Shown here in pieces: positions 1 to 64,000 of a stretch of 64,000 nucleotides of DNA; within the stretch, counting starts at the first letter, position 1, and each line of letters opens with the position of its first letter. The DNA comes from Gracilaria domingensis. Taxonomy: Eukaryota; Rhodophyta; Florideophyceae; Gracilariales; Gracilariaceae. The position numbers were made by a program, and so were the translations under genes. The DNA lies in NCBI GenBank assembly GCA_022539475.1, contig VCMS01000140.1, positions 203,437-267,436 on the forward strand, read 5' to 3'. The notes beneath the pieces are model-generated. The model was given only the letters and a program-made list of their open reading frames with translations. It was not told the DNA's origin and ran no database searches.

Positions 1-1794
1 AACCGCTCGGCTTCGGCAGAGACGTTTTCCCTGGACGGTCGTTACGTAACCATTCAGGAATACTATGCCAGTCAGTACAATTATGCTCTTCAGTATCCGA
101 ATTGGCCCTGCGCAAAGGTTCACAAGAAGAGAGATATATTTGTTCCAATTGAGTTGCTGGTTGTCAAGACCAAGCAGGCGTACAAAGGAGCTATGGTTGG
201 CGAAGCACAAGGTGCCATGGTGCGACATGCCACAGCTGTCCCTGCGGTTGTTAGAGACTTCGCTCAGGACAATATCCGAACGATCGGCCATGGAGGCAAC
301 GAAACTTGCAGATCGTTTGGTATTAGTGTCAGTGACAAACTCGTAGAGTTGCCAGGTCGAATACTACAAACGCCCTTCTTGCAGTATGAGAGCGAAAGTT
401 ATCCAGGAACGGCCGTCCAAGTGAGAAACGGAAGCTGGACTCCCAATGCTAATGGCAGACGGCTTCGGTTCTTCAGACCTGGGAAGGTTCGAGAATGGGG
501 CATTCTGAATACGTCCAAGTTGGGTGAGTATGAAGTTAGACGTTTTGGGACTGAACTGACTAATGCTTTACGTGATGCTGGGCTAGTTCTTGGTCATCCG
601 ATGATTCGGGCATGCTCAGAGAATGATGTTGGAGCAATGATTCGTCAAATGTGCCGTGGGCGAAGAGTTTCAGAAGCACAAGAGCAACTTGGAATGTCAC
701 TCCTGGTTGTCATCAAGGAACGACAAGACACCATGTGTTACGGCGCCATAAAAGCTGCCGGTGATCTAGAAGTCGGAGTTGTGACGCAAGCTTGCTTGGC
801 ACGAAATTGTTCCAGGAGGGCACGTAACATGGACCAGTATATCAGCAAGTTAATCCTCAAAATCAACGCGAAGCTCGGGGGAATTAATTGCTACCCCCTT
901 GGGTTTGAAGTAGCTCAGCGTGGGACAGTGCCGGACCCTGCGTTCATCAGCAATCCCTATATTGTTTTGGGAGCGGACGTAAGTCATCCGACAGGGGGTG
1001 GGCCAAGTGTAGCCGCTCTGGTGGGAAGCGTTGATGCTAAAGCCTACCAGTTTGCTGCAGCTATACATAATCAAAAGGGAAGGCAAGAAATCATTGGGGA
1101 AATGGGAACCATGTTTCGTAGTGTCTACCGACAATGGTACGAGAGGTTAGGTTGCAGGTGGCACGCAAACGCGATCATCATGTTCAGAGACGGCGTTTCT
1201 GAAGGACAGTTCACAGAGGTCATGGAGAGGGAAATACATTCAATTAGGAAAGAGTGTTCATTGATCAGCCCCGAATTCAAACCCAAGATAACTTATATTA
1301 TCATCACAAAGCGCCATCACGTTCGGTTCTTCCCCAAAGATCCCAGTTCCGGTGACAGGAATGGAAATATCCATCCAGGAACAGTTGTGGACACAGATAT
1401 CACCAGCAACGACTTCTACGACTTCTACTTAAACAGTCACTCAGCAATCCGTGGGACAAATAAGCCTTCAAAATATACTGTTCTTTTGGATGAAAACAAC
1501 ATCCCAACCGATGTACTGCAGGCGTATATTTTCAGACTTACCCACAGCTACTGTCGTACCAACGGTTCTGTTTCCATGGTTCATGCTGCCTACTATGCTC
1601 ATCACTTGGCCGCCAGAGGAAGGTTGTATGTGAACAAGTCTGACATGGATAAGCGAAAGAATGATGGCGGTAAGCGCGGGCGAGGGGGTATGCACAGAAA
1701 TGAGAGAGCGGGAAGGAATCGGGAAACGGATCCTGAAAGCCGTGAATCTCCTGTGATTCATCCTGTACATCATGGACGACTATTCTTTATTTAG
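1..1794 (+). CDS. AGO: Argonaute, C-terminal part (5' end outside window)
   Basis: Small-RNA-guided silencing protein of the Argonaute family. The frame is open from base 1, so the N-terminal domain and most of PAZ lie outside the window. It begins with the end of PAZ (YYASQYNYALQYPNWPC), followed by linker 2, MID and a full PIWI domain. The slicer tetrad is visible: Asp in GADVSHP (codon at 976), Glu in GRQEIIGE (1087), Asp in FRDGVS (1189) and His in YYAHH (1600). Target cleavage is therefore predicted. A basic, Gly-rich insertion (KRGRGG) sits just before the C-terminal tail, which ends in LFFI as PIWI domains usually do. No intron is needed in this part. Family call very sure; subclass not assigned. 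Confidence 0.96.
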   Translation, partial: NRSASAETFSLDGRYVTIQEYYASQYNYALQYPNWPCAKVHKKRDIFVPIELLVVKTKQAYKGAMVGEAQGAMVRHATAVPAVVRDFAQDNIRTIGHGGNETCRSFGISVSDKLVELPGRILQTPFLQYESESYPGTAVQVRNGSWTPNANGRRLRFFRPGKVREWGILNTSKLGEYEVRRFGTELTNALRDAGLVLGHPMIRACSENDVGAMIRQMCRGRRVSEAQEQLGMSLLVVIKERQDTMCYGAIKAAGDLEVGVVTQACLARNCSRRARNMDQYISKLILKINAKLGGINCYPLGFEVAQRGTVPDPAFISNPYIVLGADVSHPTGGGPSVAALVGSVDAKAYQFAAAIHNQKGRQEIIGEMGTMFRSVYRQWYERLGCRWHANAIIMFRDGVSEGQFTEVMEREIHSIRKECSLISPEFKPKITYIIITKRHHVRFFPKDPSSGDRNGNIHPGTVVDTDITSNDFYDFYLNSHSAIRGTNKPSKYTVLLDENNIPTDVLQAYIFRLTHSYCRTNGSVSMVHAAYYAHHLAARGRLYVNKSDMDKRKNDGGKRGRGGMHRNERAGRNRETDPESRESPVIHPVHHGRLFFI

Positions 1795-2204
1795 TAACGT
1801 CGACCACTATCTAGAAGAACCTCTGAACTTCTAACATGTTTAGAATTCTTTTCATTACCTTCTTATTACCTTCGTACTTCCAGCAATGTCCACTTACAAA
1901 TTATTAACATTTTCATTTTAAAAAATTCAACTGAACGCATTTGCTGAGCCGCTTTCCATCTGGCATTGGCTGAAAGGTTTTCACGAAACTGGCGTTGATT
2001 GCATGAACTATGTTATCCGCAGGAGGTTTATTCCAAGATCTTCCTGGTCTGGAAAGGCCTCTGCTGGAAGCTGCAAGAAAAAACATTTTCTGTCGTATAT
2101 TAATATACACAGACACGGCCTCCTATCAAACCCTATAAGAGATGGAAGACGTAGCCGTGGATATCCACCCCCTGCGAGAAAGGCCATAGTTAGGAAACCA
2201 CATC
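1795..2204. other. Spacer between Argonaute and BCS1-like gene
   Basis: About 410 bases, AT-richer than the flanking genes. No gene or repeat is supported here. It must hold the Argonaute 3' end and the promoter of the downstream ATPase, but no clear signal can be named. Confidence 0.5.
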
Positions 2205-3701
2205 ATGGACAAGTTTACCCTTCTTCCCGATCATGTCGAAAAGATTTCTGCCGTAAAAGCCATCACCTCCCATCTTCCATCTGAATCAATACAGAATATA
2301 TGTAGCACACTTAAGGTTTCTGTGAATGATCTGTCCACGATGACTGTTAATCGGAGGTGTGCAAATCTTTATTACGCGATTTTAGCATACGCATCTTACT
2401 ACCCGCGTCCAAAGCAATGCGAACATCAGCTTCACTGGGAGGTGGAACAAGTCACTGCCTGTCGTACTCCGGTGCCTCCGCATTTAAGGCATCTTTCGGG
2501 GCCGTTGGATACTACGTCCGACGTATACACAGACCTTGAGTTTAGCTTCGGAAATCGGCGCGCCCTGCTGTTATGGCCTCCCCCGTTGGCGCTAGAACCT
2601 GAGCGCATTGTCGAAGATCGAAAGAAAGTTGGAATTCAAAGATTGGAATTAGAAGTTTCAAAATCATGTGCCACGGTGCTTGATGAGTTGAACCATTCCG
2701 TGTTCCATGTCACCCGGTACGAACTGCCCGTGGTTGATTTGCATCATGAAGGATACACGAAGAAATACCTTCATATCGCGACAAGTGCTGGGGAACTCGC
2801 CCTGAAGAAGTTTGCGTTTGAAGTCGTTCAATGGTACAAAGAAATCCAGCCGAAAAAGTCCACACTCTCTAACGCATTTTCTCTTTATCGGTTTCGGGTA
2901 AATAAAAATGGGGGCAGGTGGAGTCATCAAGGTCAGCGTAACAATCGAGACCCTGAGTCCGTAGTCCTTTCAAAGGGATGTATGGAAGACATTCTTCAAG
3001 ATGTGGAGCACTTTTTGCGGCCGTCGACGCGAGAATGGTTTTCAAAACACGGCCTTCCATACAAGCGAAACTATCTGTTTTTCGGATCACCTGGAACGGG
3101 AAAGACTAGCACAATTAGGGTGATTGCGGGGCAATTCGAATTGGACTGTGCTTTTCTCAGCACGACTGATTTCAGCTTCAGCAACCAGCACTTGTTCGAT
3201 GCCCTGAGCGACGTCCCTCGAGATTCTGTTCTTGTTCTTGAGGACGTGGATGCCATCTTCAACAAAATGAGAGAGAATAAATTGGGAAATTCTCTTACGT
3301 ATTCTGGGCTGCTCAATGCGCTGGACGGCATTACGAGTAATAGTGGAAGTATTACCATTATGACCACAAATCATTTTGACAGGCTGGATCAAGCATTGAT
3401 TCGTGGTGGTCGAGTGGACAAACGCGTTTACTTTGGCCCTCCGTCTTCGGCACAAGTCACAGAGTTGTTCAAAAGATTCTATCCAGAGGCAAGCGATGAA
3501 TGTGCAAAGCGGTTCTGTGAGAAGGTATTTGCAAGAGCGGAACGAAAAGAAGCTCGAAGTATGGCCACGCTGCAACAATTATTCGTCAGAAACCGAGAGA
3601 AGACTGCAGCGGAATGCGTATGCATTGTTGATGAGTTTTATGAGATTTACTTCACAGAGAAGCAACAAGTGAAAGAGATGCAGGAAAACTCGATGTCATG
3701 A
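2205..3701 (+). CDS. BCS1-like AAA+ ATPase
   Basis: A 498-residue AAA+ ATPase of the BCS1 branch. The N-terminal 270 residues are a family-specific region. The ATPase core has Walker A GSPGTGKT (residues 294-301), Walker B VLVLEDVDAIF with acidic residues 346-349, and the BCS1-type stretch YSGLLNALDGI followed by MTTNHFDRLDQALIRGGRVD (sensor 1 and arginine finger region). Mitochondrial BCS1 matures complex III; plant relatives act in other membranes and in stress responses. No obvious transmembrane helix or targeting peptide is seen at the N-terminus, so location and substrate cannot be fixed. Single exon, starting at the first ATG of the frame. Family call is firm, role open. Confidence 0.9.
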   Translation: MDKFTLLPDHVEKISAVKAITSHLPSESIQNICSTLKVSVNDLSTMTVNRRCANLYYAILAYASYYPRPKQCEHQLHWEVEQVTACRTPVPPHLRHLSGPLDTTSDVYTDLEFSFGNRRALLLWPPPLALEPERIVEDRKKVGIQRLELEVSKSCATVLDELNHSVFHVTRYELPVVDLHHEGYTKKYLHIATSAGELALKKFAFEVVQWYKEIQPKKSTLSNAFSLYRFRVNKNGGRWSHQGQRNNRDPESVVLSKGCMEDILQDVEHFLRPSTREWFSKHGLPYKRNYLFFGSPGTGKTSTIRVIAGQFELDCAFLSTTDFSFSNQHLFDALSDVPRDSVLVLEDVDAIFNKMRENKLGNSLTYSGLLNALDGITSNSGSITIMTTNHFDRLDQALIRGGRVDKRVYFGPPSSAQVTELFKRFYPEASDECAKRFCEKVFARAERKEARSMATLQQLFVRNREKTAAECVCIVDEFYEIYFTEKQQVKEMQENSMS

Positions 3702-4255
3702 ATACGGATGGAAATACTGCGGGTTGTGTCGCGCATTTCGAGGGCCAGCGGTATCTTGCTGATTACAGTTGAGCTTCATCCGGATCAGACGCGCTCATAC
3801 CCTTGGTATACTGCCGCTCAGCGTGAGTTGAATTGGCTGCTTGGACAAAGTGCTACTGAGTTCAAAGACGCTGGAAAGAGGCCCTTGCCTCGGACTCTTC
3901 AAACGGCACCGATTTAGAGTACTTTTCAATGTAGGCGGAAGCAGGGTCAGATACGAACTACGATAGGATTAGTTGCTAGGCAGGTACATGTATCTATCCT
4001 GATTCTGTATAAAAACTTTGGATAACACCAAGTACGTGAGAGGAAATTCTCCGAGCTCTCGCGCCTGTTCGTAAGACACAAAAACTTTGCCAGTTGTAGA
4101 GCCAGAGAAATCGTCGAATTTGGTGGCAGCCGCTCGGAAAGGGCGCCTTGAGCAACACTGAGAGAAGCACTTCTGGGAAGCTGGTCAAAGGGGGCGGTGT
4201 TGGTGTAGTTGAAGTGCCTATGTTGTCGTTCGCGCCCTAGCACCGTGCAATCAAA
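3702..4255. other. Spacer, no gene supported
   Basis: About 550 bases between the ATPase and the CAP-like gene. Open frames on both strands are short and have no protein-like pattern. No repeat or RNA gene is recognised. Confidence 0.45.
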
Positions 4256-4657
4256 ATGGATTGTCCCATGGTGAGCAACGACTTGAACAAAGCGGAGAAG
4301 ACAGCGCTTGGTTACCTGAACATGAATCGACAAATGGCAGCACTACGCCCGGTGCACTGGAGCGACATTCTACACGACCTAGCACGCGAACACAACCGCA
4401 ACGTTTCCGCAGGTAAAGACAAGCTGGACGTGTCGGCGGTGCTGCCGAACCCCGTGGTGCTGCAGCACGAGCTGCTGCCCGCCGAAATGATCAAAACGAC
4501 GGCGGACGAGCTGATGCGCAACTTTCTCAAGCAGCGCGACGACGCGGAAAGACAGAAGCTCTTCGACGAGAGCTGCACGCACGGCGCGGTAGCGGTGGTG
4601 GAGAAGGGGGACGGCGTGTGGATAAGCGTGATCGTAGCCGACGGCGATGGGATCTGA
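4256..4657 (+). CDS. Small protein with CAP/SCP-like pattern
   Basis: A 133-residue single-exon gene. The N-terminal part (LGYLNMNRQMAALRPVHWSD, then ILHDLAREHNRNVSAG) resembles the first helices of CAP/SCP (YkwD-like) domains, where Asn-x-x-Arg is followed by a 'W' and an 'A..H' helix. The end (HGAVAVVEKGDGVWISVIVA) resembles the closing strands of that fold. No signal peptide is visible, which is unusual because most CAP proteins are secreted. GC is higher than in the spacers. The downstream gene is convergent, with 64 bases between the two stops. The coding call is fairly good; the family call is a by-eye inference and could be wrong. Confidence 0.6.
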   Translation: MDCPMVSNDLNKAEKTALGYLNMNRQMAALRPVHWSDILHDLAREHNRNVSAGKDKLDVSAVLPNPVVLQHELLPAEMIKTTADELMRNFLKQRDDAERQKLFDESCTHGAVAVVEKGDGVWISVIVADGDGI

Positions 4658-4685
4658 AACTCTCAGATTCAAATTTTCGAACTGA

Positions 4686-4691
4686 AATAAA
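4686..4691 (+). terminator. Possible polyadenylation hexamer
   Basis: AATAAA lies 29 bases after the stop of the CAP-like gene, in the short convergent gap before the membrane protein gene. Placement is right for a 3' end signal, but the motif is short and AT-rich, so chance is possible. Confidence 0.3.
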
Positions 4692-4721
4692 AAAATGTGC
4701 CGTCTTCAGACAAAAGTCGCG

Positions 4722-6131
4722 TCACAAGGTCCACGTCGTCGAGGCGGAATCCGCTCGGCGTTGGGGCCCCGAAGGCCAGGGCAGCCGGCCACGTTTGACG
4801 CGCGGCAATGCCTTGAGCTCCGCGTGCTTGCAGCCCCAAGACACCAGCCACTCGTCGACGATGTCGTACAGCCGATCCTCGAACGCGCCGAACGAGTCTT
4901 CTTCGCGGTAACCCTGCTGAAGTACCCGCAGGAGCGCGTGCGCGGAGCGCGGACGCGGCTCGAATTTGCGTTCGCTGATGCGATGCTTCAGATGCTTGGA
5001 CTTGCGGATGAGCTCGAAGAACAGGCGGCCGTAGTGCTCCGGGCAGTTGTAGCGCTTGTCTGAAGTTCGTCGAAAGAATTCTGGCTTCCAATCCACTAGG
5101 TTCAGCTCGTCAATGAAGAATTTGTAGATCAGAGCTGTATCGCCTGCTTGGTGATACCAACGTCGTTGTCCTTTCTCGAGGCCAGGCTGATCTAAGTACG
5201 GCTTTCGAAGGAACAAAACCAGGTTGCCTATGGCGCAGATCTCCCCAATCAGACTCAGACCCTCCAGCACCTGATCCTGGCTCTCCAGATACAACCTCCA
5301 TGGCTTGTTAATCAACCATGCCCCGGACGACACAGCGTTCCAAACGCGGAAATGCGCGCCGAAGCGCTTGGCTTGCAGCTCGACGATGTGCTTGGTGTGT
5401 CCGATGCGAACACCATGCCACTGCACGATCTCGCGGTCGCAGCCTCCCGCCTCGCCCCACAGTTGCAGGTGTGAATTGCACGAGCAGCTGGGATGATGGT
5501 GGAACTTCGCCACCAGCGAATCTGAGAATTGAGCCCACATTCCCGACGCGAACCACCGCACGTTGGTGAACGAACTGTGCGTTTTCGGAAGACGGAACAA
5601 GAAGATGCACGCCTTGCACTTGGTGCGCTTACACGCGCCGTCAAAGTCGTCGCCCCACTTGTTAGAGTTGTTGTCACTGCCGCATGGATAGCCAATCTTG
5701 ATGTAGACAAACTCGCTATGCGTCAGTCGCAGGTATTCGTTGAATGGCCACCTGTTGCGAAGTACGGTGCGTAGAAGGAAATCGGATAAAGTGTCCCATG
5801 GAATCTGCCAAAGAGCCGCCGTCAATGGGAACACGATGGTCACCAGCGCATCCAACGAGATGAGACCGATCCAGCCGAGCACCAGCGCGGCGAATGTGAG
5901 CAGGTACGCCATCAGCGCCACGATTATGAGCGTTAAGCCGACGGCGTAAGGAAGTTGTCCGCGACGGGTTTGGCTGTTGTGTCTGGCGGAGGGAAGCACC
6001 GTGATGAGCATTAAGGTGACCAGCGCCATGGAAATCAAAGATAGCTCCAGAATGCTGCCTTGTGATGCTTGATCGACGATGTGTTGCAGCAATGTGAATA
6101 TTGTTTCGTTTACTGACACCTGGTTGTCCAT
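4722..6131 (-). CDS. Membrane protein with three N-terminal helices and a Cys-rich C-terminal domain
   Basis: A 469-residue protein from the chosen ATG at 6131 (MDNQVSVNETIF). Three hydrophobic segments lie near residues 28-46, 59-83 and 86-106. They are followed by about 360 mostly polar residues with a Cys-rich patch (GACKRTKCKAC, then HHHPSCSCNSH), then basic stretches toward the C-terminus. No known family was recognised. The frame stays open upstream to 6509 and would add 126 residues including another hydrophobic stretch (ILFWASVWLYLLSRV). The longer form is possible, but the composition of that extension is less protein-like, so the shorter start is preferred. It is convergent with the CAP-like gene. 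Confidence 0.7.
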   Translation of the reverse strand: MDNQVSVNETIFTLLQHIVDQASQGSILELSLISMALVTLMLITVLPSARHNSQTRRGQLPYAVGLTLIIVALMAYLLTFAALVLGWIGLISLDALVTIVFPLTAALWQIPWDTLSDFLLRTVLRNRWPFNEYLRLTHSEFVYIKIGYPCGSDNNSNKWGDDFDGACKRTKCKACIFLFRLPKTHSSFTNVRWFASGMWAQFSDSLVAKFHHHPSCSCNSHLQLWGEAGGCDREIVQWHGVRIGHTKHIVELQAKRFGAHFRVWNAVSSGAWLINKPWRLYLESQDQVLEGLSLIGEICAIGNLVLFLRKPYLDQPGLEKGQRRWYHQAGDTALIYKFFIDELNLVDWKPEFFRRTSDKRYNCPEHYGRLFFELIRKSKHLKHRISERKFEPRPRSAHALLRVLQQGYREEDSFGAFEDRLYDIVDEWLVSWGCKHAELKALPRVKRGRLPWPSGPQRRADSASTTWTL

Positions 6132-6870
6132 TTCGAAAGTTGTGTGTGCTCGTAGTGGAATCGATGAACGTGGGTTGATGAGAACCGCTCGCAGAGTTGT
6201 GGTATTTACGAAGATGTGATTGGAAACACGGCTTAGGAGGTACAACCAGACACTGGCCCAGAAAAGGATATGACGTTTAACTCGCGGACCACGAAACGGT
6301 CTGCTGCGCTCTATGGAGAAATGGAGCATCCCGCAACACCAAGGAAACTGGAGAATATTTGCGCTAGAGATGGCCCCACGGTAACTGCGGCAGCTGATGT
6401 TGGGTTTGGCGCGCGCGTACAGACAAGGGGTTTGGATAACAAAGTCGTCCGAAACAGGCGTTCGGGACTTGGGGAGATGACAACAAGACATGCAGCCACG
6501 CGTCGACAACAGAAAGGACGTTGCTCATTGTACAGAATTCGTTAAGCCGTAGCAAGAACGCGGGGCATGCGCATGCGCATGTCACCGAGGGAAAGTACTT
6601 GTAGAGCTAGTGAAGAGCCACCCAAGACGGAGATTACGGTGCCGTCTGAGGTTGATTATCCGATCCGCTCTTCTTGCTGTGCGACATGAATTGCAGGCCC
6701 GCGACTCGCACAAACATTGCGGGCAGCGGAGCAATGCATCGTATCGGCTGAAGAAGAACGTGAGGAACACGTTGGCGCGCGCCCAGTCCGGAGTGGTTCA
6801 AACTTGAAGAGCTCCAAGATGTACTGCTAAGGTCTCTACACGTATCTACGTAAACGGTAAGCGGAAGCGC
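6132..6870. other. Spacer between two minus-strand genes
   Basis: Holds the possible N-terminal extension of the membrane protein (up to 6509) and its promoter, then the 3' flank of the Kelch gene. Apart from the GCATGC-type repeat at 6564-6582, nothing recognisable. Confidence 0.4.
6564..6582. repeat. Short alternating GCATGC repeat
   Basis: An overlapping run of the palindrome GCATGC/TGCGCA within about 18 bases, upstream of the membrane protein gene. Alternating purine-pyrimidine palindromes of this kind often serve as dimeric factor sites or have Z-DNA tendency; either is a guess here. Confidence 0.35.
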
Positions 6871-8304
6871 TCACGCGAGCGCCGTCGGGCGCCACCAAGT
6901 CTCGTCGGCATCACCCGGCTCCCCCCTGCCCGTGGTGCAGTACATGGCGTCCCACGCCATGCCGCACACTGCGCTCTGCACCTTCCTGCGGAACGTGCCC
7001 ACCCACTTCCACTTGTCACCGTCCAGCTCGTAGTAGTACACGGAATTCACCGGCTTGCGTTCATTCGTGATGCCCGCCACTACCAAAAAGCCGTTTCCGT
7101 ACTGCAACGTGCTAGCCGCAATGTGTCCCAGTGGCAAGGGCAGCTTCGCGCGCTCCACCCACTCATCGGTGTGGAAGTTGTACTCGTGCACCAGTCGCGA
7201 GTTGCCGTGTTCCTCGTCGGCTCGCTTCTGTCCGCCCACGAAGAAGTAGCGCCCATTCACGGCGACGGCCGACATGTGATTTCTGGCCGCGGGGATGTCG
7301 CTCATACGCTGCCAGCCAGTTCCTTGGTCGTCCAACTTGAGCATGTAAGTATCACGCGAATCATCACCATCCCACTCGTCTTGCTGTCGAATCATGCCGG
7401 ACGAGAAGAGCAACGCGTGTCGTTGCTTGATGTACACCATTCCACCACCGCCTACTGCCAGCGGTAGCTTGGGCAAATCGGTCCACTCGTTCTTTGAGTA
7501 CGAGAACACGTAACACTGACCCACACTTCTACCAGGCGCACTCGCCAAGAAGCCACCACACAAGTACATTCTGTCGTCCACAAACACTTGCGCGCAGTGC
7601 GTCAGATGTCTTGGCATATCCGCCACGCGCTCCCACTCTGCATCTTCCTTGCGTACATCGAGCACGTACGCCTTGCTCGTGGTGAGTAGATCGCTGTTGT
7701 CAATGTAACCGCCAGCCACCATCAGTAAATGACGGCCATCCGGCGCGTGCAGCATACCTCCTGCAGATTCCAGCAGTGCTAGCGGGTAGTCCGGCTTGGA
7801 CTGCCAGTAGTCCATGGTGAAGCGCGCGTCAGATGCTTTACCACCGTTGGCCACCGGCCCGGGTGTCAATTTCACCGGCTCAGGCGTCCATTTGACTGGC
7901 TCCGGTGTCCATGCGACGGGTTCCGGCGTTCCATTGGCAGGCACCGGCGTTCGCTCTGGCGCCGCAGCTGGCTCTGGAGTCGCAGCTGGCTCTGGAGTCG
8001 CAGCTGTCTCTGGAGTCGCAGCTGGCTCAGGCGTTGTAGCTGGCTCAGGCGTCGTAGCTGGCTCAGGCGTCGTAGCTGGCTCAGGCGTGGCAGCTGCAGA
8101 TTCCAACGTCCACTTGACCTCCACCGGCTTTTCTTCTGGCGTCGCAGCAGTAGGTTCCGGCGTCCATTTAACGGGCTCCGGTGTCCATTTCACCGGTTCC
8201 GGATTCGCATCGGCTCCGTCACCACCCTGTGCAGCAACAGAGACCAAAAGTGCCACGAGGAACGCCAGCGGCAGCAACCATAGCGTCAAACGACCAGATA
8301 CCAT
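6871..8304 (-). CDS. Secreted Kelch-repeat protein with Thr-Pro-Glu-Pro stalk
   Basis: A 477-residue protein from the ATG at 8304, chosen because it opens directly into a signal peptide (SGRLTLWLLPLAFLVALLVS, ending near AAQ). A low-complexity stalk of about 120 residues follows, built from TPEPVKW and TPEPATTPEPA units. The C-terminal half is a Kelch beta-propeller: repeated Gly-Gly followed by Tyr and Trp about 20-30 residues on (LMVAGGYIDN, MYLCGGFLAS, YFFVGGQKRA), each blade ending in a 'W..' strand. Kelch propellers bind proteins or sugars; galactose-oxidase-like enzymes share the fold, but no catalytic site could be assigned. The secreted, Pro-rich stalk suggests a wall or surface role (inference). 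The frame is open upstream to 8463 but that part is low-complexity. Confidence 0.85.
   Translation of the reverse strand: MVSGRLTLWLLPLAFLVALLVSVAAQGGDGADANPEPVKWTPEPVKWTPEPTAATPEEKPVEVKWTLESAAATPEPATTPEPATTPEPATTPEPAATPETAATPEPAATPEPAAAPERTPVPANGTPEPVAWTPEPVKWTPEPVKLTPGPVANGGKASDARFTMDYWQSKPDYPLALLESAGGMLHAPDGRHLLMVAGGYIDNSDLLTTSKAYVLDVRKEDAEWERVADMPRHLTHCAQVFVDDRMYLCGGFLASAPGRSVGQCYVFSYSKNEWTDLPKLPLAVGGGGMVYIKQRHALLFSSGMIRQQDEWDGDDSRDTYMLKLDDQGTGWQRMSDIPAARNHMSAVAVNGRYFFVGGQKRADEEHGNSRLVHEYNFHTDEWVERAKLPLPLGHIAASTLQYGNGFLVVAGITNERKPVNSVYYYELDGDKWKWVGTFRRKVQSAVCGMAWDAMYCTTGRGEPGDADETWWRPTALA
7857..8202 (-). repeat. Coding minisatellite (TPEP repeats)
   Basis: Imperfect tandem repeat inside the Kelch gene coding for Thr-Pro-Glu-Pro units. 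Two unit types alternate: a Val-Lys-Trp-bearing unit at both ends, and a tight block of short Ala/Thr-rich units in the middle. Neighbouring middle units are nearly identical in DNA, which points to recent slippage or unequal exchange and likely length variation between individuals. Confidence 0.8.
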
Positions 8305-9368
8305 CAAATAAAGGGAGGTGGGGGATTGAAGGGGAGGGGGAGAAGGGGAGGGGGAGCAGAGCAGAGTGATACCAGCATCTAGACCGACGACACTCAACGA
8401 CGGCGGAAATGCCTCATAAAAAGGTGCGCTGGGGCTGTCGCAGGCTATCGCTTCGGAATGCACGAGAAACGTTTACGCCGAGGACGAGGTTGAGGCGGTG
8501 GCGAAACGCGTGGCGCCTGTAAACCGCAATGACATGTTCGCTTGTCGGGACGCGGAGATGCGGCCGCCACCACCCGGCAAAGGCACCAGAGAGCTACCCC
8601 TCAGGGAGGCACACCGAGTGACGACGGGCTTGGAGAAGATGGCGAGCACGGGCGTGATGCTCTCGTGAAGATGGCGCCATTGAGCCGGGCTGCACCTCGT
8701 CCGGACGCCGGCGGCGCGCGCGCCCGGGCCTGCGCGTGCGCGGCGCGTGCGCGTCACGCCAGCTGTAATCTCTGCCGACCGTCAGCAACTGAGGTTAGCC
8801 GCCACAAATCGCGCCAAGCTCAACGTGTTTTGTGGTTATTTATCAAGGGTTCTTCTGGTAGCCTTTTCACGGATTTCTGAAAAGACGTTACGTCCGGCGG
8901 AGCTGCGCTCGCTGATGACGTGGAATTGCATGCGGCACGTACACGTGGCACTCGTGATGCGATCAAAAAGACGCTGTCATGTCGCGCTTTTGCGCCATCC
9001 GGGCAAAGGCTATGCGGCCCGGTGGCCCAGCCCCATCGCTTTCTCCCTCATGCGGCTGCTCCGCCTTGTCACCATGAGCCGTAGCATACCTTCGCGCTGG
9101 ATTAACATGTCCGTTCAGCTGAGCTTCTCTCTCCGCAAAATGTCAGCGCTTCTATTGGTGGGAGTAAACGCCGTTGATATTTAGTCCAACACAAGTTGTA
9201 CCACAGAATCCGTAGTACTTCTCATTCACGTTTTTCCTCCATCCTGTGCTGGCCCACGTTCTTTCTTTCGATGCAGCTCGTGATCATCATGAGCCCTGCT
9301 CTACCTTCAAGATGCCCGTCGGGGTGCTTTTCTCGGAAGCTTCCAACGATTATACTGGTACGAGTGTG

Positions 9369-9428
9369 CAGTGTCAGCGAGCTGCAGCACTGTACTGATA
9401 GTCTTCGATCTGCATCTCGCTGACACTA
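9369..9428. repeat. Inverted repeat, 19-base arms
   Basis: Arms at 9369-9387 and 9410-9428 pair with about three mismatches around a 22-base loop. The core GTGTCAGCGAG is perfectly repeated in inverse. The size fits a small hairpin RNA or a palindromic protein site; nothing else supports either. Confidence 0.6.
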
Positions 9429-9491
9429 CAGAGTACCGTAGATAAAAACGGGATTGTCTGGCCTTTTCCCCAAGTGGGCATTGCAACACTT

Positions 9492-9746
9492 TCACACCTT
9501 CTTTGCTGGTTTAAACCATCGCTTTAAGGAATCGGTTTTCTGCTGCATCTCGTTTTCCAGGTGAGAATACGTTTTGATGGCCAGGATTTGACATGGCTTC
9601 TGCCGAGTAAACGTGATGATGCACTCGACGGCCCTCTCAAGATCGCCCATGTACGCCTCCAGTCTTAGATAAGATATCTTTGTTGTTTCGTTTATCATGA
9701 ACCACAGGTTTCCACGACGTAACGGAATTCTGGTCTCGCTTTTCAA
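9492..9746 (-). CDS. Doubtful small open frame, 84 residues
   Basis: An open frame with a fairly balanced, protein-like composition (for example RLEAYMGDLERAVECIITF). No relative was recognised, and it could be a remnant exon. There is no upstream signal that decides the start. Listed as a weak candidate only. Confidence 0.25.
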   Translation of the reverse strand: MKSETRIPLRRGNLWFMINETTKISYLRLEAYMGDLERAVECIITFTRQKPCQILAIKTYSHLENEMQQKTDSLKRWFKPAKKV

Positions 9747-9907
9747 AAACGGTTACTGGGCTGACTGAACACTTTGATATTTGATACCCCAGTCACTGAA
9801 GATTGTCCGCCCAGAGTTGCAGGGGGCTCTTCCAATCATGTTGAGTACACTCGGCACTCACCCCCTGTTAGCGTTGCATGCATGAGTAAAGTTACCATGC
9901 GTCCAAA

Positions 9908-9956
9908 AATTACGTTGTTGGTGCCATGAAGTCTTCATGGCACCAACACCGTAATT
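9908..9956. repeat. Near-perfect 24-base inverted repeat with one-base spacer
   Basis: Arms 9908-9931 and 9933-9956 are complementary at 23 of 24 positions, separated by one base. This is an almost perfect palindrome of 49 bases. Such a structure can extrude as a cruciform or fold in RNA; it may also be the fused ends of a lost transposable element. Confidence 0.85.
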
Positions 9957-10510
9957 GTTGCCCAACAACTTATCAACATGGCAAGAGGGTTTCAGTCACA
10001 TAGTTTCACAGATTTTCTCTACGTGTAGCAGGTTAGCATTGCTAACTTCGCACGATGAAACTTTTTACACGTTGAGTGCCGAACAATACCGACAGTGGCC
10101 CAGAAGGCCACATTGAATGTAATTTCCTCGATTCTGTCGTTATATTTAACAACTGCTAAAAAGCGTTAACACAAAAACTACAGAAAATTTCGTGCAAATC
10201 TGTACACGTAGGTTGTGTCATCAATAGAATTGGAATAATCTCGTTTTAAAAAAAAAAAAAATCAGAGCTTCCTTTTTGCTTCAACCTGCTTGAAACCCAT
10301 GAGCCTCTTCTCTCACGTAATTCGGTTTGGTTTGGTGTGAACTTTCCGTGCACAGCCCTTCCCTCCCCATTGCCTCATATGACGTGGCCGTGCAAGCCTG
10401 TGTTGTAATCAATCTGACTCGTTGGCCACAAATCGCAGTAAGCAGCGAAACCTAAAGTTATCCGTTGCTGAAGTTTTCCTCGCATCGATTTGGCCTCGGG
10501 AACATGAAAT

Positions 10511-10984
10511 GTGCTTCGGGATGAAGCTGCAAGCAATGAAGGTTTTCTGCAGCGTTGCCGAACTGCTTGCAAGTTTGCAAGCAAACATACTCTTATGCAG
10601 GTCTGCCTGCTTTATACAACGCATGTTACCGACAACTCAGACATTGTAACAAACAGGCAAATATGCGATATCCATTTTCTCACCAAAATGGATATCTATG
10701 AACATTTTGTAGAGTACTATCTCGCAGATTGCCACTTGTTGGGATGGAATGCACACGCAGGCTTTAAGAAAATGTTGCGAAGAGCAGATACACGCTGGCA
10801 CAAACACTTGACTCCTCCTGTGAACCAACGCAAAAAACCTCGGAAGTATTACTATAGAAGCTCCCTTCGGGAGTGGGATCAGCTAATGACAAAGTCCAAC
10901 TCATCAGTTGTCTGTTTTAAATCGAGTTGTATCGCTGATCAAACAGTTTCTTCTCTCTACTTAAGCTCGGACGCAATTAGATAA
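10511..10984 (+). CDS. Doubtful open frame, up to 157 residues
   Basis: Open frame upstream of the peroxidase gene on the same strand, ending 120 bases before its ATG. The stretch from MDIYEHFVEYYLADCHLLGW to the basic segment QRKKPRKYYYRS looks somewhat protein-like, but a palindrome (10667-10696) lies inside and no family is recognised. Could be a remnant or noncoding. Confidence 0.2.
   Translation: MLRDEAASNEGFLQRCRTACKFASKHTLMQVCLLYTTHVTDNSDIVTNRQICDIHFLTKMDIYEHFVEYYLADCHLLGWNAHAGFKKMLRRADTRWHKHLTPPVNQRKKPRKYYYRSSLREWDQLMTKSNSSVVCFKSSCIADQTVSSLYLSSDAIR
10667..10696. repeat. Perfect 12-base inverted repeat, 6-base loop
   Basis: Arms GATATCCATTTT (10667-10678) and its exact complement at 10685-10696 around CTCACC. 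It lies about 400 bases upstream of the peroxidase start. It could be a regulatory palindrome or a small hairpin. Confidence 0.7.
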
Positions 10985-11103
10985 GCTCCGTCCTCTTCCA
11001 CTCCAAGCTCGATCGCTCTGAGCGTGAAATCTCCCTGTTTCGAGAACGCGTCTTGCTCTCCAACCAGGGCTTTCAAGTTCATCCTCCATTCTTAAACCAA
11101 ATC

Positions 11104-12783
11104 ATGACTTGGGCTGGATGTCCTCTCTTTGTGGTTGCCCTGTTGCTGTCAATTACTTCCGCACAGCAGCCCTTCACTAGAGAAGGTGGAAGAGGATCAG
11201 TTGCCTTCCGTCCCCTCCCACCGGCTAAAGAGAAAGTAACCTCCGACCCGGATCCAGAATGTGTCAATCTGAGATTCCGTACTCTCTCCGGAAGGTGTAC
11301 CTCCCAAATTAGTTCTGCGTTAGGAGAAGCTCGTCGGGCACAGTTCAGTTATTTTGATGTCAGCTCCGTCGAGCCAAGTGGAGAAGACCTACCAAGCGCT
11401 CGCCTCATTTCTAACATTGTCAGTGAACAAGAAGGTGAGAGTGTTAACTCGGGAAGGCTCAATGAGCTTTTTACCTTCTTTGGGCAGTTCATTGATCACG
11501 ATTTTGCCCTCACGCCTCTGGATGAGGAAGAACGCTTGGACATCGACATTCCAGCCGACGATCCGTTCTTGTCATCACCACTGACTTTCTTCCGTTCGGA
11601 ACGCCAAAAGATTTCCGAAGATTCAGACAAGGAACGTCCCATTACTCTGGCTTCATCAGCGCTTGATTTATCTACTGTTTACGGAGTTGAAGAGGAACGT
11701 AATGCCTTCCTTCGGGTAGAGGGAGATTGCCGTCTCAAAACTTCAGGAGACAACCTTCTTCCTCTCAATACTGGAGGTTTCGTAAACTCCCCTAACATAT
11801 CGCCGGCATTTTTCATTGCCGGTGACACTCGAAGCAATGAAACTCCGATGCTCACTGTCATGCACACAATTTGGGTCCGTGAGCACAACAATGTTTGTGA
11901 TATTCTGGAGTCTAATCCGGACTTCGGTATAACTGACCCAGAAGAGTTGTACCAACTTGCTCGACTTGTTACTATCGCAGAGTATCAGAAGGTTGTGTTC
12001 GATGAGTGGCTGCCAGCGCTTCTTGGCTCCCGTCTCAGACGCTACAGAGGATACAACCCAACTGTGGATCCTACAATCAGTGTTGAGTTTACTACATCAG
12101 CGTTCCGCCTTGGTCACACTTTGGTTGGAGCCGATGTCAGTCGGATCGACTCTAGGGGAAACAAACTAACTCCCCTGCCTGCTGCTGAAATGTTCTTCGT
12201 CTCGGCCTCTGAATTCAAATCTGAAGATTTAGACGATTTCCTTCGCGGGGCTGTTCAAACAAGAGCTCAAGAGTTTGACGAAAAGGTCGTAGATACTCTC
12301 CGAAACTTTCTGTTTGAGGAGGTGCCCGAGGAAGAAGGTTTCGATTTGATAGCCCTCAACTTGCAACGCGCTCGTGACCATAATGTTGCCAGTTTCAATG
12401 TCTTGCGCCAATTCTTCCTCGGAAGCAGAGCTACTAGTTTTGCACAGATCTCGAACTCAGCAGCGGCGAATCTGGAGGCCGCGTATGGAGATGTGGATAA
12501 GGTGGAAGCGTGGATCGGTTTGATGGCTGAAAATAAGCCACGCGGGGCAATTGTTGGCCCGACTCTGAACGCTTTACTGAGGACTGAATTCGAGCGCCTT
12601 CGCGACGGTGATCAATTCTTCTACAAAGTCGCTGATCGAGTGCCAGACATTGTTCGTGAGACGTACCAGCGCATTAACTTCGACATCTTCTCGAGATCCA
12701 ATATTTTCAACAAGATTTTGAGGAGAACCAGTGGCGTGGAAGCTCGCTTCCTGCGTGGAGCATCCAACGCGTTCCAAAACTGA
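11104..12783 (+). CDS. Secreted animal-type haem peroxidase
   Basis: A 559-residue protein of the peroxidase-cyclooxygenase superfamily (animal haem peroxidase). The ATG at 11104 is chosen because it opens into a signal peptide (TWAGCPLFVVALLLSITSA). Key sites are visible: the distal His-Asp pair in FGQFIDHDFALTP (His 132), the conserved TPMLTVMHTIWVREHNN helix with its Arg-Glu, and the proximal haem-ligand His in FRLGHTLVG (His 338). The second signature helix LNLQRARDHNVASFNVLRQF matches the QRGRDHG-type motif. Length fits a single catalytic domain with no extra modules. Predicted to use hydrogen peroxide outside the cell, for halide oxidation, wall cross-linking or defence; substrate unknown. 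Single exon. Confidence 0.95.
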   Translation: MTWAGCPLFVVALLLSITSAQQPFTREGGRGSVAFRPLPPAKEKVTSDPDPECVNLRFRTLSGRCTSQISSALGEARRAQFSYFDVSSVEPSGEDLPSARLISNIVSEQEGESVNSGRLNELFTFFGQFIDHDFALTPLDEEERLDIDIPADDPFLSSPLTFFRSERQKISEDSDKERPITLASSALDLSTVYGVEEERNAFLRVEGDCRLKTSGDNLLPLNTGGFVNSPNISPAFFIAGDTRSNETPMLTVMHTIWVREHNNVCDILESNPDFGITDPEELYQLARLVTIAEYQKVVFDEWLPALLGSRLRRYRGYNPTVDPTISVEFTTSAFRLGHTLVGADVSRIDSRGNKLTPLPAAEMFFVSASEFKSEDLDDFLRGAVQTRAQEFDEKVVDTLRNFLFEEVPEEEGFDLIALNLQRARDHNVASFNVLRQFFLGSRATSFAQISNSAAANLEAAYGDVDKVEAWIGLMAENKPRGAIVGPTLNALLRTEFERLRDGDQFFYKVADRVPDIVRETYQRINFDIFSRSNIFNKILRRTSGVEARFLRGASNAFQN

Positions 12784-13377
12784 GAATTGTTGATCCTTGG
12801 AGGACAACGCAATCATTAAAATTTGGTGTCTTAAAGGGGAAGGGGGATTCCGTGTGTCATTCTTGGGTACAGACGAGCCTGCACAGTATGTAGCAGAAGG
12901 TTAATCCTTGTTGGCGTATCCTACGGGTTAGAAGGAATATCGATTGAGGAAAAAGCTTGGCTACCGTCATCTTCAAACCTCGATCTTGACGAAGCGTCTC
13001 GTTGCATTCAGCAGCACAACGCTGTCACTTCCGACATGATTTCAGATTTAAATTTTAAATTCCAGTACAACGACAGACTCGCACTACCAAGGGTATCTTA
13101 GGATAGAATTAGACTCTGCTCGACACAATGTTTGAATTACGATGCGGGCATTCCAACTGTTCTAGCTACTTGTAGCCTTACAATGCGTCTCCAAGAGTTA
13201 AGATTTTGCGGAACTATTTCTCTAAACCAAGTGCGAATCAAAGCTGGATTAAAAACCGGCCGAAAACGACAAAGATCCGTAGATCAATAGGCCATTCCTT
13301 CTAGTTGCAACACTACGATCACAGGTCTTATATACATTCAGCAGACTTCACAAGGTTTCCATACCTTGGGCGATTAT
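12784..13377. other. Convergent spacer
   Basis: About 590 bases between the stops of the peroxidase and the Cys-rich gene. No open frame, repeat or RNA gene is supported. Confidence 0.45.
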
Positions 13378-13971
13378 CTAAACCCCTGAACAAGTAGGCT
13401 TTCCAATGCTCGGCGTGTAAGAACCACCACAATAAGTCTCACAGCAAATTTGGCCGACATCCAAGAATACTGGCCGAATCTGAGAAAGATCCCCGTTAAT
13501 GTTTCTCCGCTTATACTCATAGCATGCTTCGAGGAAACCACCGCTGTTTTCATAACATGACCTCATACAAGAGAGCACTTCTGGCGGGTTTGCAATGGAA
13601 ATAAAGGTGACCCCCAAATTCGGACAAGAGCATTGCACACCAAATTCAGTTGGTGCGTGATCCGTCGTGCCGGTGGTGCAGGCCGTCGGGGACGGTGACG
13701 GAGTTGGGATAGGAACATTCTGATACTCTGCGCAAGTTGCGAACGGTCCTCGTCCATACGCACCTTGTGCTTGGCAACCCTTTAGAATGCACTGGTCCAG
13801 TCTTGACAAGCACCCATGGAACGCAATCCAGGCAGGTAAACATTGATTCGGGCAAGGAAGATATCGAGATGAGTGAATCGATCGTGGCCGAATTTCCGGT
13901 TGGCCGTAACTAAGTTCAGCAGAAAACATTACGCCACCAAGGGCAACGAAGATGGCGAGAAGTGAAATCAT
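13378..13971 (-). CDS. Small secreted Cys-rich protein
   Basis: A 197-residue protein with a clear signal peptide (ISLLAIFVALGGVMFSAELS) and 16 cysteines in the mature part, many in pairs (LPCPNQC, QCILKGC, VQCSC, ICCETYC). A short Pro/Ser/Thr linker (PIPTPSPSPTACTTG) divides two Cys-rich halves. This pattern suggests a disulfide-rich extracellular protein of two small domains. No family recognised. The ATG is the first in frame and directly precedes the signal peptide. A perfect 11-base inverted repeat lies about 70 bases upstream. Confidence 0.75.
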   Translation of the reverse strand: MISLLAIFVALGGVMFSAELSYGQPEIRPRSIHSSRYLPCPNQCLPAWIAFHGCLSRLDQCILKGCQAQGAYGRGPFATCAEYQNVPIPTPSPSPTACTTGTTDHAPTEFGVQCSCPNLGVTFISIANPPEVLSCMRSCYENSGGFLEACYEYKRRNINGDLSQIRPVFLDVGQICCETYCGGSYTPSIGKPTCSGV

Positions 13972-14716
13972 TTTCCTTTCGTGACTGAGGCAGAGTTGAG
14001 AATTCTGTTCCTCTCAAATTTTGGGAGCGAAGGGAAAGTTAACCGGACCCCTTCCCCGAGGTCCGGTTAAATACGAAAAAGGGATCGAAGTTCAGTAACC
14101 ATGCGGCCGTCACAATCACGTAGCGATTCTGCAAAACGATCAATTAACGAAGCTAACATGTCATGTCTTCGCGAGCCTTGTATGATAAGATGACATCATG
14201 TATCTATGATCCCGTTCGGAAGTAGCAAAGATGTAAGATCCCAGTGTGCATCGTGAACCATCCTCGTACGCCACGTGCGCCATTCCTCGTTGGCATTCGT
14301 AGCATATTGCTGCTACCCAGGGTAGAATAAGTATATTTGTCTTCAGGTTAGCAGTTTCTAATCATACTTTCAATTTTTATCGACTCACATTACATTCAGA
14401 TTGGAGGCAAAAGATGCACAACTTGCAACGCTTGGAAAACCCAGGGAAAATCGAAACTTCTGCAGTTCTCTTCTTCTTTCTTCTTTATTTTGGGCAGTAG
14501 TTTCTTATTCCTAAACTAAAGTGGAGCCTCAGAGGAGGTTCTCTCTCTTTAGAAAGGCCAAGAAGTTCTGTGAACTATGTCTTATCAGGTACTGCACTGA
14601 TGATTTGGCCTCATGTGGCTGTCCAGCCAAGATTCTGCATTTCATTCAGACTCATCGCAATGACACACCCAATAAAAATTCGAGATGCTGGTGACAGTTC
14701 CACGTTTTCTCAACTT
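13972..14716. other. Spacer upstream of the Cys-rich gene
   Basis: About 745 bases holding the promoter of the Cys-rich gene and the 3' flank of the F-box-like gene. The inverted repeat at 14039-14070 is the only structure noted. Confidence 0.4.
14039..14070. promoter_or_regulatory. Perfect 11-base inverted repeat upstream of Cys-rich gene
   Basis: Arms TTAACCGGACC and GGTCCGGTTAA with a 10-base loop, 68 bases upstream of the start codon on the minus strand. Position suggests a promoter palindrome or a hairpin in the 5' leader. No direct support for function. Confidence 0.45.
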
Positions 14717-16351
14717 TCAGTCGCAATTCCGCCACCAAATGAACAGCTCCGAATACAAATCACTGATATCTACACTACGTTTCATACGTGAAAAGTTATG
14801 CACTGCCAGTATTGCATCTTCCAGAACCCTCTTGAGCCGTTTCTTGCAGCACTGACAGACGGAAGCTGGCGCCTTAGAAAAAGTAATCTTCTCAAGTCCA
14901 GGCATAGATGCATGAACTAGCTGAAGAAAATATGGAACACCTTCTAGATTTTTTATGTCCTCTTCCAAAGCGACTTCACATTGCTTCCTTTCCGCAGCTG
15001 ATCGTCGGAACAATTGAACGCTCTGGAGCTTGTGCATGTGATCAGCTGCTCGTCGGTGCGTCTCCCTGACTGAAGCTTCGATTTTGAAATGCTTCAGAAT
15101 AGAAGCAGAACACTGTAACTCCATTCTGGTCCCACTGTGTTCAAGAACACCTGATAGAAACCCGAAAACAACTTTCGAGCTTTCGTAGACAGCTGGACAT
15201 GTTTTGCATTCGATCGTCTTCAACCATGGTTTGCTTCTTTCGATCAGTGTGTTTGCAGAATTTCTCATCGCGGAACTTAAAGCATATTCGCTCATGGAAG
15301 ACGACGAACGTAGATGAAATACACTTAGCCCCTCAAGTGCTGATGGGAAGATTCTTAATAATTGGAACGCGTTTGCACTGAACTCCATTTCCCTGAAAAC
15401 TCGTTTTCTATCAGCATTTTTTCCGAAGTAGAAGACGGATCCGATTGAGTCCCACCTCAGGACCAAGTCCGCGTATCCGGAGAACAGGTCGCACATAGCC
15501 TCTAAGAAATTGCATCCCGCAACATCGCTCATATCGGAAATCAGAGCGACTTCAAGTGTTGCCAATTTGGGCATATATGTCTTTGCATGGCAGAAAAGAA
15601 AACGAAGTATGCACCTCTCTGCTTCGATTTCATGGTAATGCTCGTGATTTTCAAAAGAATGACGGGATGTTACAGACGCATATCCATTTATCTCAAGATG
15701 TTTGAGATACCTTCCTTTTGCACTAAGGTATCTCTCAAATTCATGGGTGGAATAGACATCTAGTTGCCTTATTCGAAGGACCTCCACGTTCGATCGGCTT
15801 TGAGATAAGGCCCTTAACGTAACTTTGCTGGCTGAAGAAATATGAACCTTCTTTAGATTCGGGAGTTCGACCAACGCACGCTCTAAAACCTGTTCATCTT
15901 CGACAGTGCTTTGAAAGACTACAATCTCTTGCAGTGCTACACATGCGCCAACTTGTAAGAGGATGTCGCGACTGGCTTTTGATTCGGCAACAATCCTCAG
16001 CTTCAGGGTTCGCAATCTGCTTGTTTCTGTTTTTGCAGCTGCTGAGCACAAAAACTCCACGACTTCAGCATGATAATTGAATAGCTCCACTCGAAGTTTG
16101 TCACAGCACAGGACAGAGGAGTGCAACTCCGGGCGGATCACGTTGTCAGTGACAAAATCTATGCACGTAACGGTTCTACGAATATATTCTGAAATCATTT
16201 TCGAAAAAAATTCTTTCGAAAACATTAGAGTCCCTATAGCGTTTAACTCTCGGAATGAAGCAAAGTGTTTGATCTGTACACATTTTTGGAGAGGTTTCCA
16301 TTTGTCAATAATGACGGAGAGGACGTCTTCAGGTAGTTCTCTGATGCTCAT
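14717..16351 (-). CDS. F-box/LRR-like protein
   Basis: A 544-residue single-exon protein. The first 45 residues (SIRELPEDVLSVIIDKW, then VQIKHFASFRELN) have the layout of an F-box: Leu-Pro-x-Asp/Glu near the start and a hydrophobic helix after it. The rest shows irregular leucine-rich strands such as LRTLKLRI, LPNLKKVHI, VEVLRIRQLDV, LKHLEING and LEKITF. F-box/LRR proteins select substrates for SCF ubiquitin ligases. A Cys cluster (CQCCKKR) near the C-terminus is unusual. The F-box match is by eye and moderate; the repeat part is more convincing. Confidence 0.7.
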   Translation of the reverse strand: MSIRELPEDVLSVIIDKWKPLQKCVQIKHFASFRELNAIGTLMFSKEFFSKMISEYIRRTVTCIDFVTDNVIRPELHSSVLCCDKLRVELFNYHAEVVEFLCSAAAKTETSRLRTLKLRIVAESKASRDILLQVGACVALQEIVVFQSTVEDEQVLERALVELPNLKKVHISSASKVTLRALSQSRSNVEVLRIRQLDVYSTHEFERYLSAKGRYLKHLEINGYASVTSRHSFENHEHYHEIEAERCILRFLFCHAKTYMPKLATLEVALISDMSDVAGCNFLEAMCDLFSGYADLVLRWDSIGSVFYFGKNADRKRVFREMEFSANAFQLLRIFPSALEGLSVFHLRSSSSMSEYALSSAMRNSANTLIERSKPWLKTIECKTCPAVYESSKVVFGFLSGVLEHSGTRMELQCSASILKHFKIEASVRETHRRAADHMHKLQSVQLFRRSAAERKQCEVALEEDIKNLEGVPYFLQLVHASMPGLEKITFSKAPASVCQCCKKRLKRVLEDAILAVHNFSRMKRSVDISDLYSELFIWWRNCD

Positions 16352-17322
16352 CCCGCAAATGATGACTCAATCGATTGCTGTTTCTTTATGAAGTCACTCT
16401 TCATGAGCTTATGTAGACGGAAGAACTATTGATTTGGTCTTGGGAAGTGTGATGCGGAAACATTTCACACACATATCGAGGGCGCCGTAAATGGAGTCGA
16501 ACCCGTTTAGCATATATCCTTTTTTGATTTTGTTTGCAACAAGCACGTCTCGGCGGCCGCTCTTACAGACTTCTACCCAGAAAATGACCTTGATTCCGTT
16601 TCAATATTATTCTACGAATATGGCCGCGCTGTGTAAAACGCCAGCGTTTTACGTGCAGAGTCCTGTTCTGCCAATATTTTCAAAGAGTATCTTCAAGGTC
16701 ATCTCCCGTCTTTCTCCTTAGGAAGATGTCAATGAGTTTTTTGAGGAACAAGATTTAGTTTCAATAATATCCTTTGGAATTCAACTCCGAAGGTGAAGAG
16801 TATCCGTATGACCCCCAGGTTTATTTGCATTTCTGCGCATATGCAGCTCTTGAACCAAGCACGGATACTGCTGCTGTCGTCACACCGTAAAATTTCTAGG
16901 AAAACCAATTATTTGACATGTCTTAAGTGTTCAAATAAAATGGCACCCGATTCACAACTTCTTGTTGGCACCCACCACGTCTAAAGAACGTGCAAACACT
17001 TCTTGTCTGCTCACCTGCCACACTCCCTCATTCAGTCTCCATTTTCGCAGTCACTGGCTCTCCACCAAAGTAATCATTATGGAGATGTATCCCAACCCCC
17101 TATCCCTGCTCTCCATTCCCTTCTTATCCATTAAGAACCGCATCTGCATCGCTCAGATGTTCCGCCGTCGCGCCGGGCCAAAGCTCTCAGCCAATGAGCT
17201 TATCGCAGAATACTATTCTGCCTGAGCCTCGTCAGGTCTCACCATCAGCGAAGGCTCGCAGCCCTCTGAAGCTCCCACCAATTTGTCCCAGAACATTCTC
17301 GTAATATCTCATCCCATTCGAA
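16352..17322. other. Spacer between F-box-like gene and channel gene A
   Basis: About 970 bases with only short, weak open frames. It includes the promoter of the F-box-like gene and the 3' flank of channel gene A. Nothing else seen. Confidence 0.4.
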
Positions 17323-19177
17323 TCATTGACAGCTAAGTTGGGTGGCTCTGCTCCCAGACGAAGAACTACAGAATTCCTCCATGCTGTATTTTCCTGAAAT
17401 TGTCCGAACGGGTTGAGACGATGAAACTGCCAAAGATGCACTTTGACCTACAGGATGAGGTGTGAATATGGATACGAGTAGTAGTAGAACCCCGACTGAG
17501 AACGCTAGTATAAAGAATGCTCTGAGCTTATTGAAAGGTAGAGAAGTGTCTGGTTCCCTTCTGCAATAAGGGAGCGCGTTGAAGAACCTTTGCAGCCGGG
17601 GTAATGCCAACCCTGCCTGTATATCAAGCGTAGCCTGACTCATAGGTGCCACAAGAGGCGACCCCTTCGGTAGTACCATAGATAAGCCGCCTGTAGATAT
17701 TGGATCTCCCACTAGAGCGAAATCACCGCAGAATCTTCCTCGAATCGCAACGTTAATCGCTGATTCCATACCAATACCGTATGTGCATCTTCCGCTCTTC
17801 ATTGCTTCGAAAAGCTTGTCATATGAACTATAGTAGGTCGGTGAACTCTGTTGATGACACTTTCTGCAATGATATTAAGGCCAAATGAAAACAACGTCGT
17901 TCATGGAATGCCTTCTGGTTAGTGTCGGTATTGCAAACGGAAGGCGTTGAGAACTTTTCTTACGTAGTGGCAATAGCGTTTTCCCACAGTTGCTGTAGAC
18001 CGCCCCCACCAATCAAGCACACTTCGGATGGATCAATTTTGCATGTACGAAAGTCTTCGGCCGAGGTAAATCCCGAATTGATTGTATCTTGGACAAGTGA
18101 AGCGCTTCAGGAGGCGGAAAGAAAAGGAAAGGTAAGAAGCTTGATTGGACATCTCGTCTATCACAAAATACGTGAGCAAGGATGTGACATGAAAGCTTAC
18201 GTCATGCTGGCCTCAAAGGACAGAATCAAGAATAGAGCCACGATACCGATAATGAGATTGAGGAACCAGTGACGAAAATTATTTTCGTGTTCTATAGGGT
18301 CCGGCAGCAAAGTCATTCTCGAGACTGGGAAATAGACGCACGGGAGGGGAGAAAAGAAAAACATGAGTATAATCGCTGAGATGAGACAAGAAGCTTTCAG
18401 CTTACCTGTACTTTGAACGCATTCCAGAAAATGGTGGGGAAACCCGCTCTCTTTTACATAATGAGAGAAGCGTCGGTACCAACGTTGCGTGGCGGGTAAA
18501 GGTGTATATTGAGAATTCTCTGTAAACTGGAAAACGCGCATTTTCAGAAGTAAGAACAAAAGGAATAGAACCAGGATGCCAAACCAGGCTGCCTTATCAA
18601 ATGTGTTGAGAAAGAACCAAATATTGCCTGAGACTGTAGTGGTGGAAGTGTGAACGAAGACACGATCACGGTCGTATACAAATGGAGGAAGGAAGCTTAC
18701 TTTCGAATATCGATGAGCGTTTTGCAGCCAACCCCCTAGACCAATATCACAAACGCAGTTTGAAGACGGATATATCTCGCCCGTGGTTTGGTTCGTGCAT
18801 TTAAACATGGTATCGATGAACTCATTAAAGCCATTCCCTTCTTTTTGAGGGAAGGATATCACAGTACCACACGACCAGTTCAGATAAGCCTGGTGTTGAA
18901 TGAGATATTCAGCAATTACGCCGTCGAGTCCATTCTATATTTGTCAGAGAGAATACGGAGGTGTCGGTGTTAGACTTGCGAAGAACTTGAGAAGAGAGTG
19001 ATATACGCGTACGTTTGTGTAAACTTGCTGGTTTTTGAAAGATATTGGGACCTCTGTTATCATGCAGCAGCGAAGAGGCTGGTGTTGCGACAAAGAGTTT
19101 CGCACACCTGAGACAAAACGAAACGATAAAGCGTGAAGGACATGAAAGAGGATGACAGGTATAAACCTCCTCCACAT
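17323..19177 (-). CDS. Ionotropic-glutamate-receptor-like channel, copy A
   Basis: Inferred four-exon gene: 19177-19013, 18934-18201, 18104-17964, 17863-17323. Reading phases join to give 526 residues. It starts with a signal peptide (WRRFIPVILFHVLHALSFRF). Layout follows the ligand-gated glutamate receptor core: S1 lobe with CDIGLGGW and FLPPFVYDRDR; M1 about 167-187; a hydrophobic pore-region segment about 235-260; M3 about 278-300 ending SFEASMTASLV, like the SYTANLAAFL signature; S2 lobe with CTYGIGMES and FCGDFALVGDP; and M4 about 459-480. There is no amino-terminal domain, so it is shorter than animal or plant receptors. Ligand and ion choice unknown. Introns are short, with GTACGC, GTAAGC and GTAAGA donors. 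It is head to head with copy B. Confidence 0.68.
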
Positions 19178-19443
19178 CTTTAGATACACTGTTCTGACTT
19201 CATAGGATTGAGCCGCAGGGCTGCGAAGTGAAATACGATTGCTGGAAATGACGTTCCTTTCTGAAGACGTCTCGTACGGAGGACGTTCCGTTCGGAGGAG
19301 GTTTATGTTTGTTTAGCAGCGGAGTTCTTTCGTTGCAGCGAGGAGTCGGCAATGTTGTCATGTGACAACATCGCGCCGTGATTGGGGAATAAAGAGCAGC
19401 ACAACAATGTCAATGCCACGCGCCAACAATGCAGTTTCACTAC

Positions 19444-19476
19444 AAAGCCTCCTCTCAGCAGCTGAGAGGAGGCTTT
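19444..19476. repeat. Perfect 16-base palindrome with one-base spacer
   Basis: Arms AAAGCCTCCTCTCAGC and its exact complement at 19461-19476 around a single A, followed by T residues. In RNA it would be a tight GC-rich stem. It lies roughly 270 bases upstream of channel copy A. Confidence 0.85.
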
Positions 19477-20012
19477 TTGCGAAAGAGTAGCTACACATAC
19501 TACCTTCGTAACCTTCGTCACGCTTATCGGAAGCTGCCGTTTTGCCGCACTAAACTTGCAGATTTGGCCCGGCCTTTCAATGAAGTGAAAGCTACACGTA
19601 CGTTTACCGTTGTACCTTTGTAGAAGCATGAGTAAGGTTGATACTTGTCAGCCAATGTTGGCTTTTCGATCAACATCATCAACCAGGTGCGAGACAATTT
19701 GGCTGTTCCTGAAGGTGGATACAGCACTTCCTATGGCACCGTCGGTAACGCTTTGCTCTCCTTTCTTCTTTGAGTGCTTCAAACAACCTTTGTTTTAGTC
19801 CCGTTCATGATTGGAGACTTCTAAAGGCTAAGCCTTACGATCATCATCACCATGATCGTAGATCTGGCATGATGTTATGAACCTCTATGAAGTGTCTCTG
19901 ATTGGGTTGGAACAGACACTCCCTAATGTTAGATACCCTTGTACTCTTAAACCTGTGACATGGCGAGTTGTCAGATTACAACTGTATTTCGCCGAACTTC
20001 ACTTTTGACGTG

Positions 20013-20070
20013 ACTTCGAAAAATGAAAGATAACATTATTGAAAGAAAACATTCTTTCATTTTTCGAAGT
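20013..20070. repeat. Perfect 18-base inverted repeat, 22-base loop
   Basis: Arms ACTTCGAAAAATGAAAGA (20013-20030) and its exact complement at 20053-20070. The 58-base fold has the size of a small-RNA precursor hairpin, but could also be a miniature mobile-element remnant. It lies about 350 bases upstream of channel copy B. Confidence 0.8.
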
Positions 20071-20415
20071 TGGCATCCAATAGACTCTAGCTAGTAACCC
20101 TTACTTCATTCTGACACTTAATCTCAAGAAACGAGGTTCCCCCTGAGAGTTGAGTTTGCAAAACCGGCTTCACGCGTAACGACAATAAACACAAGAATAC
20201 AGGGGGGAGAACTTGGCGTCGTAAGCATACCCTCGTAGAACTAGTGACAACTAGCCAAAAACACACTTGATAGTTTTGGTCGTCACCTCGTTGGACGCAC
20301 TGTTCTAATCTCGTGCAATGCACAATCGTCACGCACATGACCTCGTGCTCTTGTCCAAAGTCCGAAGAAGCTCATTGTCGCAAACTCCCATACTGAGGTT
20401 CCAGCTTTTCCACAA

Positions 20416-22291
20416 ATGGCACAACTTCGATTGTTTCTCGTTGTGTCGTTCGCAACACTCGACGCTGTGTTGGCCATTCGGAACTCGCTATCGTCACATC
20501 CGCCATTGCGATGTTGCTTCATGGAAGAAGCTCCAATTAGTTTTAGGAACGACCGAAACAACTGGGGAGTACGTTGTTCAAGCCGACTTGCATTCAACTA
20601 CATCCTGTCGGTTGCCACTAACTTGCTTTGATTGTTTTATGGTCCTCAGAATGGCTTGGACGGCGTCATCAAAGATTTTTTACTTGAACATCAATCTTAT
20701 CTGGGTTGGAGATGTTCGTCCATAGTCCCCTTTAGCCAGACAAACGGTACCGATTTCAATGCATTCGTAAGCACCATGTATAACTGTACCAACAAGTCAA
20801 CTGGACAAATAATTGATTCTCCAATTGTGCTTGTGATATCGGACTAGGAGGCTGGGTCCAAACCCGATTTACTTTCTTACCGCCGTTTGTTTTCGAGCAA
20901 TACGTGGTTTTCACTCATGTATCTCAGACCAACGTCTCGGGCAAGCTTTGGTTCTTTCTTCAGACATTTGATGTTTCAGTTTGGATATCTATACTGTCCT
21001 TGTTTGTCATGTTCACCTTTTTGAAGATGTTTGACTCTAGATTCGATCCTCCTTCTCCATACACTCCGCTCCCCGACACGTATAACAGATTCCGGCGCTT
21101 TTTGCACTATGTTACAAAGAGCAATCTTTTGCGCCGATTGAGAAAGGCTATTCAAAGTACAAGTAGGTCCCAGTTTTCATTCTCATGCGTCACAAAGCTC
21201 TGTGTCATGCTCTTAACAACTTTCATTTTGTACGATTTCTCGACATGTTCAGTGATGAGAATGCTGATGCTTTCAGATGAGCCTTACGTTATAAATGGAA
21301 ACACCACGCGTCAATGGTTCCTCAACATGATTCTCGCGGTATCCGCCTTATTTCTCATATTGTCGTATGAGGCGGCTATGACGTAAGTTACTCATTCTTA
21401 AGGTCTTCTCTCGTCCTCAATGTTATCTCCAATCTCACTTCTGCCTAATTCCTTGTCTCTTCCTTCGTTGCTCAGAGCATCCCTCGTACAAGAATCTATC
21501 AAGACCGAGTTTCAGTCTGTTGCAGATTTTCAGAACTGTCGCATCAAACCTTCAGAAGTATGTCTACCTAAAGGTGGTGCCTTCGAGACCTACTGGAACA
21601 AGTCCATTGCAATTAGGTACGATCTGTCTTCTAAACATTCGTCGCGAGTCGTACATCCTAGGTGAGCATCAACAATCTGACTCGAAGCGCTTTTCGTGTT
21701 CTTCGTCGAAGCGAGTGCCACAATGAAAATCCAGCAAAATTTATCAATTCGTATCCTGAACTTTATGAAGCGGTTGAAAGCGGTCATTGCAGATATGGTA
21801 TTATCCTCCAGTCTTCAATCTCTTCAGCGATTCGAGAGAAATACTGTGGCCATATCGTGATTGTGGGAGAACCACTCAAACGCGAAGCCCTTTCAATGCT
21901 CATTCCAATTGGTAGTAATCTGACAGATCCCATGAGTCTCGCAACCATCGAACTGATGAACAATCAAAGCAGTCCGTCCCTTCGGAAATATTTGAACACC
22001 CTGCCACAGTGCAGAGCGGATGGAAACACCATTCTTAGAATCGAAAGGCTCTGGGTTTTCTTTGCAATTGCGTTCTCATTCGGTGGCGTTATATTTTTGT
22101 TGATGGTGCTTGTGCCTGAACAGTCCGTTAGACAAACTGAATGTCAAAATTTTCTCAGCCCCGGACCGCAAGGAAGCCAACGAAGTGAAATCCCTCCGTG
22201 TCGTACAGAAATCTGTAGCTCGTCGTTAACGGAAAACAGTTGGGAAGAGCAGGCATGTAGCAGTTCTACATCCAGTTTGCCAATCCACTAA
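20416..22291 (+). CDS. Ionotropic-glutamate-receptor-like channel, copy B (possible pseudogene)
   Basis: Paralogue of copy A in opposite orientation. Exons by homology: 20416-20568, 20650-21382, 21476-21616, 21712-22291. Signal peptide AQLRLFLVVSFATLDAVLA, then shared RNSLS(S/Q)H.PLRCC. Channel landmarks: CDIGLGGW, M1 within LWFFLQTFDVSVWISILSLF, M3 ending ILSYEAAMT, S2 with CRYGIILQSS and YCGHIVIVGEP, and M4 within LWVFFAIAFSFGGVIFLLM. Donors are GTACGT, GTAAGT and GTACGA. Exon 3 has the same length as in copy A (141). Exon 2 is 733 bases against 734 in copy A; one base is missing around 20,810-20,835, shifting the frame just before CDIGLGGW. This is either a real inactivating change or a sequence error. 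The C-terminal tail is Ser-rich and longer than in A. Confidence 0.62.
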
Positions 22292-22555
22292 CAAAACGAC
22301 AAAACCTGAAAAGTAGAAGGCCGCAAGTAACATCGTCTTCCTGCAAAAACTTGGTTCGATAGCTCGTTAAAAAGCGCTTTGTGTCTTTTATGCATCAATT
22401 GAAACACCACAGTAAAGAAAAACCAACATGTGGTGTACCGAGAGAAGAGCAAAGCAGAGCCACAGCTCCAACCAAGGACCCCGAGCTCACACAAAAAGCA
22501 TACGAAGGTGGCTACCGACTGTGCGTTTGACCCTAAAGCTTGCACTGCAAAGATG
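22292..22555. other. Spacer before the retrotransposon stack
   Basis: About 260 bases between channel copy B and the target site of Copia-A. No gene supported. Confidence 0.4.
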
Positions 22556-22560
22556 TTATC
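22556..22560. repeat. Target site duplication of Copia-A, left copy
   Basis: TTATC directly before the left LTR; the same five bases follow the right LTR at 34745-34749. This fixes the outer borders of Copia-A. Confidence 0.85.
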
Positions 22561-22834
22561 TGTTAGCGCAAGTAAGCGCGTTATTGTTGGTTTTTTGTGA
22601 GCAAAAGAGCTGGCGGACGAGTCTCTGAGAGGCTCGGCTGCAGCGCGTTTTATAATGTTAAGTTGTTTCCCTTTTGGGTAACTACATACTCTCCTATCAA
22701 ATGATTTGTCTATTACGTAGCACTTATAGTGAATTAATTACCTGTCCACTCTCTTCTGCGTCCAAGTGCATTGCACTAGTAAAATATGCTGTTAGACTCA
22801 CTTATCATTCTCATTATTATAAGAGGCTCTGACA
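22561..22834 (-). repeat. Copia-A LTR (3' in element sense)
   Basis: Ends are TG...CA on the minus strand (TGTCAGAGCC ... GCGCTAACA). It matches 34470-34744 with about five substitutions and three short gaps. Confidence 0.9.
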
Positions 22835-22840
22835 CCCCCC

Positions 22841-23677
22841 TCAATGACTGCTTGGGAGTATAAAGAGAGTTCTTCTGTGCTTTTCGAATTCCATCCCAGT
22901 CAACGTCTTTGTGAAACAGTCAGCAACATTCTTCTTTGTACTTGTATACAAGACGGCGATTCGTTTTTCATGGACAGCGTCTGTGACAAAGTAGAACTTT
23001 AGGCCAACATGTCGAACCTTCCGTAGACAGCCTTCCTCATTGCACCACGAAATAGATCCGAGATTGTCTTGAAATATAGGCGTCGGCTCTGTTGCCTCGA
23101 TACCCATCTCAAACATTATGTCCCGAATCCACAAAACATCCTTGATACATTCCGCAAGCGCGTAATATTCAGCTTCTGGTGTTGCGAGTGCGACGGTGGT
23201 TTGAACTGTAGACCGCCAGCAGAATGGAATATCACCCAAAAACAGAACGTATCCACTTCTTGATTTCCTTCCATCAATGTCAAGTCCCCAATCTGAGTCA
23301 CAGTATGCGCTCAGAACCGGTATTGAAGACTTGATTGCTAGGCCATAATTTAACGTACCTTTCAAATCTCGCAATACATGTTTCATAGTATTCCAATGGC
23401 TGGGACTTGGGGAGGAACTGAATTTGCCGAGCATAGAAACTGCGGTTGCCAAGTCGGGTCGTGTGTGAGTGCTGAGAAATATAAAGGAACCCAAAATAGA
23501 CCTGTGCGGAAAAGACTGCATCTTGGTAGCATCTACTTCTTCCAATTGCTGCTTTGGCTCATAGCGACTGTGTCCAAGCGGCAACGGGTACTTCGTAGCC
23601 TTTGCTATTTTTATTCGGGCGTCTCTAAGAATTTTCTCCATAAGAGGTCTTTCATGCAGCAGTAGACCATCCTGCAA
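22841..23677 (-). pseudogene. Copia-A reverse transcriptase end and RNase H
   Basis: Open stretch of the Copia-A polyprotein: end of the reverse transcriptase followed by Copia-type RNase H. Landmarks: THTRPDLATAVSMLGKFSSS, AYCDSDWGLDIDGRKSRSGY, ATPEAEYYALAECIKD, FQDNLGSISW, FTKTLTGMEF. Part of a broken fossil element. Confidence 0.9.
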
Positions 23678-24936
23678 TAGGGAGAGTTAAACACCCAGAT
23701 AACCTTTTGCGCAACTCAGATCTTAAAGATGAAATGCGTCTTTGAAGCCGGCTTTAATTTTCATTACCACATAGAGAGTCCTAAAAAAACCTATATCATC
23801 GATATATACCAGTGCATAAACAATTTCATCGCCACTTCGAGAGATAAATGTGGACGCCATTTTCCGTCACCAAACAGAACGGCGCGGGTGGTAACAAACC
23901 CAAGGAGAGCAACACAACAAATGCCCGAAAGTACCAGCCTAAACGGCGAAAAATAATACGGTAGCTCAGCAATAAACACAACAGCCAAACAACAGAATTA
24001 GAGCAAATACGCCTGTCTCAATGGTCACGTAGAGACCAGCAACTGACAAAAAAACGCAGGCCAAGTATCTAGAAGATGCACCGCACGTCACGCGTTTGTA
24101 AGAGAAACAAGGGCGTCGATACGATGGAAATCGTTGCAGTGTGTAGACGAGCCCAACGGAGGGCCACACACTACAACTTCAAAGGGGAGGCCGGGAGACC
24201 GAGTCGCCCGTAGCGAGAAGAAAACGGGGGGGAGGGAGTAGGTTGATGGCAGGGAAGCACAGACCGTGCTAAAGGGAAGTAAGAATGTCAAAGAAGAGGG
24301 TCGACGACAGAGAGGTAGAGGGATGAGAGAGAATTGGGGGGTCGTTGTGAGGGGAGAAGCGGTCTGCTCGAGTCGAGTTGGCGGTGAGTGCTCGGACTCG
24401 GCGTTTTATATGTACAATTGCGATGCCTCGTATACCCAAAGTCGTAGCCTGATTATCTGCTTCCAACAAATACCCTATGCTGCTCACCATATCTACGGTT
24501 GAAAATGATGTCAAATTACGGCTTCCCGTTATGTTGTTCTGTTATTGGCTGCTGGTGATCTGGCGTGTTGACCGTTTTAGGGCGGTCTCCGGATGTTGCC
24601 CAAGTTCCATAGCGTTCCATCTTGTCCATTTCTGGTATGAGACTTCGGCTTGAGGAGGAGTTTGTCTCCCTACTTCACTACGATGGTTGTTGTGGACGCT
24701 AAAGATCCTGCTAACTTGAGGTCACCCTGTTTCGTCTGTCGGGCCACACGGACTCCCGCCGAAAAATTTCACCAGTCACGCCCAACGTTGAAGCACCTCT
24801 CATCAAAGCTGTTACCGCCGATGATACTAAGTATCTCCGCACCTTTTGTAGTTCTTCAACAAGCGACGATGCCTCCGAGATTTCATTCCGCTCACTCCCG
24901 GGATCCAGGGTAGATCCCGGCATTACTTGGTCACCG

Positions 24937-25167
24937 ATGCTGATGGGTCTGTTTGAGTCAATATTGCGTGACATTGCCAAAAGGGTCGTGTCTTTCAACT
25001 CCGTTGATAATGTGCTGCGTGTCCTGGTCAGTCGCCTCCCTACTGTTTATCTCCGCGGTGTGCTGTCTGGTCTGCGTATGAGTGCCAGTACGTCTGCGAA
25101 AGCTGTTGCGCCTGAAGAGGACGTGGTGTGTCTGATTAAACTTCTCAAAACTCGCGTTATTGAGTAA
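24937..25167 (+). CDS. Unknown open frame in the insertion, first
   Basis: The frame is open from about 24,712 and has its first ATG at 24937. Its sequence is protein-like (RDIAKRVVSFNSVDNVLRVL, then PTVYLRGVLSGLRMSAS). It is followed after about 100 bases by a second unknown open frame on the same strand. No family recognised. The upstream part lacks an ATG, so the true start may be elsewhere or spliced. Confidence 0.35.
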   Translation: MLMGLFESILRDIAKRVVSFNSVDNVLRVLVSRLPTVYLRGVLSGLRMSASTSAKAVAPEEDVVCLIKLLKTRVIE

Positions 25168-25269
25168 AGTGATCACCTCGACGTCGCACTTCATTGCCCG
25201 TTTCCTTGTGGATGGTGAGCTGGGTACATAGTAGACACCTCCCTTGGGCATCTCGCGTTACGTACGGGT

Positions 25270-25767
25270 ATGAATAGCTCTGGCTTCCAGATAGGTGGAG
25301 TGCAGCAGTGGTCTGGCTATCGCATCATGACCGACAAAACGCCTACCGTGACCAAACAGATTGCGGCGATGACGGATGATTCTACCCCAACGACGTCTCC
25401 TGGGCCATCAGCGCCACCGAAAGTTAGTGTCCTAGATCTCGAGGCGGTCGAATCTGCTGCGGACGACGAGAAGCCGAGTCAAGAAGAGGACGAGCAGAGT
25501 TCTAATATAACCTCAAACAGTGGACTTCACGAAATCGACGTGGAATTAGCGATCGACATGATGATCCGTGTGAAGTTGCTGCTTCCTAGGATTGCAGTTT
25601 GTCATGTTGGTGCTTCTCAAGACGTGCGCGAGAGCGTCAAGGACACGCCGTTCCCCTACCAGCAGGGCCTTCGCGACGGCGTCGCCTTCGTTCTTGCCGC
25701 CAGCCAGAAGGGTAACCTGGATCCAGCCCGTCTCCTGCTCGCCGATCTCGATGCTCTGTTTGACTAA
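25270..25767 (+). CDS. Unknown acidic open frame in the insertion, second
   Basis: A 165-residue frame. The first half is acidic and Ser/Pro-rich (DDEKPSQEEDEQSSN), so probably disordered. The second half is ordered-looking (ELAIDMMIRVKLLLPRIAV, then FPYQQGLRDGVAFVLAASQK). An internal ATG at 25327 is an alternative start. No family recognised. A short minus-strand frame at 35617-35832 has a faintly similar layout (SVLDV...YRSGYMDGFRDAVAHI), which may be a relative. Confidence 0.4.
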   Translation: MNSSGFQIGGVQQWSGYRIMTDKTPTVTKQIAAMTDDSTPTTSPGPSAPPKVSVLDLEAVESAADDEKPSQEEDEQSSNITSNSGLHEIDVELAIDMMIRVKLLLPRIAVCHVGASQDVRESVKDTPFPYQQGLRDGVAFVLAASQKGNLDPARLLLADLDALFD

Positions 25768-26109
25768 TGAGCCGTGAAACTTCGGTCCATTCTAGCACTT
25801 AAAATCTTGATGCATGACTTTGTTGCCTTCTGCCAGTAAATCCTGCCTGTTGCCTTCATTGCTGCTAGTTTTTCTCGTCTGTGCTGCGCCGTGCGGTGGC
25901 AGCGCTACCTGGCGTGGCGGCGCGGCGCTTTCTCCTTTCCTTGCCCACGCAGCGCCTTCCAGAGCATCCCCAGCATCAACTTCGTCCCAGCGTGCCGCCG
26001 CGCGCAGCGTGCGAGTGGCGTCACGGCAGACGGCGGGCGTGCCGTGGCTTTGAACGGGCAGCACGCAACGCGTAGCGAAGGGGCGCGGCACCCGCCAAGG
26101 TCACGATGC

Positions 26110-26380
26110 GCGGCGCCCAGCAGCGCGGCGGTGGCGACGGTGGCGCTCCAATTCGTCCATGCGGCGTCGCGCCCGCGCGGCGCGACGCGTACTCCAAGTC
26201 TTCAGTGGCGTCGCGCCGGCGCAGCGCAACGCGCACTCCACCTCTTCGGTGGCGTCGCGCCCGCGTGGCGCGACGCGCACTCCAAGTCGTTTCTGCCGCG
26301 TCGCGCCGGCGCGGCGCGACGCGCGCTTCAAGGCTTCTCGTCGTTGCCGCACCAGCGCGGCGCGGCGGGCGCTCCTGGGC
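26110..26380. repeat. GC-rich minisatellite, 44-46 base period, with inner palindromes
   Basis: Units start with GTCGCGCC at 26166, 26210, 26254 and 26300, plus a degenerate one near 26344 and traces to the left of 26166. Each unit carries GTCGCGCC close to GGCGCGAC in inverse, then a CGCACTCCAAGTC-type spacer. The period is not a multiple of three, so it is not a coding repeat. Open frames across it on both strands are composition effects. Confidence 0.85.
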
Positions 26381-26963
26381 GAGAGAGGAGGCAAGAGGAA
26401 GCGCAGGTTCCACGCTGCGCTTTCCTTATCTTTTCTCGGAGATATGAAAAGAATCGTCCAGGGGTGCCCAGGGACACCTCCTGCAATCCGCCTCCCCTGC
26501 CACACGTCCGGCGTGATCAGATCCGCCTCCACAATAAAGATGAATTCACACGAGCGTAGTTACGAAAGTCCTTTAGACTTCAGAAATAAAGAAAGATACC
26601 GAAACCATAGTTGCGGTGCTTGCCGGATTCCGTATAGAGATTTGTCTAATTTCACAACCCGTCCATCAGCCTCCGGGACTCCTGGAATGTTTGGCAATCG
26701 TATCCATATGTCGAGACCTGGTGGTAGGGGGACACCCTAGCAAAACCCATTGTCATTGAATCATCATGCGGCGGTAAGTGAAATTGATGCCTTTCAATAG
26801 AATGTAAGGGCACTTTCGAGGAATTTAATTTTTTCAAAAAATCGCACTCATGGAAATGTAAGTGAAACAAAAACTTACTTACTTTTCAATGACGTTGGTC
26901 ATATTGCCTTACTATACCAGTCATCTTGTCTGCAAGTGTACTGAAAACCCTTTTAGTTTTCCC

Positions 26964-28911
26964 TTAACGAGTTTTGCCTGGGGCATATAGTAAAGCACCT
27001 CTGATGTCAGTGTGATAACGTACCCAGTTTCGGTGTAAGCTAAGAACTAAGAGGAAGAGAAATAAATAGAACGGTAGAACAGGCGAAAAGTAGTTTGACG
27101 AAGCTTCGAACTTCTGAAAGTTGCCTCGAGCTACAAGACGAGCTTTGAATCGAGCTGGTTTCCCGTTTTCATCACGTTTGAGCTTCAGAATGGCTCCACT
27201 AGGTAACGTTTTATCAAGTGGCGGCTGAGATATATCAGAATAAGTGTTGTTCTCTTTCAAGGTTTTAAATTCTTCCTCGATTGCGTCTCTCCAAAACGAC
27301 GCTTCCATGGACTTTGAAGCTTCTCGTAGCTTGAGGTCGTCAGATGTGGTAATATCGGAGGGTAGAAGGCGCGTTGTCTTACAATTTTCAGTTTCTGCGT
27401 TTTTATCTGGATACTTTTCTCCGTCAAATTCTGAAGGTTTCTCCGGAATGTGTTCAAGAGGGTCAAAGAATTCGTCATCACTACCATCAGTTTCCAGTTC
27501 GTTTGCGGGCAAACGATCTTCATCGCTACTGCTGATATATCCGTGTGTGCCAATATTATCCTGCTGTGCAGCAGTATTGGTGTCTTCGGTGGAGCGTGGC
27601 GGGCCAGGGAACGTTGACTCATCGAACGTTCCGTGTTTTGTCTTGTAAAGTCAAGTACCAATCAAGATGTTGTAGAGTCCACCCTGTGAATGCCCCAGAT
27701 TGATGCTAGGTCGAAGCCGGGGTTCGAGTGTCTTTGCTGCTCTTGGATCACCTATCATCGCCAGAGCCTTACATCTAAACGGTCGAAGGTGTTTCACGTA
27801 GTTCGCAGGAGTGCGAAATAGACTGCGAAATGGTATTTCCTTTGTAGTAGAAGGGATAATTGCGTTCTTGCAGCTTACGACATGTTCTAATGCTTCAGGC
27901 CAGTACTGCATCGAAAGGTTTGCTTCCTTAAGGCAAGCTTTTGAAGCTCCATGTAGGGCACCATGTCCACGTTCAATCAATCCGTTCGATGCAGGGGTGT
28001 ACGGAGCAGTGTCAAGAACTTCAATGCGGTCTTCCTCGAATGCTTTGATGGCCGTATAGAATTCTCTGCCCCCGTCAATATGTAGAGTTATGATTTGGTG
28101 TCCCGTTTGTCTTTCAAAACTTCGGTTTGAGTGTCAAAAGTTTCTCGGAAGCTTGCGCTTTGGATTGCATAGGAAAAACGAAGATATACCGCGACATTGC
28201 TTCAATCACGGCAAAAAAAAAATTGTATCCGTTCAATGAGGTAGTTTCAACTGGAGATACATCGGCATGGAGGATTCCAGGTCTGTTTGATGCAGTACGC
28301 GAGCCACGGAAGGACTGGCGAAACTTTCCAGAGATGCATGGTTCACATTCGTGCTGGATTAACTTCTTCACAGGGATAAGCCCTGTTTTCATCATCGACT
28401 TGATCTTCGTCTTTGGACATATGTGTCCGAGACGCAGGTGCCAAGTATCGATGTCATCCTTACTCGGATTACTCTTGGGTTCAATAATTTTGTCTGCATT
28501 ACTGTCTTCAGATTGCGTGCAGTCCAAAATTGTTGGTTTAGCCTTACCACAGATATAGACATCTGAATCAGGCTCGTGGTGAAGCTATTTCACGATTTCC
28601 ATCATAGCCGTGTGTGTCTTCGGGTCCTGCTGCGACCGTGATTTTCTCTGTCGCGTCTGTGGTCCAATGTAAGAGAGTCCATCGTTTCGCTTAGGGGCAA
28701 CACTGATGATTTGGAAGTTGCTTCGGAGGTCTATTATGTACGCAAAACTTGGCATGAAAAGTACCGCTAGGCCATGAGAGGTGAGAGCTGGGATTGAAAG
28801 AAGATTCATCGAGAGATTAGCGGCTCCTAACGTCCTCGATAGCTTTACGGTTGTAGTTTCATCTCCATAAGTCCAATTCACAGTTCGAGAACCTTCGTTA
28901 CTGGCCTTCAC
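26964..28911 (-). pseudogene. Copia-A protease, integrase and first part of reverse transcriptase
   Basis: Broken coding remains. Right to left: protease-linked segment (GAANLSMNLLSIPALTSHGL), integrase zinc site and core start (LGHICPKTKIKSMM, EPCISGKFRQSF, ILHADVSPVE), integrase core end (MIERGHGALHGASKACLK), then the start of reverse transcriptase (SFWRDAIEEEFKTLKENNTY, FKARLVARGNFQ, DIRGALLYA). Family Ty1/Copia. Several breaks. Confidence 0.85.
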
Positions 28912-28934
28912 GATCGAGTCATCGCCCAGTGCAA

Positions 28935-29167
28935 TGATGAGATTACAGACTTTATTGAATTGTCAGATCTAACGTAATAGATATTATGTAGGATATCACT
29001 ACTTTGAATTGTATGGTTCTGAGGCTCCCTGTACTTAGCTTCTTCATACCTGTACTGTTTTTAGCAGGGTTTTACAGTACTACAACTTACATATAAGGAC
29101 TACCATTGCCGGGTAGATGAGTAAACGGGCCAACTATCCGCCCAGCTTCTCTCCACTTCAGCCATCA
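28935..29167 (+). repeat. Copia-B 5' LTR
   Basis: 233 bases, TGATGAGATT ... AGCCATCA. One difference from the right LTR. Confidence 0.93.
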
Positions 29168-29420
29168 GTGGTAGCATCGCCTCGGGAACGACTCCTGAGG
29201 CCCTGCAATTCGACCATGAACGACGGGGATAGTTCAAAGCGCATCCCTCGCTTCAACGCTCGTCGCGGGGAAGACTTCGTTCTCTGGCAAATGCGATTTG
29301 AGGCTCTCCTCGAATCAAAGGAATTACTCTCCTCGGTGACAGCGGACCCAATTGGAGAGCGAGGTGAAGATGAACTCGAGAACGCCGTTAAGCAGAATGT
29401 TGCTAAGGCACGTATGATTC

Positions 29421-32400
29421 TTGTGCAGGCTTTGGGGGACAAACCGCTCCGTACCATCTCCTCAGACCGTCGAAATCCTTTCCGAATGTATGCTGAAGGA
29501 AAGGTACGCTACAGTGAATGCAACCACGAGGGTACAACTGCAAACAGAGCTCCACCAGAAGACGTACTCGGAAGACGTGAGTATGTCCGAGTACATCGAC
29601 GATATCGAATCAATATTCAGCAGGTTGGAAGCAATGGGGAGCCGTGTCCAGGATTCGATGCAAGTGGCGATTCTTTTGGCCAGTTTTGGAAACGCAAGTG
29701 ACACACCGTATGGCCCCGTTATCAGTGCGTTACAAACTCTGAAGGAAGATGAGCTCAACTGGGACTCGGTAACTGCACGCTTGCTCCAGGAATACAAAAC
29801 GCGGGAGCTTGGAAAGCCAAGTAGCAGTTCCGATGTGACAACAACCGAAGAGAAGGCTCTGAAAAGTAAGGCTGCAGTACAATGTTTCTACTGTGGCAAA
29901 TTCGGTCACTACAAACGAGAATGCCGGAAACGTAAGAGTGACATGAAGTCTAAAAGCAACAGGATAGACCCTCAGTACGCGCTAATGGTGCGTGGTGGGC
30001 AGCCGAAGACCTGTTTTGTTGTTGACTCTGGTGCCACGAAGCATATGATGGGTGATTCTGTGTTCAGTGAAGAGTTTCATTTGACCGTGCCTGTACCCAT
30101 CTCCCTTGGAGATGGACGGCAATTAGTGCCAACCAGAGTTGGAAACTTTGAACTGATCATCCAGTCACCATCAGGCAGCCAGCTGTCATGCATACCGCTA
30201 CGAGGAATGCTACTAGTGCCGGAATTGGATGGAAACCTGATATCGTGCCGGGCCCTGGCACATTCAGGCTTCAACACAGTAATCGATCACAATGGCTGCA
30301 CACTTTCAGACGGCCATACTCAGGTAAATATGAGAGGACCCCTGCATGGACTGTACGAAATCCGTGGCCTTCTGAGACCCCTTAGGACCCAGTCTGCCCG
30401 CACTGCGGCTGTAGAAAGCCCAACTGCTGGAATAGAACTCTGGCATTACCGCTTCGGGCACATTGACAGGAACCGTATTCGCCAGATGAGTACAGAAGGC
30501 ACTGTCGATGGTTTAGATCTTAACACAGCTCCGGATGAGGGCTCACGGTGTGTTCCGTGCACAGAAGGGAAGATGTCAAGATTACACCTCCAAGCCCGTA
30601 CTTTAAAGTTTCTTGAAGTAGGTGAAGTAATATTCTCTGACATCTGTGGTCCACTAAAGACTGCCAGTATGGGAGGGAAGAAGTTCTTCATCACGTTTAC
30701 CGATGGTCGATCCGGGTACCGCACAGTGTCGTTGTTACGAAAGAGCAGTGAAGCGCTACAAGCCTTTCGCGACTTCCACAGGTTCTTTGAGCGCAGATTC
30801 AGGTGTGTTGTGCAGATGCTACACTCGGACAATGGGTCAGAGTATATGGGGATGCAGAACTACCTGAGAGAATCTGGCATAGAATGGGAGTCTTCAGCCC
30901 CATATACACCGCAGCAAAATGGGGTAGCTGAGAGACTGAACAGGACCCTCATGGACATGGTCCGTTCTATGCTCAGCCACGCCGGACTACCTCCAACGTT
31001 CTGGGGGGAAGCTCTCATGACTGCAGTGGCTCTACGTAACTTCACTGGTTCTTCAAAGAACAGAGGTCGAACACCTATTGAGGAGCTGACTGGAAAGAAG
31101 CCATATGTAGGACACATCAAGATTTTTGGGTGTGAGGTGTGGCTTCACTCGGCTAAGAGATCCAAACTCGAGCCTAAGGCGAAGAGAGGCATTCTCATGA
31201 GATGTCTACCACACCGGAACTACAGTGTTTACCTCACTGACTCCGGGAGAATCACGAAGGTACGCCATGCGATTGTGAACGAAACCAAATTCCCGGGAAG
31301 AGAGATCTTCCGAACACAGACAGTGAGTGATATGACCGTGCCTGAGGCCGTAGCGGATGTACTTGAAGGACCACATGCCAGCCACACGGAAGATCCAGAT
31401 AATTGTTCCTCAGAGCTGGGTCCAGTACAACACACCACTTCCCAGCCTGCCCCTACTAACGAACAAGACAATACCAGTGACACGGGGGAAGAAGATGCAA
31501 GCGATAAAGGTGACACTGGCCCAAGAGAGCTTACTGAGTCTGAACTGGAGTTCGTGACACACTATCCCATTCGGAGGTACCCAGCTAGAAAGAGAAGACC
31601 ACCGCAAAGATACGAAGCTTCTCGGAGGGCTTCCGTAGGAGACTGGTCCAACACCACAGCAATACCGAGAACAGTTGTAGAGGCATTGAGCTGTGAAGAA
31701 TCTGAGCATTGGAAGGCTGCGATTGACTCAGAGCTTCACACTTTGCGCCAAATCGGTACATGGGGAAAGGTAAAGCTCCCGCCTGGCGCGAAGGTGATAC
31801 AGTCTAAACTGGTTTTTGCAAAGAAGAAGCTTGCGGATGGGTCTCTGGACAAGTACAAGGCCAGACTTGTTGCCGGCTGCCAACAGGGACATGTCGACAA
31901 CCTGTTTGCCCCTGTGGTCGATTTTCATAGCGTGAGAGTCGTCCTCACTCTCGCAGTGAAGCTTGGGTACACTGTCCATCAGATGGATGTTAAGTCAGCT
32001 TTCCTCAACGGACGGATGGATGCTGAGGCACATGTGTATATGCTGCCACCTGAGGAAATTGACCTGGGTCTACAAGAAGGGGAGGCGCTGCTGCTGAAGC
32101 GCACATTGTACGGCCTCAAGAACTCGAATCGAATCTGGGCACAGACATGGAAGGCGTGTTTGCAGAGTCTTGGGTACAATGCCACGGTCCGAAGAATGCC
32201 TTTCGTGAAGACTGGGGTATGGGGTATTACTTGGGTCCTGGTGTATGTGGATGACATCCTGATTGTTGGTAAGTCTGCTGAGAGCGTGAACCATGCGAAG
32301 CGGGAGCTACAGTCTAGATTCCAGATGACAGACATGGGTGAAGATAAATCTTTCTTGGGCGTCGAGTTCAAACCGATGGCTAGTGGGATTTGTATAAGGC

Positions 32401-33188
32401 AATCGGGTTTCGTCGAGAAGTTGCTACAAGACACTGGCATGAGTAACTCGAAGCCTGTTTCAACACCTATGCTGTCGTACGCTGAAACAGACACACATTC
32501 CCCAATTCTGGAAGCAGACACCCATTCATTCTTCCGTGAAGCACTAGGGTCTCTACTTTACCTGTCATCGCGATCGAGACCAGACATTTCATTTGCGGTT
32601 AATGCACTCAGTCGGAGGCAGTTAAACCCAACTGCGGTGGACCTGGTTGCGTTGAAGCGAGTCCTGAGGTACCTCCGTGGATCGGTCTGTCTTGGGCTCC
32701 CATACGTCGCAATGGCCAAGTCCCTCACACTTACTGCATATTGCGACAGTGACTGGGCTAGAGACAGGGTGGACCGGAAGTCTATTACTGGGTTTGCAAT
32801 ATACTTGGATGACTGCTTGGTCTGCTGGAAGACAACTAAGCAGAGAAGCATTGCAATGTCGACTTCCGAGGCGGAGTTTATTGCGCTGTCGGACTGCGTT
32901 CGTGAAGTAATGTGGCTGCGAAGTCTTCTGAGAGATCTAGGTGTGCCACAGATGGACGCTACAGTTATCTACGAGGACAATACCGGCGCAATCTGCTGGG
33001 CGAATTCGCAGAAACGCCCCAAGCATGTGGATATTCGTTTCCATTTTGTCAGAGATGCGGTTGATAGGAAGAAAGTTGCAGTTGTTCACTGCCCAACTGA
33101 GAAGATGAAGGCAGACATTCTTACGAAGCCATTGCAACCGAAGAGGTTCTTGGACTTACGCGCTGCGATTGGGCTACAGGATATCTGA
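29421..33188 (+). CDS. Copia-B polyprotein, main open frame
   Basis: A 1,255-codon open frame of the Copia polyprotein. In order: gag part; zinc knuckle CFYCGKFGHYKREC (about 29,884); aspartic protease VVDSGATKHMMGD (about 30,018); integrase zinc site (HYRFGHIDRNRI ... CVPC, about 30,440-30,560) and core (HSDNGSEYMG about 30,822; YTPQQNGVAERLNR about 30,905); reverse transcriptase (about 31,690-32,440, with YVDDILIV about 32,243); and RNase H (about 32,735-33,180: AYCDSDWARDRVDRKS, STSEAEFIALSDCV, YEDNTGAICW). The first part of gag lies in another frame from 29,117, so the element is not strictly whole. Confidence 0.92.
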   Translation: MCRLWGTNRSVPSPQTVEILSECMLKERYATVNATTRVQLQTELHQKTYSEDVSMSEYIDDIESIFSRLEAMGSRVQDSMQVAILLASFGNASDTPYGPVISALQTLKEDELNWDSVTARLLQEYKTRELGKPSSSSDVTTTEEKALKSKAAVQCFYCGKFGHYKRECRKRKSDMKSKSNRIDPQYALMVRGGQPKTCFVVDSGATKHMMGDSVFSEEFHLTVPVPISLGDGRQLVPTRVGNFELIIQSPSGSQLSCIPLRGMLLVPELDGNLISCRALAHSGFNTVIDHNGCTLSDGHTQVNMRGPLHGLYEIRGLLRPLRTQSARTAAVESPTAGIELWHYRFGHIDRNRIRQMSTEGTVDGLDLNTAPDEGSRCVPCTEGKMSRLHLQARTLKFLEVGEVIFSDICGPLKTASMGGKKFFITFTDGRSGYRTVSLLRKSSEALQAFRDFHRFFERRFRCVVQMLHSDNGSEYMGMQNYLRESGIEWESSAPYTPQQNGVAERLNRTLMDMVRSMLSHAGLPPTFWGEALMTAVALRNFTGSSKNRGRTPIEELTGKKPYVGHIKIFGCEVWLHSAKRSKLEPKAKRGILMRCLPHRNYSVYLTDSGRITKVRHAIVNETKFPGREIFRTQTVSDMTVPEAVADVLEGPHASHTEDPDNCSSELGPVQHTTSQPAPTNEQDNTSDTGEEDASDKGDTGPRELTESELEFVTHYPIRRYPARKRRPPQRYEASRRASVGDWSNTTAIPRTVVEALSCEESEHWKAAIDSELHTLRQIGTWGKVKLPPGAKVIQSKLVFAKKKLADGSLDKYKARLVAGCQQGHVDNLFAPVVDFHSVRVVLTLAVKLGYTVHQMDVKSAFLNGRMDAEAHVYMLPPEEIDLGLQEGEALLLKRTLYGLKNSNRIWAQTWKACLQSLGYNATVRRMPFVKTGVWGITWVLVYVDDILIVGKSAESVNHAKRELQSRFQMTDMGEDKSFLGVEFKPMASGICIRQSGFVEKLLQDTGMSNSKPVSTPMLSYAETDTHSPILEADTHSFFREALGSLLYLSSRSRPDISFAVNALSRRQLNPTAVDLVALKRVLRYLRGSVCLGLPYVAMAKSLTLTAYCDSDWARDRVDRKSITGFAIYLDDCLVCWKTTKQRSIAMSTSEAEFIALSDCVREVMWLRSLLRDLGVPQMDATVIYEDNTGAICWANSQKRPKHVDIRFHFVRDAVDRKKVAVVHCPTEKMKADILTKPLQPKRFLDLRAAIGLQDI

Positions 33189-33201
33189 CAATGGGGGGGA
33201 A

Positions 33202-33434
33202 TGATGAGATTACAGACTTTATTGAATTGTCAGATCTAACGTAATAGATATTATGTAGGATATCACTACTTTGAATTGTATGGTTCTGAGGCTCCCTGTA
33301 CTTAGCTTCTTCATACCTGTACTGTTTTTAGCAGGGTTTTACAGTACTACAACTTGCATATAAGGACTACCATTGCCGGGTAGATGAGTAAACGGGCCAA
33401 CTATCCGCCCAGCTTCTCTCCACTTCAGCCATCA
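33202..33434 (+). repeat. Copia-B 3' LTR
   Basis: 233 bases; differs from the left LTR by a single base near the CATATAAG box. Confidence 0.93.
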
Positions 33435-33481
33435 GTTTACAGCACAGCCTTTTGCATCCTCCAGAGATTCTACATCGGGCG

Positions 33482-34117
33482 TCATGTGAGTCGTTGTCCC
33501 TGAGTCGAGCAGAAATTCTTCTTCGTCTTGTGGGCGATGTACTCCTGCTCTGGCAACTGGGGTTCGAACTTTTTGTTCATCCTTGTTGTTTCTTTTCCCT
33601 TTCCTTTGTTTTTATCCGCAGTTGTCTTCCCGTTCGGAGATAACTTGGCCTTGATATCATCTGCGTTGACTCCTAATTTGTTGTTTGGATTCTTTGGATT
33701 AAAGAAGCACTTTTCAGTCGTGTGATACTTCTTATGACATATGCCGCATTGGAGTTCGGATGAGTGAGCGGTGTTTGCGCGTTCCGGTTTCCTTAAACGG
33801 AGAGTCTTTTGTTCATCCAGTAGTCTAGTACTGACAGTGTCCCATTTCATATGGTCATCGGACAACGTTTTGATTGCAGCACAGACAGGAGACAGTTCGG
33901 GCGCTTCGATGGAGGCTACCAGTAGCCCAACTTTGAGTTCATCCGAAAGGGACATATCGGTGCCTTCCAGTTTAGACATCAAGATTTGCATGCAGTCGAT
34001 ATGAGAACCAAGATCGTCTTGGAGAGATAAGTTCTTATACGAAACTAATTCGCGCATGGTACTTATTCGTGATGCGGTTGTCGAAGAATCAGAACGAGCG
34101 TCCAATTTGGACAACAT
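33482..34117 (-). pseudogene. Copia-A gag part
   Basis: Gag segment with EGTDMSLSDELKVGLLVAS, the DDHMKWDTVSTRLLDEQ block typical of Copia gag, and a zinc knuckle (CGICHKKYHTTEKC) followed by a Lys-rich tail. Its start (SLSGTDYYALWKIRIEAAC) lies farther right, near 34,350, in the broken element. Confidence 0.85.
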
Positions 34118-34469
34118 GTCGTAGGGACGCCCAACATCCGACTGAAAGATGCGCAGTGTGTCGTTCGATAACGCGGCAACTATAATTCCGCTAGCACGTT
34201 TCTGATCATCGGCAAACTTCTGCTTCTTATCCTAATCGGCATACAGATTTCGTCGTTTGCGCAGTACATCGTAAAGGTTTTTCGCATCACATGCGGCTTC
34301 TATTCTGATTTTCCAGAGTGCGTAGTAATCTGTTCCAGATAGAGACATGATTCTCACACGATCAGGATCCATTGCGATGTTAGATTGAGGTCCAAGAACA
34401 GTCTTGTTGCTTTCGATTCCAGACTATGTGCTGCAGTAGTGCTACGTTTCTGAAATAGGCCCAATAACC

Positions 34470-34744
34470 TGTTAGCGCAAGTAAGCGCGTTCTTGTTGGT
34501 TTTTTTGTGAGCAAAAAAGCTGGCGGACGAGTCTCTGAGAGGCTCGGCTGCAGTGCGTTTTATAATGTTAAGTTGTTTCCCTTTTGGGTAACTACATACT
34601 CTCCTATCAAATGATTTGTCTATTACGTAGCACTTATAGTGAATTACCTGTCCACTCTCTTCTGCGTCCAAGTAAGTGCATTGCACTAGTAAAATATGCT
34701 GTTAGACTCACCTATCATTCTCATTATTACAAGAGGCTCTGACA
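34470..34744 (-). repeat. Copia-A LTR (5' in element sense)
   Basis: 275 bases, partner of 22561-22834. Followed on the right by the TTATC target duplication at 34745-34749. Confidence 0.9.
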
Positions 34745-34749
34745 TTATC

Positions 34750-35114
34750 GTAACCCTCTGTGACTGCCATCTGCAGCTGACAGCACTACACAACAACAGT
34801 GTAAAAAGAAAAACAGACAACGCCATCACACGAGCATGTTCAAGCACACAATTTAAATGTGTCACTCGTTTCTGACACGTCTACGCCATTTTTGAGCAGA
34901 ATAACGCGGGGGGTAAGAAAACTCCAGAAGAAAATACAAACAGCTCGAAAAAACCAACAAAAAGGGGAAAGATAATACAGTAGCTTAGTGATAATCACAG
35001 CACAGAACAAGAGAACCAAGACTAAAACGAACGTAGCCAACGTCCACTAACATTCTAGACTGGAGAAAAATACATTAGATCTCCTAGCAAGAAAATCGAA
35101 AAAACAGCTTACCT
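34750..35114 (-). repeat. Dispersed repeat R, copy interrupted by Copia-C
   Basis: The part from 34879 on is related to 23849-24000: both share a GCCATTTT start, a CGCGGG.GGTAA block and an AATAC.GTAGCT.AG..ATAA block. Read on the minus strand the two even share a protein-like pattern (YY(F/L)SPF). Copia-C inserted here, so the repeat continues after 41,327. Class unknown. Confidence 0.5.
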
Positions 35115-35431
35115 TGTTCGTATGAATGTGCCTTCAAGCACTAGATGTCACACGCATCGCGTGAGACATACAGGTTTTGTTAGGTGTCTATCTCGCACCG
35201 CATTAGCAGAATACATTAGATGATGTGTGTAAAAGTCCTACGTAAAATGTACAATATTTATGCTTTTGATAAAATATCCAGTATATGTGACTCCCTCCAG
35301 CTGAGCAACAGCTTTAGCCACAAGTTTGTAGTACCTTTCATTTTGGCAGGGCTTTGCCAAGGTAGGCTTTCTTCATAAAGAAAATTAAACTCCTCAATAC
35401 AAACAAAAAGTAATCTCAACTGCCCACAACA
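35115..35431 (+). repeat. Copia-C 5' LTR
   Basis: TGTTCGTATGAATG ... CCCACAACA, followed by a primer-binding-like TGGTTGAATCGC that resembles the site in Copia-B. Partner at 41012-41322. Confidence 0.85.
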
Positions 35432-35616
35432 GTGGTTGAATCGCGCACCACGTGCAACCAACACTCCATCACAAGCCCGTATTTTGTCTCTATTTGTAAA
35501 ACCCGCAAAGGCCGCGACGCAAGAACCAAAATGCAGAACAAGCAGGTGTGGATGGTGATTTACTCATAAAACAACTCTCTGCTTCAGCTAAAAGCACAGT
35601 AACAGCAATGTCAAAT

Positions 35617-35832
35617 CTAATGGGAGCGAGATGCGGACCGCGTCCCATTCCGAACAAAGCGTGGAGTGGGCACCGAGCCCGTGTTGGTCACCTCGACAGT
35701 GGTGATAACCTCCTGTAGCGCTGTGTAAATGTGTGCAACAGCGTCGCGGAATCCGTCCATATAACCGCTGCGGTACTCGACGGTGCAGTTGACGAGGAGT
35801 TCGATGATTTCATCATTGAGGGTGGCTTCCAC
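35617..35832 (-). CDS. Doubtful small open frame, 71 residues
   Basis: A minus-strand frame in the leader of Copia-C with a protein-like stretch (DEIIELLVNCTVEYRSGYMD). Its layout faintly recalls the unknown frame at 25,270-25,767. It may be a remnant of the dispersed repeat that entered Copia-C. Confidence 0.25.
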   Translation of the reverse strand: MEATLNDEIIELLVNCTVEYRSGYMDGFRDAVAHIYTALQEVITTVEVTNTGSVPTPRFVRNGTRSASRSH

Positions 35833-36446
35833 GGACTAGACATCTAAAACGGAATTGGTGGGGCGAGACATGATGAGAACGGTTGGCGGAGCTGGCAGCG
35901 GAGTGCCACAAAGAAGCGCAACGCGAAACAAGAGATGGTCTTATGTGCAAGATCACGAGAGCGCACATATGCGCGCTTTTCACGCTATCGAATTTCAATC
36001 GGTAAGACGTGATGTGGCAAGCAACCTGATTACAAATTATTTTGGAAAAATGGTGGAACGACAAGCAAATTAATTGGCTGTCGACGACTGATTTATTGAG
36101 AAGAAATCAAAATGTCGTTGACATGCAATATGACAACGAGACGTTAATTAGGCGTCAACAACTAGTAACGTGAGAAGAAATTCGAGCAGATATCAGCGAG
36201 TAATTACTGGAACCAAAGACAGTGAAACTGGGTCAACTCGTCTCGGAATAGGGTAAACCTTGTCTATAAGAAAGACCTCACTTGAACAGGTACCTGGAGC
36301 GCGCACTAAGCGGTCAAAGCTTGCAATAGCATCTGCTGCCAATCAGAAGCACCTGGTGTTCCAATACTAGACGAATTGTTTCAACGATAGTATAGACGTG
36401 TTCTAGATACACTATGCTTCAGCGGAGATTATTCAACGCAAATTTT

Positions 36447-36497
36447 CTCTATATAAGCCCCCGCAAAGACGGCTTCAGCGTCTTTGCATCCGGGGGC
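36447..36497 (+). promoter_or_regulatory. TATA-like box followed by strong hairpin
   Basis: CTATATAAG (36447-36457) is followed at once by a hairpin (36457-36497): GCCCCCG and CAAAGACG pair with CGTCTTTG and CGGGGGC across a GCTTCAG loop with a small bulge. TATA plus stem at a likely transcript start is typical of the R region of LTR-type elements; here it would belong to the foreign sequence in the Copia-C leader. Confidence 0.5.
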
Positions 36498-36849
36498 AGA
36501 CCTCGACCCTTCACAAATATTTTTCCATTAGCATTCCTCACCACCCTTCAGAGCGGTCTGCTTCTCCCTGCTATCAACTCCAATAGAATACTCAGTTTCA
36601 TTACTAGCGGTTCCGTCTCCAGCTACACGCTTCAAGCCTACCGCGACGGTCTGTGCTGCCCTTTCTTGGGCTCATCTTGCACACCGGCGTCTCGAGTGCT
36701 CCAGCTTCAGCCCATCTCGGTCTTCGTGGGCCTGGGTCTGGGTTCCTTATTCCCTCTTTCACGCTGTCGCCGCGGAATCGTGGATTATTCCTGTCCAAGT
36801 CCCATTACCTTCACTGGTTCTGCGTGATTACCTCCGCTTTTCGTGACTA

Positions 36850-36951
36850 AGAGCATTAATTTTGTCGCTTACAACTGATACCCGCTGGCATTTCTGCGTT
36901 CGGTCGGGTTTGTCACCACCCGCGCCATATCTACCCAAAATGGCGTCCACA
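36850..36951 (+). repeat. Dispersed repeat R, end fragment in Copia-C leader
   Basis: GGGTTTGT.ACCACCCGCGCC (36906-36926) and AAAATGGCGTCCACA (36937-36951) recur in reverse at 23881-23901 and 23849-23863. The 15-base end is identical between the two copies. Confidence 0.6.
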
Positions 36952-39900
36952 CTATTCTCAGTTTCACCGTTTCATTTACATCGCAGCCCTGTCCTTGAAG
37001 AATGGAAGAGGATACCGTGAAAAAGGTATCCCGCTCCTGTGCCAAACGGCATGAAGATTTTACGCTGTGGATGATGAGGATTGAGTCGGTCTTAGAATCG
37101 AAAGAGTTATTGAGTGTTGTCTTGGAAGATGTTGTTGGGCAGAGAAGCATAGACGTGCTTTCTGATGAGATGAAGTTAAAGGTCTCAAGAGCTCAAATGT
37201 ATCTGGTACATTTCCTAGGTGACAAGCCAATTCGGACCATTGCGTTGGAGAGACGTAACCCGTTTGTGATGTACCGCGAACTTCGTGAAAGGTAAGCGAC
37301 TGAGAACAAAGCCACAAGGGTACAGTTACAGACTAAACTGCACCAAACGCGCTACACCGAAGGAACAATAATGTCAGACTTCGTTGACGGTTTTGGGCCC
37401 GTGTTTTCAAGACTGGAGGCTATGGGAAGTCCAATTGCAGAGAGTATGCAGATTGCGATTCTGTTTCCCAGCTTTGGAGCTACCGGGGACAGTCCGTATG
37501 GTGCGGTCATCTCTGCTCTACAGACTATGGATGACGAGGAACTCTCATGGGAGAAAGTCACAGCCCGGCTACTCCAGGAGTATGACACCAGGATCACAGA
37601 GACAAAGACAGAATCCACCGTAGTTAAAGACACAACAAATACGGAACGTGCACTCCAGGCAAAGGTGAAGGGCAAGTGCTCCAAATGCGGGAAGAAGGGG
37701 CACTACAAACGAAACTTTCCTTCAATTAAATCTGATCTTGAGGGAGGAAGCAGTTCGGGAAGGCATCGAGCACTGATATCTCGAGAAAGAGATTACCAGT
37801 TCATCGTGGACTCGGGTGCGACATCACATCACATATGGTGGGAGAACGCAGTATGGCACATCTATTTTCTCCCGTACAACCCAGAGCCATTATTCTGGGC
37901 GATAGCAGGCGTGTCGTAGCATCCAAAGGAGGAGATGTAGCACTCAGTGTTGCTCTACCAGGCCGTCGCTATGTCCAACTGCTGCTAGAGAATGTGCTAT
38001 ATGTTGAAGATATGGAATGCAATTTAGTATCGTGTTCCCGACTGACGAATGACAAGTACAGAATCTCTTCCAACTCATCGGTGTCCCTCGTAGATAGCGA
38101 TTATCCCAATACGGGCACCCAAAAGATCTGGTGTACACCAGCTTTGGGGCAGAGCAGCACCACATTTCGCATGTGTACCACGAAGGGAGGCTACTGGACT
38201 ACAGCTCTGGCATGAGAGACTTGGCCATATTGGTAAGCAAAGGATACGGCAAATGTCAAACCGAACCGTGATACATGGACTGGATCTCAACGAAAGACAA
38301 GGGCACGGGTCGGAATGCATTCCTTGTATCGAAGGAAAACTCAAACGAAGGAGTCTTGATAAAAGAAGCACAGGTGACGCTAATATCGGACACATTATAT
38401 TCACTGACATATGCGGACCGATCAGCACGCCAAGTATTGGGTCCAAAATGTACTTCGTTTCATTTATTTACAAGAAATCAAGATACAAAGGCGTCCATAT
38501 CCTGAGGAAAGGAAGGATTTGACTCTGGAGTTCAGATGCTTCCTGTTGAAATTCGAGTGACAATCTGAAAGAAAGATCAAACTCGTATAATCTGACAATG
38601 GACCAGAGTACGTCGCACTCCGTAAATATCTATCCAGTGAAGGAATAGTTGGGAGACCAGCGCTTCATATACACCGCGACAGAATGGGGTAGCTGAAAGA
38701 TTTAACAGGACAGTAATGGAGCTGGTAAGGACAATGCTACGTCATGCAAATCTCCCGCACAAGTTCTGGGCTGAGGCAGTCTTTACTGCGACAAGGACAA
38801 TGAAAATCATTAGCTGTGAGGCAAATGGAGGTAGAACATCTCATGAAGTCCTTACAGGGAACATACCCCACGTCAATTCAATGAGGACGTTCGGTTGTGA
38901 GATATGGGTCAACGTCGCTAAACGAAAGAAGTTAGAGGTCAAAGCTCGCCGCGAGACCCTTCTACGCTGCCTCCCACACCAAATTTATCTTGTTTTGATA
39001 TTCAGAGCAAGCAAATCACGTTTGAAAGGCATGTCAGTATCAATGAGAATAAATTCCCTGGAAGGAAGTTGTATAACCCTCGAGATAACATGCCATTAGG
39101 CATCGCTGCAGATGTCCCTGACGATACATCATCTCCAACCGATGTACATAATGACCAGAATCTTGAAGTCGAAGATTCTGATGAAGAGTCAACTGAAGAT
39201 GCACCTGGGATGAACCTAGAAGATGTTGGAAACGATGATAATGAAGCTGAAATCAATGGAGATGGAAGTGTGAATAATGTGGATGAACCTGACGAATCGC
39301 ACGCAGAGTCAGACCAGTTCACGATGACTTCCAGTGTACAAGAGATGTTAACCCACTACCGAGTACGTCGCTATCCCGACCGCCAGCGCCAGCCTCCGAA
39401 CAGATATTCGGACACACATCACAGTAGCTTGGTAACAAGAGAGAAATCTACAGATTCTATACCAGAAAACTTGCAGGACACAAAGAACTCTCCTAATTTT
39501 CAATTGTGGAAAGGTACAATTGACGAAGAACTTTCCTCACTGAACTCAATGAAGACATGGACTGTGGTGGAAAAACCGGCAGGAAAGCCTGTCCTAGATT
39601 CCAAACTTGTATTTTCACAGAAACTCAATGATGACGGATCCGTTGCAAGATAAAAGGCACGACTTGTGGCTGAGGGATGCCAGCAAGGGTATATTGCAAA
39701 TGTGTACTCTCCCGTTGTTGATTTTAGAACTGTGCGACTAGCACTGACACTCGCATGTCGATTTGGGTTTGAGATCTATCAGTTAGATGTGAAATGTGGC
39801 TTTCTAAACGGGCGAATAGATCAAGCCAACCCGGTCTATATGGCACTCTCAGCGGGGCTGGATATAGGACACAGGAAGGACAAAGTGCTCAAGTTGAATA

Positions 39901-41011
39901 GGGCAATATATGATCTGAAACAGTCTAACTCTATCTGGAGTCGGTTATTTACTGAGAGATTATAGTACCTGGGGCTCAAGCAATGCCTGGCAGGCCCATG
40001 TTTCCTCTACAAGAACTGGGAGGGACATCACTTGTGGATACTGTTGTATGTGGATGACATCCTGGTAATCGGGGATGACTCCAAGGCCATCAATGATATG
40101 AAAGTAATGCTCTCTGCCGAGTTTGAGATGAAGGAATGCTCTAGCGAGGACAGGTTTCTTGGCGTGTACATCCAACGCAGAACAGATGGCACCAAATTGC
40201 ACCAACAACCTGCAGTGGAACGGGTTTTACAACGCTTCAGCATGGCCGACTCCAAGCCAGTTGCCACACCGCTTAGCACTGGATACAAACCGGAATGTGC
40301 GTCGGAGGCAGAACGATATGCGCCAAAAATCGTGTATCAAGAGGCAATCGGGTCACTTCTGTATCTGTTCACCCGGACGAGACCAGATATCTCTGCTGCC
40401 GTGAACATTCTTCACGAGCCCAAGCGGACCAAACTGTGATGCATTGGGCGGCAGTGAAGCGAATCATGCGCTATCTCAACGGTACGAGAGACTACGGTTA
40501 CATATCATGAACAACGGAAGACAGGAACCTGTGTTGTGCGCATATGCGTACGCCGGTTAGGCCGGAGATGACGAAGACCGCAAATCAACAAGCGGATTTT
40601 GTGTATTTCTTTATGGAAGCGCCATCTTCTGGAGGTCCTTGAAGCAGGCATGCATTGCTACCTCGACAACCGAGGCAGAATACATTTCCTTATCAGAATG
40701 TTATAAGCTTGTCAAGTGGGTACTCAATATTCTGCATGAAACAAGGCTAGTGGCTGTTCAGAGCCCTACTGAGATCTACGAAGACAATACGGGTGTTATC
40801 GAATGGGCTAAGGGTGGAAGGAGGGCTAAGCATATCGACTTACGCTACCACTTTGTAGAGGATGGGGTTCAAGAAGGCAAGATTGTTTTAAGACACAGTC
40901 GAACAGAGGACATGGTCGTGGATATTTTTACTAAGGCTACACCTGAGAACTGCCATCGGCAACTATGCGTAATGCTTCGAGTTGGCAGTTGCTCTGAAGG
41001 CATGGGAGGGA

Positions 41012-41322
41012 TGTTGGTATGAATGCGCCATCAAGCACTCGAACGCATCGCATGAGACCTACTGGTTCTGTCATGTGTCTATCTCGCACCGCATTGACAG
41101 CATACATGAGATAATGAGTCTAGAAGTTTTACGTGAACTCTACGATATTTATGCTTTTGATAGAATATCCAGTATGTGTGGCTCCCTGCAGCTGAACGAC
41201 AGGTTTGGCCAAAAGTTTGTAGTACCTTTGATTTTGGCAGCGTTTTGCCAAGGTACGCTTCCTATATAAGGGAGGTTGAATTCCTGAGTACAAACTAGAA
41301 GTAAACTCAACTGCCCACAACA
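41012..41322 (+). repeat. Copia-C 3' LTR
   Basis: 311 bases, partner of 35115-35431, followed by TACCT. A purine-rich tract (GGCATGGGAGGGA) directly precedes it. Confidence 0.85.
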
Positions 41323-42502
41323 TACCTTTGCTCAGTAACTTGAGCTGTCGAAGAAACGGTCTCAACAATTACAACTCGCTATCAATCCTGATATAACGCG
41401 CTCCAAAACTACGATTTTCATGAAAATGAGAGCATGCATCAACAGTAAGGAATAGATTCAAAGAAGATATGGAGGGCAAGAGAGCACTTACTGTACAGAA
41501 AGGTTATGGGAATGCTAAAAGGATGATTTGACAGTGAGAGAAGAGAAGAAAACAAATTAAAAATAGCAAGCAAGTGGTAGGTAGTCGATTTGGTGCAAAT
41601 TCACGTGCGCGAAAAAAGCAGTGGCATATCAAAAAAGCATCCACGACTTTTTCACTTCCTGCTCTCTGTACAAATAGTGACAGTTGCAGAACCCTCCAAT
41701 AGAGCCAACACGAACCCTGTCTAAATCTGGGCAGCTCTGTTCTTCGCGTTCCGTGGAAGGTAGAGAGGGGTAAAACTTGCACTAGATACAGATGATTACG
41801 GCGCTCCACAGCGGCAGGGTATATCCATGTCAATGGAGTTGGGCGAAACGAACGAGGGAGGAGCCGCCCAACCGAGCACTGACTGGCGAGATCTGGAACT
41901 ATATCTAAACTGTGCAGGCCAAACCTGTATAACAGTTCAGAGTAGATAAAGCCGTATGACGGAAATAATAACGATGAAACAAAAGATAATGTGCTGTGAC
42001 GATGGTCTAGGACTTCTGAGTGGTAGAGATATATAGCGACGCCCGAGATGCGGCGGCGTAGCCCGGTTAGAGACGAAGAACCGTTCGCATGCCACAAGAA
42101 GCTAGAGACAAGGGCCTCTTTAAGTTTTACTTCCAGTAACGTTGCAGCAAGTGGCGGCAAGTGCCGATACTTATATACGGCACTTAGAAACATCAAGCTA
42201 AAATACCTAATTATCCGGCGCTGCCGTCCAATACTCTAAAAGTGTGAAACCGTGGCCGGTTTGCCACGGCACACTCAGCATCGGGCCAATGCAGCACACG
42301 TGTGCAGAAACACGAACCTTCCTAGTCATACCCTAAAATAGAGCCATTGCTACAGTAGCCTCTCATAACATGAGATGTGGAAGTCGGTAACGGATCAACG
42401 AAATATGAAAAGCACCTCAGTGCATCCCCAGCAAGGGCATTTTGCTACATCTCCCCCTTCTCAGGCTGAGACACCGACGTCGTTGGCTCGACGTGCCTCG
42501 CG
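41323..42502. other. Sequence right of Copia-C, no gene supported
   Basis: Continues the repeat into which Copia-C inserted. A 230-codon minus-strand open frame (41504-42196) is present but its composition is not convincing. A small inverted repeat (CCGTGGC / GCCACGG) lies near 42,250. Confidence 0.4.
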
Positions 42503-43784
42503 ATGAGGGTATATAAAGATGTCCCTCAAGACGGGGCTACCGAGAACTGTTCGGAACCAGACACACCTCTTGTGACGACAACCCCCGAAGTTTTCAACAC
42601 ACCGGCGATGTCTCACAATGACTCCAACGCTCCTCACGCTACTCCGTCCTCCACGGCTAGCATGCAAGTTTCCAACTCGACGTTCCGGTGCGTACCTCTT
42701 GCGCAGTCGGCGGCTGCTTCTCAGCCGGATTCTTTGGGACAAGGTCACGCTCCAACTCATGCTGATTCTGTACCCGTGTGGGACTGGTTCAATGCGGAGA
42801 TGCCAGCGACGCTGGGTGATTGGCCTACAGCAGACGCGTTGCGCATCCGGGATCCGCATCGGCACAGTTTCCTTTTCGCCCAAGCTCCCTGGCTTGAAAT
42901 CGAAGCCGTTCGGGATACAGAGCTCGTCGACTCATACGCTGTCGACGGTCAAGTCCCTGGTGAGCTTCCTACAGATGTAACCCGCTCTTGGGATTGGATA
43001 GCCCCCGTTGCCGTCCCTCCGAATTGCCTGTTTGTAGGTCGAAAAGAGACGAGAAAGTTTGCTCCTAACGAGATGGTCCGCATTGCGTACGCGCGACACT
43101 TCCGAGCTCCAAACGAGCATCCGGTTCCGGTACAGTACCGGTACAGTACCGGTGTGACGTGGCACGTTACGGAAATTTCGGCTTGGTCGGCGACGAGAAA
43201 CACCTGGCAAATGCGTTGGACGAGATCGACCGATATTCGGACACCGTTCAGCCTCAGCAGGAGTTGATTCTGTGGGCTGGGCCCATTCTTTGTGCCAAGT
43301 TCTGGTATCTTCGCCGTCCAGCACGGTCGAAGTTCCATGAAGGCCTCCAATTCGAGAGGAAATGGCGCTCCCGCTTCGGGGTACTGGTGCCGTACCAATG
43401 TACGGAGGTTGAGCGAATCGCTAGACATTCCTACAGTGAGCGCTATCTGCTGCTGCTAGCGTTCTGGCAGGCGGTCGAACTCCCTTGAGGGTGCCATGTC
43501 GAGTTCCGCGCTGCCTAACGTATGTAGGATCCTGCTTCATGAACGATCCGCCTCGCGGCATTTGGAGCATCCTGGCGACAGAATGGACCGTTTGCGTTGC
43601 GGCTTTCCTCCTCGTAGAGTCGTACGATTCCTACCGACTATGCTTCGTTCCGGAGCTCATTCGGCAGACGATTCGGGCACTGGATCTCTTCAAAGTACTC
43701 GGCTCGGTACGCAATGCGCGCGAAGCCACCGCGTTGGTTGACGTCATTGACCAGATTAACTGGGATGAGGTGCTTGATAGCTAG
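42503..43784 (+). pseudogene. Unknown open-frame remnants
   Basis: Three overlapping plus-strand open stretches in different frames (42503-43267, 43159-43488, 43485-43784) that look coding one after another. The first has a Ser/Thr/Pro-rich start and then an ordered part (WDWFNAEMPATLGDWPTADA, PNCLFVGRKETRKFAPNEMV). The second has DEIDRYSDTVQPQQELILWA and HSYSERYLLLLAFWQAVELP. The third has RALDLFKVLGSVRNAREATA. Together about 400 residues of unrecognised protein with about two breaks. It could be a fossil element protein or a worn host gene. Confidence 0.4.
43127..43153. repeat. Short tandem palindrome CCGGTACAGTA
   Basis: Two and a half copies of a CCGGTACAGTA-type unit, itself nearly palindromic, at the border of two open stretches. 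Looks like a slippage product. Confidence 0.6.
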
Positions 43785-44830
43785 GTTTCCGATGGCGTTC
43801 GTTGGCAGTCTGAACGTTCTCCATGACAGAATGTCAATGCCGGCGACTTCGTATATTTTGACCCATGGATCTGGGAGATAATTGAACCGGCTGAGGCGGC
43901 TGGTCGCCACCGAGAGGACAGACACATCCCGGAAGGGCACCCACGTGGGTTCATATACATCGATGACGACGGCGATGAACCTGCCGAAGGAGGAGGCCAC
44001 GTGGATGAGGGAAGCCCCACGAAGCAGAGAACGAGCAGGAGCCCGAAGCAATGAGAGACCACACGAAGTTGGGGCTGTTGACCCACCCGCAGTAGCGGCT
44101 CCCGCTCCGACCAGACCCTGGGCTCAGGACGTGGCATCCGCCGGGGGCGGCAGTTCCAGTCTCAATCTGCGAGCGGCAGTTTTTCGCGACTTCCTTCGAG
44201 GCGTGGAGCAGCCGTCCCTGATACGCTAACCGACGAGTCGGAACTACAAGCCATAGCGGCGTAGCACTTCTCCGGAGCTCCCAGTAGGGGGAGCACCCCA
44301 GGTGCTGGGCCACCCGGCGCGTAATTTCTTTCGGCTCGGAATCCCGGACGGGCTAAGGTAGTCCGTAGTACACCCCGATGATAAGGGCTAGACTCAATAG
44401 TTAGAGGTAAACTTCTCCAGCCTTGCTGGCTTGGCTCATAATTTTTGTCTTTTTGTTCTTCTCCTTCTCGGTGGGCAGTACCTCGGTCGAGGCTGTTGCG
44501 ATTAGCCCATCGATTGGGAGTAACTGCAGAAAGCGGCTGTACCTACTCTTCTTTTTCCAGTTTCCTGGCTTCTTCTTCGTATTATTCTTATCCACAGTAC
44601 TGTGGCTCCTTTGCTTCTCTTAAGTAACGTCTGCGATAGGGGGCTCAGTCCGTTTAAGACTGCTGTGGTCCAATTTGATGTAGGTTGTCAACCCCCTTGG
44701 GCCTTGTTTAGCGTAGCCGCCGGTATCGGCGTCCGTGTTCGACAATGGTACTGTAGGACCTTAGAGCGAGGTAAGTGCTCGATAGGCTCGTGTGTGTCCT
44801 TCGATGTGGGACAGACGTCCCTGTGAGATA
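43785..44830. other. No gene supported
   Basis: Weak open frames on both strands only. A GC-rich segment near 44,270-44,320 (GAGCTCCCAGTAGGGGGAGC) can fold. The remainder is unremarkable. Confidence 0.35.
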
Positions 44831-45262
44831 AATTGATGTGCAATGGATGTCCATCGGATGAAATTTTAGGACATCTATAGGATATCAGTCGGATATCTGC
44901 GCATCCAGGATATCCGAATGATATGCCGTGGTACCCCGTTGGATGCGCCTAATTGATGCCATTTGCATGTCCTTTAGATGTACAAAAACTATTCCAAAGA
45001 TATTCATATGATGCACGAGGATATGTCCCATGGATGTCCGGAAATCCAGGGTGCATCATTTGGACATCACAAAATCCAATGGGCATCTCTCCGTACATCA
45101 TATGCGTATCAGGCGGTTATCATTTGGGTATACTTCATGCATCATCTGAGCATCATTTACGTATATCATATGGACATCTTGAGGAAATCAAGTGGACACC
45201 TTGAGGTTTCGTAATTCTAATATGGGTTATCTTGGGGATATCATCCAGACATCACTTAACCT
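44831..45262. repeat. Degenerate short-period satellite of GGATATCC-like words
   Basis: At least a dozen copies of GGATATC, GGATGTCC or GGACATC within about 430 bases, along with many CATCAT and CATATG words. Spacing is irregular, roughly 20-40 bases. The words are palindromes or near-palindromes, so the pattern shows on both strands. It looks like a worn simple satellite. Confidence 0.65.
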
Positions 45263-46434
45263 CTCTGGGCGTACCAACGCACTCGATACAATATCTCTCC
45301 ATCAGAGGCGTAGCCGTGACTTATCAGACGGTCTATACCATATTCCCTGTCAAAAACACGCTGCTCTATATGCGGTTTGGCCATTTTCTCCTCTTTTGAG
45401 GTGTCGCTGATGGTGTTCCCGTTGTGGGCGTCGTCTCTAGTCAGCGTCCGTACTGACGGCAGTGCGTTCTGTACCCCAGGTGGTTCTGGTGACGATGGTG
45501 TTTTCCTGACATTCAGGCTTCCAGATTTCTGTCTTTCCTTCCCGTATTGTTGGGCTGTGACCTTACTTTGGTCTTCTCAAATAGCGATCTTCCGGCGTTC
45601 CGGCAAGATCTCCCGTCGTCAGGGTTAACTTTCCACATTGCGGTGTGGCAGCGAGTGGTGCTGTGGCGTGCTCCGCGGCGGCGTTTCTTCACTCAGTGCT
45701 GGAGAAGAGGCCTGCGCCGTTGCACGGCTGTGGGTTGCCGATTCAAATTCTGAATTCCCGTTTTCAGCGGCCGCGAGCCTTACAGCGGGCACGTGCCCGG
45801 CTCGTGTGCTGTCATCCTCCACTGGAAGCGGATACCCGGCGGGGCCAGACACTTGGCGCGTTGTGTGCATGCGTGCGGCATTGGGCTGCTGCTGTCGAAG
45901 ATATCAATCAAATGTTCAATATGTTTCGTGGCAACGCATGTGCGTGACATGCAATTACAGGAATATCATAAGATTATTTATTGGGTATCATAAGTATTTT
46001 TCTAACGTGTCTGGTGCTAATAAGGACAGGAAACAGTTGAGAACAAGATGAAGTGTTCATTTTGTGCAACCGGGGAAACGCTAAGAAGTAGCATGAAAGG
46101 GAAGCTTTTACAGTAGATAGATGACTTCTCTACAATTATCTTATCATCATTAGCAACTATCAGTAAAGAAATTCAGATCCAATTCGTTCGCAAAGCGGAG
46201 CGGGAGACCGCGCAGCATTTGCGCTGCAACTACTTAAGGGACGTTAAAAAACCACGCATTACAATGCGCGTACATGCGTTTGACATCAACCTATCCTGGA
46301 AGAGGAATCGACAGTTTTAGCCGGATACAGCTCTACTGAGAGCCGGAGTCGACGGTTACATCTGTGAGAATAGTCTAGTTTCGTTGGGAACCAGGACTAC
46401 TAGACATCTACTGCTGGGCTGTATTGTCTGGTAG
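45263..46434. other. No gene supported
   Basis: About 1.2 kb with several short open frames, none with a family pattern. It may include the end repeat of the adjacent Gypsy element, but no matching partner was found. Confidence 0.35.
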
Positions 46435-49400
46435 TCAATTTATTGGACTAAAGCACGGGAAATATTGACAGCTGCCCACTGGCTTTTGCGTATCCGCTCG
46501 CCAAATCGGCGGTTGCCTCCGTGTTCTCAAGGGCTTCATCTCCTGATGCTTCACTAAAATCTCCCGAAATCGGGTCTGCCGTAACAGCCCGGTCTCTTTC
46601 GAATAACTTTCGCCCCGAACTTCCGGCTTTCCTTGATGCAGTCTCGCTCCCGCTGTCGGTCCCCGACTGCGGCAAACCTGCACTTCCCGCGTGCGACGCG
46701 GCTAGAGTCGTGAGTGGGGCATCTTCTTTCGACGCACCGGCCTCTCTTGCACAACTGGAGCGGGCTCCTGGACTTTCGTTCGTGACGGGAATGCAATACT
46801 ATCCGCGAGCGAAGCGGCGGCTTCTGCGGTAACTTCACTTTGGCGTCCTTCCGGGTTTCCAGCTTGGTGCTTCGCCGAGGTGCTGCTTTCCCCGAGAGGT
46901 CTTCGCAGTGACTGTGCATTAGTCCGTTCCTTGCGGTTCTCCGGATCTGTGTGGCTCTATGACGTGCGATCGTGAGAAGGCTGCCTGTGGGGCCGACTCC
47001 GTCGACGAAGGCGACAACGACAAAGAGTGACCTGCCTCCTCCCTCTCCTTAGTTGGAGCATCGAGGGCGGTGGTCAGTATTCTTCTGAGGGGGCAGTATC
47101 CGCGTGTGCACAAGAGCGGCGGCAGAGACTGACTGGCGAGGTTCCGATACCGCCGGCAAATCGGAAAGTCCGTGGTTTGGATGCGGCAGTATCGATGGCT
47201 GTTTCCACAGCAGATGTAGCAGTAGCCGTTGTTTCCGGTTTTGTTTCCTGAGAATAAGGCGATTGCCCAGGCGTTACGCGAGATCGCGAAAAACGCTCGT
47301 GCTCTCCCTTGAAGTCAAGGAAAACCGTGGCGTCTGTAACTGAAGTGACCCTGTAGGGACCGTACGCGATAGGAGAAAGCTTGTGGCGCTTCTCCTTCTC
47401 GGGGTTATAGTATTCTTTCTGTAGGAAGTCATAGCTATCTTCCCTGATCTGAGGGGCATTTTTGCACACTATGGTGTCAAAGTTCCGCTTGTAGGCGGCG
47501 TATGCCTTCGAGATATTTCGCTTAACCGTAGGAATGATCTTCGTGCGCCAGCCCTTCCACGCGTCCCGGTGTAGGCGGGACGAGGGGAACTTATCCAATA
47601 TTGGCTGTGGCTCGATGACCGCCAACGGTGGAACGTGTGATAGCAAGAGCTCGAACGGCGAGATCTGAGCAATGCGATAAACCTGCGTATTGTAGGAATA
47701 TGTCACCGCATCGTTGTATGGATCCCATTACGTCGGGTTATCGGCAACAAACTTCCGACATGTATTAAGCATAGTGCGGTTGAATCGCTCGACTTGGCCG
47801 TTACTCTGCGGATGATACGTTTTCATGAACCAATTCTAGATCTGCATGAATTCGACAGATATCCTGAAAGAACTTTGCCGCAAACTTCGATCTGTTATTC
47901 GATAGTAGATCGATCAGAGGTCCGTAGACAAAAACCCACTGCGTAAGGAAGGCTTGGGCGACCGCACTGGCGGTAATAGTCTTGAGGGGCACAGTCCGTA
48001 CCAGCTTAGAAAAGCAGTCGGTGTAACCAGTGGAAACCGGTGTCCCCGGCGGGTTGCGTATGAGCTCGCCGAGTATGTCAATTGCCACGAACTCGAGTGG
48101 GGCCCTAGCGCGGAAGAGTACCAACTGTTTGGAATACTTTCTCACTTCGACGCCGTTCTTTGCGCAATCAGAACATCCACGAATAATGGCGTACGCATCA
48201 AGAGCCATAGCTGGCCAGTAGAAGTCCTTCCTTAAGATGTAGTACAACTTCCTGCCACCAGGGTGGGCCGACAAGTTCGCATAATGCGACAAGTGTAGCA
48301 CTCGAGGTTGGAGCCAGTGGGGAACCGGAATCTGTGTCGTGTTTCTGACAGTTCTGATGAGAAATTCCTGGTCGTTCGTGACAAATGGCAAGCGAGCTCC
48401 ACCGTTGCAACGGGCACGAATTTCGGCACAAGACGGACCAGTGTGCTGTTCCCAGATGAGTTCTTCCGGCGTAAATGGTACGAAAGAGCCCGCAACGGGC
48501 GTTGTGTCCGAAACCGCTAGAACGGCATCTTAGAGGTCCCAACCTTCCGAGTCATCATCGGCATCGCTCGAGCCGTCTTTTGCAAGGAAGCACGGTATCT
48601 CCAGATCATCGACTGGCTCGGCTTCAGCCGCTGTTTCCCAGTGGGAAAGCGCATCAGCCTGTGTATTCAGAAGTTCTTTCTTGTACCGAATCTCGAAATC
48701 GAACTAGGCAAACCGGAGTCTCCACCGCATCAAGCGGCCAGATGGCCCTACAATAGAGAGTAGCGAGCGCAAGGGCGAATGATCGGTACGAACAATAAAA
48801 CGAGTCCCCACTAGGTAGGCGCGCAATGTCTGTAGTGCTCAGACCACTGCGAAGCACTATTTCTCGGACACCGAGTAATTCCTCTCGTGAACGTTGAGAA
48901 TTAGTGACCAATAACCGATTGGCAAACGTTCACCATCCTCTGTGGTCTGGAAAATAGCGCAGCCCAACCTGATAGTTGCTCGCATCTGTATCTATGGCAT
49001 ACGAAAGACCCGCCCTGAGTAAGGATAAGACCGGTGGCAATTTCACCGCGTCAAAAAGCGACGAGAAGGCCGCAGCCTTGCGGTCGTTGAATTCTACCTG
49101 GTCGACTGGCTGTCCTTTGTGAAGGAGCTCGTTCAATGCAGCTGCAATGTCTGCGAAATGCAGGATAGAACGACGGTAGACATTACAAATGCCAAGAAAA
49201 GATCGGAGTTCCGTTTGAGTCCGCGGTGGCCTTGCCTCTTTGAAGGATTTGACACGCGGTTCGTCTATCGATAGCCGTCCTGGACGGATGACATGGCCGA
49301 GATACCTGAAGTTTTCGGTAAAGAACTCGCACTTCTTCAGCTTCAGTGAAATGCCAACATCGCGTAGGATTCGCAACACATCTCGTACGTGGGTCATGTG

Positions 49401-51750
49401 CTTCTCCAGGTTACTGAGATAGACACTAATATCGTCCAGGTAAACCAGGCAAGTCTTCCACTTGAAGTGGGCGAGCAAAATGTGCACAGCTCGTTGAAAT
49501 GTGGCTGGTGCGTTTGTCAAACCGAGCGGCATCTGGCTGAACCGGTACAATCCTTGATGACAAATCGAGGCAATCTTGTCACGGTCTTCACCCTTACGGA
49601 GACTTTCTAATAGCTCCAATTAGCGTCTAGGGTTGTGAACACTTTCACGTTGCCCAAAGAGTCGATGAATTCATCCATTTGTGGGATAGAATACACATCC
49701 TTAATCGCGGCTGCGTTCAACTTGCGGTAGTCGATACAGAAACGCCAAGACCCACCAGCTTTGGGCCCGAGCACCACTGGCGATGCCGATGGTGACTGAG
49801 CCGGCTCAATAACTTCAATGTGGAGCATTTTCTCTTCTTAAGCCTTCTTCTCTTCCCGAGCTGCCGGTCCTGTTCTGTAAGGGTTCTGTGAGATTGGCCG
49901 CCTGTTCGGCATTATACCGATCCGATGTTCGTTTATTCCAATCTTACCGAGCATGCCATCCCACATGGGCGTGACCTCCTGAAACATATGCCGCATCTTA
50001 TCGCGGTGAGTCTCTGGGACATGACTGAAGTCCAGAGACTCGAGCTTCCGTGCTGCATTATCCTCCGCGTCAGCGGTACGTGCTCCCTTCTCATAATCCG
50101 GCGAGGTCCGCATCGCTTCCTCCCACTGATGGCGGTGATTCGCATCCGACGGAGTCGGCTTAGCGTCTCCCGACGAACTGATCGGTCCAGTATTCGATTC
50201 AGAATTGTTCCGTTCCGCGTCCCCCTCCTCAGTTTCGACGATACCGAGAACGTTGGCAGTAGAGACCTGCGTAGGTACTATTGCCACAGGATGTGGAAGC
50301 ATCGAGCCAATGAATTGGTTCTTGACCTACAGTTGTTAGCAACGGCTGAAGTTAGCAACTAATACCGGAAAAGGCTTCTCGGGTTCCATGAGTACAATCC
50401 CGTTAGGAAGGGCAAGCTGGCGTGTCTCGCAAAGCCAAGGTACCGGTTGAGCAGTCTGTAAGTCACATTGTTTGGATGAAACGGAGATCCACATCTCCGA
50501 TTCCGGTGGGATGCAGACAGACCGAACTACTCCGAGCTTCGTCGTCAAGGGTCCGTCAGACGTCGGCTGTTGAGCGGCTGGCAGCGGAACTTGCTTCTTA
50601 AAAGCCCGCTAAAGGGGTTTCCGAACAATCGGTATTTTCGTGCCGTCTTCCACGTCAACGGTTCGTTTTCGCAGTCAAATTGCCTCGACAAAGCGGTCGC
50701 AGAAGTCGCATCCGAGGATATCCGGCGCAGCAAACTGCTTGCAAATTAAGAACTCCAACTGCAGGATGCAACGACCAAGCCTGACAACCAGGTCGATTAC
50801 TCCGACAGTTGAAAGTCGCCTGTTGTTCTCATCTGCGATATCAAGTTGTGGCGTTGCGCACATACGAAACCGCAGGTGCGGCGGAATTAGAGACTGAACC
50901 AAGATATTTGGACCAGCGCCCGTGTCAAGAACGGACAACTGTCGAACCATATACCGGTCAGAAACACCGAGGTCGGCGAACATCTTGTAATGGCGCTTCG
51001 CCATGACCAAGACTCGATCCGGAATCCGGATATTCTTAAACCGTATCCACGGACGACACAAAACGGCAAGGCGTTCAGAGTCCACGTATGAAGTGGCCCT
51101 TTTCTTTGTCAGGATTGTGACCCGGGAGCGAAGCTTCTCAGCCTCCGGCGCTTAGACCCCAGCGCAGGGGACGTCTCTCCATTGCCGAAGGCTCCCATGC
51201 TCAGTCTTTCTGAGCTTCGCCGCCAGTCTGCGGAGCGGAGTGTTTCGCAAGTGCGGCTGCGTTCCCACCTTGAAGCGGTTGGGTTTCCTGTTTCTCAGGC
51301 TGAGTTTCCGCCTTCGCACGAAGGTACGATTTGTCGGGAACACGTTCCCGTTTAGCGGGTTTCAACGACTCATACTGAGGCACGATCTTTGCCATATCCC
51401 TGAGAGGCAACAAGCAATTCGGAGCACTATGCCGGGGCCTTTAACAGGAATGAAAAATGAAATTTCGAAGAAGATCCGCGCGGGAAAGCCGACGTTTCTG
51501 TCGTGGAGGATACGGATACCTCCATCCAGGGCTTTGGTTACGATATCCACCGACATGTGGCACGTGCAAAGCCGGAACGTGTTGACCGGTGTACAGAACG
51601 GAGTCTACGTCGACAGTAGACGGCTCCGCCGTTGACGTCAACTCCGTAGTTGGCATTGAACCATCGGCCTGTAACAGATGTAGATTATCATAACCTCCTT
51701 GAACCGAACCTCGCGAAAGAGGGAGAGACGAGTCCCGCACTTCCACGTGA
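46435..51750 (-). mobile_element. Gypsy-1, broken Ty3/Gypsy LTR retrotransposon
   Basis: Ty3/Gypsy element on the minus strand, read right to left: possible gag tail (51.1-51.75 kb), retropepsin (50,675-51,085, SVLDTGAGPNILV), linker (49.84-50.3 kb), reverse transcriptase (48.93-49.83 kb: WRFCIDYRKLNAAA, FSQMPLGLTNAPATFQRA, CLVYLDDISVY), RNase H region (about 48.5-48.9 kb), integrase (47.8-48.39 kb: HPGGRKLYYILRKDFYWPAM, FVAIDILGEL) and integrase C-terminal part (from 47.7 kb down). No LTR pair could be recognised by eye, so the ends are approximate. It has several breaks, about six or more, which suggests an old copy. Confidence 0.85.
48930..49828 (-). pseudogene. Gypsy-1 reverse transcriptase
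   Basis: Landmarks of the Gypsy polymerase: SPSASPVVLGPKAGGSWRFC, DYRKLNAAAIKD, the QMPLGLTNAPATFQ block, CLVYLDDISVY, then LKLKKCEFF, YLGHVI and LRSFLGICNVYRR, leading into the connection domain. Part of a broken fossil. Confidence 0.9.
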
Positions 51751-52339
51751 AGGAGGTGGAAAACGGCTCTAATTACTTTTAATCAGTCTCACTTGCGTAT
51801 TAGTTCTGACTGTTGAAACAAAGACCAAAGACCGGTGAGGTGGTGCACAGGTAGAACAAAAACCAGTGCGAAACTGCAGAAACTCAATGTCCTCTTAGTT
51901 CTGTGTTGTTGGACCGTATTGGAGGGTCGACTCCTTAGTCTGTTTATGGACTGTAATTCTAAGCAGCTTGTAGACGGAGTTCTTCCGACTCATAGAGAAG
52001 GATTAATCTTATCGAAATTGCACACACTGCGCAATTCACATATCATACTAGACCTAACTGTAGGTCCTTCAGATGCATAGAACGCCATGAGCAATGAAAA
52101 AAAGGTACAAGATGCTATAGTGCCCAATGAACGTGCTGTATCACAAAGGGTTCAATCAAACGGTCACTATTGTAGCGCAATTTGCTTCAGTTGGCGCTTA
52201 CCAGGTGTCATGAGAAAGTCATGTAGCAGTCCCGGAAGATCATCCCGTACATTAGAGAGAGGCTCCCATGTCCTGTCTGAACTGTCCGGGAGACTATCCC
52301 ACTCGACCAGTATCTCAGTACCCGACGATTTCTCTTGAA
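51751..52339. other. Spacer between two Gypsy elements
   Basis: About 590 bases, presumably the ends (LTRs) of one or both flanking elements, but no matching pair was found. No gene supported. Confidence 0.35.
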
Positions 52340-55300
52340 TGTCATGAAGTTTCTTGCGACTTGTAAACCAAACCTATTGTGATGGATATAAGACGTAAGT
52401 TTTGCATCATTGATACAACCATCATTAGAAACGTCGTCCATCGCAATCGGCGTGCATGAACCGTATCTCTCGAAGAGTCCAGAAGATCTTCCACGACGGA
52501 AACAAAATCAGACTTCACCGCTAAGACCTGACGCGGCTCATGCCCCATAAACTGCAACTTATGCTTTCGCGAGCTGCGTTGTCGCACAAGAACGTAAGTT
52601 CCTATATCGAGTTCCGGACGAAAATCATTTGTCATAGCGTTATGTTTCTCAATGCGCTTTTCCAAGCGGAACTGACTCGCTCATGAACAAGACCTTTCAA
52701 CGGTACCGTTTGCCCACGGGCAGTGAACGGGAGTGAAGTGATGATCAAATCGAAACTATTCCGGAAGGAACTTTATCAAGCTGTTTCGAAACTGAACGCC
52801 TTGATCAGTAACCATCCAGTCCCAGCTGCCGAATGTAGCAATCCCTTTATTTAACACCTCTGCAACAGGCGAGCTGTCTGCCGAGGTGCAAGGCCAGAGC
52901 CATATATGTCTGCTGAGGTCGTCTCTGATAAGCAGCAAATACTTTTCACCACTAACACCCTTATAAGAAAATTTTTCAATTTTACGAACGTAACATGAAG
53001 GAATTTTGATGTCCCACACCTTCACATTACACTCGTTCAGCCTTTCGCACGACCTCCTTTTTGACATGGTGCATATTAAAATTTTCATTTTTCAATTTTG
53101 TGAATGTGCTTTATGGTTCTTCACGTTGCACGTTATGCTATTGTGAGTGCCATGTACCACCAACCCTATCCTTCAAAACTTCTTCCATATTCTTATCGCT
53201 TTCCCTTTTGACACCCTACATTAGGCCGTATGGCGCTATTTTATTCATCCATTTCGCTACCAAGCGGGCTCCAATTTTGGAGAAAGCGTCCAGTTAATAT
53301 CCTTGTGTGCTCCACAAACCACAAAAATTTATTTTAAGGCATTTTTTCCCATGAATAGAAAGTCAACATGCAGTACCTCGTTGGGTCTGGTTGCATGTAA
53401 TGCCTGGCCCAGAGGACGAGGTACTCGGGCTTCCGTTCGCATGAATACAAATCGGAGACAGTTATTCAGCGACGCTTTAACTTTGAAAATGTACTCCAGA
53501 CGAAGTTCTCTCTCAGAGCACTCTCAGTGGCAGTGGCGCCGCGGTGCACCATGATTCCACAGTGAGAGGAGGTCAAAATTTTCAGCTTGAGATCCTTATC
53601 ACTTTCTAGTATCCACATCCGGTCATTCAAAACCCAGACGCGCGTCCCCTCAAAACACATCAGACTCTTGACGCCCACATCGTCTTCGGAGATTGGAACA
53701 CCCGATCTCGTCCACCAACAGGTGTGTTCGTCATAAGGTAAGTCGCAGTGTCTTTGTAAGTGTCTTATTTGAGAGTCCTGAACAGATTCAGGGCGCACTG
53801 TGCCACGGTACCCTTCCTGAGGTTCATGAGACACTATGTCTCCTCTGCTGATAACCGAGCAAACGGAATGCATGTTGTGACTGATAGCACGGTATCCTCT
53901 CATCCACCTAGTCAACATGCCCCCGCACATGTTCCGAAAGCCGTCGATGTGGTCTATGCAGCACTCAAACCTCGAGATGTAGAAGGCCCATCGCTCAACC
54001 TTCGATATGAAATGAAGACCGAAACGTGATTCCAAAAACAAGAGAATAAAAGACCAACAGCAGATTCTTGTGGTCTGTGAACACATGAACCGAGTTTTCA
54101 CTTCCAATGATACCGTCTAATCTCTCAAGCACTTGAAATATGGCAAGTGCTTCCTTCTCAAACATTGTCCAATTCAATTGGGATGCTTTGAATTTCTTTC
54201 CTAGGAATGCCAAAGGTTCTTGCCTTTGCTCTTCTATGGGCAACGCCAAATTTGCCAGTGTCGTCTGTGTGACTACATCAGACCAGAATCGCTCTGATGC
54301 GTCAGTAAAAACGCACGTAAAATATCCTTGTCTTGGATATGACATCATCACAGAGCTTCGAAAGGTCTTTGGCAAGGATAGAAAAGCTTCTTCCTGAGGT
54401 AGCCCCCAAGAGAGAGTACGTAGCGCTATTTTCTTGACCGCTCTCTTTGTACGACGACTAGCCCGTTCGTACGCTTAGTTCAATACGTTCTGTAAGACCT
54501 GAAATCGTAGTGCAGCATTTTGAACACCAGGTGCCATCCAACGAAAGCAGTGAACGAATTCATACAACTCAGCTGCCGTGACTGGCACACTCAGGTTCTG
54601 AAAGGCTCCTACTCGGACCGGATCCATTCTGTATCCATTCTTCTTAATAATTCGGCCACAAAATCGCACTTTCTTCTGGAAGAACTTGCTCTTCTTCAAC
54701 GAAATAAAGAGACCAACCTTGGAGCATATTACGAAAACTCTCTCAAGGATGTCGAGAAGTTGTTTTCATTGCGAGCGTGTAGTATAAAAGCGTCTACCCA
54801 AAGCTTGATATTGGGTTGTAGAGACATACACAGAGGTTTCTGCGATACAGCGTTTGTGAGGCCCTTAAGGACACGCTTCGCGCAATAAATGCGATTCGGC
54901 CTAGTAATTCCCCACTCCATGTAAAATTCCTGATTTAGAGGTAGTTGCCAGTATCCCGAGACAAAGTCTAACGTTGCAAAGGCTTTCGACCGAGCAAAGT
55001 CTTGTGTTTCAGACTCAATATACAGCATGGGCCAGGACTGTTTGACGGTGGCCGCATTTACGGGACGGAGGTCAACAGTCATTCGGAAACGAGCTTTTGA
55101 GTTCGATTTTTCTACCATAAGTGGGGCGGCAATCTTCGCGGCATTGAGGTTAGGGAACAAGACGTCATATTCTACAAGGTTTTCAACGAATCCGTTGACA
55201 CAGACCAGTTGATCTAGTGCATATCGTCTGGGTTTAACCTTGACAGGCACGATTTCAGAAGATGTTATGATTTTCATTGGGCCAAGAGAGGCTGGCACGG

Positions 55301-56280
55301 TCTTTCCCAGCCTCATCCGAAAAATGTTTGTAAGTTTCAAACAGAGAATTCAGTCTGGTAGCACCCACTTCAGAAAGGCCTTCTTTCGTAGTCGCAGCGA
55401 TGCTGCTCTGAACTGCTGCCTGCAATTCGGTGGCCGTGTTCTTTTCAATGTCAATGCATACACCTTTGTCACCATGAACTTCGTCGTGGCCTACTGTTGC
55501 CACTGTTGGTGGTTCTCGTTCCTTCACCGCAGTGGCGTCGATAAGTGTTGGTGTGAATTTCTTCGCCTTAATTTGTGGAAGCAGCCTCCTAGAGCTCCGT
55601 TGTTTAAACCTAACGCATTCAGCAGTTTGCTTCCAGTTATCACACCCTGAGTTTCTTAATCTGAAACAAACTATTCAACATCGCGTAGTACAAGGCGAAA
55701 TCCACACTTTATTTGTAGTGCAACGTCAGCACGTACTATTAGATGTGATGTAACAGGAGGAGCAGCGGGGATGCCCAGTTGAAAGAAAGCGACACAATTC
55801 AGTCAACGTATCTTCGTAAAACGTTTCTTCTGCTTCATATCCTCAAAGCGTTTCTTGGGGATGAAGATCACAAACAAGCCCTGATCTTTCATGAGCTGCG
55901 TCGGGAACAGGCTACTTCCATAGACCGCTTCAAAGAATACAGAGCTCTTGTTCTAATTATCTTCGCCCACATGATTGACAGATATCTGAGCGGCATTAGA
56001 TTGCTTTCCGTGTTTTCTGGATCACGAAGTTCCTTTAAGAGCCTTTTTCTGTCCCCTTGTAACGACTTATTACACTCGTGAATGAAATGTCTTTCTCGAT
56101 TGTAAGTCTTATCATTGAGACAGAAAGGTATTTCAGGTCTTTGTCTTTGGGAACCATCTGCTGCCTGGTTACTGCTACTGCCATGTCGCTTCGGTGTACT
56201 CTTTCCGACACGAGAACCACCAGCCGATATGGGTTGCATATTGGATATATCATACGATAATACAGGTTTCTGTATCAAGA
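52340..56280 (-). mobile_element. Gypsy-2, broken Ty3/Gypsy LTR retrotransposon
   Basis: A second Gypsy-type element on the minus strand, different from Gypsy-1. Right to left: gag-like segment (55,889-56,278), protease region (near 55.3-55.6 kb), reverse transcriptase (54.5-55.34 kb: RFRMTVDLRPVNAATVKQSW, ATLDFVSGYWQLPLN), RNase H (53,995-54,375: CVFTDASERFWSDVV, WTMFEKEALAIFQ, VFTDHKNLLLVF), integrase zinc site and core (52.75-53.9 kb: HCGIMVHRG, KYLLLIRDDLSRHIWLWPC) and C-terminal part (52,342-52,665: LDIGTYVLVRQRSSRKHK). No LTRs recognised. Broken many times, about eight or more; old. Confidence 0.8.
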
Positions 56281-57529
56281 CTTTAAATCTGTGCGCCTCC
56301 TCAGCTGGAATAGAAGATCATTGGTCACTTTTCGTCTCTCCTCTCCCGTCCAATGAGATCCAGTGCTCAGCGCTTTCGTATCCCCCTCTGTACCCAATCC
56401 GCACGCTTCCTTCGCATTGAACGCCGAATCCCTCACAGCCCATTCAAACCACTGTCACCACAATGCCCCTAAACATCGACAACCAATTCCGAGATGCACA
56501 CTTCTGTTTCGCGTATGCAACCTTCATGACCGCTTCGAAACGGTCTATTGCCGTTTTCGCCGTTCTCTGTCCTCACAAGAGACGTCTATGCATCTTAGAT
56601 GGACATCTTCGAAACTTTTCCACTTCGCGGTAATATCTGTCAATGGAACATAAACCGACAGATTCAAGAGGTACGATTGGAGACACTGAAATGCATTAGT
56701 GAGAAAAAAAGGCGGGGCCTTTTTCGTAGAAAAGTAAACGGGCCCATTGCTGGTGGTGCAAGATGGATATCATTGGCCGCAATAGAAGCGGTGACATATC
56801 TCTCACGGTTGCAATTCTGCAAATGGTTCGAACTGAAGAAAAATTGATTTGCGTAGATGGTACACGCTTTGGTGAATATGCACAGAGCGCTTCAATTTGG
56901 ATTCATTCAAACTTTACTTTGACATCGATCTGTATGATACGTTGGAGGAAACGGTTATGAAGCAGTTTGTGATAGAATTGGACCGGAGACTGGGCACGCA
57001 GGTTGCCGATAGCGGACAGGATATGTGTGCTGAAGAAAGTAATTTTCGTGACATGCGCTCTGCTGCAGTGGTCCAGGATTTTTATCTTCTACAAAGCTGG
57101 CAGTTCTCTCAGTATGGTGACTGAGAAACTACTTCGAAACACCGTCTCCAGATATTTAAAGGATGCAACCATTTTGACAAATGTGCATCGACTGTTCACA
57201 CTTGCGGAATAGGACACATTCCGTGTGTCAGAAGACATGAACGCGACAATATTGTATTCTCCGCGTAAGTGGTCGGTCAGGCAGATGATAAGCTTTGGGA
57301 CTTTGACCAATCGATGAGTGCGAATCCTCCGGCACACTGTAGACCAGAGGTGACCAGTGGGCGGTCATCTCCGTCACAATGGGGCGTTCCCCGCATTTCA
57401 AACACGGAGAAAGGTATTGCAGGTCATAGGGAAAGCTCGAGTTTCCTTGGCTGGGGGTACCTTTATCGTCACCTTGAATATCCGCAACCGCATTTCATAG
57501 CACTGCGTAGTTTTCAATTCACATCATTT
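56281..57529. other. Unassigned stretch
   Basis: Several overlapping short plus-strand open frames (56,599-57,212), for example FDIDLYDTLEETVMKQFVIE, look partly coding but carry no known pattern and switch frame. Possibly remains of another element or of an exon. No repeat seen. Confidence 0.3.
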
Positions 57530-59203
57530 TCAACAATAACTTTCGTTGAATGAAGTGTACGAATGACCGGCTATTTCGAAGAATCTCATTTTCCTTGGTT
57601 CAGATGCGCTGTCGGGAATTAATGACATTCGTTGCGTTGGACCATAAGAGCGCGTGACAAACCATGGATCTGGAATGAAAAGCACTGGACGATTGATTTT
57701 CTCACAAAGAACAACATCCAGAATCACGTCTGCTTCAGAATGAGATGTCTTGGCATACTCGAATCTCTTGTGATTGCAACGACTAACAACAAGCTTGTTG
57801 CCGGGCTCTGGTTCAATTTCTGTTAAGCGTCTGATGATTGCGACCTTGATATTCGGCATAGCTTCGTGGCGAAACAAAGACTGCAATAGTCCGTATTTCC
57901 TCTCATTGTTGAGGGAGTAATGCACACCATCGCGTCTATCCGATGTGCGATACACCTTCTCACCTGCGTAAACTGCAGTACGGAAAGAATGTTCCGCCCA
58001 CCAATCAGGTATCGCCTCGAACGAGTACCTCTTGAACAGAATCCCCGTTTTCTTGTCGCTCTCATTCTTAATCAGATGCAACCGCTTAATCCTGTGCTCC
58101 ACAGAACTATTGCACTTCAATATATTCTTCATCTCGTCGAAAAGGTTTTGAAGCATCTGTGGGTTGCCGGGGCTGCCTTGTAACTGTATATCATTTGGTG
58201 TGGAATGAACTTCATTCTCTGCTTCTGTTTGAATTTGAGTTTCGACCACAGTTCTCGAAAGTACTAATTGAGCAAATTGGAACGGCTGGGTTTCTCTCTC
58301 TTGAGCAGTGGCGTCATTGTTCACATTTATGCTTTCTCTGCCACATAACAGCCGTGGTGTAATGTCATCCAAGTGCTTATTTGTGGAGAGAAAGGCTCGT
58401 TTCGTGACTTTATGTTTAGTCTCGTTTTCTTCTGTTGAACCTTTCAGAATGCAACCGAAATCTCTGATATGGTTTCCAACGTGATATATCAGACGGTGGA
58501 ACTTCGTGTTGATAGAAGAGTTCAGAACTTTCACTACCTCTTTTCCGGTTTACAGACAGATCATTTCAAGATTTTGAATGTTTTTTTCGCTTCTATTGGC
58601 ATTTGCAGGTGACTGATTGATTTTAAAGATCTCTATATAAATCAGGTCGGTCTTGAGGCATGCCTGCAAAAGTGGATCAGAATCTGGATTGGTATCAAGA
58701 GCTAAGCCCATAATTGCGTACCAATAGAAGGGCAATGATGACCTGCGTAGTTTTCCAGACAATCCAGCCTGGCGTTCGTTTTCGTTGAGTCGAAAGGGAC
58801 CTACATGACCAATTCTTGCTGCCTTTGGAAGATCCAGTATTCTTTGGTTCGCTATTCTTACGATCATGGCTTTTGACAATCGTTGGTACTGGTTCAGAGC
58901 AAAGAAGGCTTTGTGGTAGTCATCCGGTATCTGTTTTAAAATGCCCAAATCACAAACGTGAAGTTTATTGAACCCAATGCACTTGAATAATCTCCAAGGC
59001 GAGCTCCCCAAACCGTTGATTGCGGCTATCGCAGGAGGGAATTCTAGCGCATAGGAATCCAGTAAGAACTTCTTGGCAGCACGTAGTTCACACGTGGAAA
59101 CTATTCCGATTTGGCTTTGCCATTTGTGCCATAGCTTATCATTTTGGTCCACAACAAGTTGACAATATCGTCTGTGTTTCCGGGATGCTAGTTTACAGTC
59201 CAA
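57530..59203 (-). pseudogene. Plavaka/CMC-like DNA transposase fragment
   Basis: Two stretches in the same frame (59203-58550 and 58534-57530) separated by a single TAA. The first has SSPWRLFKCIGFNKLHVCDLG, matching the LHxxDLG landmark of Plavaka-type transposases, then a long helical part. The second holds RYSFEAIPDWWAEH and KYGLLQSLFRHEAMPNIKVA, followed by a small beta-rich domain, as in the C-terminal part of these proteins. The N-terminal half with zinc finger and first catalytic residues is absent, so this is a truncated copy. Family assignment is by resemblance to the larger copy at 61.3-64 kb and to the general Plavaka layout. Confidence 0.55.
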
Positions 59204-59640
59204 AAATCGCAGAAAAAAAATGCTAGTATTTCATATGTTAAATTGCGATTAGTGGAAGTTTGAAGTGGAAGAAAAACTAGAGTAAACTCCATATTCTGCA
59301 GTATGGTTCGAATGGAATACTAGGCTTGACTTTCAAACTACGAGTTATTTCTAAATATGAAAGTTGCTAGAATCTTAGAACTAACTTCCATTTCTGCTAG
59401 TTCACTAGTACTACCGGTCCATCGGTCCAAAAGAGCCATCGGTCGGAAAGCACGGTGGAAGTTCCATCCTAGCAGAAATGAATGTTATTGATGCAGTATT
59501 GCAGGTTCATGCAAGGTATAGCACCACATGAAAACAGGTCCAAACCGGTCATCGTACACATCTCCACCCTACTTCCCACCCCCGAAAATCCATTCTGACA
59601 TCACCAAAGAAGCTCTGTATCATTTGGAAGACAATTACGC
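59204..59640. other. Spacer, no gene supported
   Basis: About 440 bases. A doubled CCATCGGTC word near 59,420-59,450 is the only repeat noted. Confidence 0.35.
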
Positions 59641-59930
59641 ATCGAAACTCACCGAATAGATACCCTGAAAATGCTCTCGTTGCCCTCAATGTAGACATCC
59701 CCTTGGTTAGTTTTCTGTTGCCTAGTCTCTTCGTCCATCCCAACATGGAAATAAACACACTTACCTCAACATTCTTCGCCATCTTCATCTCCCCAACTCC
59801 CTCGAAAACATCTCAACTGCACAATTTCCAGCACCGCCACCGATCCATTGCCATCCAACGCACCTGCACATGCACAAACACAAGCTAGTCAAATACTCCG
59901 TTAGATACTTTTCCATCTTCGAAACTTTCC

Positions 59931-60087
59931 CAAATGCACACTTATCTACTTACCATGTGTCCCTACCTCACCAATAGCCTCGAAAAGACGAATCAAACTG
60001 TCCCGAAAATCCTGCACATACACATAAAACAGTAACCAGTTAGCATTCTTATCAGAACTCGAACAAAGAACATCTCGTACTTACCCC
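59931..60087 (-). repeat. Duplicated exon-intron unit, copy 1
   Basis: Matches 60484-60640 over its whole length at roughly 75-80% by eye, including donor, branch-like and acceptor-like sites. Confidence 0.7.
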
Positions 60088-60112
60088 GACGCGTACCTTG
60101 CCATCCACACCG

Positions 60113-60220
60113 AACTCTGACGAACAAGAATTTGGAGTAATGGCAAAGAATGATTACCTGGAAGGCCTCCGTTGAGGTAATCATTCTTTCCATGACCCCA
60201 AACTCTTGTTCGTCAGAGTT
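60113..60220. repeat. Long hairpin, 46-47 base arms, 15-base loop
   Basis: Arms 60113-60159 and 60175-60220 pair with about four mismatches or gaps. Outer ends are perfect (AACTCTGACGAACAAGA) and inner ends perfect (AAAGAATGATTACCT). The 108-base structure is strong. It lies between the duplicated exon-like units. Confidence 0.85.
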
Positions 60221-60362
60221 CAGGGTCATTAGCATGATTCCTCTAGAAACCCAACCACCCAGCCACATCGTAACCATTCTCCCTTATCCACTTCACCTCA
60301 AAAAACACGTTACACATAGGAAACGAAGTAAACCACCGCCTTCCGCCCCATCCCCATTCCAC

Positions 60363-60440
60363 TTCCAATCCAAAGATCCCGCATGCTATAACTCCATGAA
60401 CCTATCGCGCTCATTCTCGCAAACAGCCCCCGCCGCGCAG
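60363..60440 (-). repeat. Duplicated CENERDRFM unit, copy 1
   Basis: Matches 60819-60896 at about 80-85%. Codes on the minus strand for a VCENERDRFME-like segment followed by a stop. Confidence 0.7.
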
Positions 60441-60483
60441 TCACATATCCCGTTAGCTAACTCTTCGCTATTCGAAACATTCT

Positions 60484-60640
60484 CAAATGAACACTCATCT
60501 ACTTACCATGTGTCCCCTACCTCACCAATACCCTCGACAACACCCATCAAACTGTCCCAAAAGCCCTACGCATACGCATACAACATTATCCAGTTAGCAT
60601 TCACATCAAAAGTCGAACAAAAAGCTTCTCAAACTTACCC
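60484..60640 (-). repeat. Duplicated exon-intron unit, copy 2
   Basis: Partner of 59931-60087. Confidence 0.7.
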
Positions 60641-60818
60641 ATAGGCCCCCGCCCAAGACATTGACGCTAACCTGCTTCCAAATCCTCTCCGTGCGTCTCG
60701 CAAAATCACGTAACGTTCCGCAGTTAGACTTCGCAAACACCATCAGCATCAAAAGGTCTCACTTACATTGAACCCATTCAGTACCCATCCCAAACATAAA
60801 AAACCTGAACTACTCCGG

Positions 60819-60896
60819 TTCCAATCCAAAGATTCCGCACGCTGCAGCTTCATGAACCTGTCGCGCTCATTCTCGCACACAGCCGCCGCCGCGCAA
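60819..60896 (-). repeat. Duplicated CENERDRFM unit, copy 2
   Basis: Partner of 60363-60440. Here the minus-strand frame stays open (CENERDRFMKLQRAESLDW) from 60937 down to 60749. Confidence 0.7.
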
Positions 60897-61305
60897 AAAC
60901 ACTGGTCAGAGTCGCGCATATTCGCCATATCAAACATTTACGCCTCGACTTACCTGTTTCGCACGTTTCACATCCCAGGACAGGACTCTGAGAGGCAACG
61001 CCACTGAAGCTTACAGAAGAAGAACTTCAATCGCAGCCACACTGTACGTCAATCATCGCCGGCCGCGTAATGCGCCGTCCGCGATAATTTTTGAAAGTTG
61101 TGTTCAGAAAAGTTCGAAATCCTCCCCACACTGAAACATGCAGGAAAGGTACGTAAACAATCACGTGCACGGTGGAGTTGGTGGCGTATAAACACACTTT
61201 ATACTCTCCCCTGCAAGGTGCTCCAAGATTCTGCGCCGCACCATCACCACCGACCTCCCTCTGCAAGCAACTTCCCTCACTACTTTCATACCCTCTCACC
61301 CAGCC

Positions 61306-62538
61306 ATGCACAACTGTTGTTTCTCCCGCTGCTCATTCCATACACAGTCCCTCGCCTCTCTCGCCCAGCATCAGGAGCGATGCAGACACAGGACTGACCC
61401 AAACCCGTTTCTCACCCCAACACCTCATCGAGGATCCCACTTCCCTCCCCGAACCAAGCGCCGCAGACTCAACAACACCGAACCCCATTTCTTCCCCCCC
61501 TGTAACCGCCCGTCCGATAACGTAGCACTCGCAGACGACGACCCTTATCTCCTGGAACAGCTTGCTCTCTCCCTACGCTCATCCGACGCAGCACAGATAC
61601 TCAGCCCGCATCACCAACTCGCCTCCCAGTCCCCTTCCATAGGCTCAGGTAACGCCTTCTCCCCCTCTCCACCCTCACAGAAAGACCACATCCATAACCT
61701 CGTCACCTACATATCCTCCATCGCCACAAAACTCGGAAAGCGTTCTGCTGACGAGCTCATCAACATTCTCAAGCAATCCACCTTTCCCTCTTCCCTCTTC
61801 CAGACCTCCATCACTTCCGCTGCCGAATGTCTGAAACTGCACTCCAAAATCTTCGAAGAAACAGTCAGCTCCATTGGGTTCACCTCAACCATCATCCATG
61901 ACAAAAACCATAGCTTCTCCGCCACCCTCTACCTCAGGGACCCCGTTCAGGTTCTCCTACAACAACTTCGTCTCGCATCCCACAGCAACTCCTTCTTTTA
62001 TCCAGTCAAACAAGCTTCAAGAACAGGAACTACCGCAATCGCACACCCTATGGCTTCAGAACTCGGCCGCCATGTCGTCCCGACTATCAAGAGGCATATC
62101 ATGCATTCTCCGGACCCCGACGTCATCTGGCACGATCCCAGTATCACCGGCACAGACTCGTTCGTCGGCCTCGTTCAACTATATTCAGACAAGTCTTCCA
62201 CCTCTTTGAAAAGTTCTTCTGTTACGTCGTATCCTCTTCACATCACCCTCCTCAATTTCAATGACTCCTTCCGCAGAAGTGCATCACGCAGAACTACACA
62301 CTCGTCGGATACATACCCACATCCTTCACCTCCGATTCGTCCTCCACTGACACAGATTCCTTGGAGTAGCTCCCTCAACCCCCAGCGTGACCCGCATTGT
62401 GCGCATGCAGCTCGTCCAGGAGTTCCTAGAAACCATCCTCAAACCTCTGTATCATATCGGTATGAAGGGTTTTCCCTTCCGCGACGCCAAAGGAGTCCTT
62501 CGTCAATGCCATCCAGTCATCTCCAACTACAGCGCTGA
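61306..62538 (+). CDS. Plavaka/CMC-like transposase, N-terminal part
   Basis: A 410-residue open frame starting with a C2H2-like zinc finger (CCFSRCSFHTQSLASLAQHQ, then ERCRH), followed by a Ser/Pro-rich linker and a helical part (HNLVTYISSIATKLGKRSAD). A catalytic-type segment follows (PDPDVIWHDPSITGTDSFVG, then LVQLYSDKSSTSL). The 'LYSDK' element near 62,180 is the usual first catalytic region of Plavaka-type transposases. After about 62,280 the frame loses protein character while another frame picks up (NYTLVGYIPTSF, then FLETILKPLYHIGMKG), so a frame change or an unseen intron lies between 62,270 and 62,400. Confidence 0.6.
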   Translation: MHNCCFSRCSFHTQSLASLAQHQERCRHRTDPNPFLTPTPHRGSHFPPRTKRRRLNNTEPHFFPPCNRPSDNVALADDDPYLLEQLALSLRSSDAAQILSPHHQLASQSPSIGSGNAFSPSPPSQKDHIHNLVTYISSIATKLGKRSADELINILKQSTFPSSLFQTSITSAAECLKLHSKIFEETVSSIGFTSTIIHDKNHSFSATLYLRDPVQVLLQQLRLASHSNSFFYPVKQASRTGTTAIAHPMASELGRHVVPTIKRHIMHSPDPDVIWHDPSITGTDSFVGLVQLYSDKSSTSLKSSSVTSYPLHITLLNFNDSFRRSASRRTTHSSDTYPHPSPPIRPPLTQIPWSSSLNPQRDPHCAHAARPGVPRNHPQTSVSYRYEGFSLPRRQRSPSSMPSSHLQLQR

Positions 62539-64000
62539 CATCCCCGAAGCCAAGGACATTCTCGCATTACTTCATGGCACAAAGCCAAGCAAACCCTGCC
62601 ACCGGTGTCTCCTCCCTCGTTCAAAACTCAACCTCTACCAACCTACTCTCACAGAGCGAACCCTCTCACACACTTTGCAAACCAGAAAAAGACATGATGA
62701 CCTACTTCTCGAGGCAGATTCTGCTCTCCTCTCCCATAGATCACGGGTTGCAAGGAACCTCAAAGAAGAAGCTGCAGAACTTCTCCACTCCACCTCTCTC
62801 TCTCCATACAAGTCCTTTCTGGAATCTTACCCTCTTCTCAACATCTCTTCACTGCTCACTCCTTATTCAATCTTCTCCTTGGAGCCCCTTCACAACTTTC
62901 ACCTTGGCATCTCTAAACTCATCAAACTCGCCACAATCGAACGCCTGAAGTCCGATTCTCTTCACACTTCCGTGGGCTTCAATGGATCCTCCAGGTCGTT
63001 TCGGTCCATCAGAACATCTATTCTTACTCACGCCAACTCCATCTTAGCTGACATCGAACGCTCGTTTCCGGCTCCAGGGCTTCATATTGATTTCTCGACA
63101 TCTGAAAAGGGTAAGTCTCTCAACGGCTTCTTCACCACTGACGGAATCAGAGGCATGCTAGAAGCAAAGGACTATCGCGCCCTCGACATGGTCTTCCCCT
63201 TCATCGGTGCATTCTTCGACCGTTGCTGCGGTGAAGTATCTCCCGCCCCAATAACCACCATTTTCACCTCTTACGTCGATCTCGTCAATAACGTTCTACA
63301 CTACCACACTGCCACAGAATGGACTGATGATCGCTTACGCTCTTTGGAGACTCTCATCAAGAACTTCAAGACTCAAACTGTCTCAGTTTTGGGTCCATAC
63401 CAGGCCTCCAACTTTTGTACTCTCAAATTTCATCTCCTGGATCACATCATTCCAGACATCCGTCGATACGGAGGCCTCCATTTCGGTGATGCAGGTGTGT
63501 ACGAGCACGCGCATCTCCTGTTCAAGAACCACTACCGCCGTACCTCTCGCAGAAGATCAACTGCGCATAAGGAAACAGTGGACTCAATCCAAGAGTCGCA
63601 GGATTTCTTACACTCCATCTCGGTAAGGAAACACTTCTCCATGTCTACCAACTCGGCCAGTCGTTTGTCGCAGCGGTGTTCCTCCATGGTTCGTGATGGT
63701 AGTTCATTCTCCCTCTTCGACATCATCACGGCCGACAAGTATCTACGGTCCGATCCAAACGTCCCGTCATCTGCTCTCACAGATTTGTTCTCCAAAACTA
63801 CATTGCAGTTCATCAACCAAATCTCTCGCGACGCCCTCTCTTCCTTCCGTACCCTAAGCTTAGAAACTCTTCAACCGTTGGACAACCCCCATGACATCAA
63901 AATCACCGTCGTTAACTCCGCTTACATTGTTTCTGGATTCTGCCCCTCGCTGGATGACTACGATCGTCACTTTCAATGCATTAGACTGCGAGAGCCGGAG
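62405..64000 (+). CDS. Plavaka/CMC-like transposase, C-terminal part (runs off the window)
   Basis: Open in one frame from about 62,380 to the right edge, more than 530 codons, with a Met at 62405 that is not necessarily the start. It has a zinc-type site (KPCHRCLLPRSKL), the landmark LEPLHNFHLGISKLIKLA (compare LHVCDLG in the copy at 58.9 kb), then SEKGKSLNGFFTTDGIRGML, FKTQTVSVLGPYQASNFCTL, KFHLLDHIIPDIRRYGG and a C-terminal beta-rich part. This continues the protein that begins at 61,306 in another frame. DNA transposon of the Plavaka (CMC) kind; the match is by layout, not by search. Terminal inverted repeats were not identified. Confidence 0.6.
   Translation, partial: MQLVQEFLETILKPLYHIGMKGFPFRDAKGVLRQCHPVISNYSADIPEAKDILALLHGTKPSKPCHRCLLPRSKLNLYQPTLTERTLSHTLQTRKRHDDLLLEADSALLSHRSRVARNLKEEAAELLHSTSLSPYKSFLESYPLLNISSLLTPYSIFSLEPLHNFHLGISKLIKLATIERLKSDSLHTSVGFNGSSRSFRSIRTSILTHANSILADIERSFPAPGLHIDFSTSEKGKSLNGFFTTDGIRGMLEAKDYRALDMVFPFIGAFFDRCCGEVSPAPITTIFTSYVDLVNNVLHYHTATEWTDDRLRSLETLIKNFKTQTVSVLGPYQASNFCTLKFHLLDHIIPDIRRYGGLHFGDAGVYEHAHLLFKNHYRRTSRRRSTAHKETVDSIQESQDFLHSISVRKHFSMSTNSASRLSQRCSSMVRDGSSFSLFDIITADKYLRSDPNVPSSALTDLFSKTTLQFINQISRDALSSFRTLSLETLQPLDNPHDIKITVVNSAYIVSGFCPSLDDYDRHFQCIRLREPE

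Follow-up and report, generated by a model that had tools for sequence, protein, structure and literature searches.

Arthropod ionotropic receptors (IRs) have divergent ligand pockets and are mostly without an amino-terminal domain, and bacterial GluR0 presumably lacks this domain as well as M4 and carries a K+-type filter. Red algae are an outgroup to green plants. GLR homologues have been reported in the red algae Porphyra umbilicalis, Gracilariopsis chorda and Pyropia/Neopyropia (accessible sections of PMC7028691 and PMC8969420), and as of PMC7028691 none had been characterized, according to these sections. In the accessible parts of the open-licence literature searched, no account was found of how the domains of a red algal GLR are organized. 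In Pyropia yezoensis, sexual reproduction is promoted by ACC and, as unpublished work is said to indicate, likewise by glycine and glutamate (excerpts of PMC7028691), and a moderate speed-up of wound-induced spore release by low L-glutamate is described in excerpts of PMC8969420. Plant GLRs carry an amino-terminal domain (excerpts of PMC10281673), and excerpts of PMC13099474 present GluR0 as a K+ channel made up of a ligand-binding domain plus a channel.

Here, a head-to-head pair of glutamate-receptor-like genes was analyzed at positions 17323-22291 of a window of 64,000 nucleotides (the whole stretch of DNA under analysis), with gene A on the minus strand and gene B, its paralogue, on the plus strand. 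Judging from the sequences, both are very likely members of the ionotropic glutamate receptor superfamily, whose animal members serve as ligand-gated ion channels at nerve synapses, and are reduced to the ligand-binding and membrane portions, without an amino-terminal domain. Our best explanation, which we hold to be fairly probable, is that gene A is a divergent member of this superfamily lacking the amino-terminal domain, in a eukaryote that is probably a multicellular red alga. Red algal GLRs are already in print; the new part would be the variant and not the presence of the family. The head-to-head arrangement and the extent of the pair given in the initial annotation both hold, the two ends coinciding with the final bases of the stop codons of gene A (17323) and gene B (22291). 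The same is true of the segment order proposed for both proteins, namely a hydrophobic start resembling a signal peptide, then S1 and M1, a hydrophobic stretch where the pore would lie, and M3, S2 and M4.

The gene models are our own and were made without transcripts. Gene A (17323..19177, minus strand) is an intact four-exon model of 526 aa, of which the spliced frame is open from ATG to stop (exons 19177-19013, 18934-18201, 18104-17964 and 17863-17323; introns of 78, 96 and 100 nt, GT...AG). Gene B (20416..22291, plus strand) likewise has four exons (20416-20568, 20650-21382, 21476-21616 and 21712-22291), with the frame broken in exon 2. The two are 44% identical, and their modelled introns, all GT...AG and of 78-100 nt, lie at the same three places. 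Intron ends were fixed by open frames and by the agreement of A and B, with some acceptors picked because A and B then agree, so the matching of intron positions is partly a choice.

When the whole proteins were scanned against Pfam, Lig_chan (PF00060) was the sole family matched at E<=10 (A, E=0.001; B, E=2.7e-5), over M3 and early S2 and without M1 or P. In this comparison with Lig_chan, which the initial annotation proposed as a check, no other family was matched by the whole proteins, but the scores of 19.4 bits (A) and 24.5 bits (B) are both under the Pfam cut-off of 30.8. SBP_bac_3, the other family named there, was absent from the Pfam scan of A and B, and an NCBIfam scan gave no match. 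Against the PDB, A alone reached a best E=0.0061, with glutamate receptors making up 60/60 of the best 60 of 102 matches, and the two-sequence profile of A and B reached a best E=1.6e-7 with AMPA receptors (glutamate receptors 60/60 among the best 60 of 250). A single control with the A and B sequences reversed gave no PDB match at E<=10, and comparison of this result with the best E of the profile indicates that the similarity is beyond chance. Two non-overlapping profiles were also searched against the PDB. The S2-only profile found AMPA receptors (best E=1e-4; glutamate receptors 60/60, best 60 of 151), and the S1+M1 profile gave weak matches (best E=0.06; glutamate receptors 59/60, best 60 of 66), of which those listed were nearly all NMDA-labelled and included one beta-glucosidase. 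With pieces of the proteins alone in Pfam, S1+M1 and S2 of A had no match, S2 of B matched only ExsD (E=0.18), and M1-P-M3 matched Lig_chan (E=0.2) and HRG (0.57) for B and Wzy_C (0.39) for A. From these comparisons, homology to glutamate receptors is solid for M3-S2-M4 and weak for S1-M1. The receptor-type identity originally proposed by eye is therefore supported, as the Pfam, PDB, S1+M1 and S2 profile searches all point to glutamate receptors.

The protein of gene A, all features of which are given below with minus-strand coordinates, starts with a hydrophobic N-terminus, a putative signal peptide by its hydropathy (residues 1-24, 19106..19177; hydropathy peak 1.68), and in the gene model S1 starts about 10 residues after it. 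With S1 this close to the putative signal peptide and with no amino-terminal ligand domain in the Pfam scan of both proteins, whose start codons are 1,238 nt apart, the absence of this domain noted earlier is upheld. A stretch backed by the S1+M1 profile matches and by Cys positions (18629..19078) contains Arg130 (18710..18712). This residue lines up with the Arg in INEER of GluN2A, which we take to bind the alpha-carboxylate of the ligand in glutamate receptors. The M1 helix (residues 160-187, 18539..18622) was placed by hydropathy and by its WFFLxTFDxxxW region, which aligns weakly and insignificantly to GluA2 pre-M1/M1 and also lies within the GluN2A match. M1 is followed by a basic loop leading to the pore position, recognized by its K+R content (residues 188-235, 18395..18538; 15.7 K+R per 100 over residues 186-236, the highest of five regions counted), and by a hydrophobic segment without glycine, assigned to the pore position by hydropathy and position (residues 236-262, 18314..18394). 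M3 (residues 275-305, 18089..18277, across intron 2) is based on the Lig_chan stretch (268-354) and the PDB alignments, and its end, SFEASMTASL, aligns with SYTANLAAFL. The S2 lobe, delimited here as residues 304-455 and backed by the S2-only profile and Cys positions (17539..18094, across intron 3), has six Cys in common with B, among them C392 and C447, and includes Glu380 (17764..17766), which lines up with the Glu in the LLES motif of AMPA receptors. The Cys-bearing S2 segment reported before is present in both proteins, as FCG..LVGDP in A and YCG..IVGEP in B. The M4 helix (residues 456-481, 17461..17538; hydropathy peak 2.81) is followed by a 45-residue tail. Compared with the classical pocket, A has Leu where Thr stands five before the Arg, and GL in place of the Ser-Thr of AGSTKEFF; given that A departs from the classical pocket at these positions, its ligand may be something other than glutamate itself.

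Like the animal AMPA and NMDA receptors (GluA1, GluA2 and GluN2A), A and B have the order S1-M1-P-M3-S2-M4, the M3 gate region and the S2 segment, and A has an aligned pocket Arg and Glu. Unlike them, A and B lack the amino-terminal domain and a recognized P segment, share twelve S1/S2 cysteines, and carry a gate motif with an acidic third residue. At about 48 residues, their basic M1-P loop is longer than that of GluA2, which presumably has roughly 30. A and B would fall in the same superfamily as plant GLR channels and red algal GLRs, with the likeness to red algal GLRs drawn at superfamily level by description rather than sequence, and they differ from plant GLRs in being without the amino-terminal domain. 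By description, too, they resemble bacterial GluR0 in combining a ligand-binding domain with a channel region, but are set apart from it by an M4-like segment and, as judged by eye, by having no K+-type filter; they are likened to arthropod IRs, again by description, in their divergent pockets and mostly absent amino-terminal domain.

The weak single-sequence scores (PDB E=0.006 for A, Pfam scores under the cut-off, and pieces insignificant in Pfam) would also fit an unrelated membrane protein that resembles glutamate receptors by chance. We regard this as highly improbable, because non-overlapping parts lead to the same family, the reversed control was empty, and the segment order, two pocket residues and S2 cysteines agree with glutamate receptors. 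A hydrophobic segment does occupy the place of the pore region named in the initial annotation, but it could not be recognized as a glutamate-receptor pore: the M1-P-M3 block alone had no PDB match at E<=10. This segment is a long hydrophobic stretch without glycine, and although a filter would be expected to be well conserved there, A and B are 26% identical in it, less than in any other segment compared (M1, 57%; M3, the highest, 64%). The low identity and the empty PDB search count against our best explanation. Together with the missing glycine, they would suit a receptor that has kept its clamshell and membrane anchors with a degenerate, non-conducting pore segment, acting as a ligand sensor or as the partner subunit of another channel. 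We consider this unlikely, since conservation peaks in M3 with its gate region, where part of the Lig_chan match also falls, suggesting that gating still matters, and since a filter cannot be judged from a mere pair of sequences of which one is broken. The earlier claim that M3 ends in a SYTANLAAFL-like signature (SFEASMT or SYEAAMT) is confirmed by position, as the gate region lies at the right place in the PDB alignments and falls within the stretch matched by Lig_chan. The motif itself has changed, with 4/10 residues the same in A (SFEASMTASL) and 5/10 in B (SYEAAMTASL), both having the acidic third residue. More tentatively, and with clearly less than even expectation, the pair may represent a superfamily lineage that has retained the ancient ligand clamshell and the M3 gate, but in which a long hydrophobic segment free of glycine, preceded by a basic cytosolic loop, has taken the place of the pore loop. 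The product would be either a channel of unfixed selectivity with an acidic gate ring or a non-conducting signalling receptor.

Gene B departs from the initial claim that both genes encode a whole receptor. As assembled, its spliced frame is shifted in exon 2 at 20821..20826 (plus strand), just ahead of the conserved C.CDIGLGGW stretch, and stops at codon 117, after 116 residues. An intron bypassing the break was considered and rejected by eye. About 40 nt downstream of the break, B has a 15-nt in-frame deletion relative to A that takes out the Arg130 region, and Gln stands at the position of Glu380, so that B has neither the S1 Arg nor the acidic S2 residue that A has in its pocket. Gene B might nevertheless work if the break were an assembly or sequencing error, a possibility that we take seriously but incline to doubt. 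The frame is open over 425 codons downstream of the break, the modelled splice sites are GT...AG, and the differences between A and B by codon position (0.43/0.35/0.66) indicate past, and long, selection on the protein. On the other side, the break is not within a long single-base run, and the deletion together with the Gln fits a loss of ligand binding. Our favoured reading is that gene B is an old paralogue in which both pocket residues and, in the present assembly, the open frame have been lost. As dS between A and B is saturated over the whole gene, no date or overall dN/dS is claimed.

For gene A, we infer the splicing, topology, tetramer, ligand, conduction, cation selectivity and host. 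Its protein would enter the secretory pathway, and S1 and S2 would fold outside the cell into a clamshell that has two lobes and is rich in cysteine. Arg130 and Glu380 would hold a small ligand, in all likelihood an amino acid, which closes the clamshell and pulls M3; four subunits would open a cation path lined by M3, and the hydrophobic segment before M3 would dip in from the cytosolic side. The external position of S1 and S2 is consistent with their twelve Cys at positions common to A and B and with the location there of 9/10 N-glycosylation sequons (A 2/2, B 7/8). Basic residues are densest in the M1-P loop in both proteins. Against this topology, the P-M3 loop, intracellular in the model, carries one of the B sequons, and the C-terminal tails, modelled inside, are not basic (6.5 and 5.2 K+R per 100). 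Structure prediction of the two-lobed clamshell gave low-confidence AlphaFold models, with a mean pLDDT of 48.7 for exon 4 (2 sequences) and 39.4 for exon 2 (alignment of 3 rows, with B split in two). In Foldseek, all matches of the low-confidence exon 4 model were glutamate receptors (31/31; best E=0.72, none at E<=0.001), a result that is not independent of the sequence.

Should the host be a red alga, gene A would be a concrete, intact candidate receptor with a pocket that can be expressed and tested. A minimal receptor whose pore segment is unusual would also bear on the evolution of the superfamily filter. Searches for relatives in IMG/VR confirmed none of the pattern matches to the whole alignment (43), the S2 block (38) or the M1-P-M3 block (98), and of the 80 that the whole alignment gave in GTDB genomes, likewise none was confirmed. 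As each scan used two short peptide patterns on viral or prokaryotic contigs, absence from these collections says little. An Rfam scan of the window at gathering thresholds gave no match. The intergenic spacer between the two start codons (19178..20415, no strand, 1,238 nt) contains three short inverted repeats.

Two divergently oriented genes, with start codons 1,238 nt apart, lie at 17323-22291 of the window. Gene A, on the minus strand, has an intact four-exon model of 526 residues (exons 19177-19013, 18934-18201, 18104-17964 and 17863-17323), and its paralogue gene B, on the plus strand, was also modelled with four exons (20416-20568, 20650-21382, 21476-21616 and 21712-22291). The modelled introns of both genes are 78-100 nt long, run GT...AG and fall at corresponding places of the alignment; the models are predictions from DNA alone, with agreement between A and B partly guiding the choice of splice sites. 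Apparent spliceosomal introns in the genes and a copia-type retrotransposon give the window a eukaryotic look. The A and B proteins are 44% identical, and their differences per codon position (0.43, 0.35 and 0.66) show, as judged from this comparison, long selection on the protein. The A-B spacer contains two perfect inverted repeats, at 19444-19476 (16-nt arms, 1-nt spacer) and 20013-20070 (18-nt arms, 22-nt spacer).

Profile comparisons indicate that A and B are likely members of the glutamate receptor superfamily. In a Pfam-A scan of the whole proteins (E ≤ 10; B read with one X), Lig_chan, the family expected from the initial annotation, was the sole family matched by each protein (A, 19.4 bits, E = 0.001; B, 24.5 bits, E = 2.7e-5), but both scores fall under the curated cut-off of 30.8 bits. 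In the PDB, the protein of A by itself had 102 matches (E ≤ 10), and the best 60 of these were all glutamate receptors (top E = 0.0061). The A+B profile gave 250, the best 60 all being AMPA-type receptors or chimeras of these, with the top match (E = 1.6e-7) extending across M3-S2-M4; the reversed A+B pair, as a control, had 0 matches in the PDB. Moreover, a profile of the ligand-binding lobe S2 only had 151 PDB matches (best 60 all AMPA-type receptors, top E = 1e-4), and one of lobe S1 plus membrane segment M1 had 66 (top E = 0.06), the best 60 of which comprised 59 glutamate receptors, nearly all NMDA-labelled, and one beta-glucosidase. These non-overlapping parts both indicate the same family, the former firmly and the latter weakly. 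In Pfam, neither the S1+M1 piece nor the S2 piece of A matched any family on its own, and the matches of B's S2 piece (ExsD, E = 0.18), B's M1-P-M3 piece (Lig_chan, E = 0.2; HRG, E = 0.57) and A's M1-P-M3 piece (Wzy_C, E = 0.39) were not significant. No relatives of A or B were found in the viral and prokaryotic collections. AlphaFold models, with an alignment of genes A and B only as input, were poor (mean pLDDT 48.7 for exon 4 and 39.4 for exon 2); with the poor exon 4 model, all 31 Foldseek matches were glutamate receptors, none significant (top E = 0.72).

By hydropathy, A and B each have a hydrophobic N-terminal stretch plus four hydrophobic regions. On balance, the sequence features fit a topology in which S1 and S2 face outward while the M1-P loop lies on the inner side. 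Twelve cysteines of S1/S2 occupy positions common to A and B, and 9 of the 10 N-glycosylation sequons are in S1 or S2 (2/2 in A, 7/8 in B), the tenth being in the P-M3 loop of B, on the modelled inner side. Among five regions counted, K+R density is highest in the M1-P loop of both proteins (15.7 and 20.8 per 100); the C-terminal tails, which the model also puts on the inner side, lack this basic character (6.5 and 5.2 per 100).

The resemblance to known receptors stops at the pore region described in the initial annotation: a profile of the M1-loop-P-M3 block had no PDB match at E ≤ 10. The hydrophobic segment at the pore position, P, is glycine-free in A and B, and residue 3 of the gate motif ending M3 is acidic in both. 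A-B identity is 26% in P, 31% in M4, 38% in the loop, 44% in S2, 53% in S1, 57% in M1 and 64% in M3. A ligand-gated channel is, by inference, the favoured reading.

In the putative ligand pocket, two residues of A fall on receptor counterparts in the alignments, Arg130 on the INEER Arg of GluN2A and Glu380 on the LLES Glu of AMPA receptors; these positions hold the alpha-carboxylate and alpha-amino groups of the ligand, respectively. In contrast, A has Leu instead of the receptor Thr five residues ahead of the pocket Arg, and Gly-Leu instead of the Ser-Thr of AGSTKEFF, all of which we take to be ligand-binding positions. An amino-acid-like ligand is plausible for A, and glutamate itself is uncertain.

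Gene B had been described as whole, but as assembled its frame is not open: the spliced frame ends at codon 117. The frame changes near 20821-20826, immediately ahead of the conserved C.CDIGLGGW stretch, and 425 open codons follow up to the stop at 22291. About 40 nt past the break, B is 15 nt shorter than A through an in-frame deletion that takes out the residues around A's Arg130, and Gln occupies the position of Glu380. Across the deleted stretch, the A+B profile (built to A's length) runs gap-free along GluN2A, suggesting that the loss occurred in B. Given the long selection on the protein, gene B is therefore either a recent pseudogene or carries an assembly error.

The presence of the GLR family in red algae is not new, because red algal GLR genes were reported earlier. 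Three are described per Pyropia genome in a study that also reports that 0.1 mM L-glutamate hastens spore release, with moderate differences, while at 1 mM spore release was seen in only 21.3% of fragments (PMC8969420). GLRs are also described in diatoms and brown algae, with one in Chlamydomonas (PMC11085791). The contribution of this window is an intact gene model with legible anatomy, read from this locus alone: it lacks an amino-terminal domain, is rich in cysteines, and carries a basic loop together with a pore segment that was not recognised.

Elsewhere in the window, an animal-type haem peroxidase ORF lies at 10981-12783 on the plus strand (Pfam An_peroxidase, E = 7.9e-111). Such peroxidases have reportedly undergone extensive duplication in florideophyte red algae (PMC10817344), which makes a red algal host plausible. 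Pfam also identified an AAA ATPase carrying a BCS1-type lid domain (2190-3701, plus) and a Kelch-repeat protein (6871-8472, minus); the latter, as read by eye, starts with a hydrophobic stretch and contains a repeat region rich in TPEP. Two minus-strand frames, one of 544 residues (14717-16351) and one of 211 residues that looks Cys-rich by eye (13378-14013), had no Pfam match at E ≤ 0.01. The copia-type retrotransposon (28933-33436; long polyprotein frame 29418-33188) is bounded by two 100% identical 237-nt direct repeats (28933-29169 and 33200-33436), which are probably LTRs of a recent insertion. In addition, GC skew turns suddenly and strongly negative at 59500-64000 (values between about -0.24 and -0.50 for blocks of 500 bases), a region that includes a weak Plavaka transposase match, under the cut-off, at 61192-62538.
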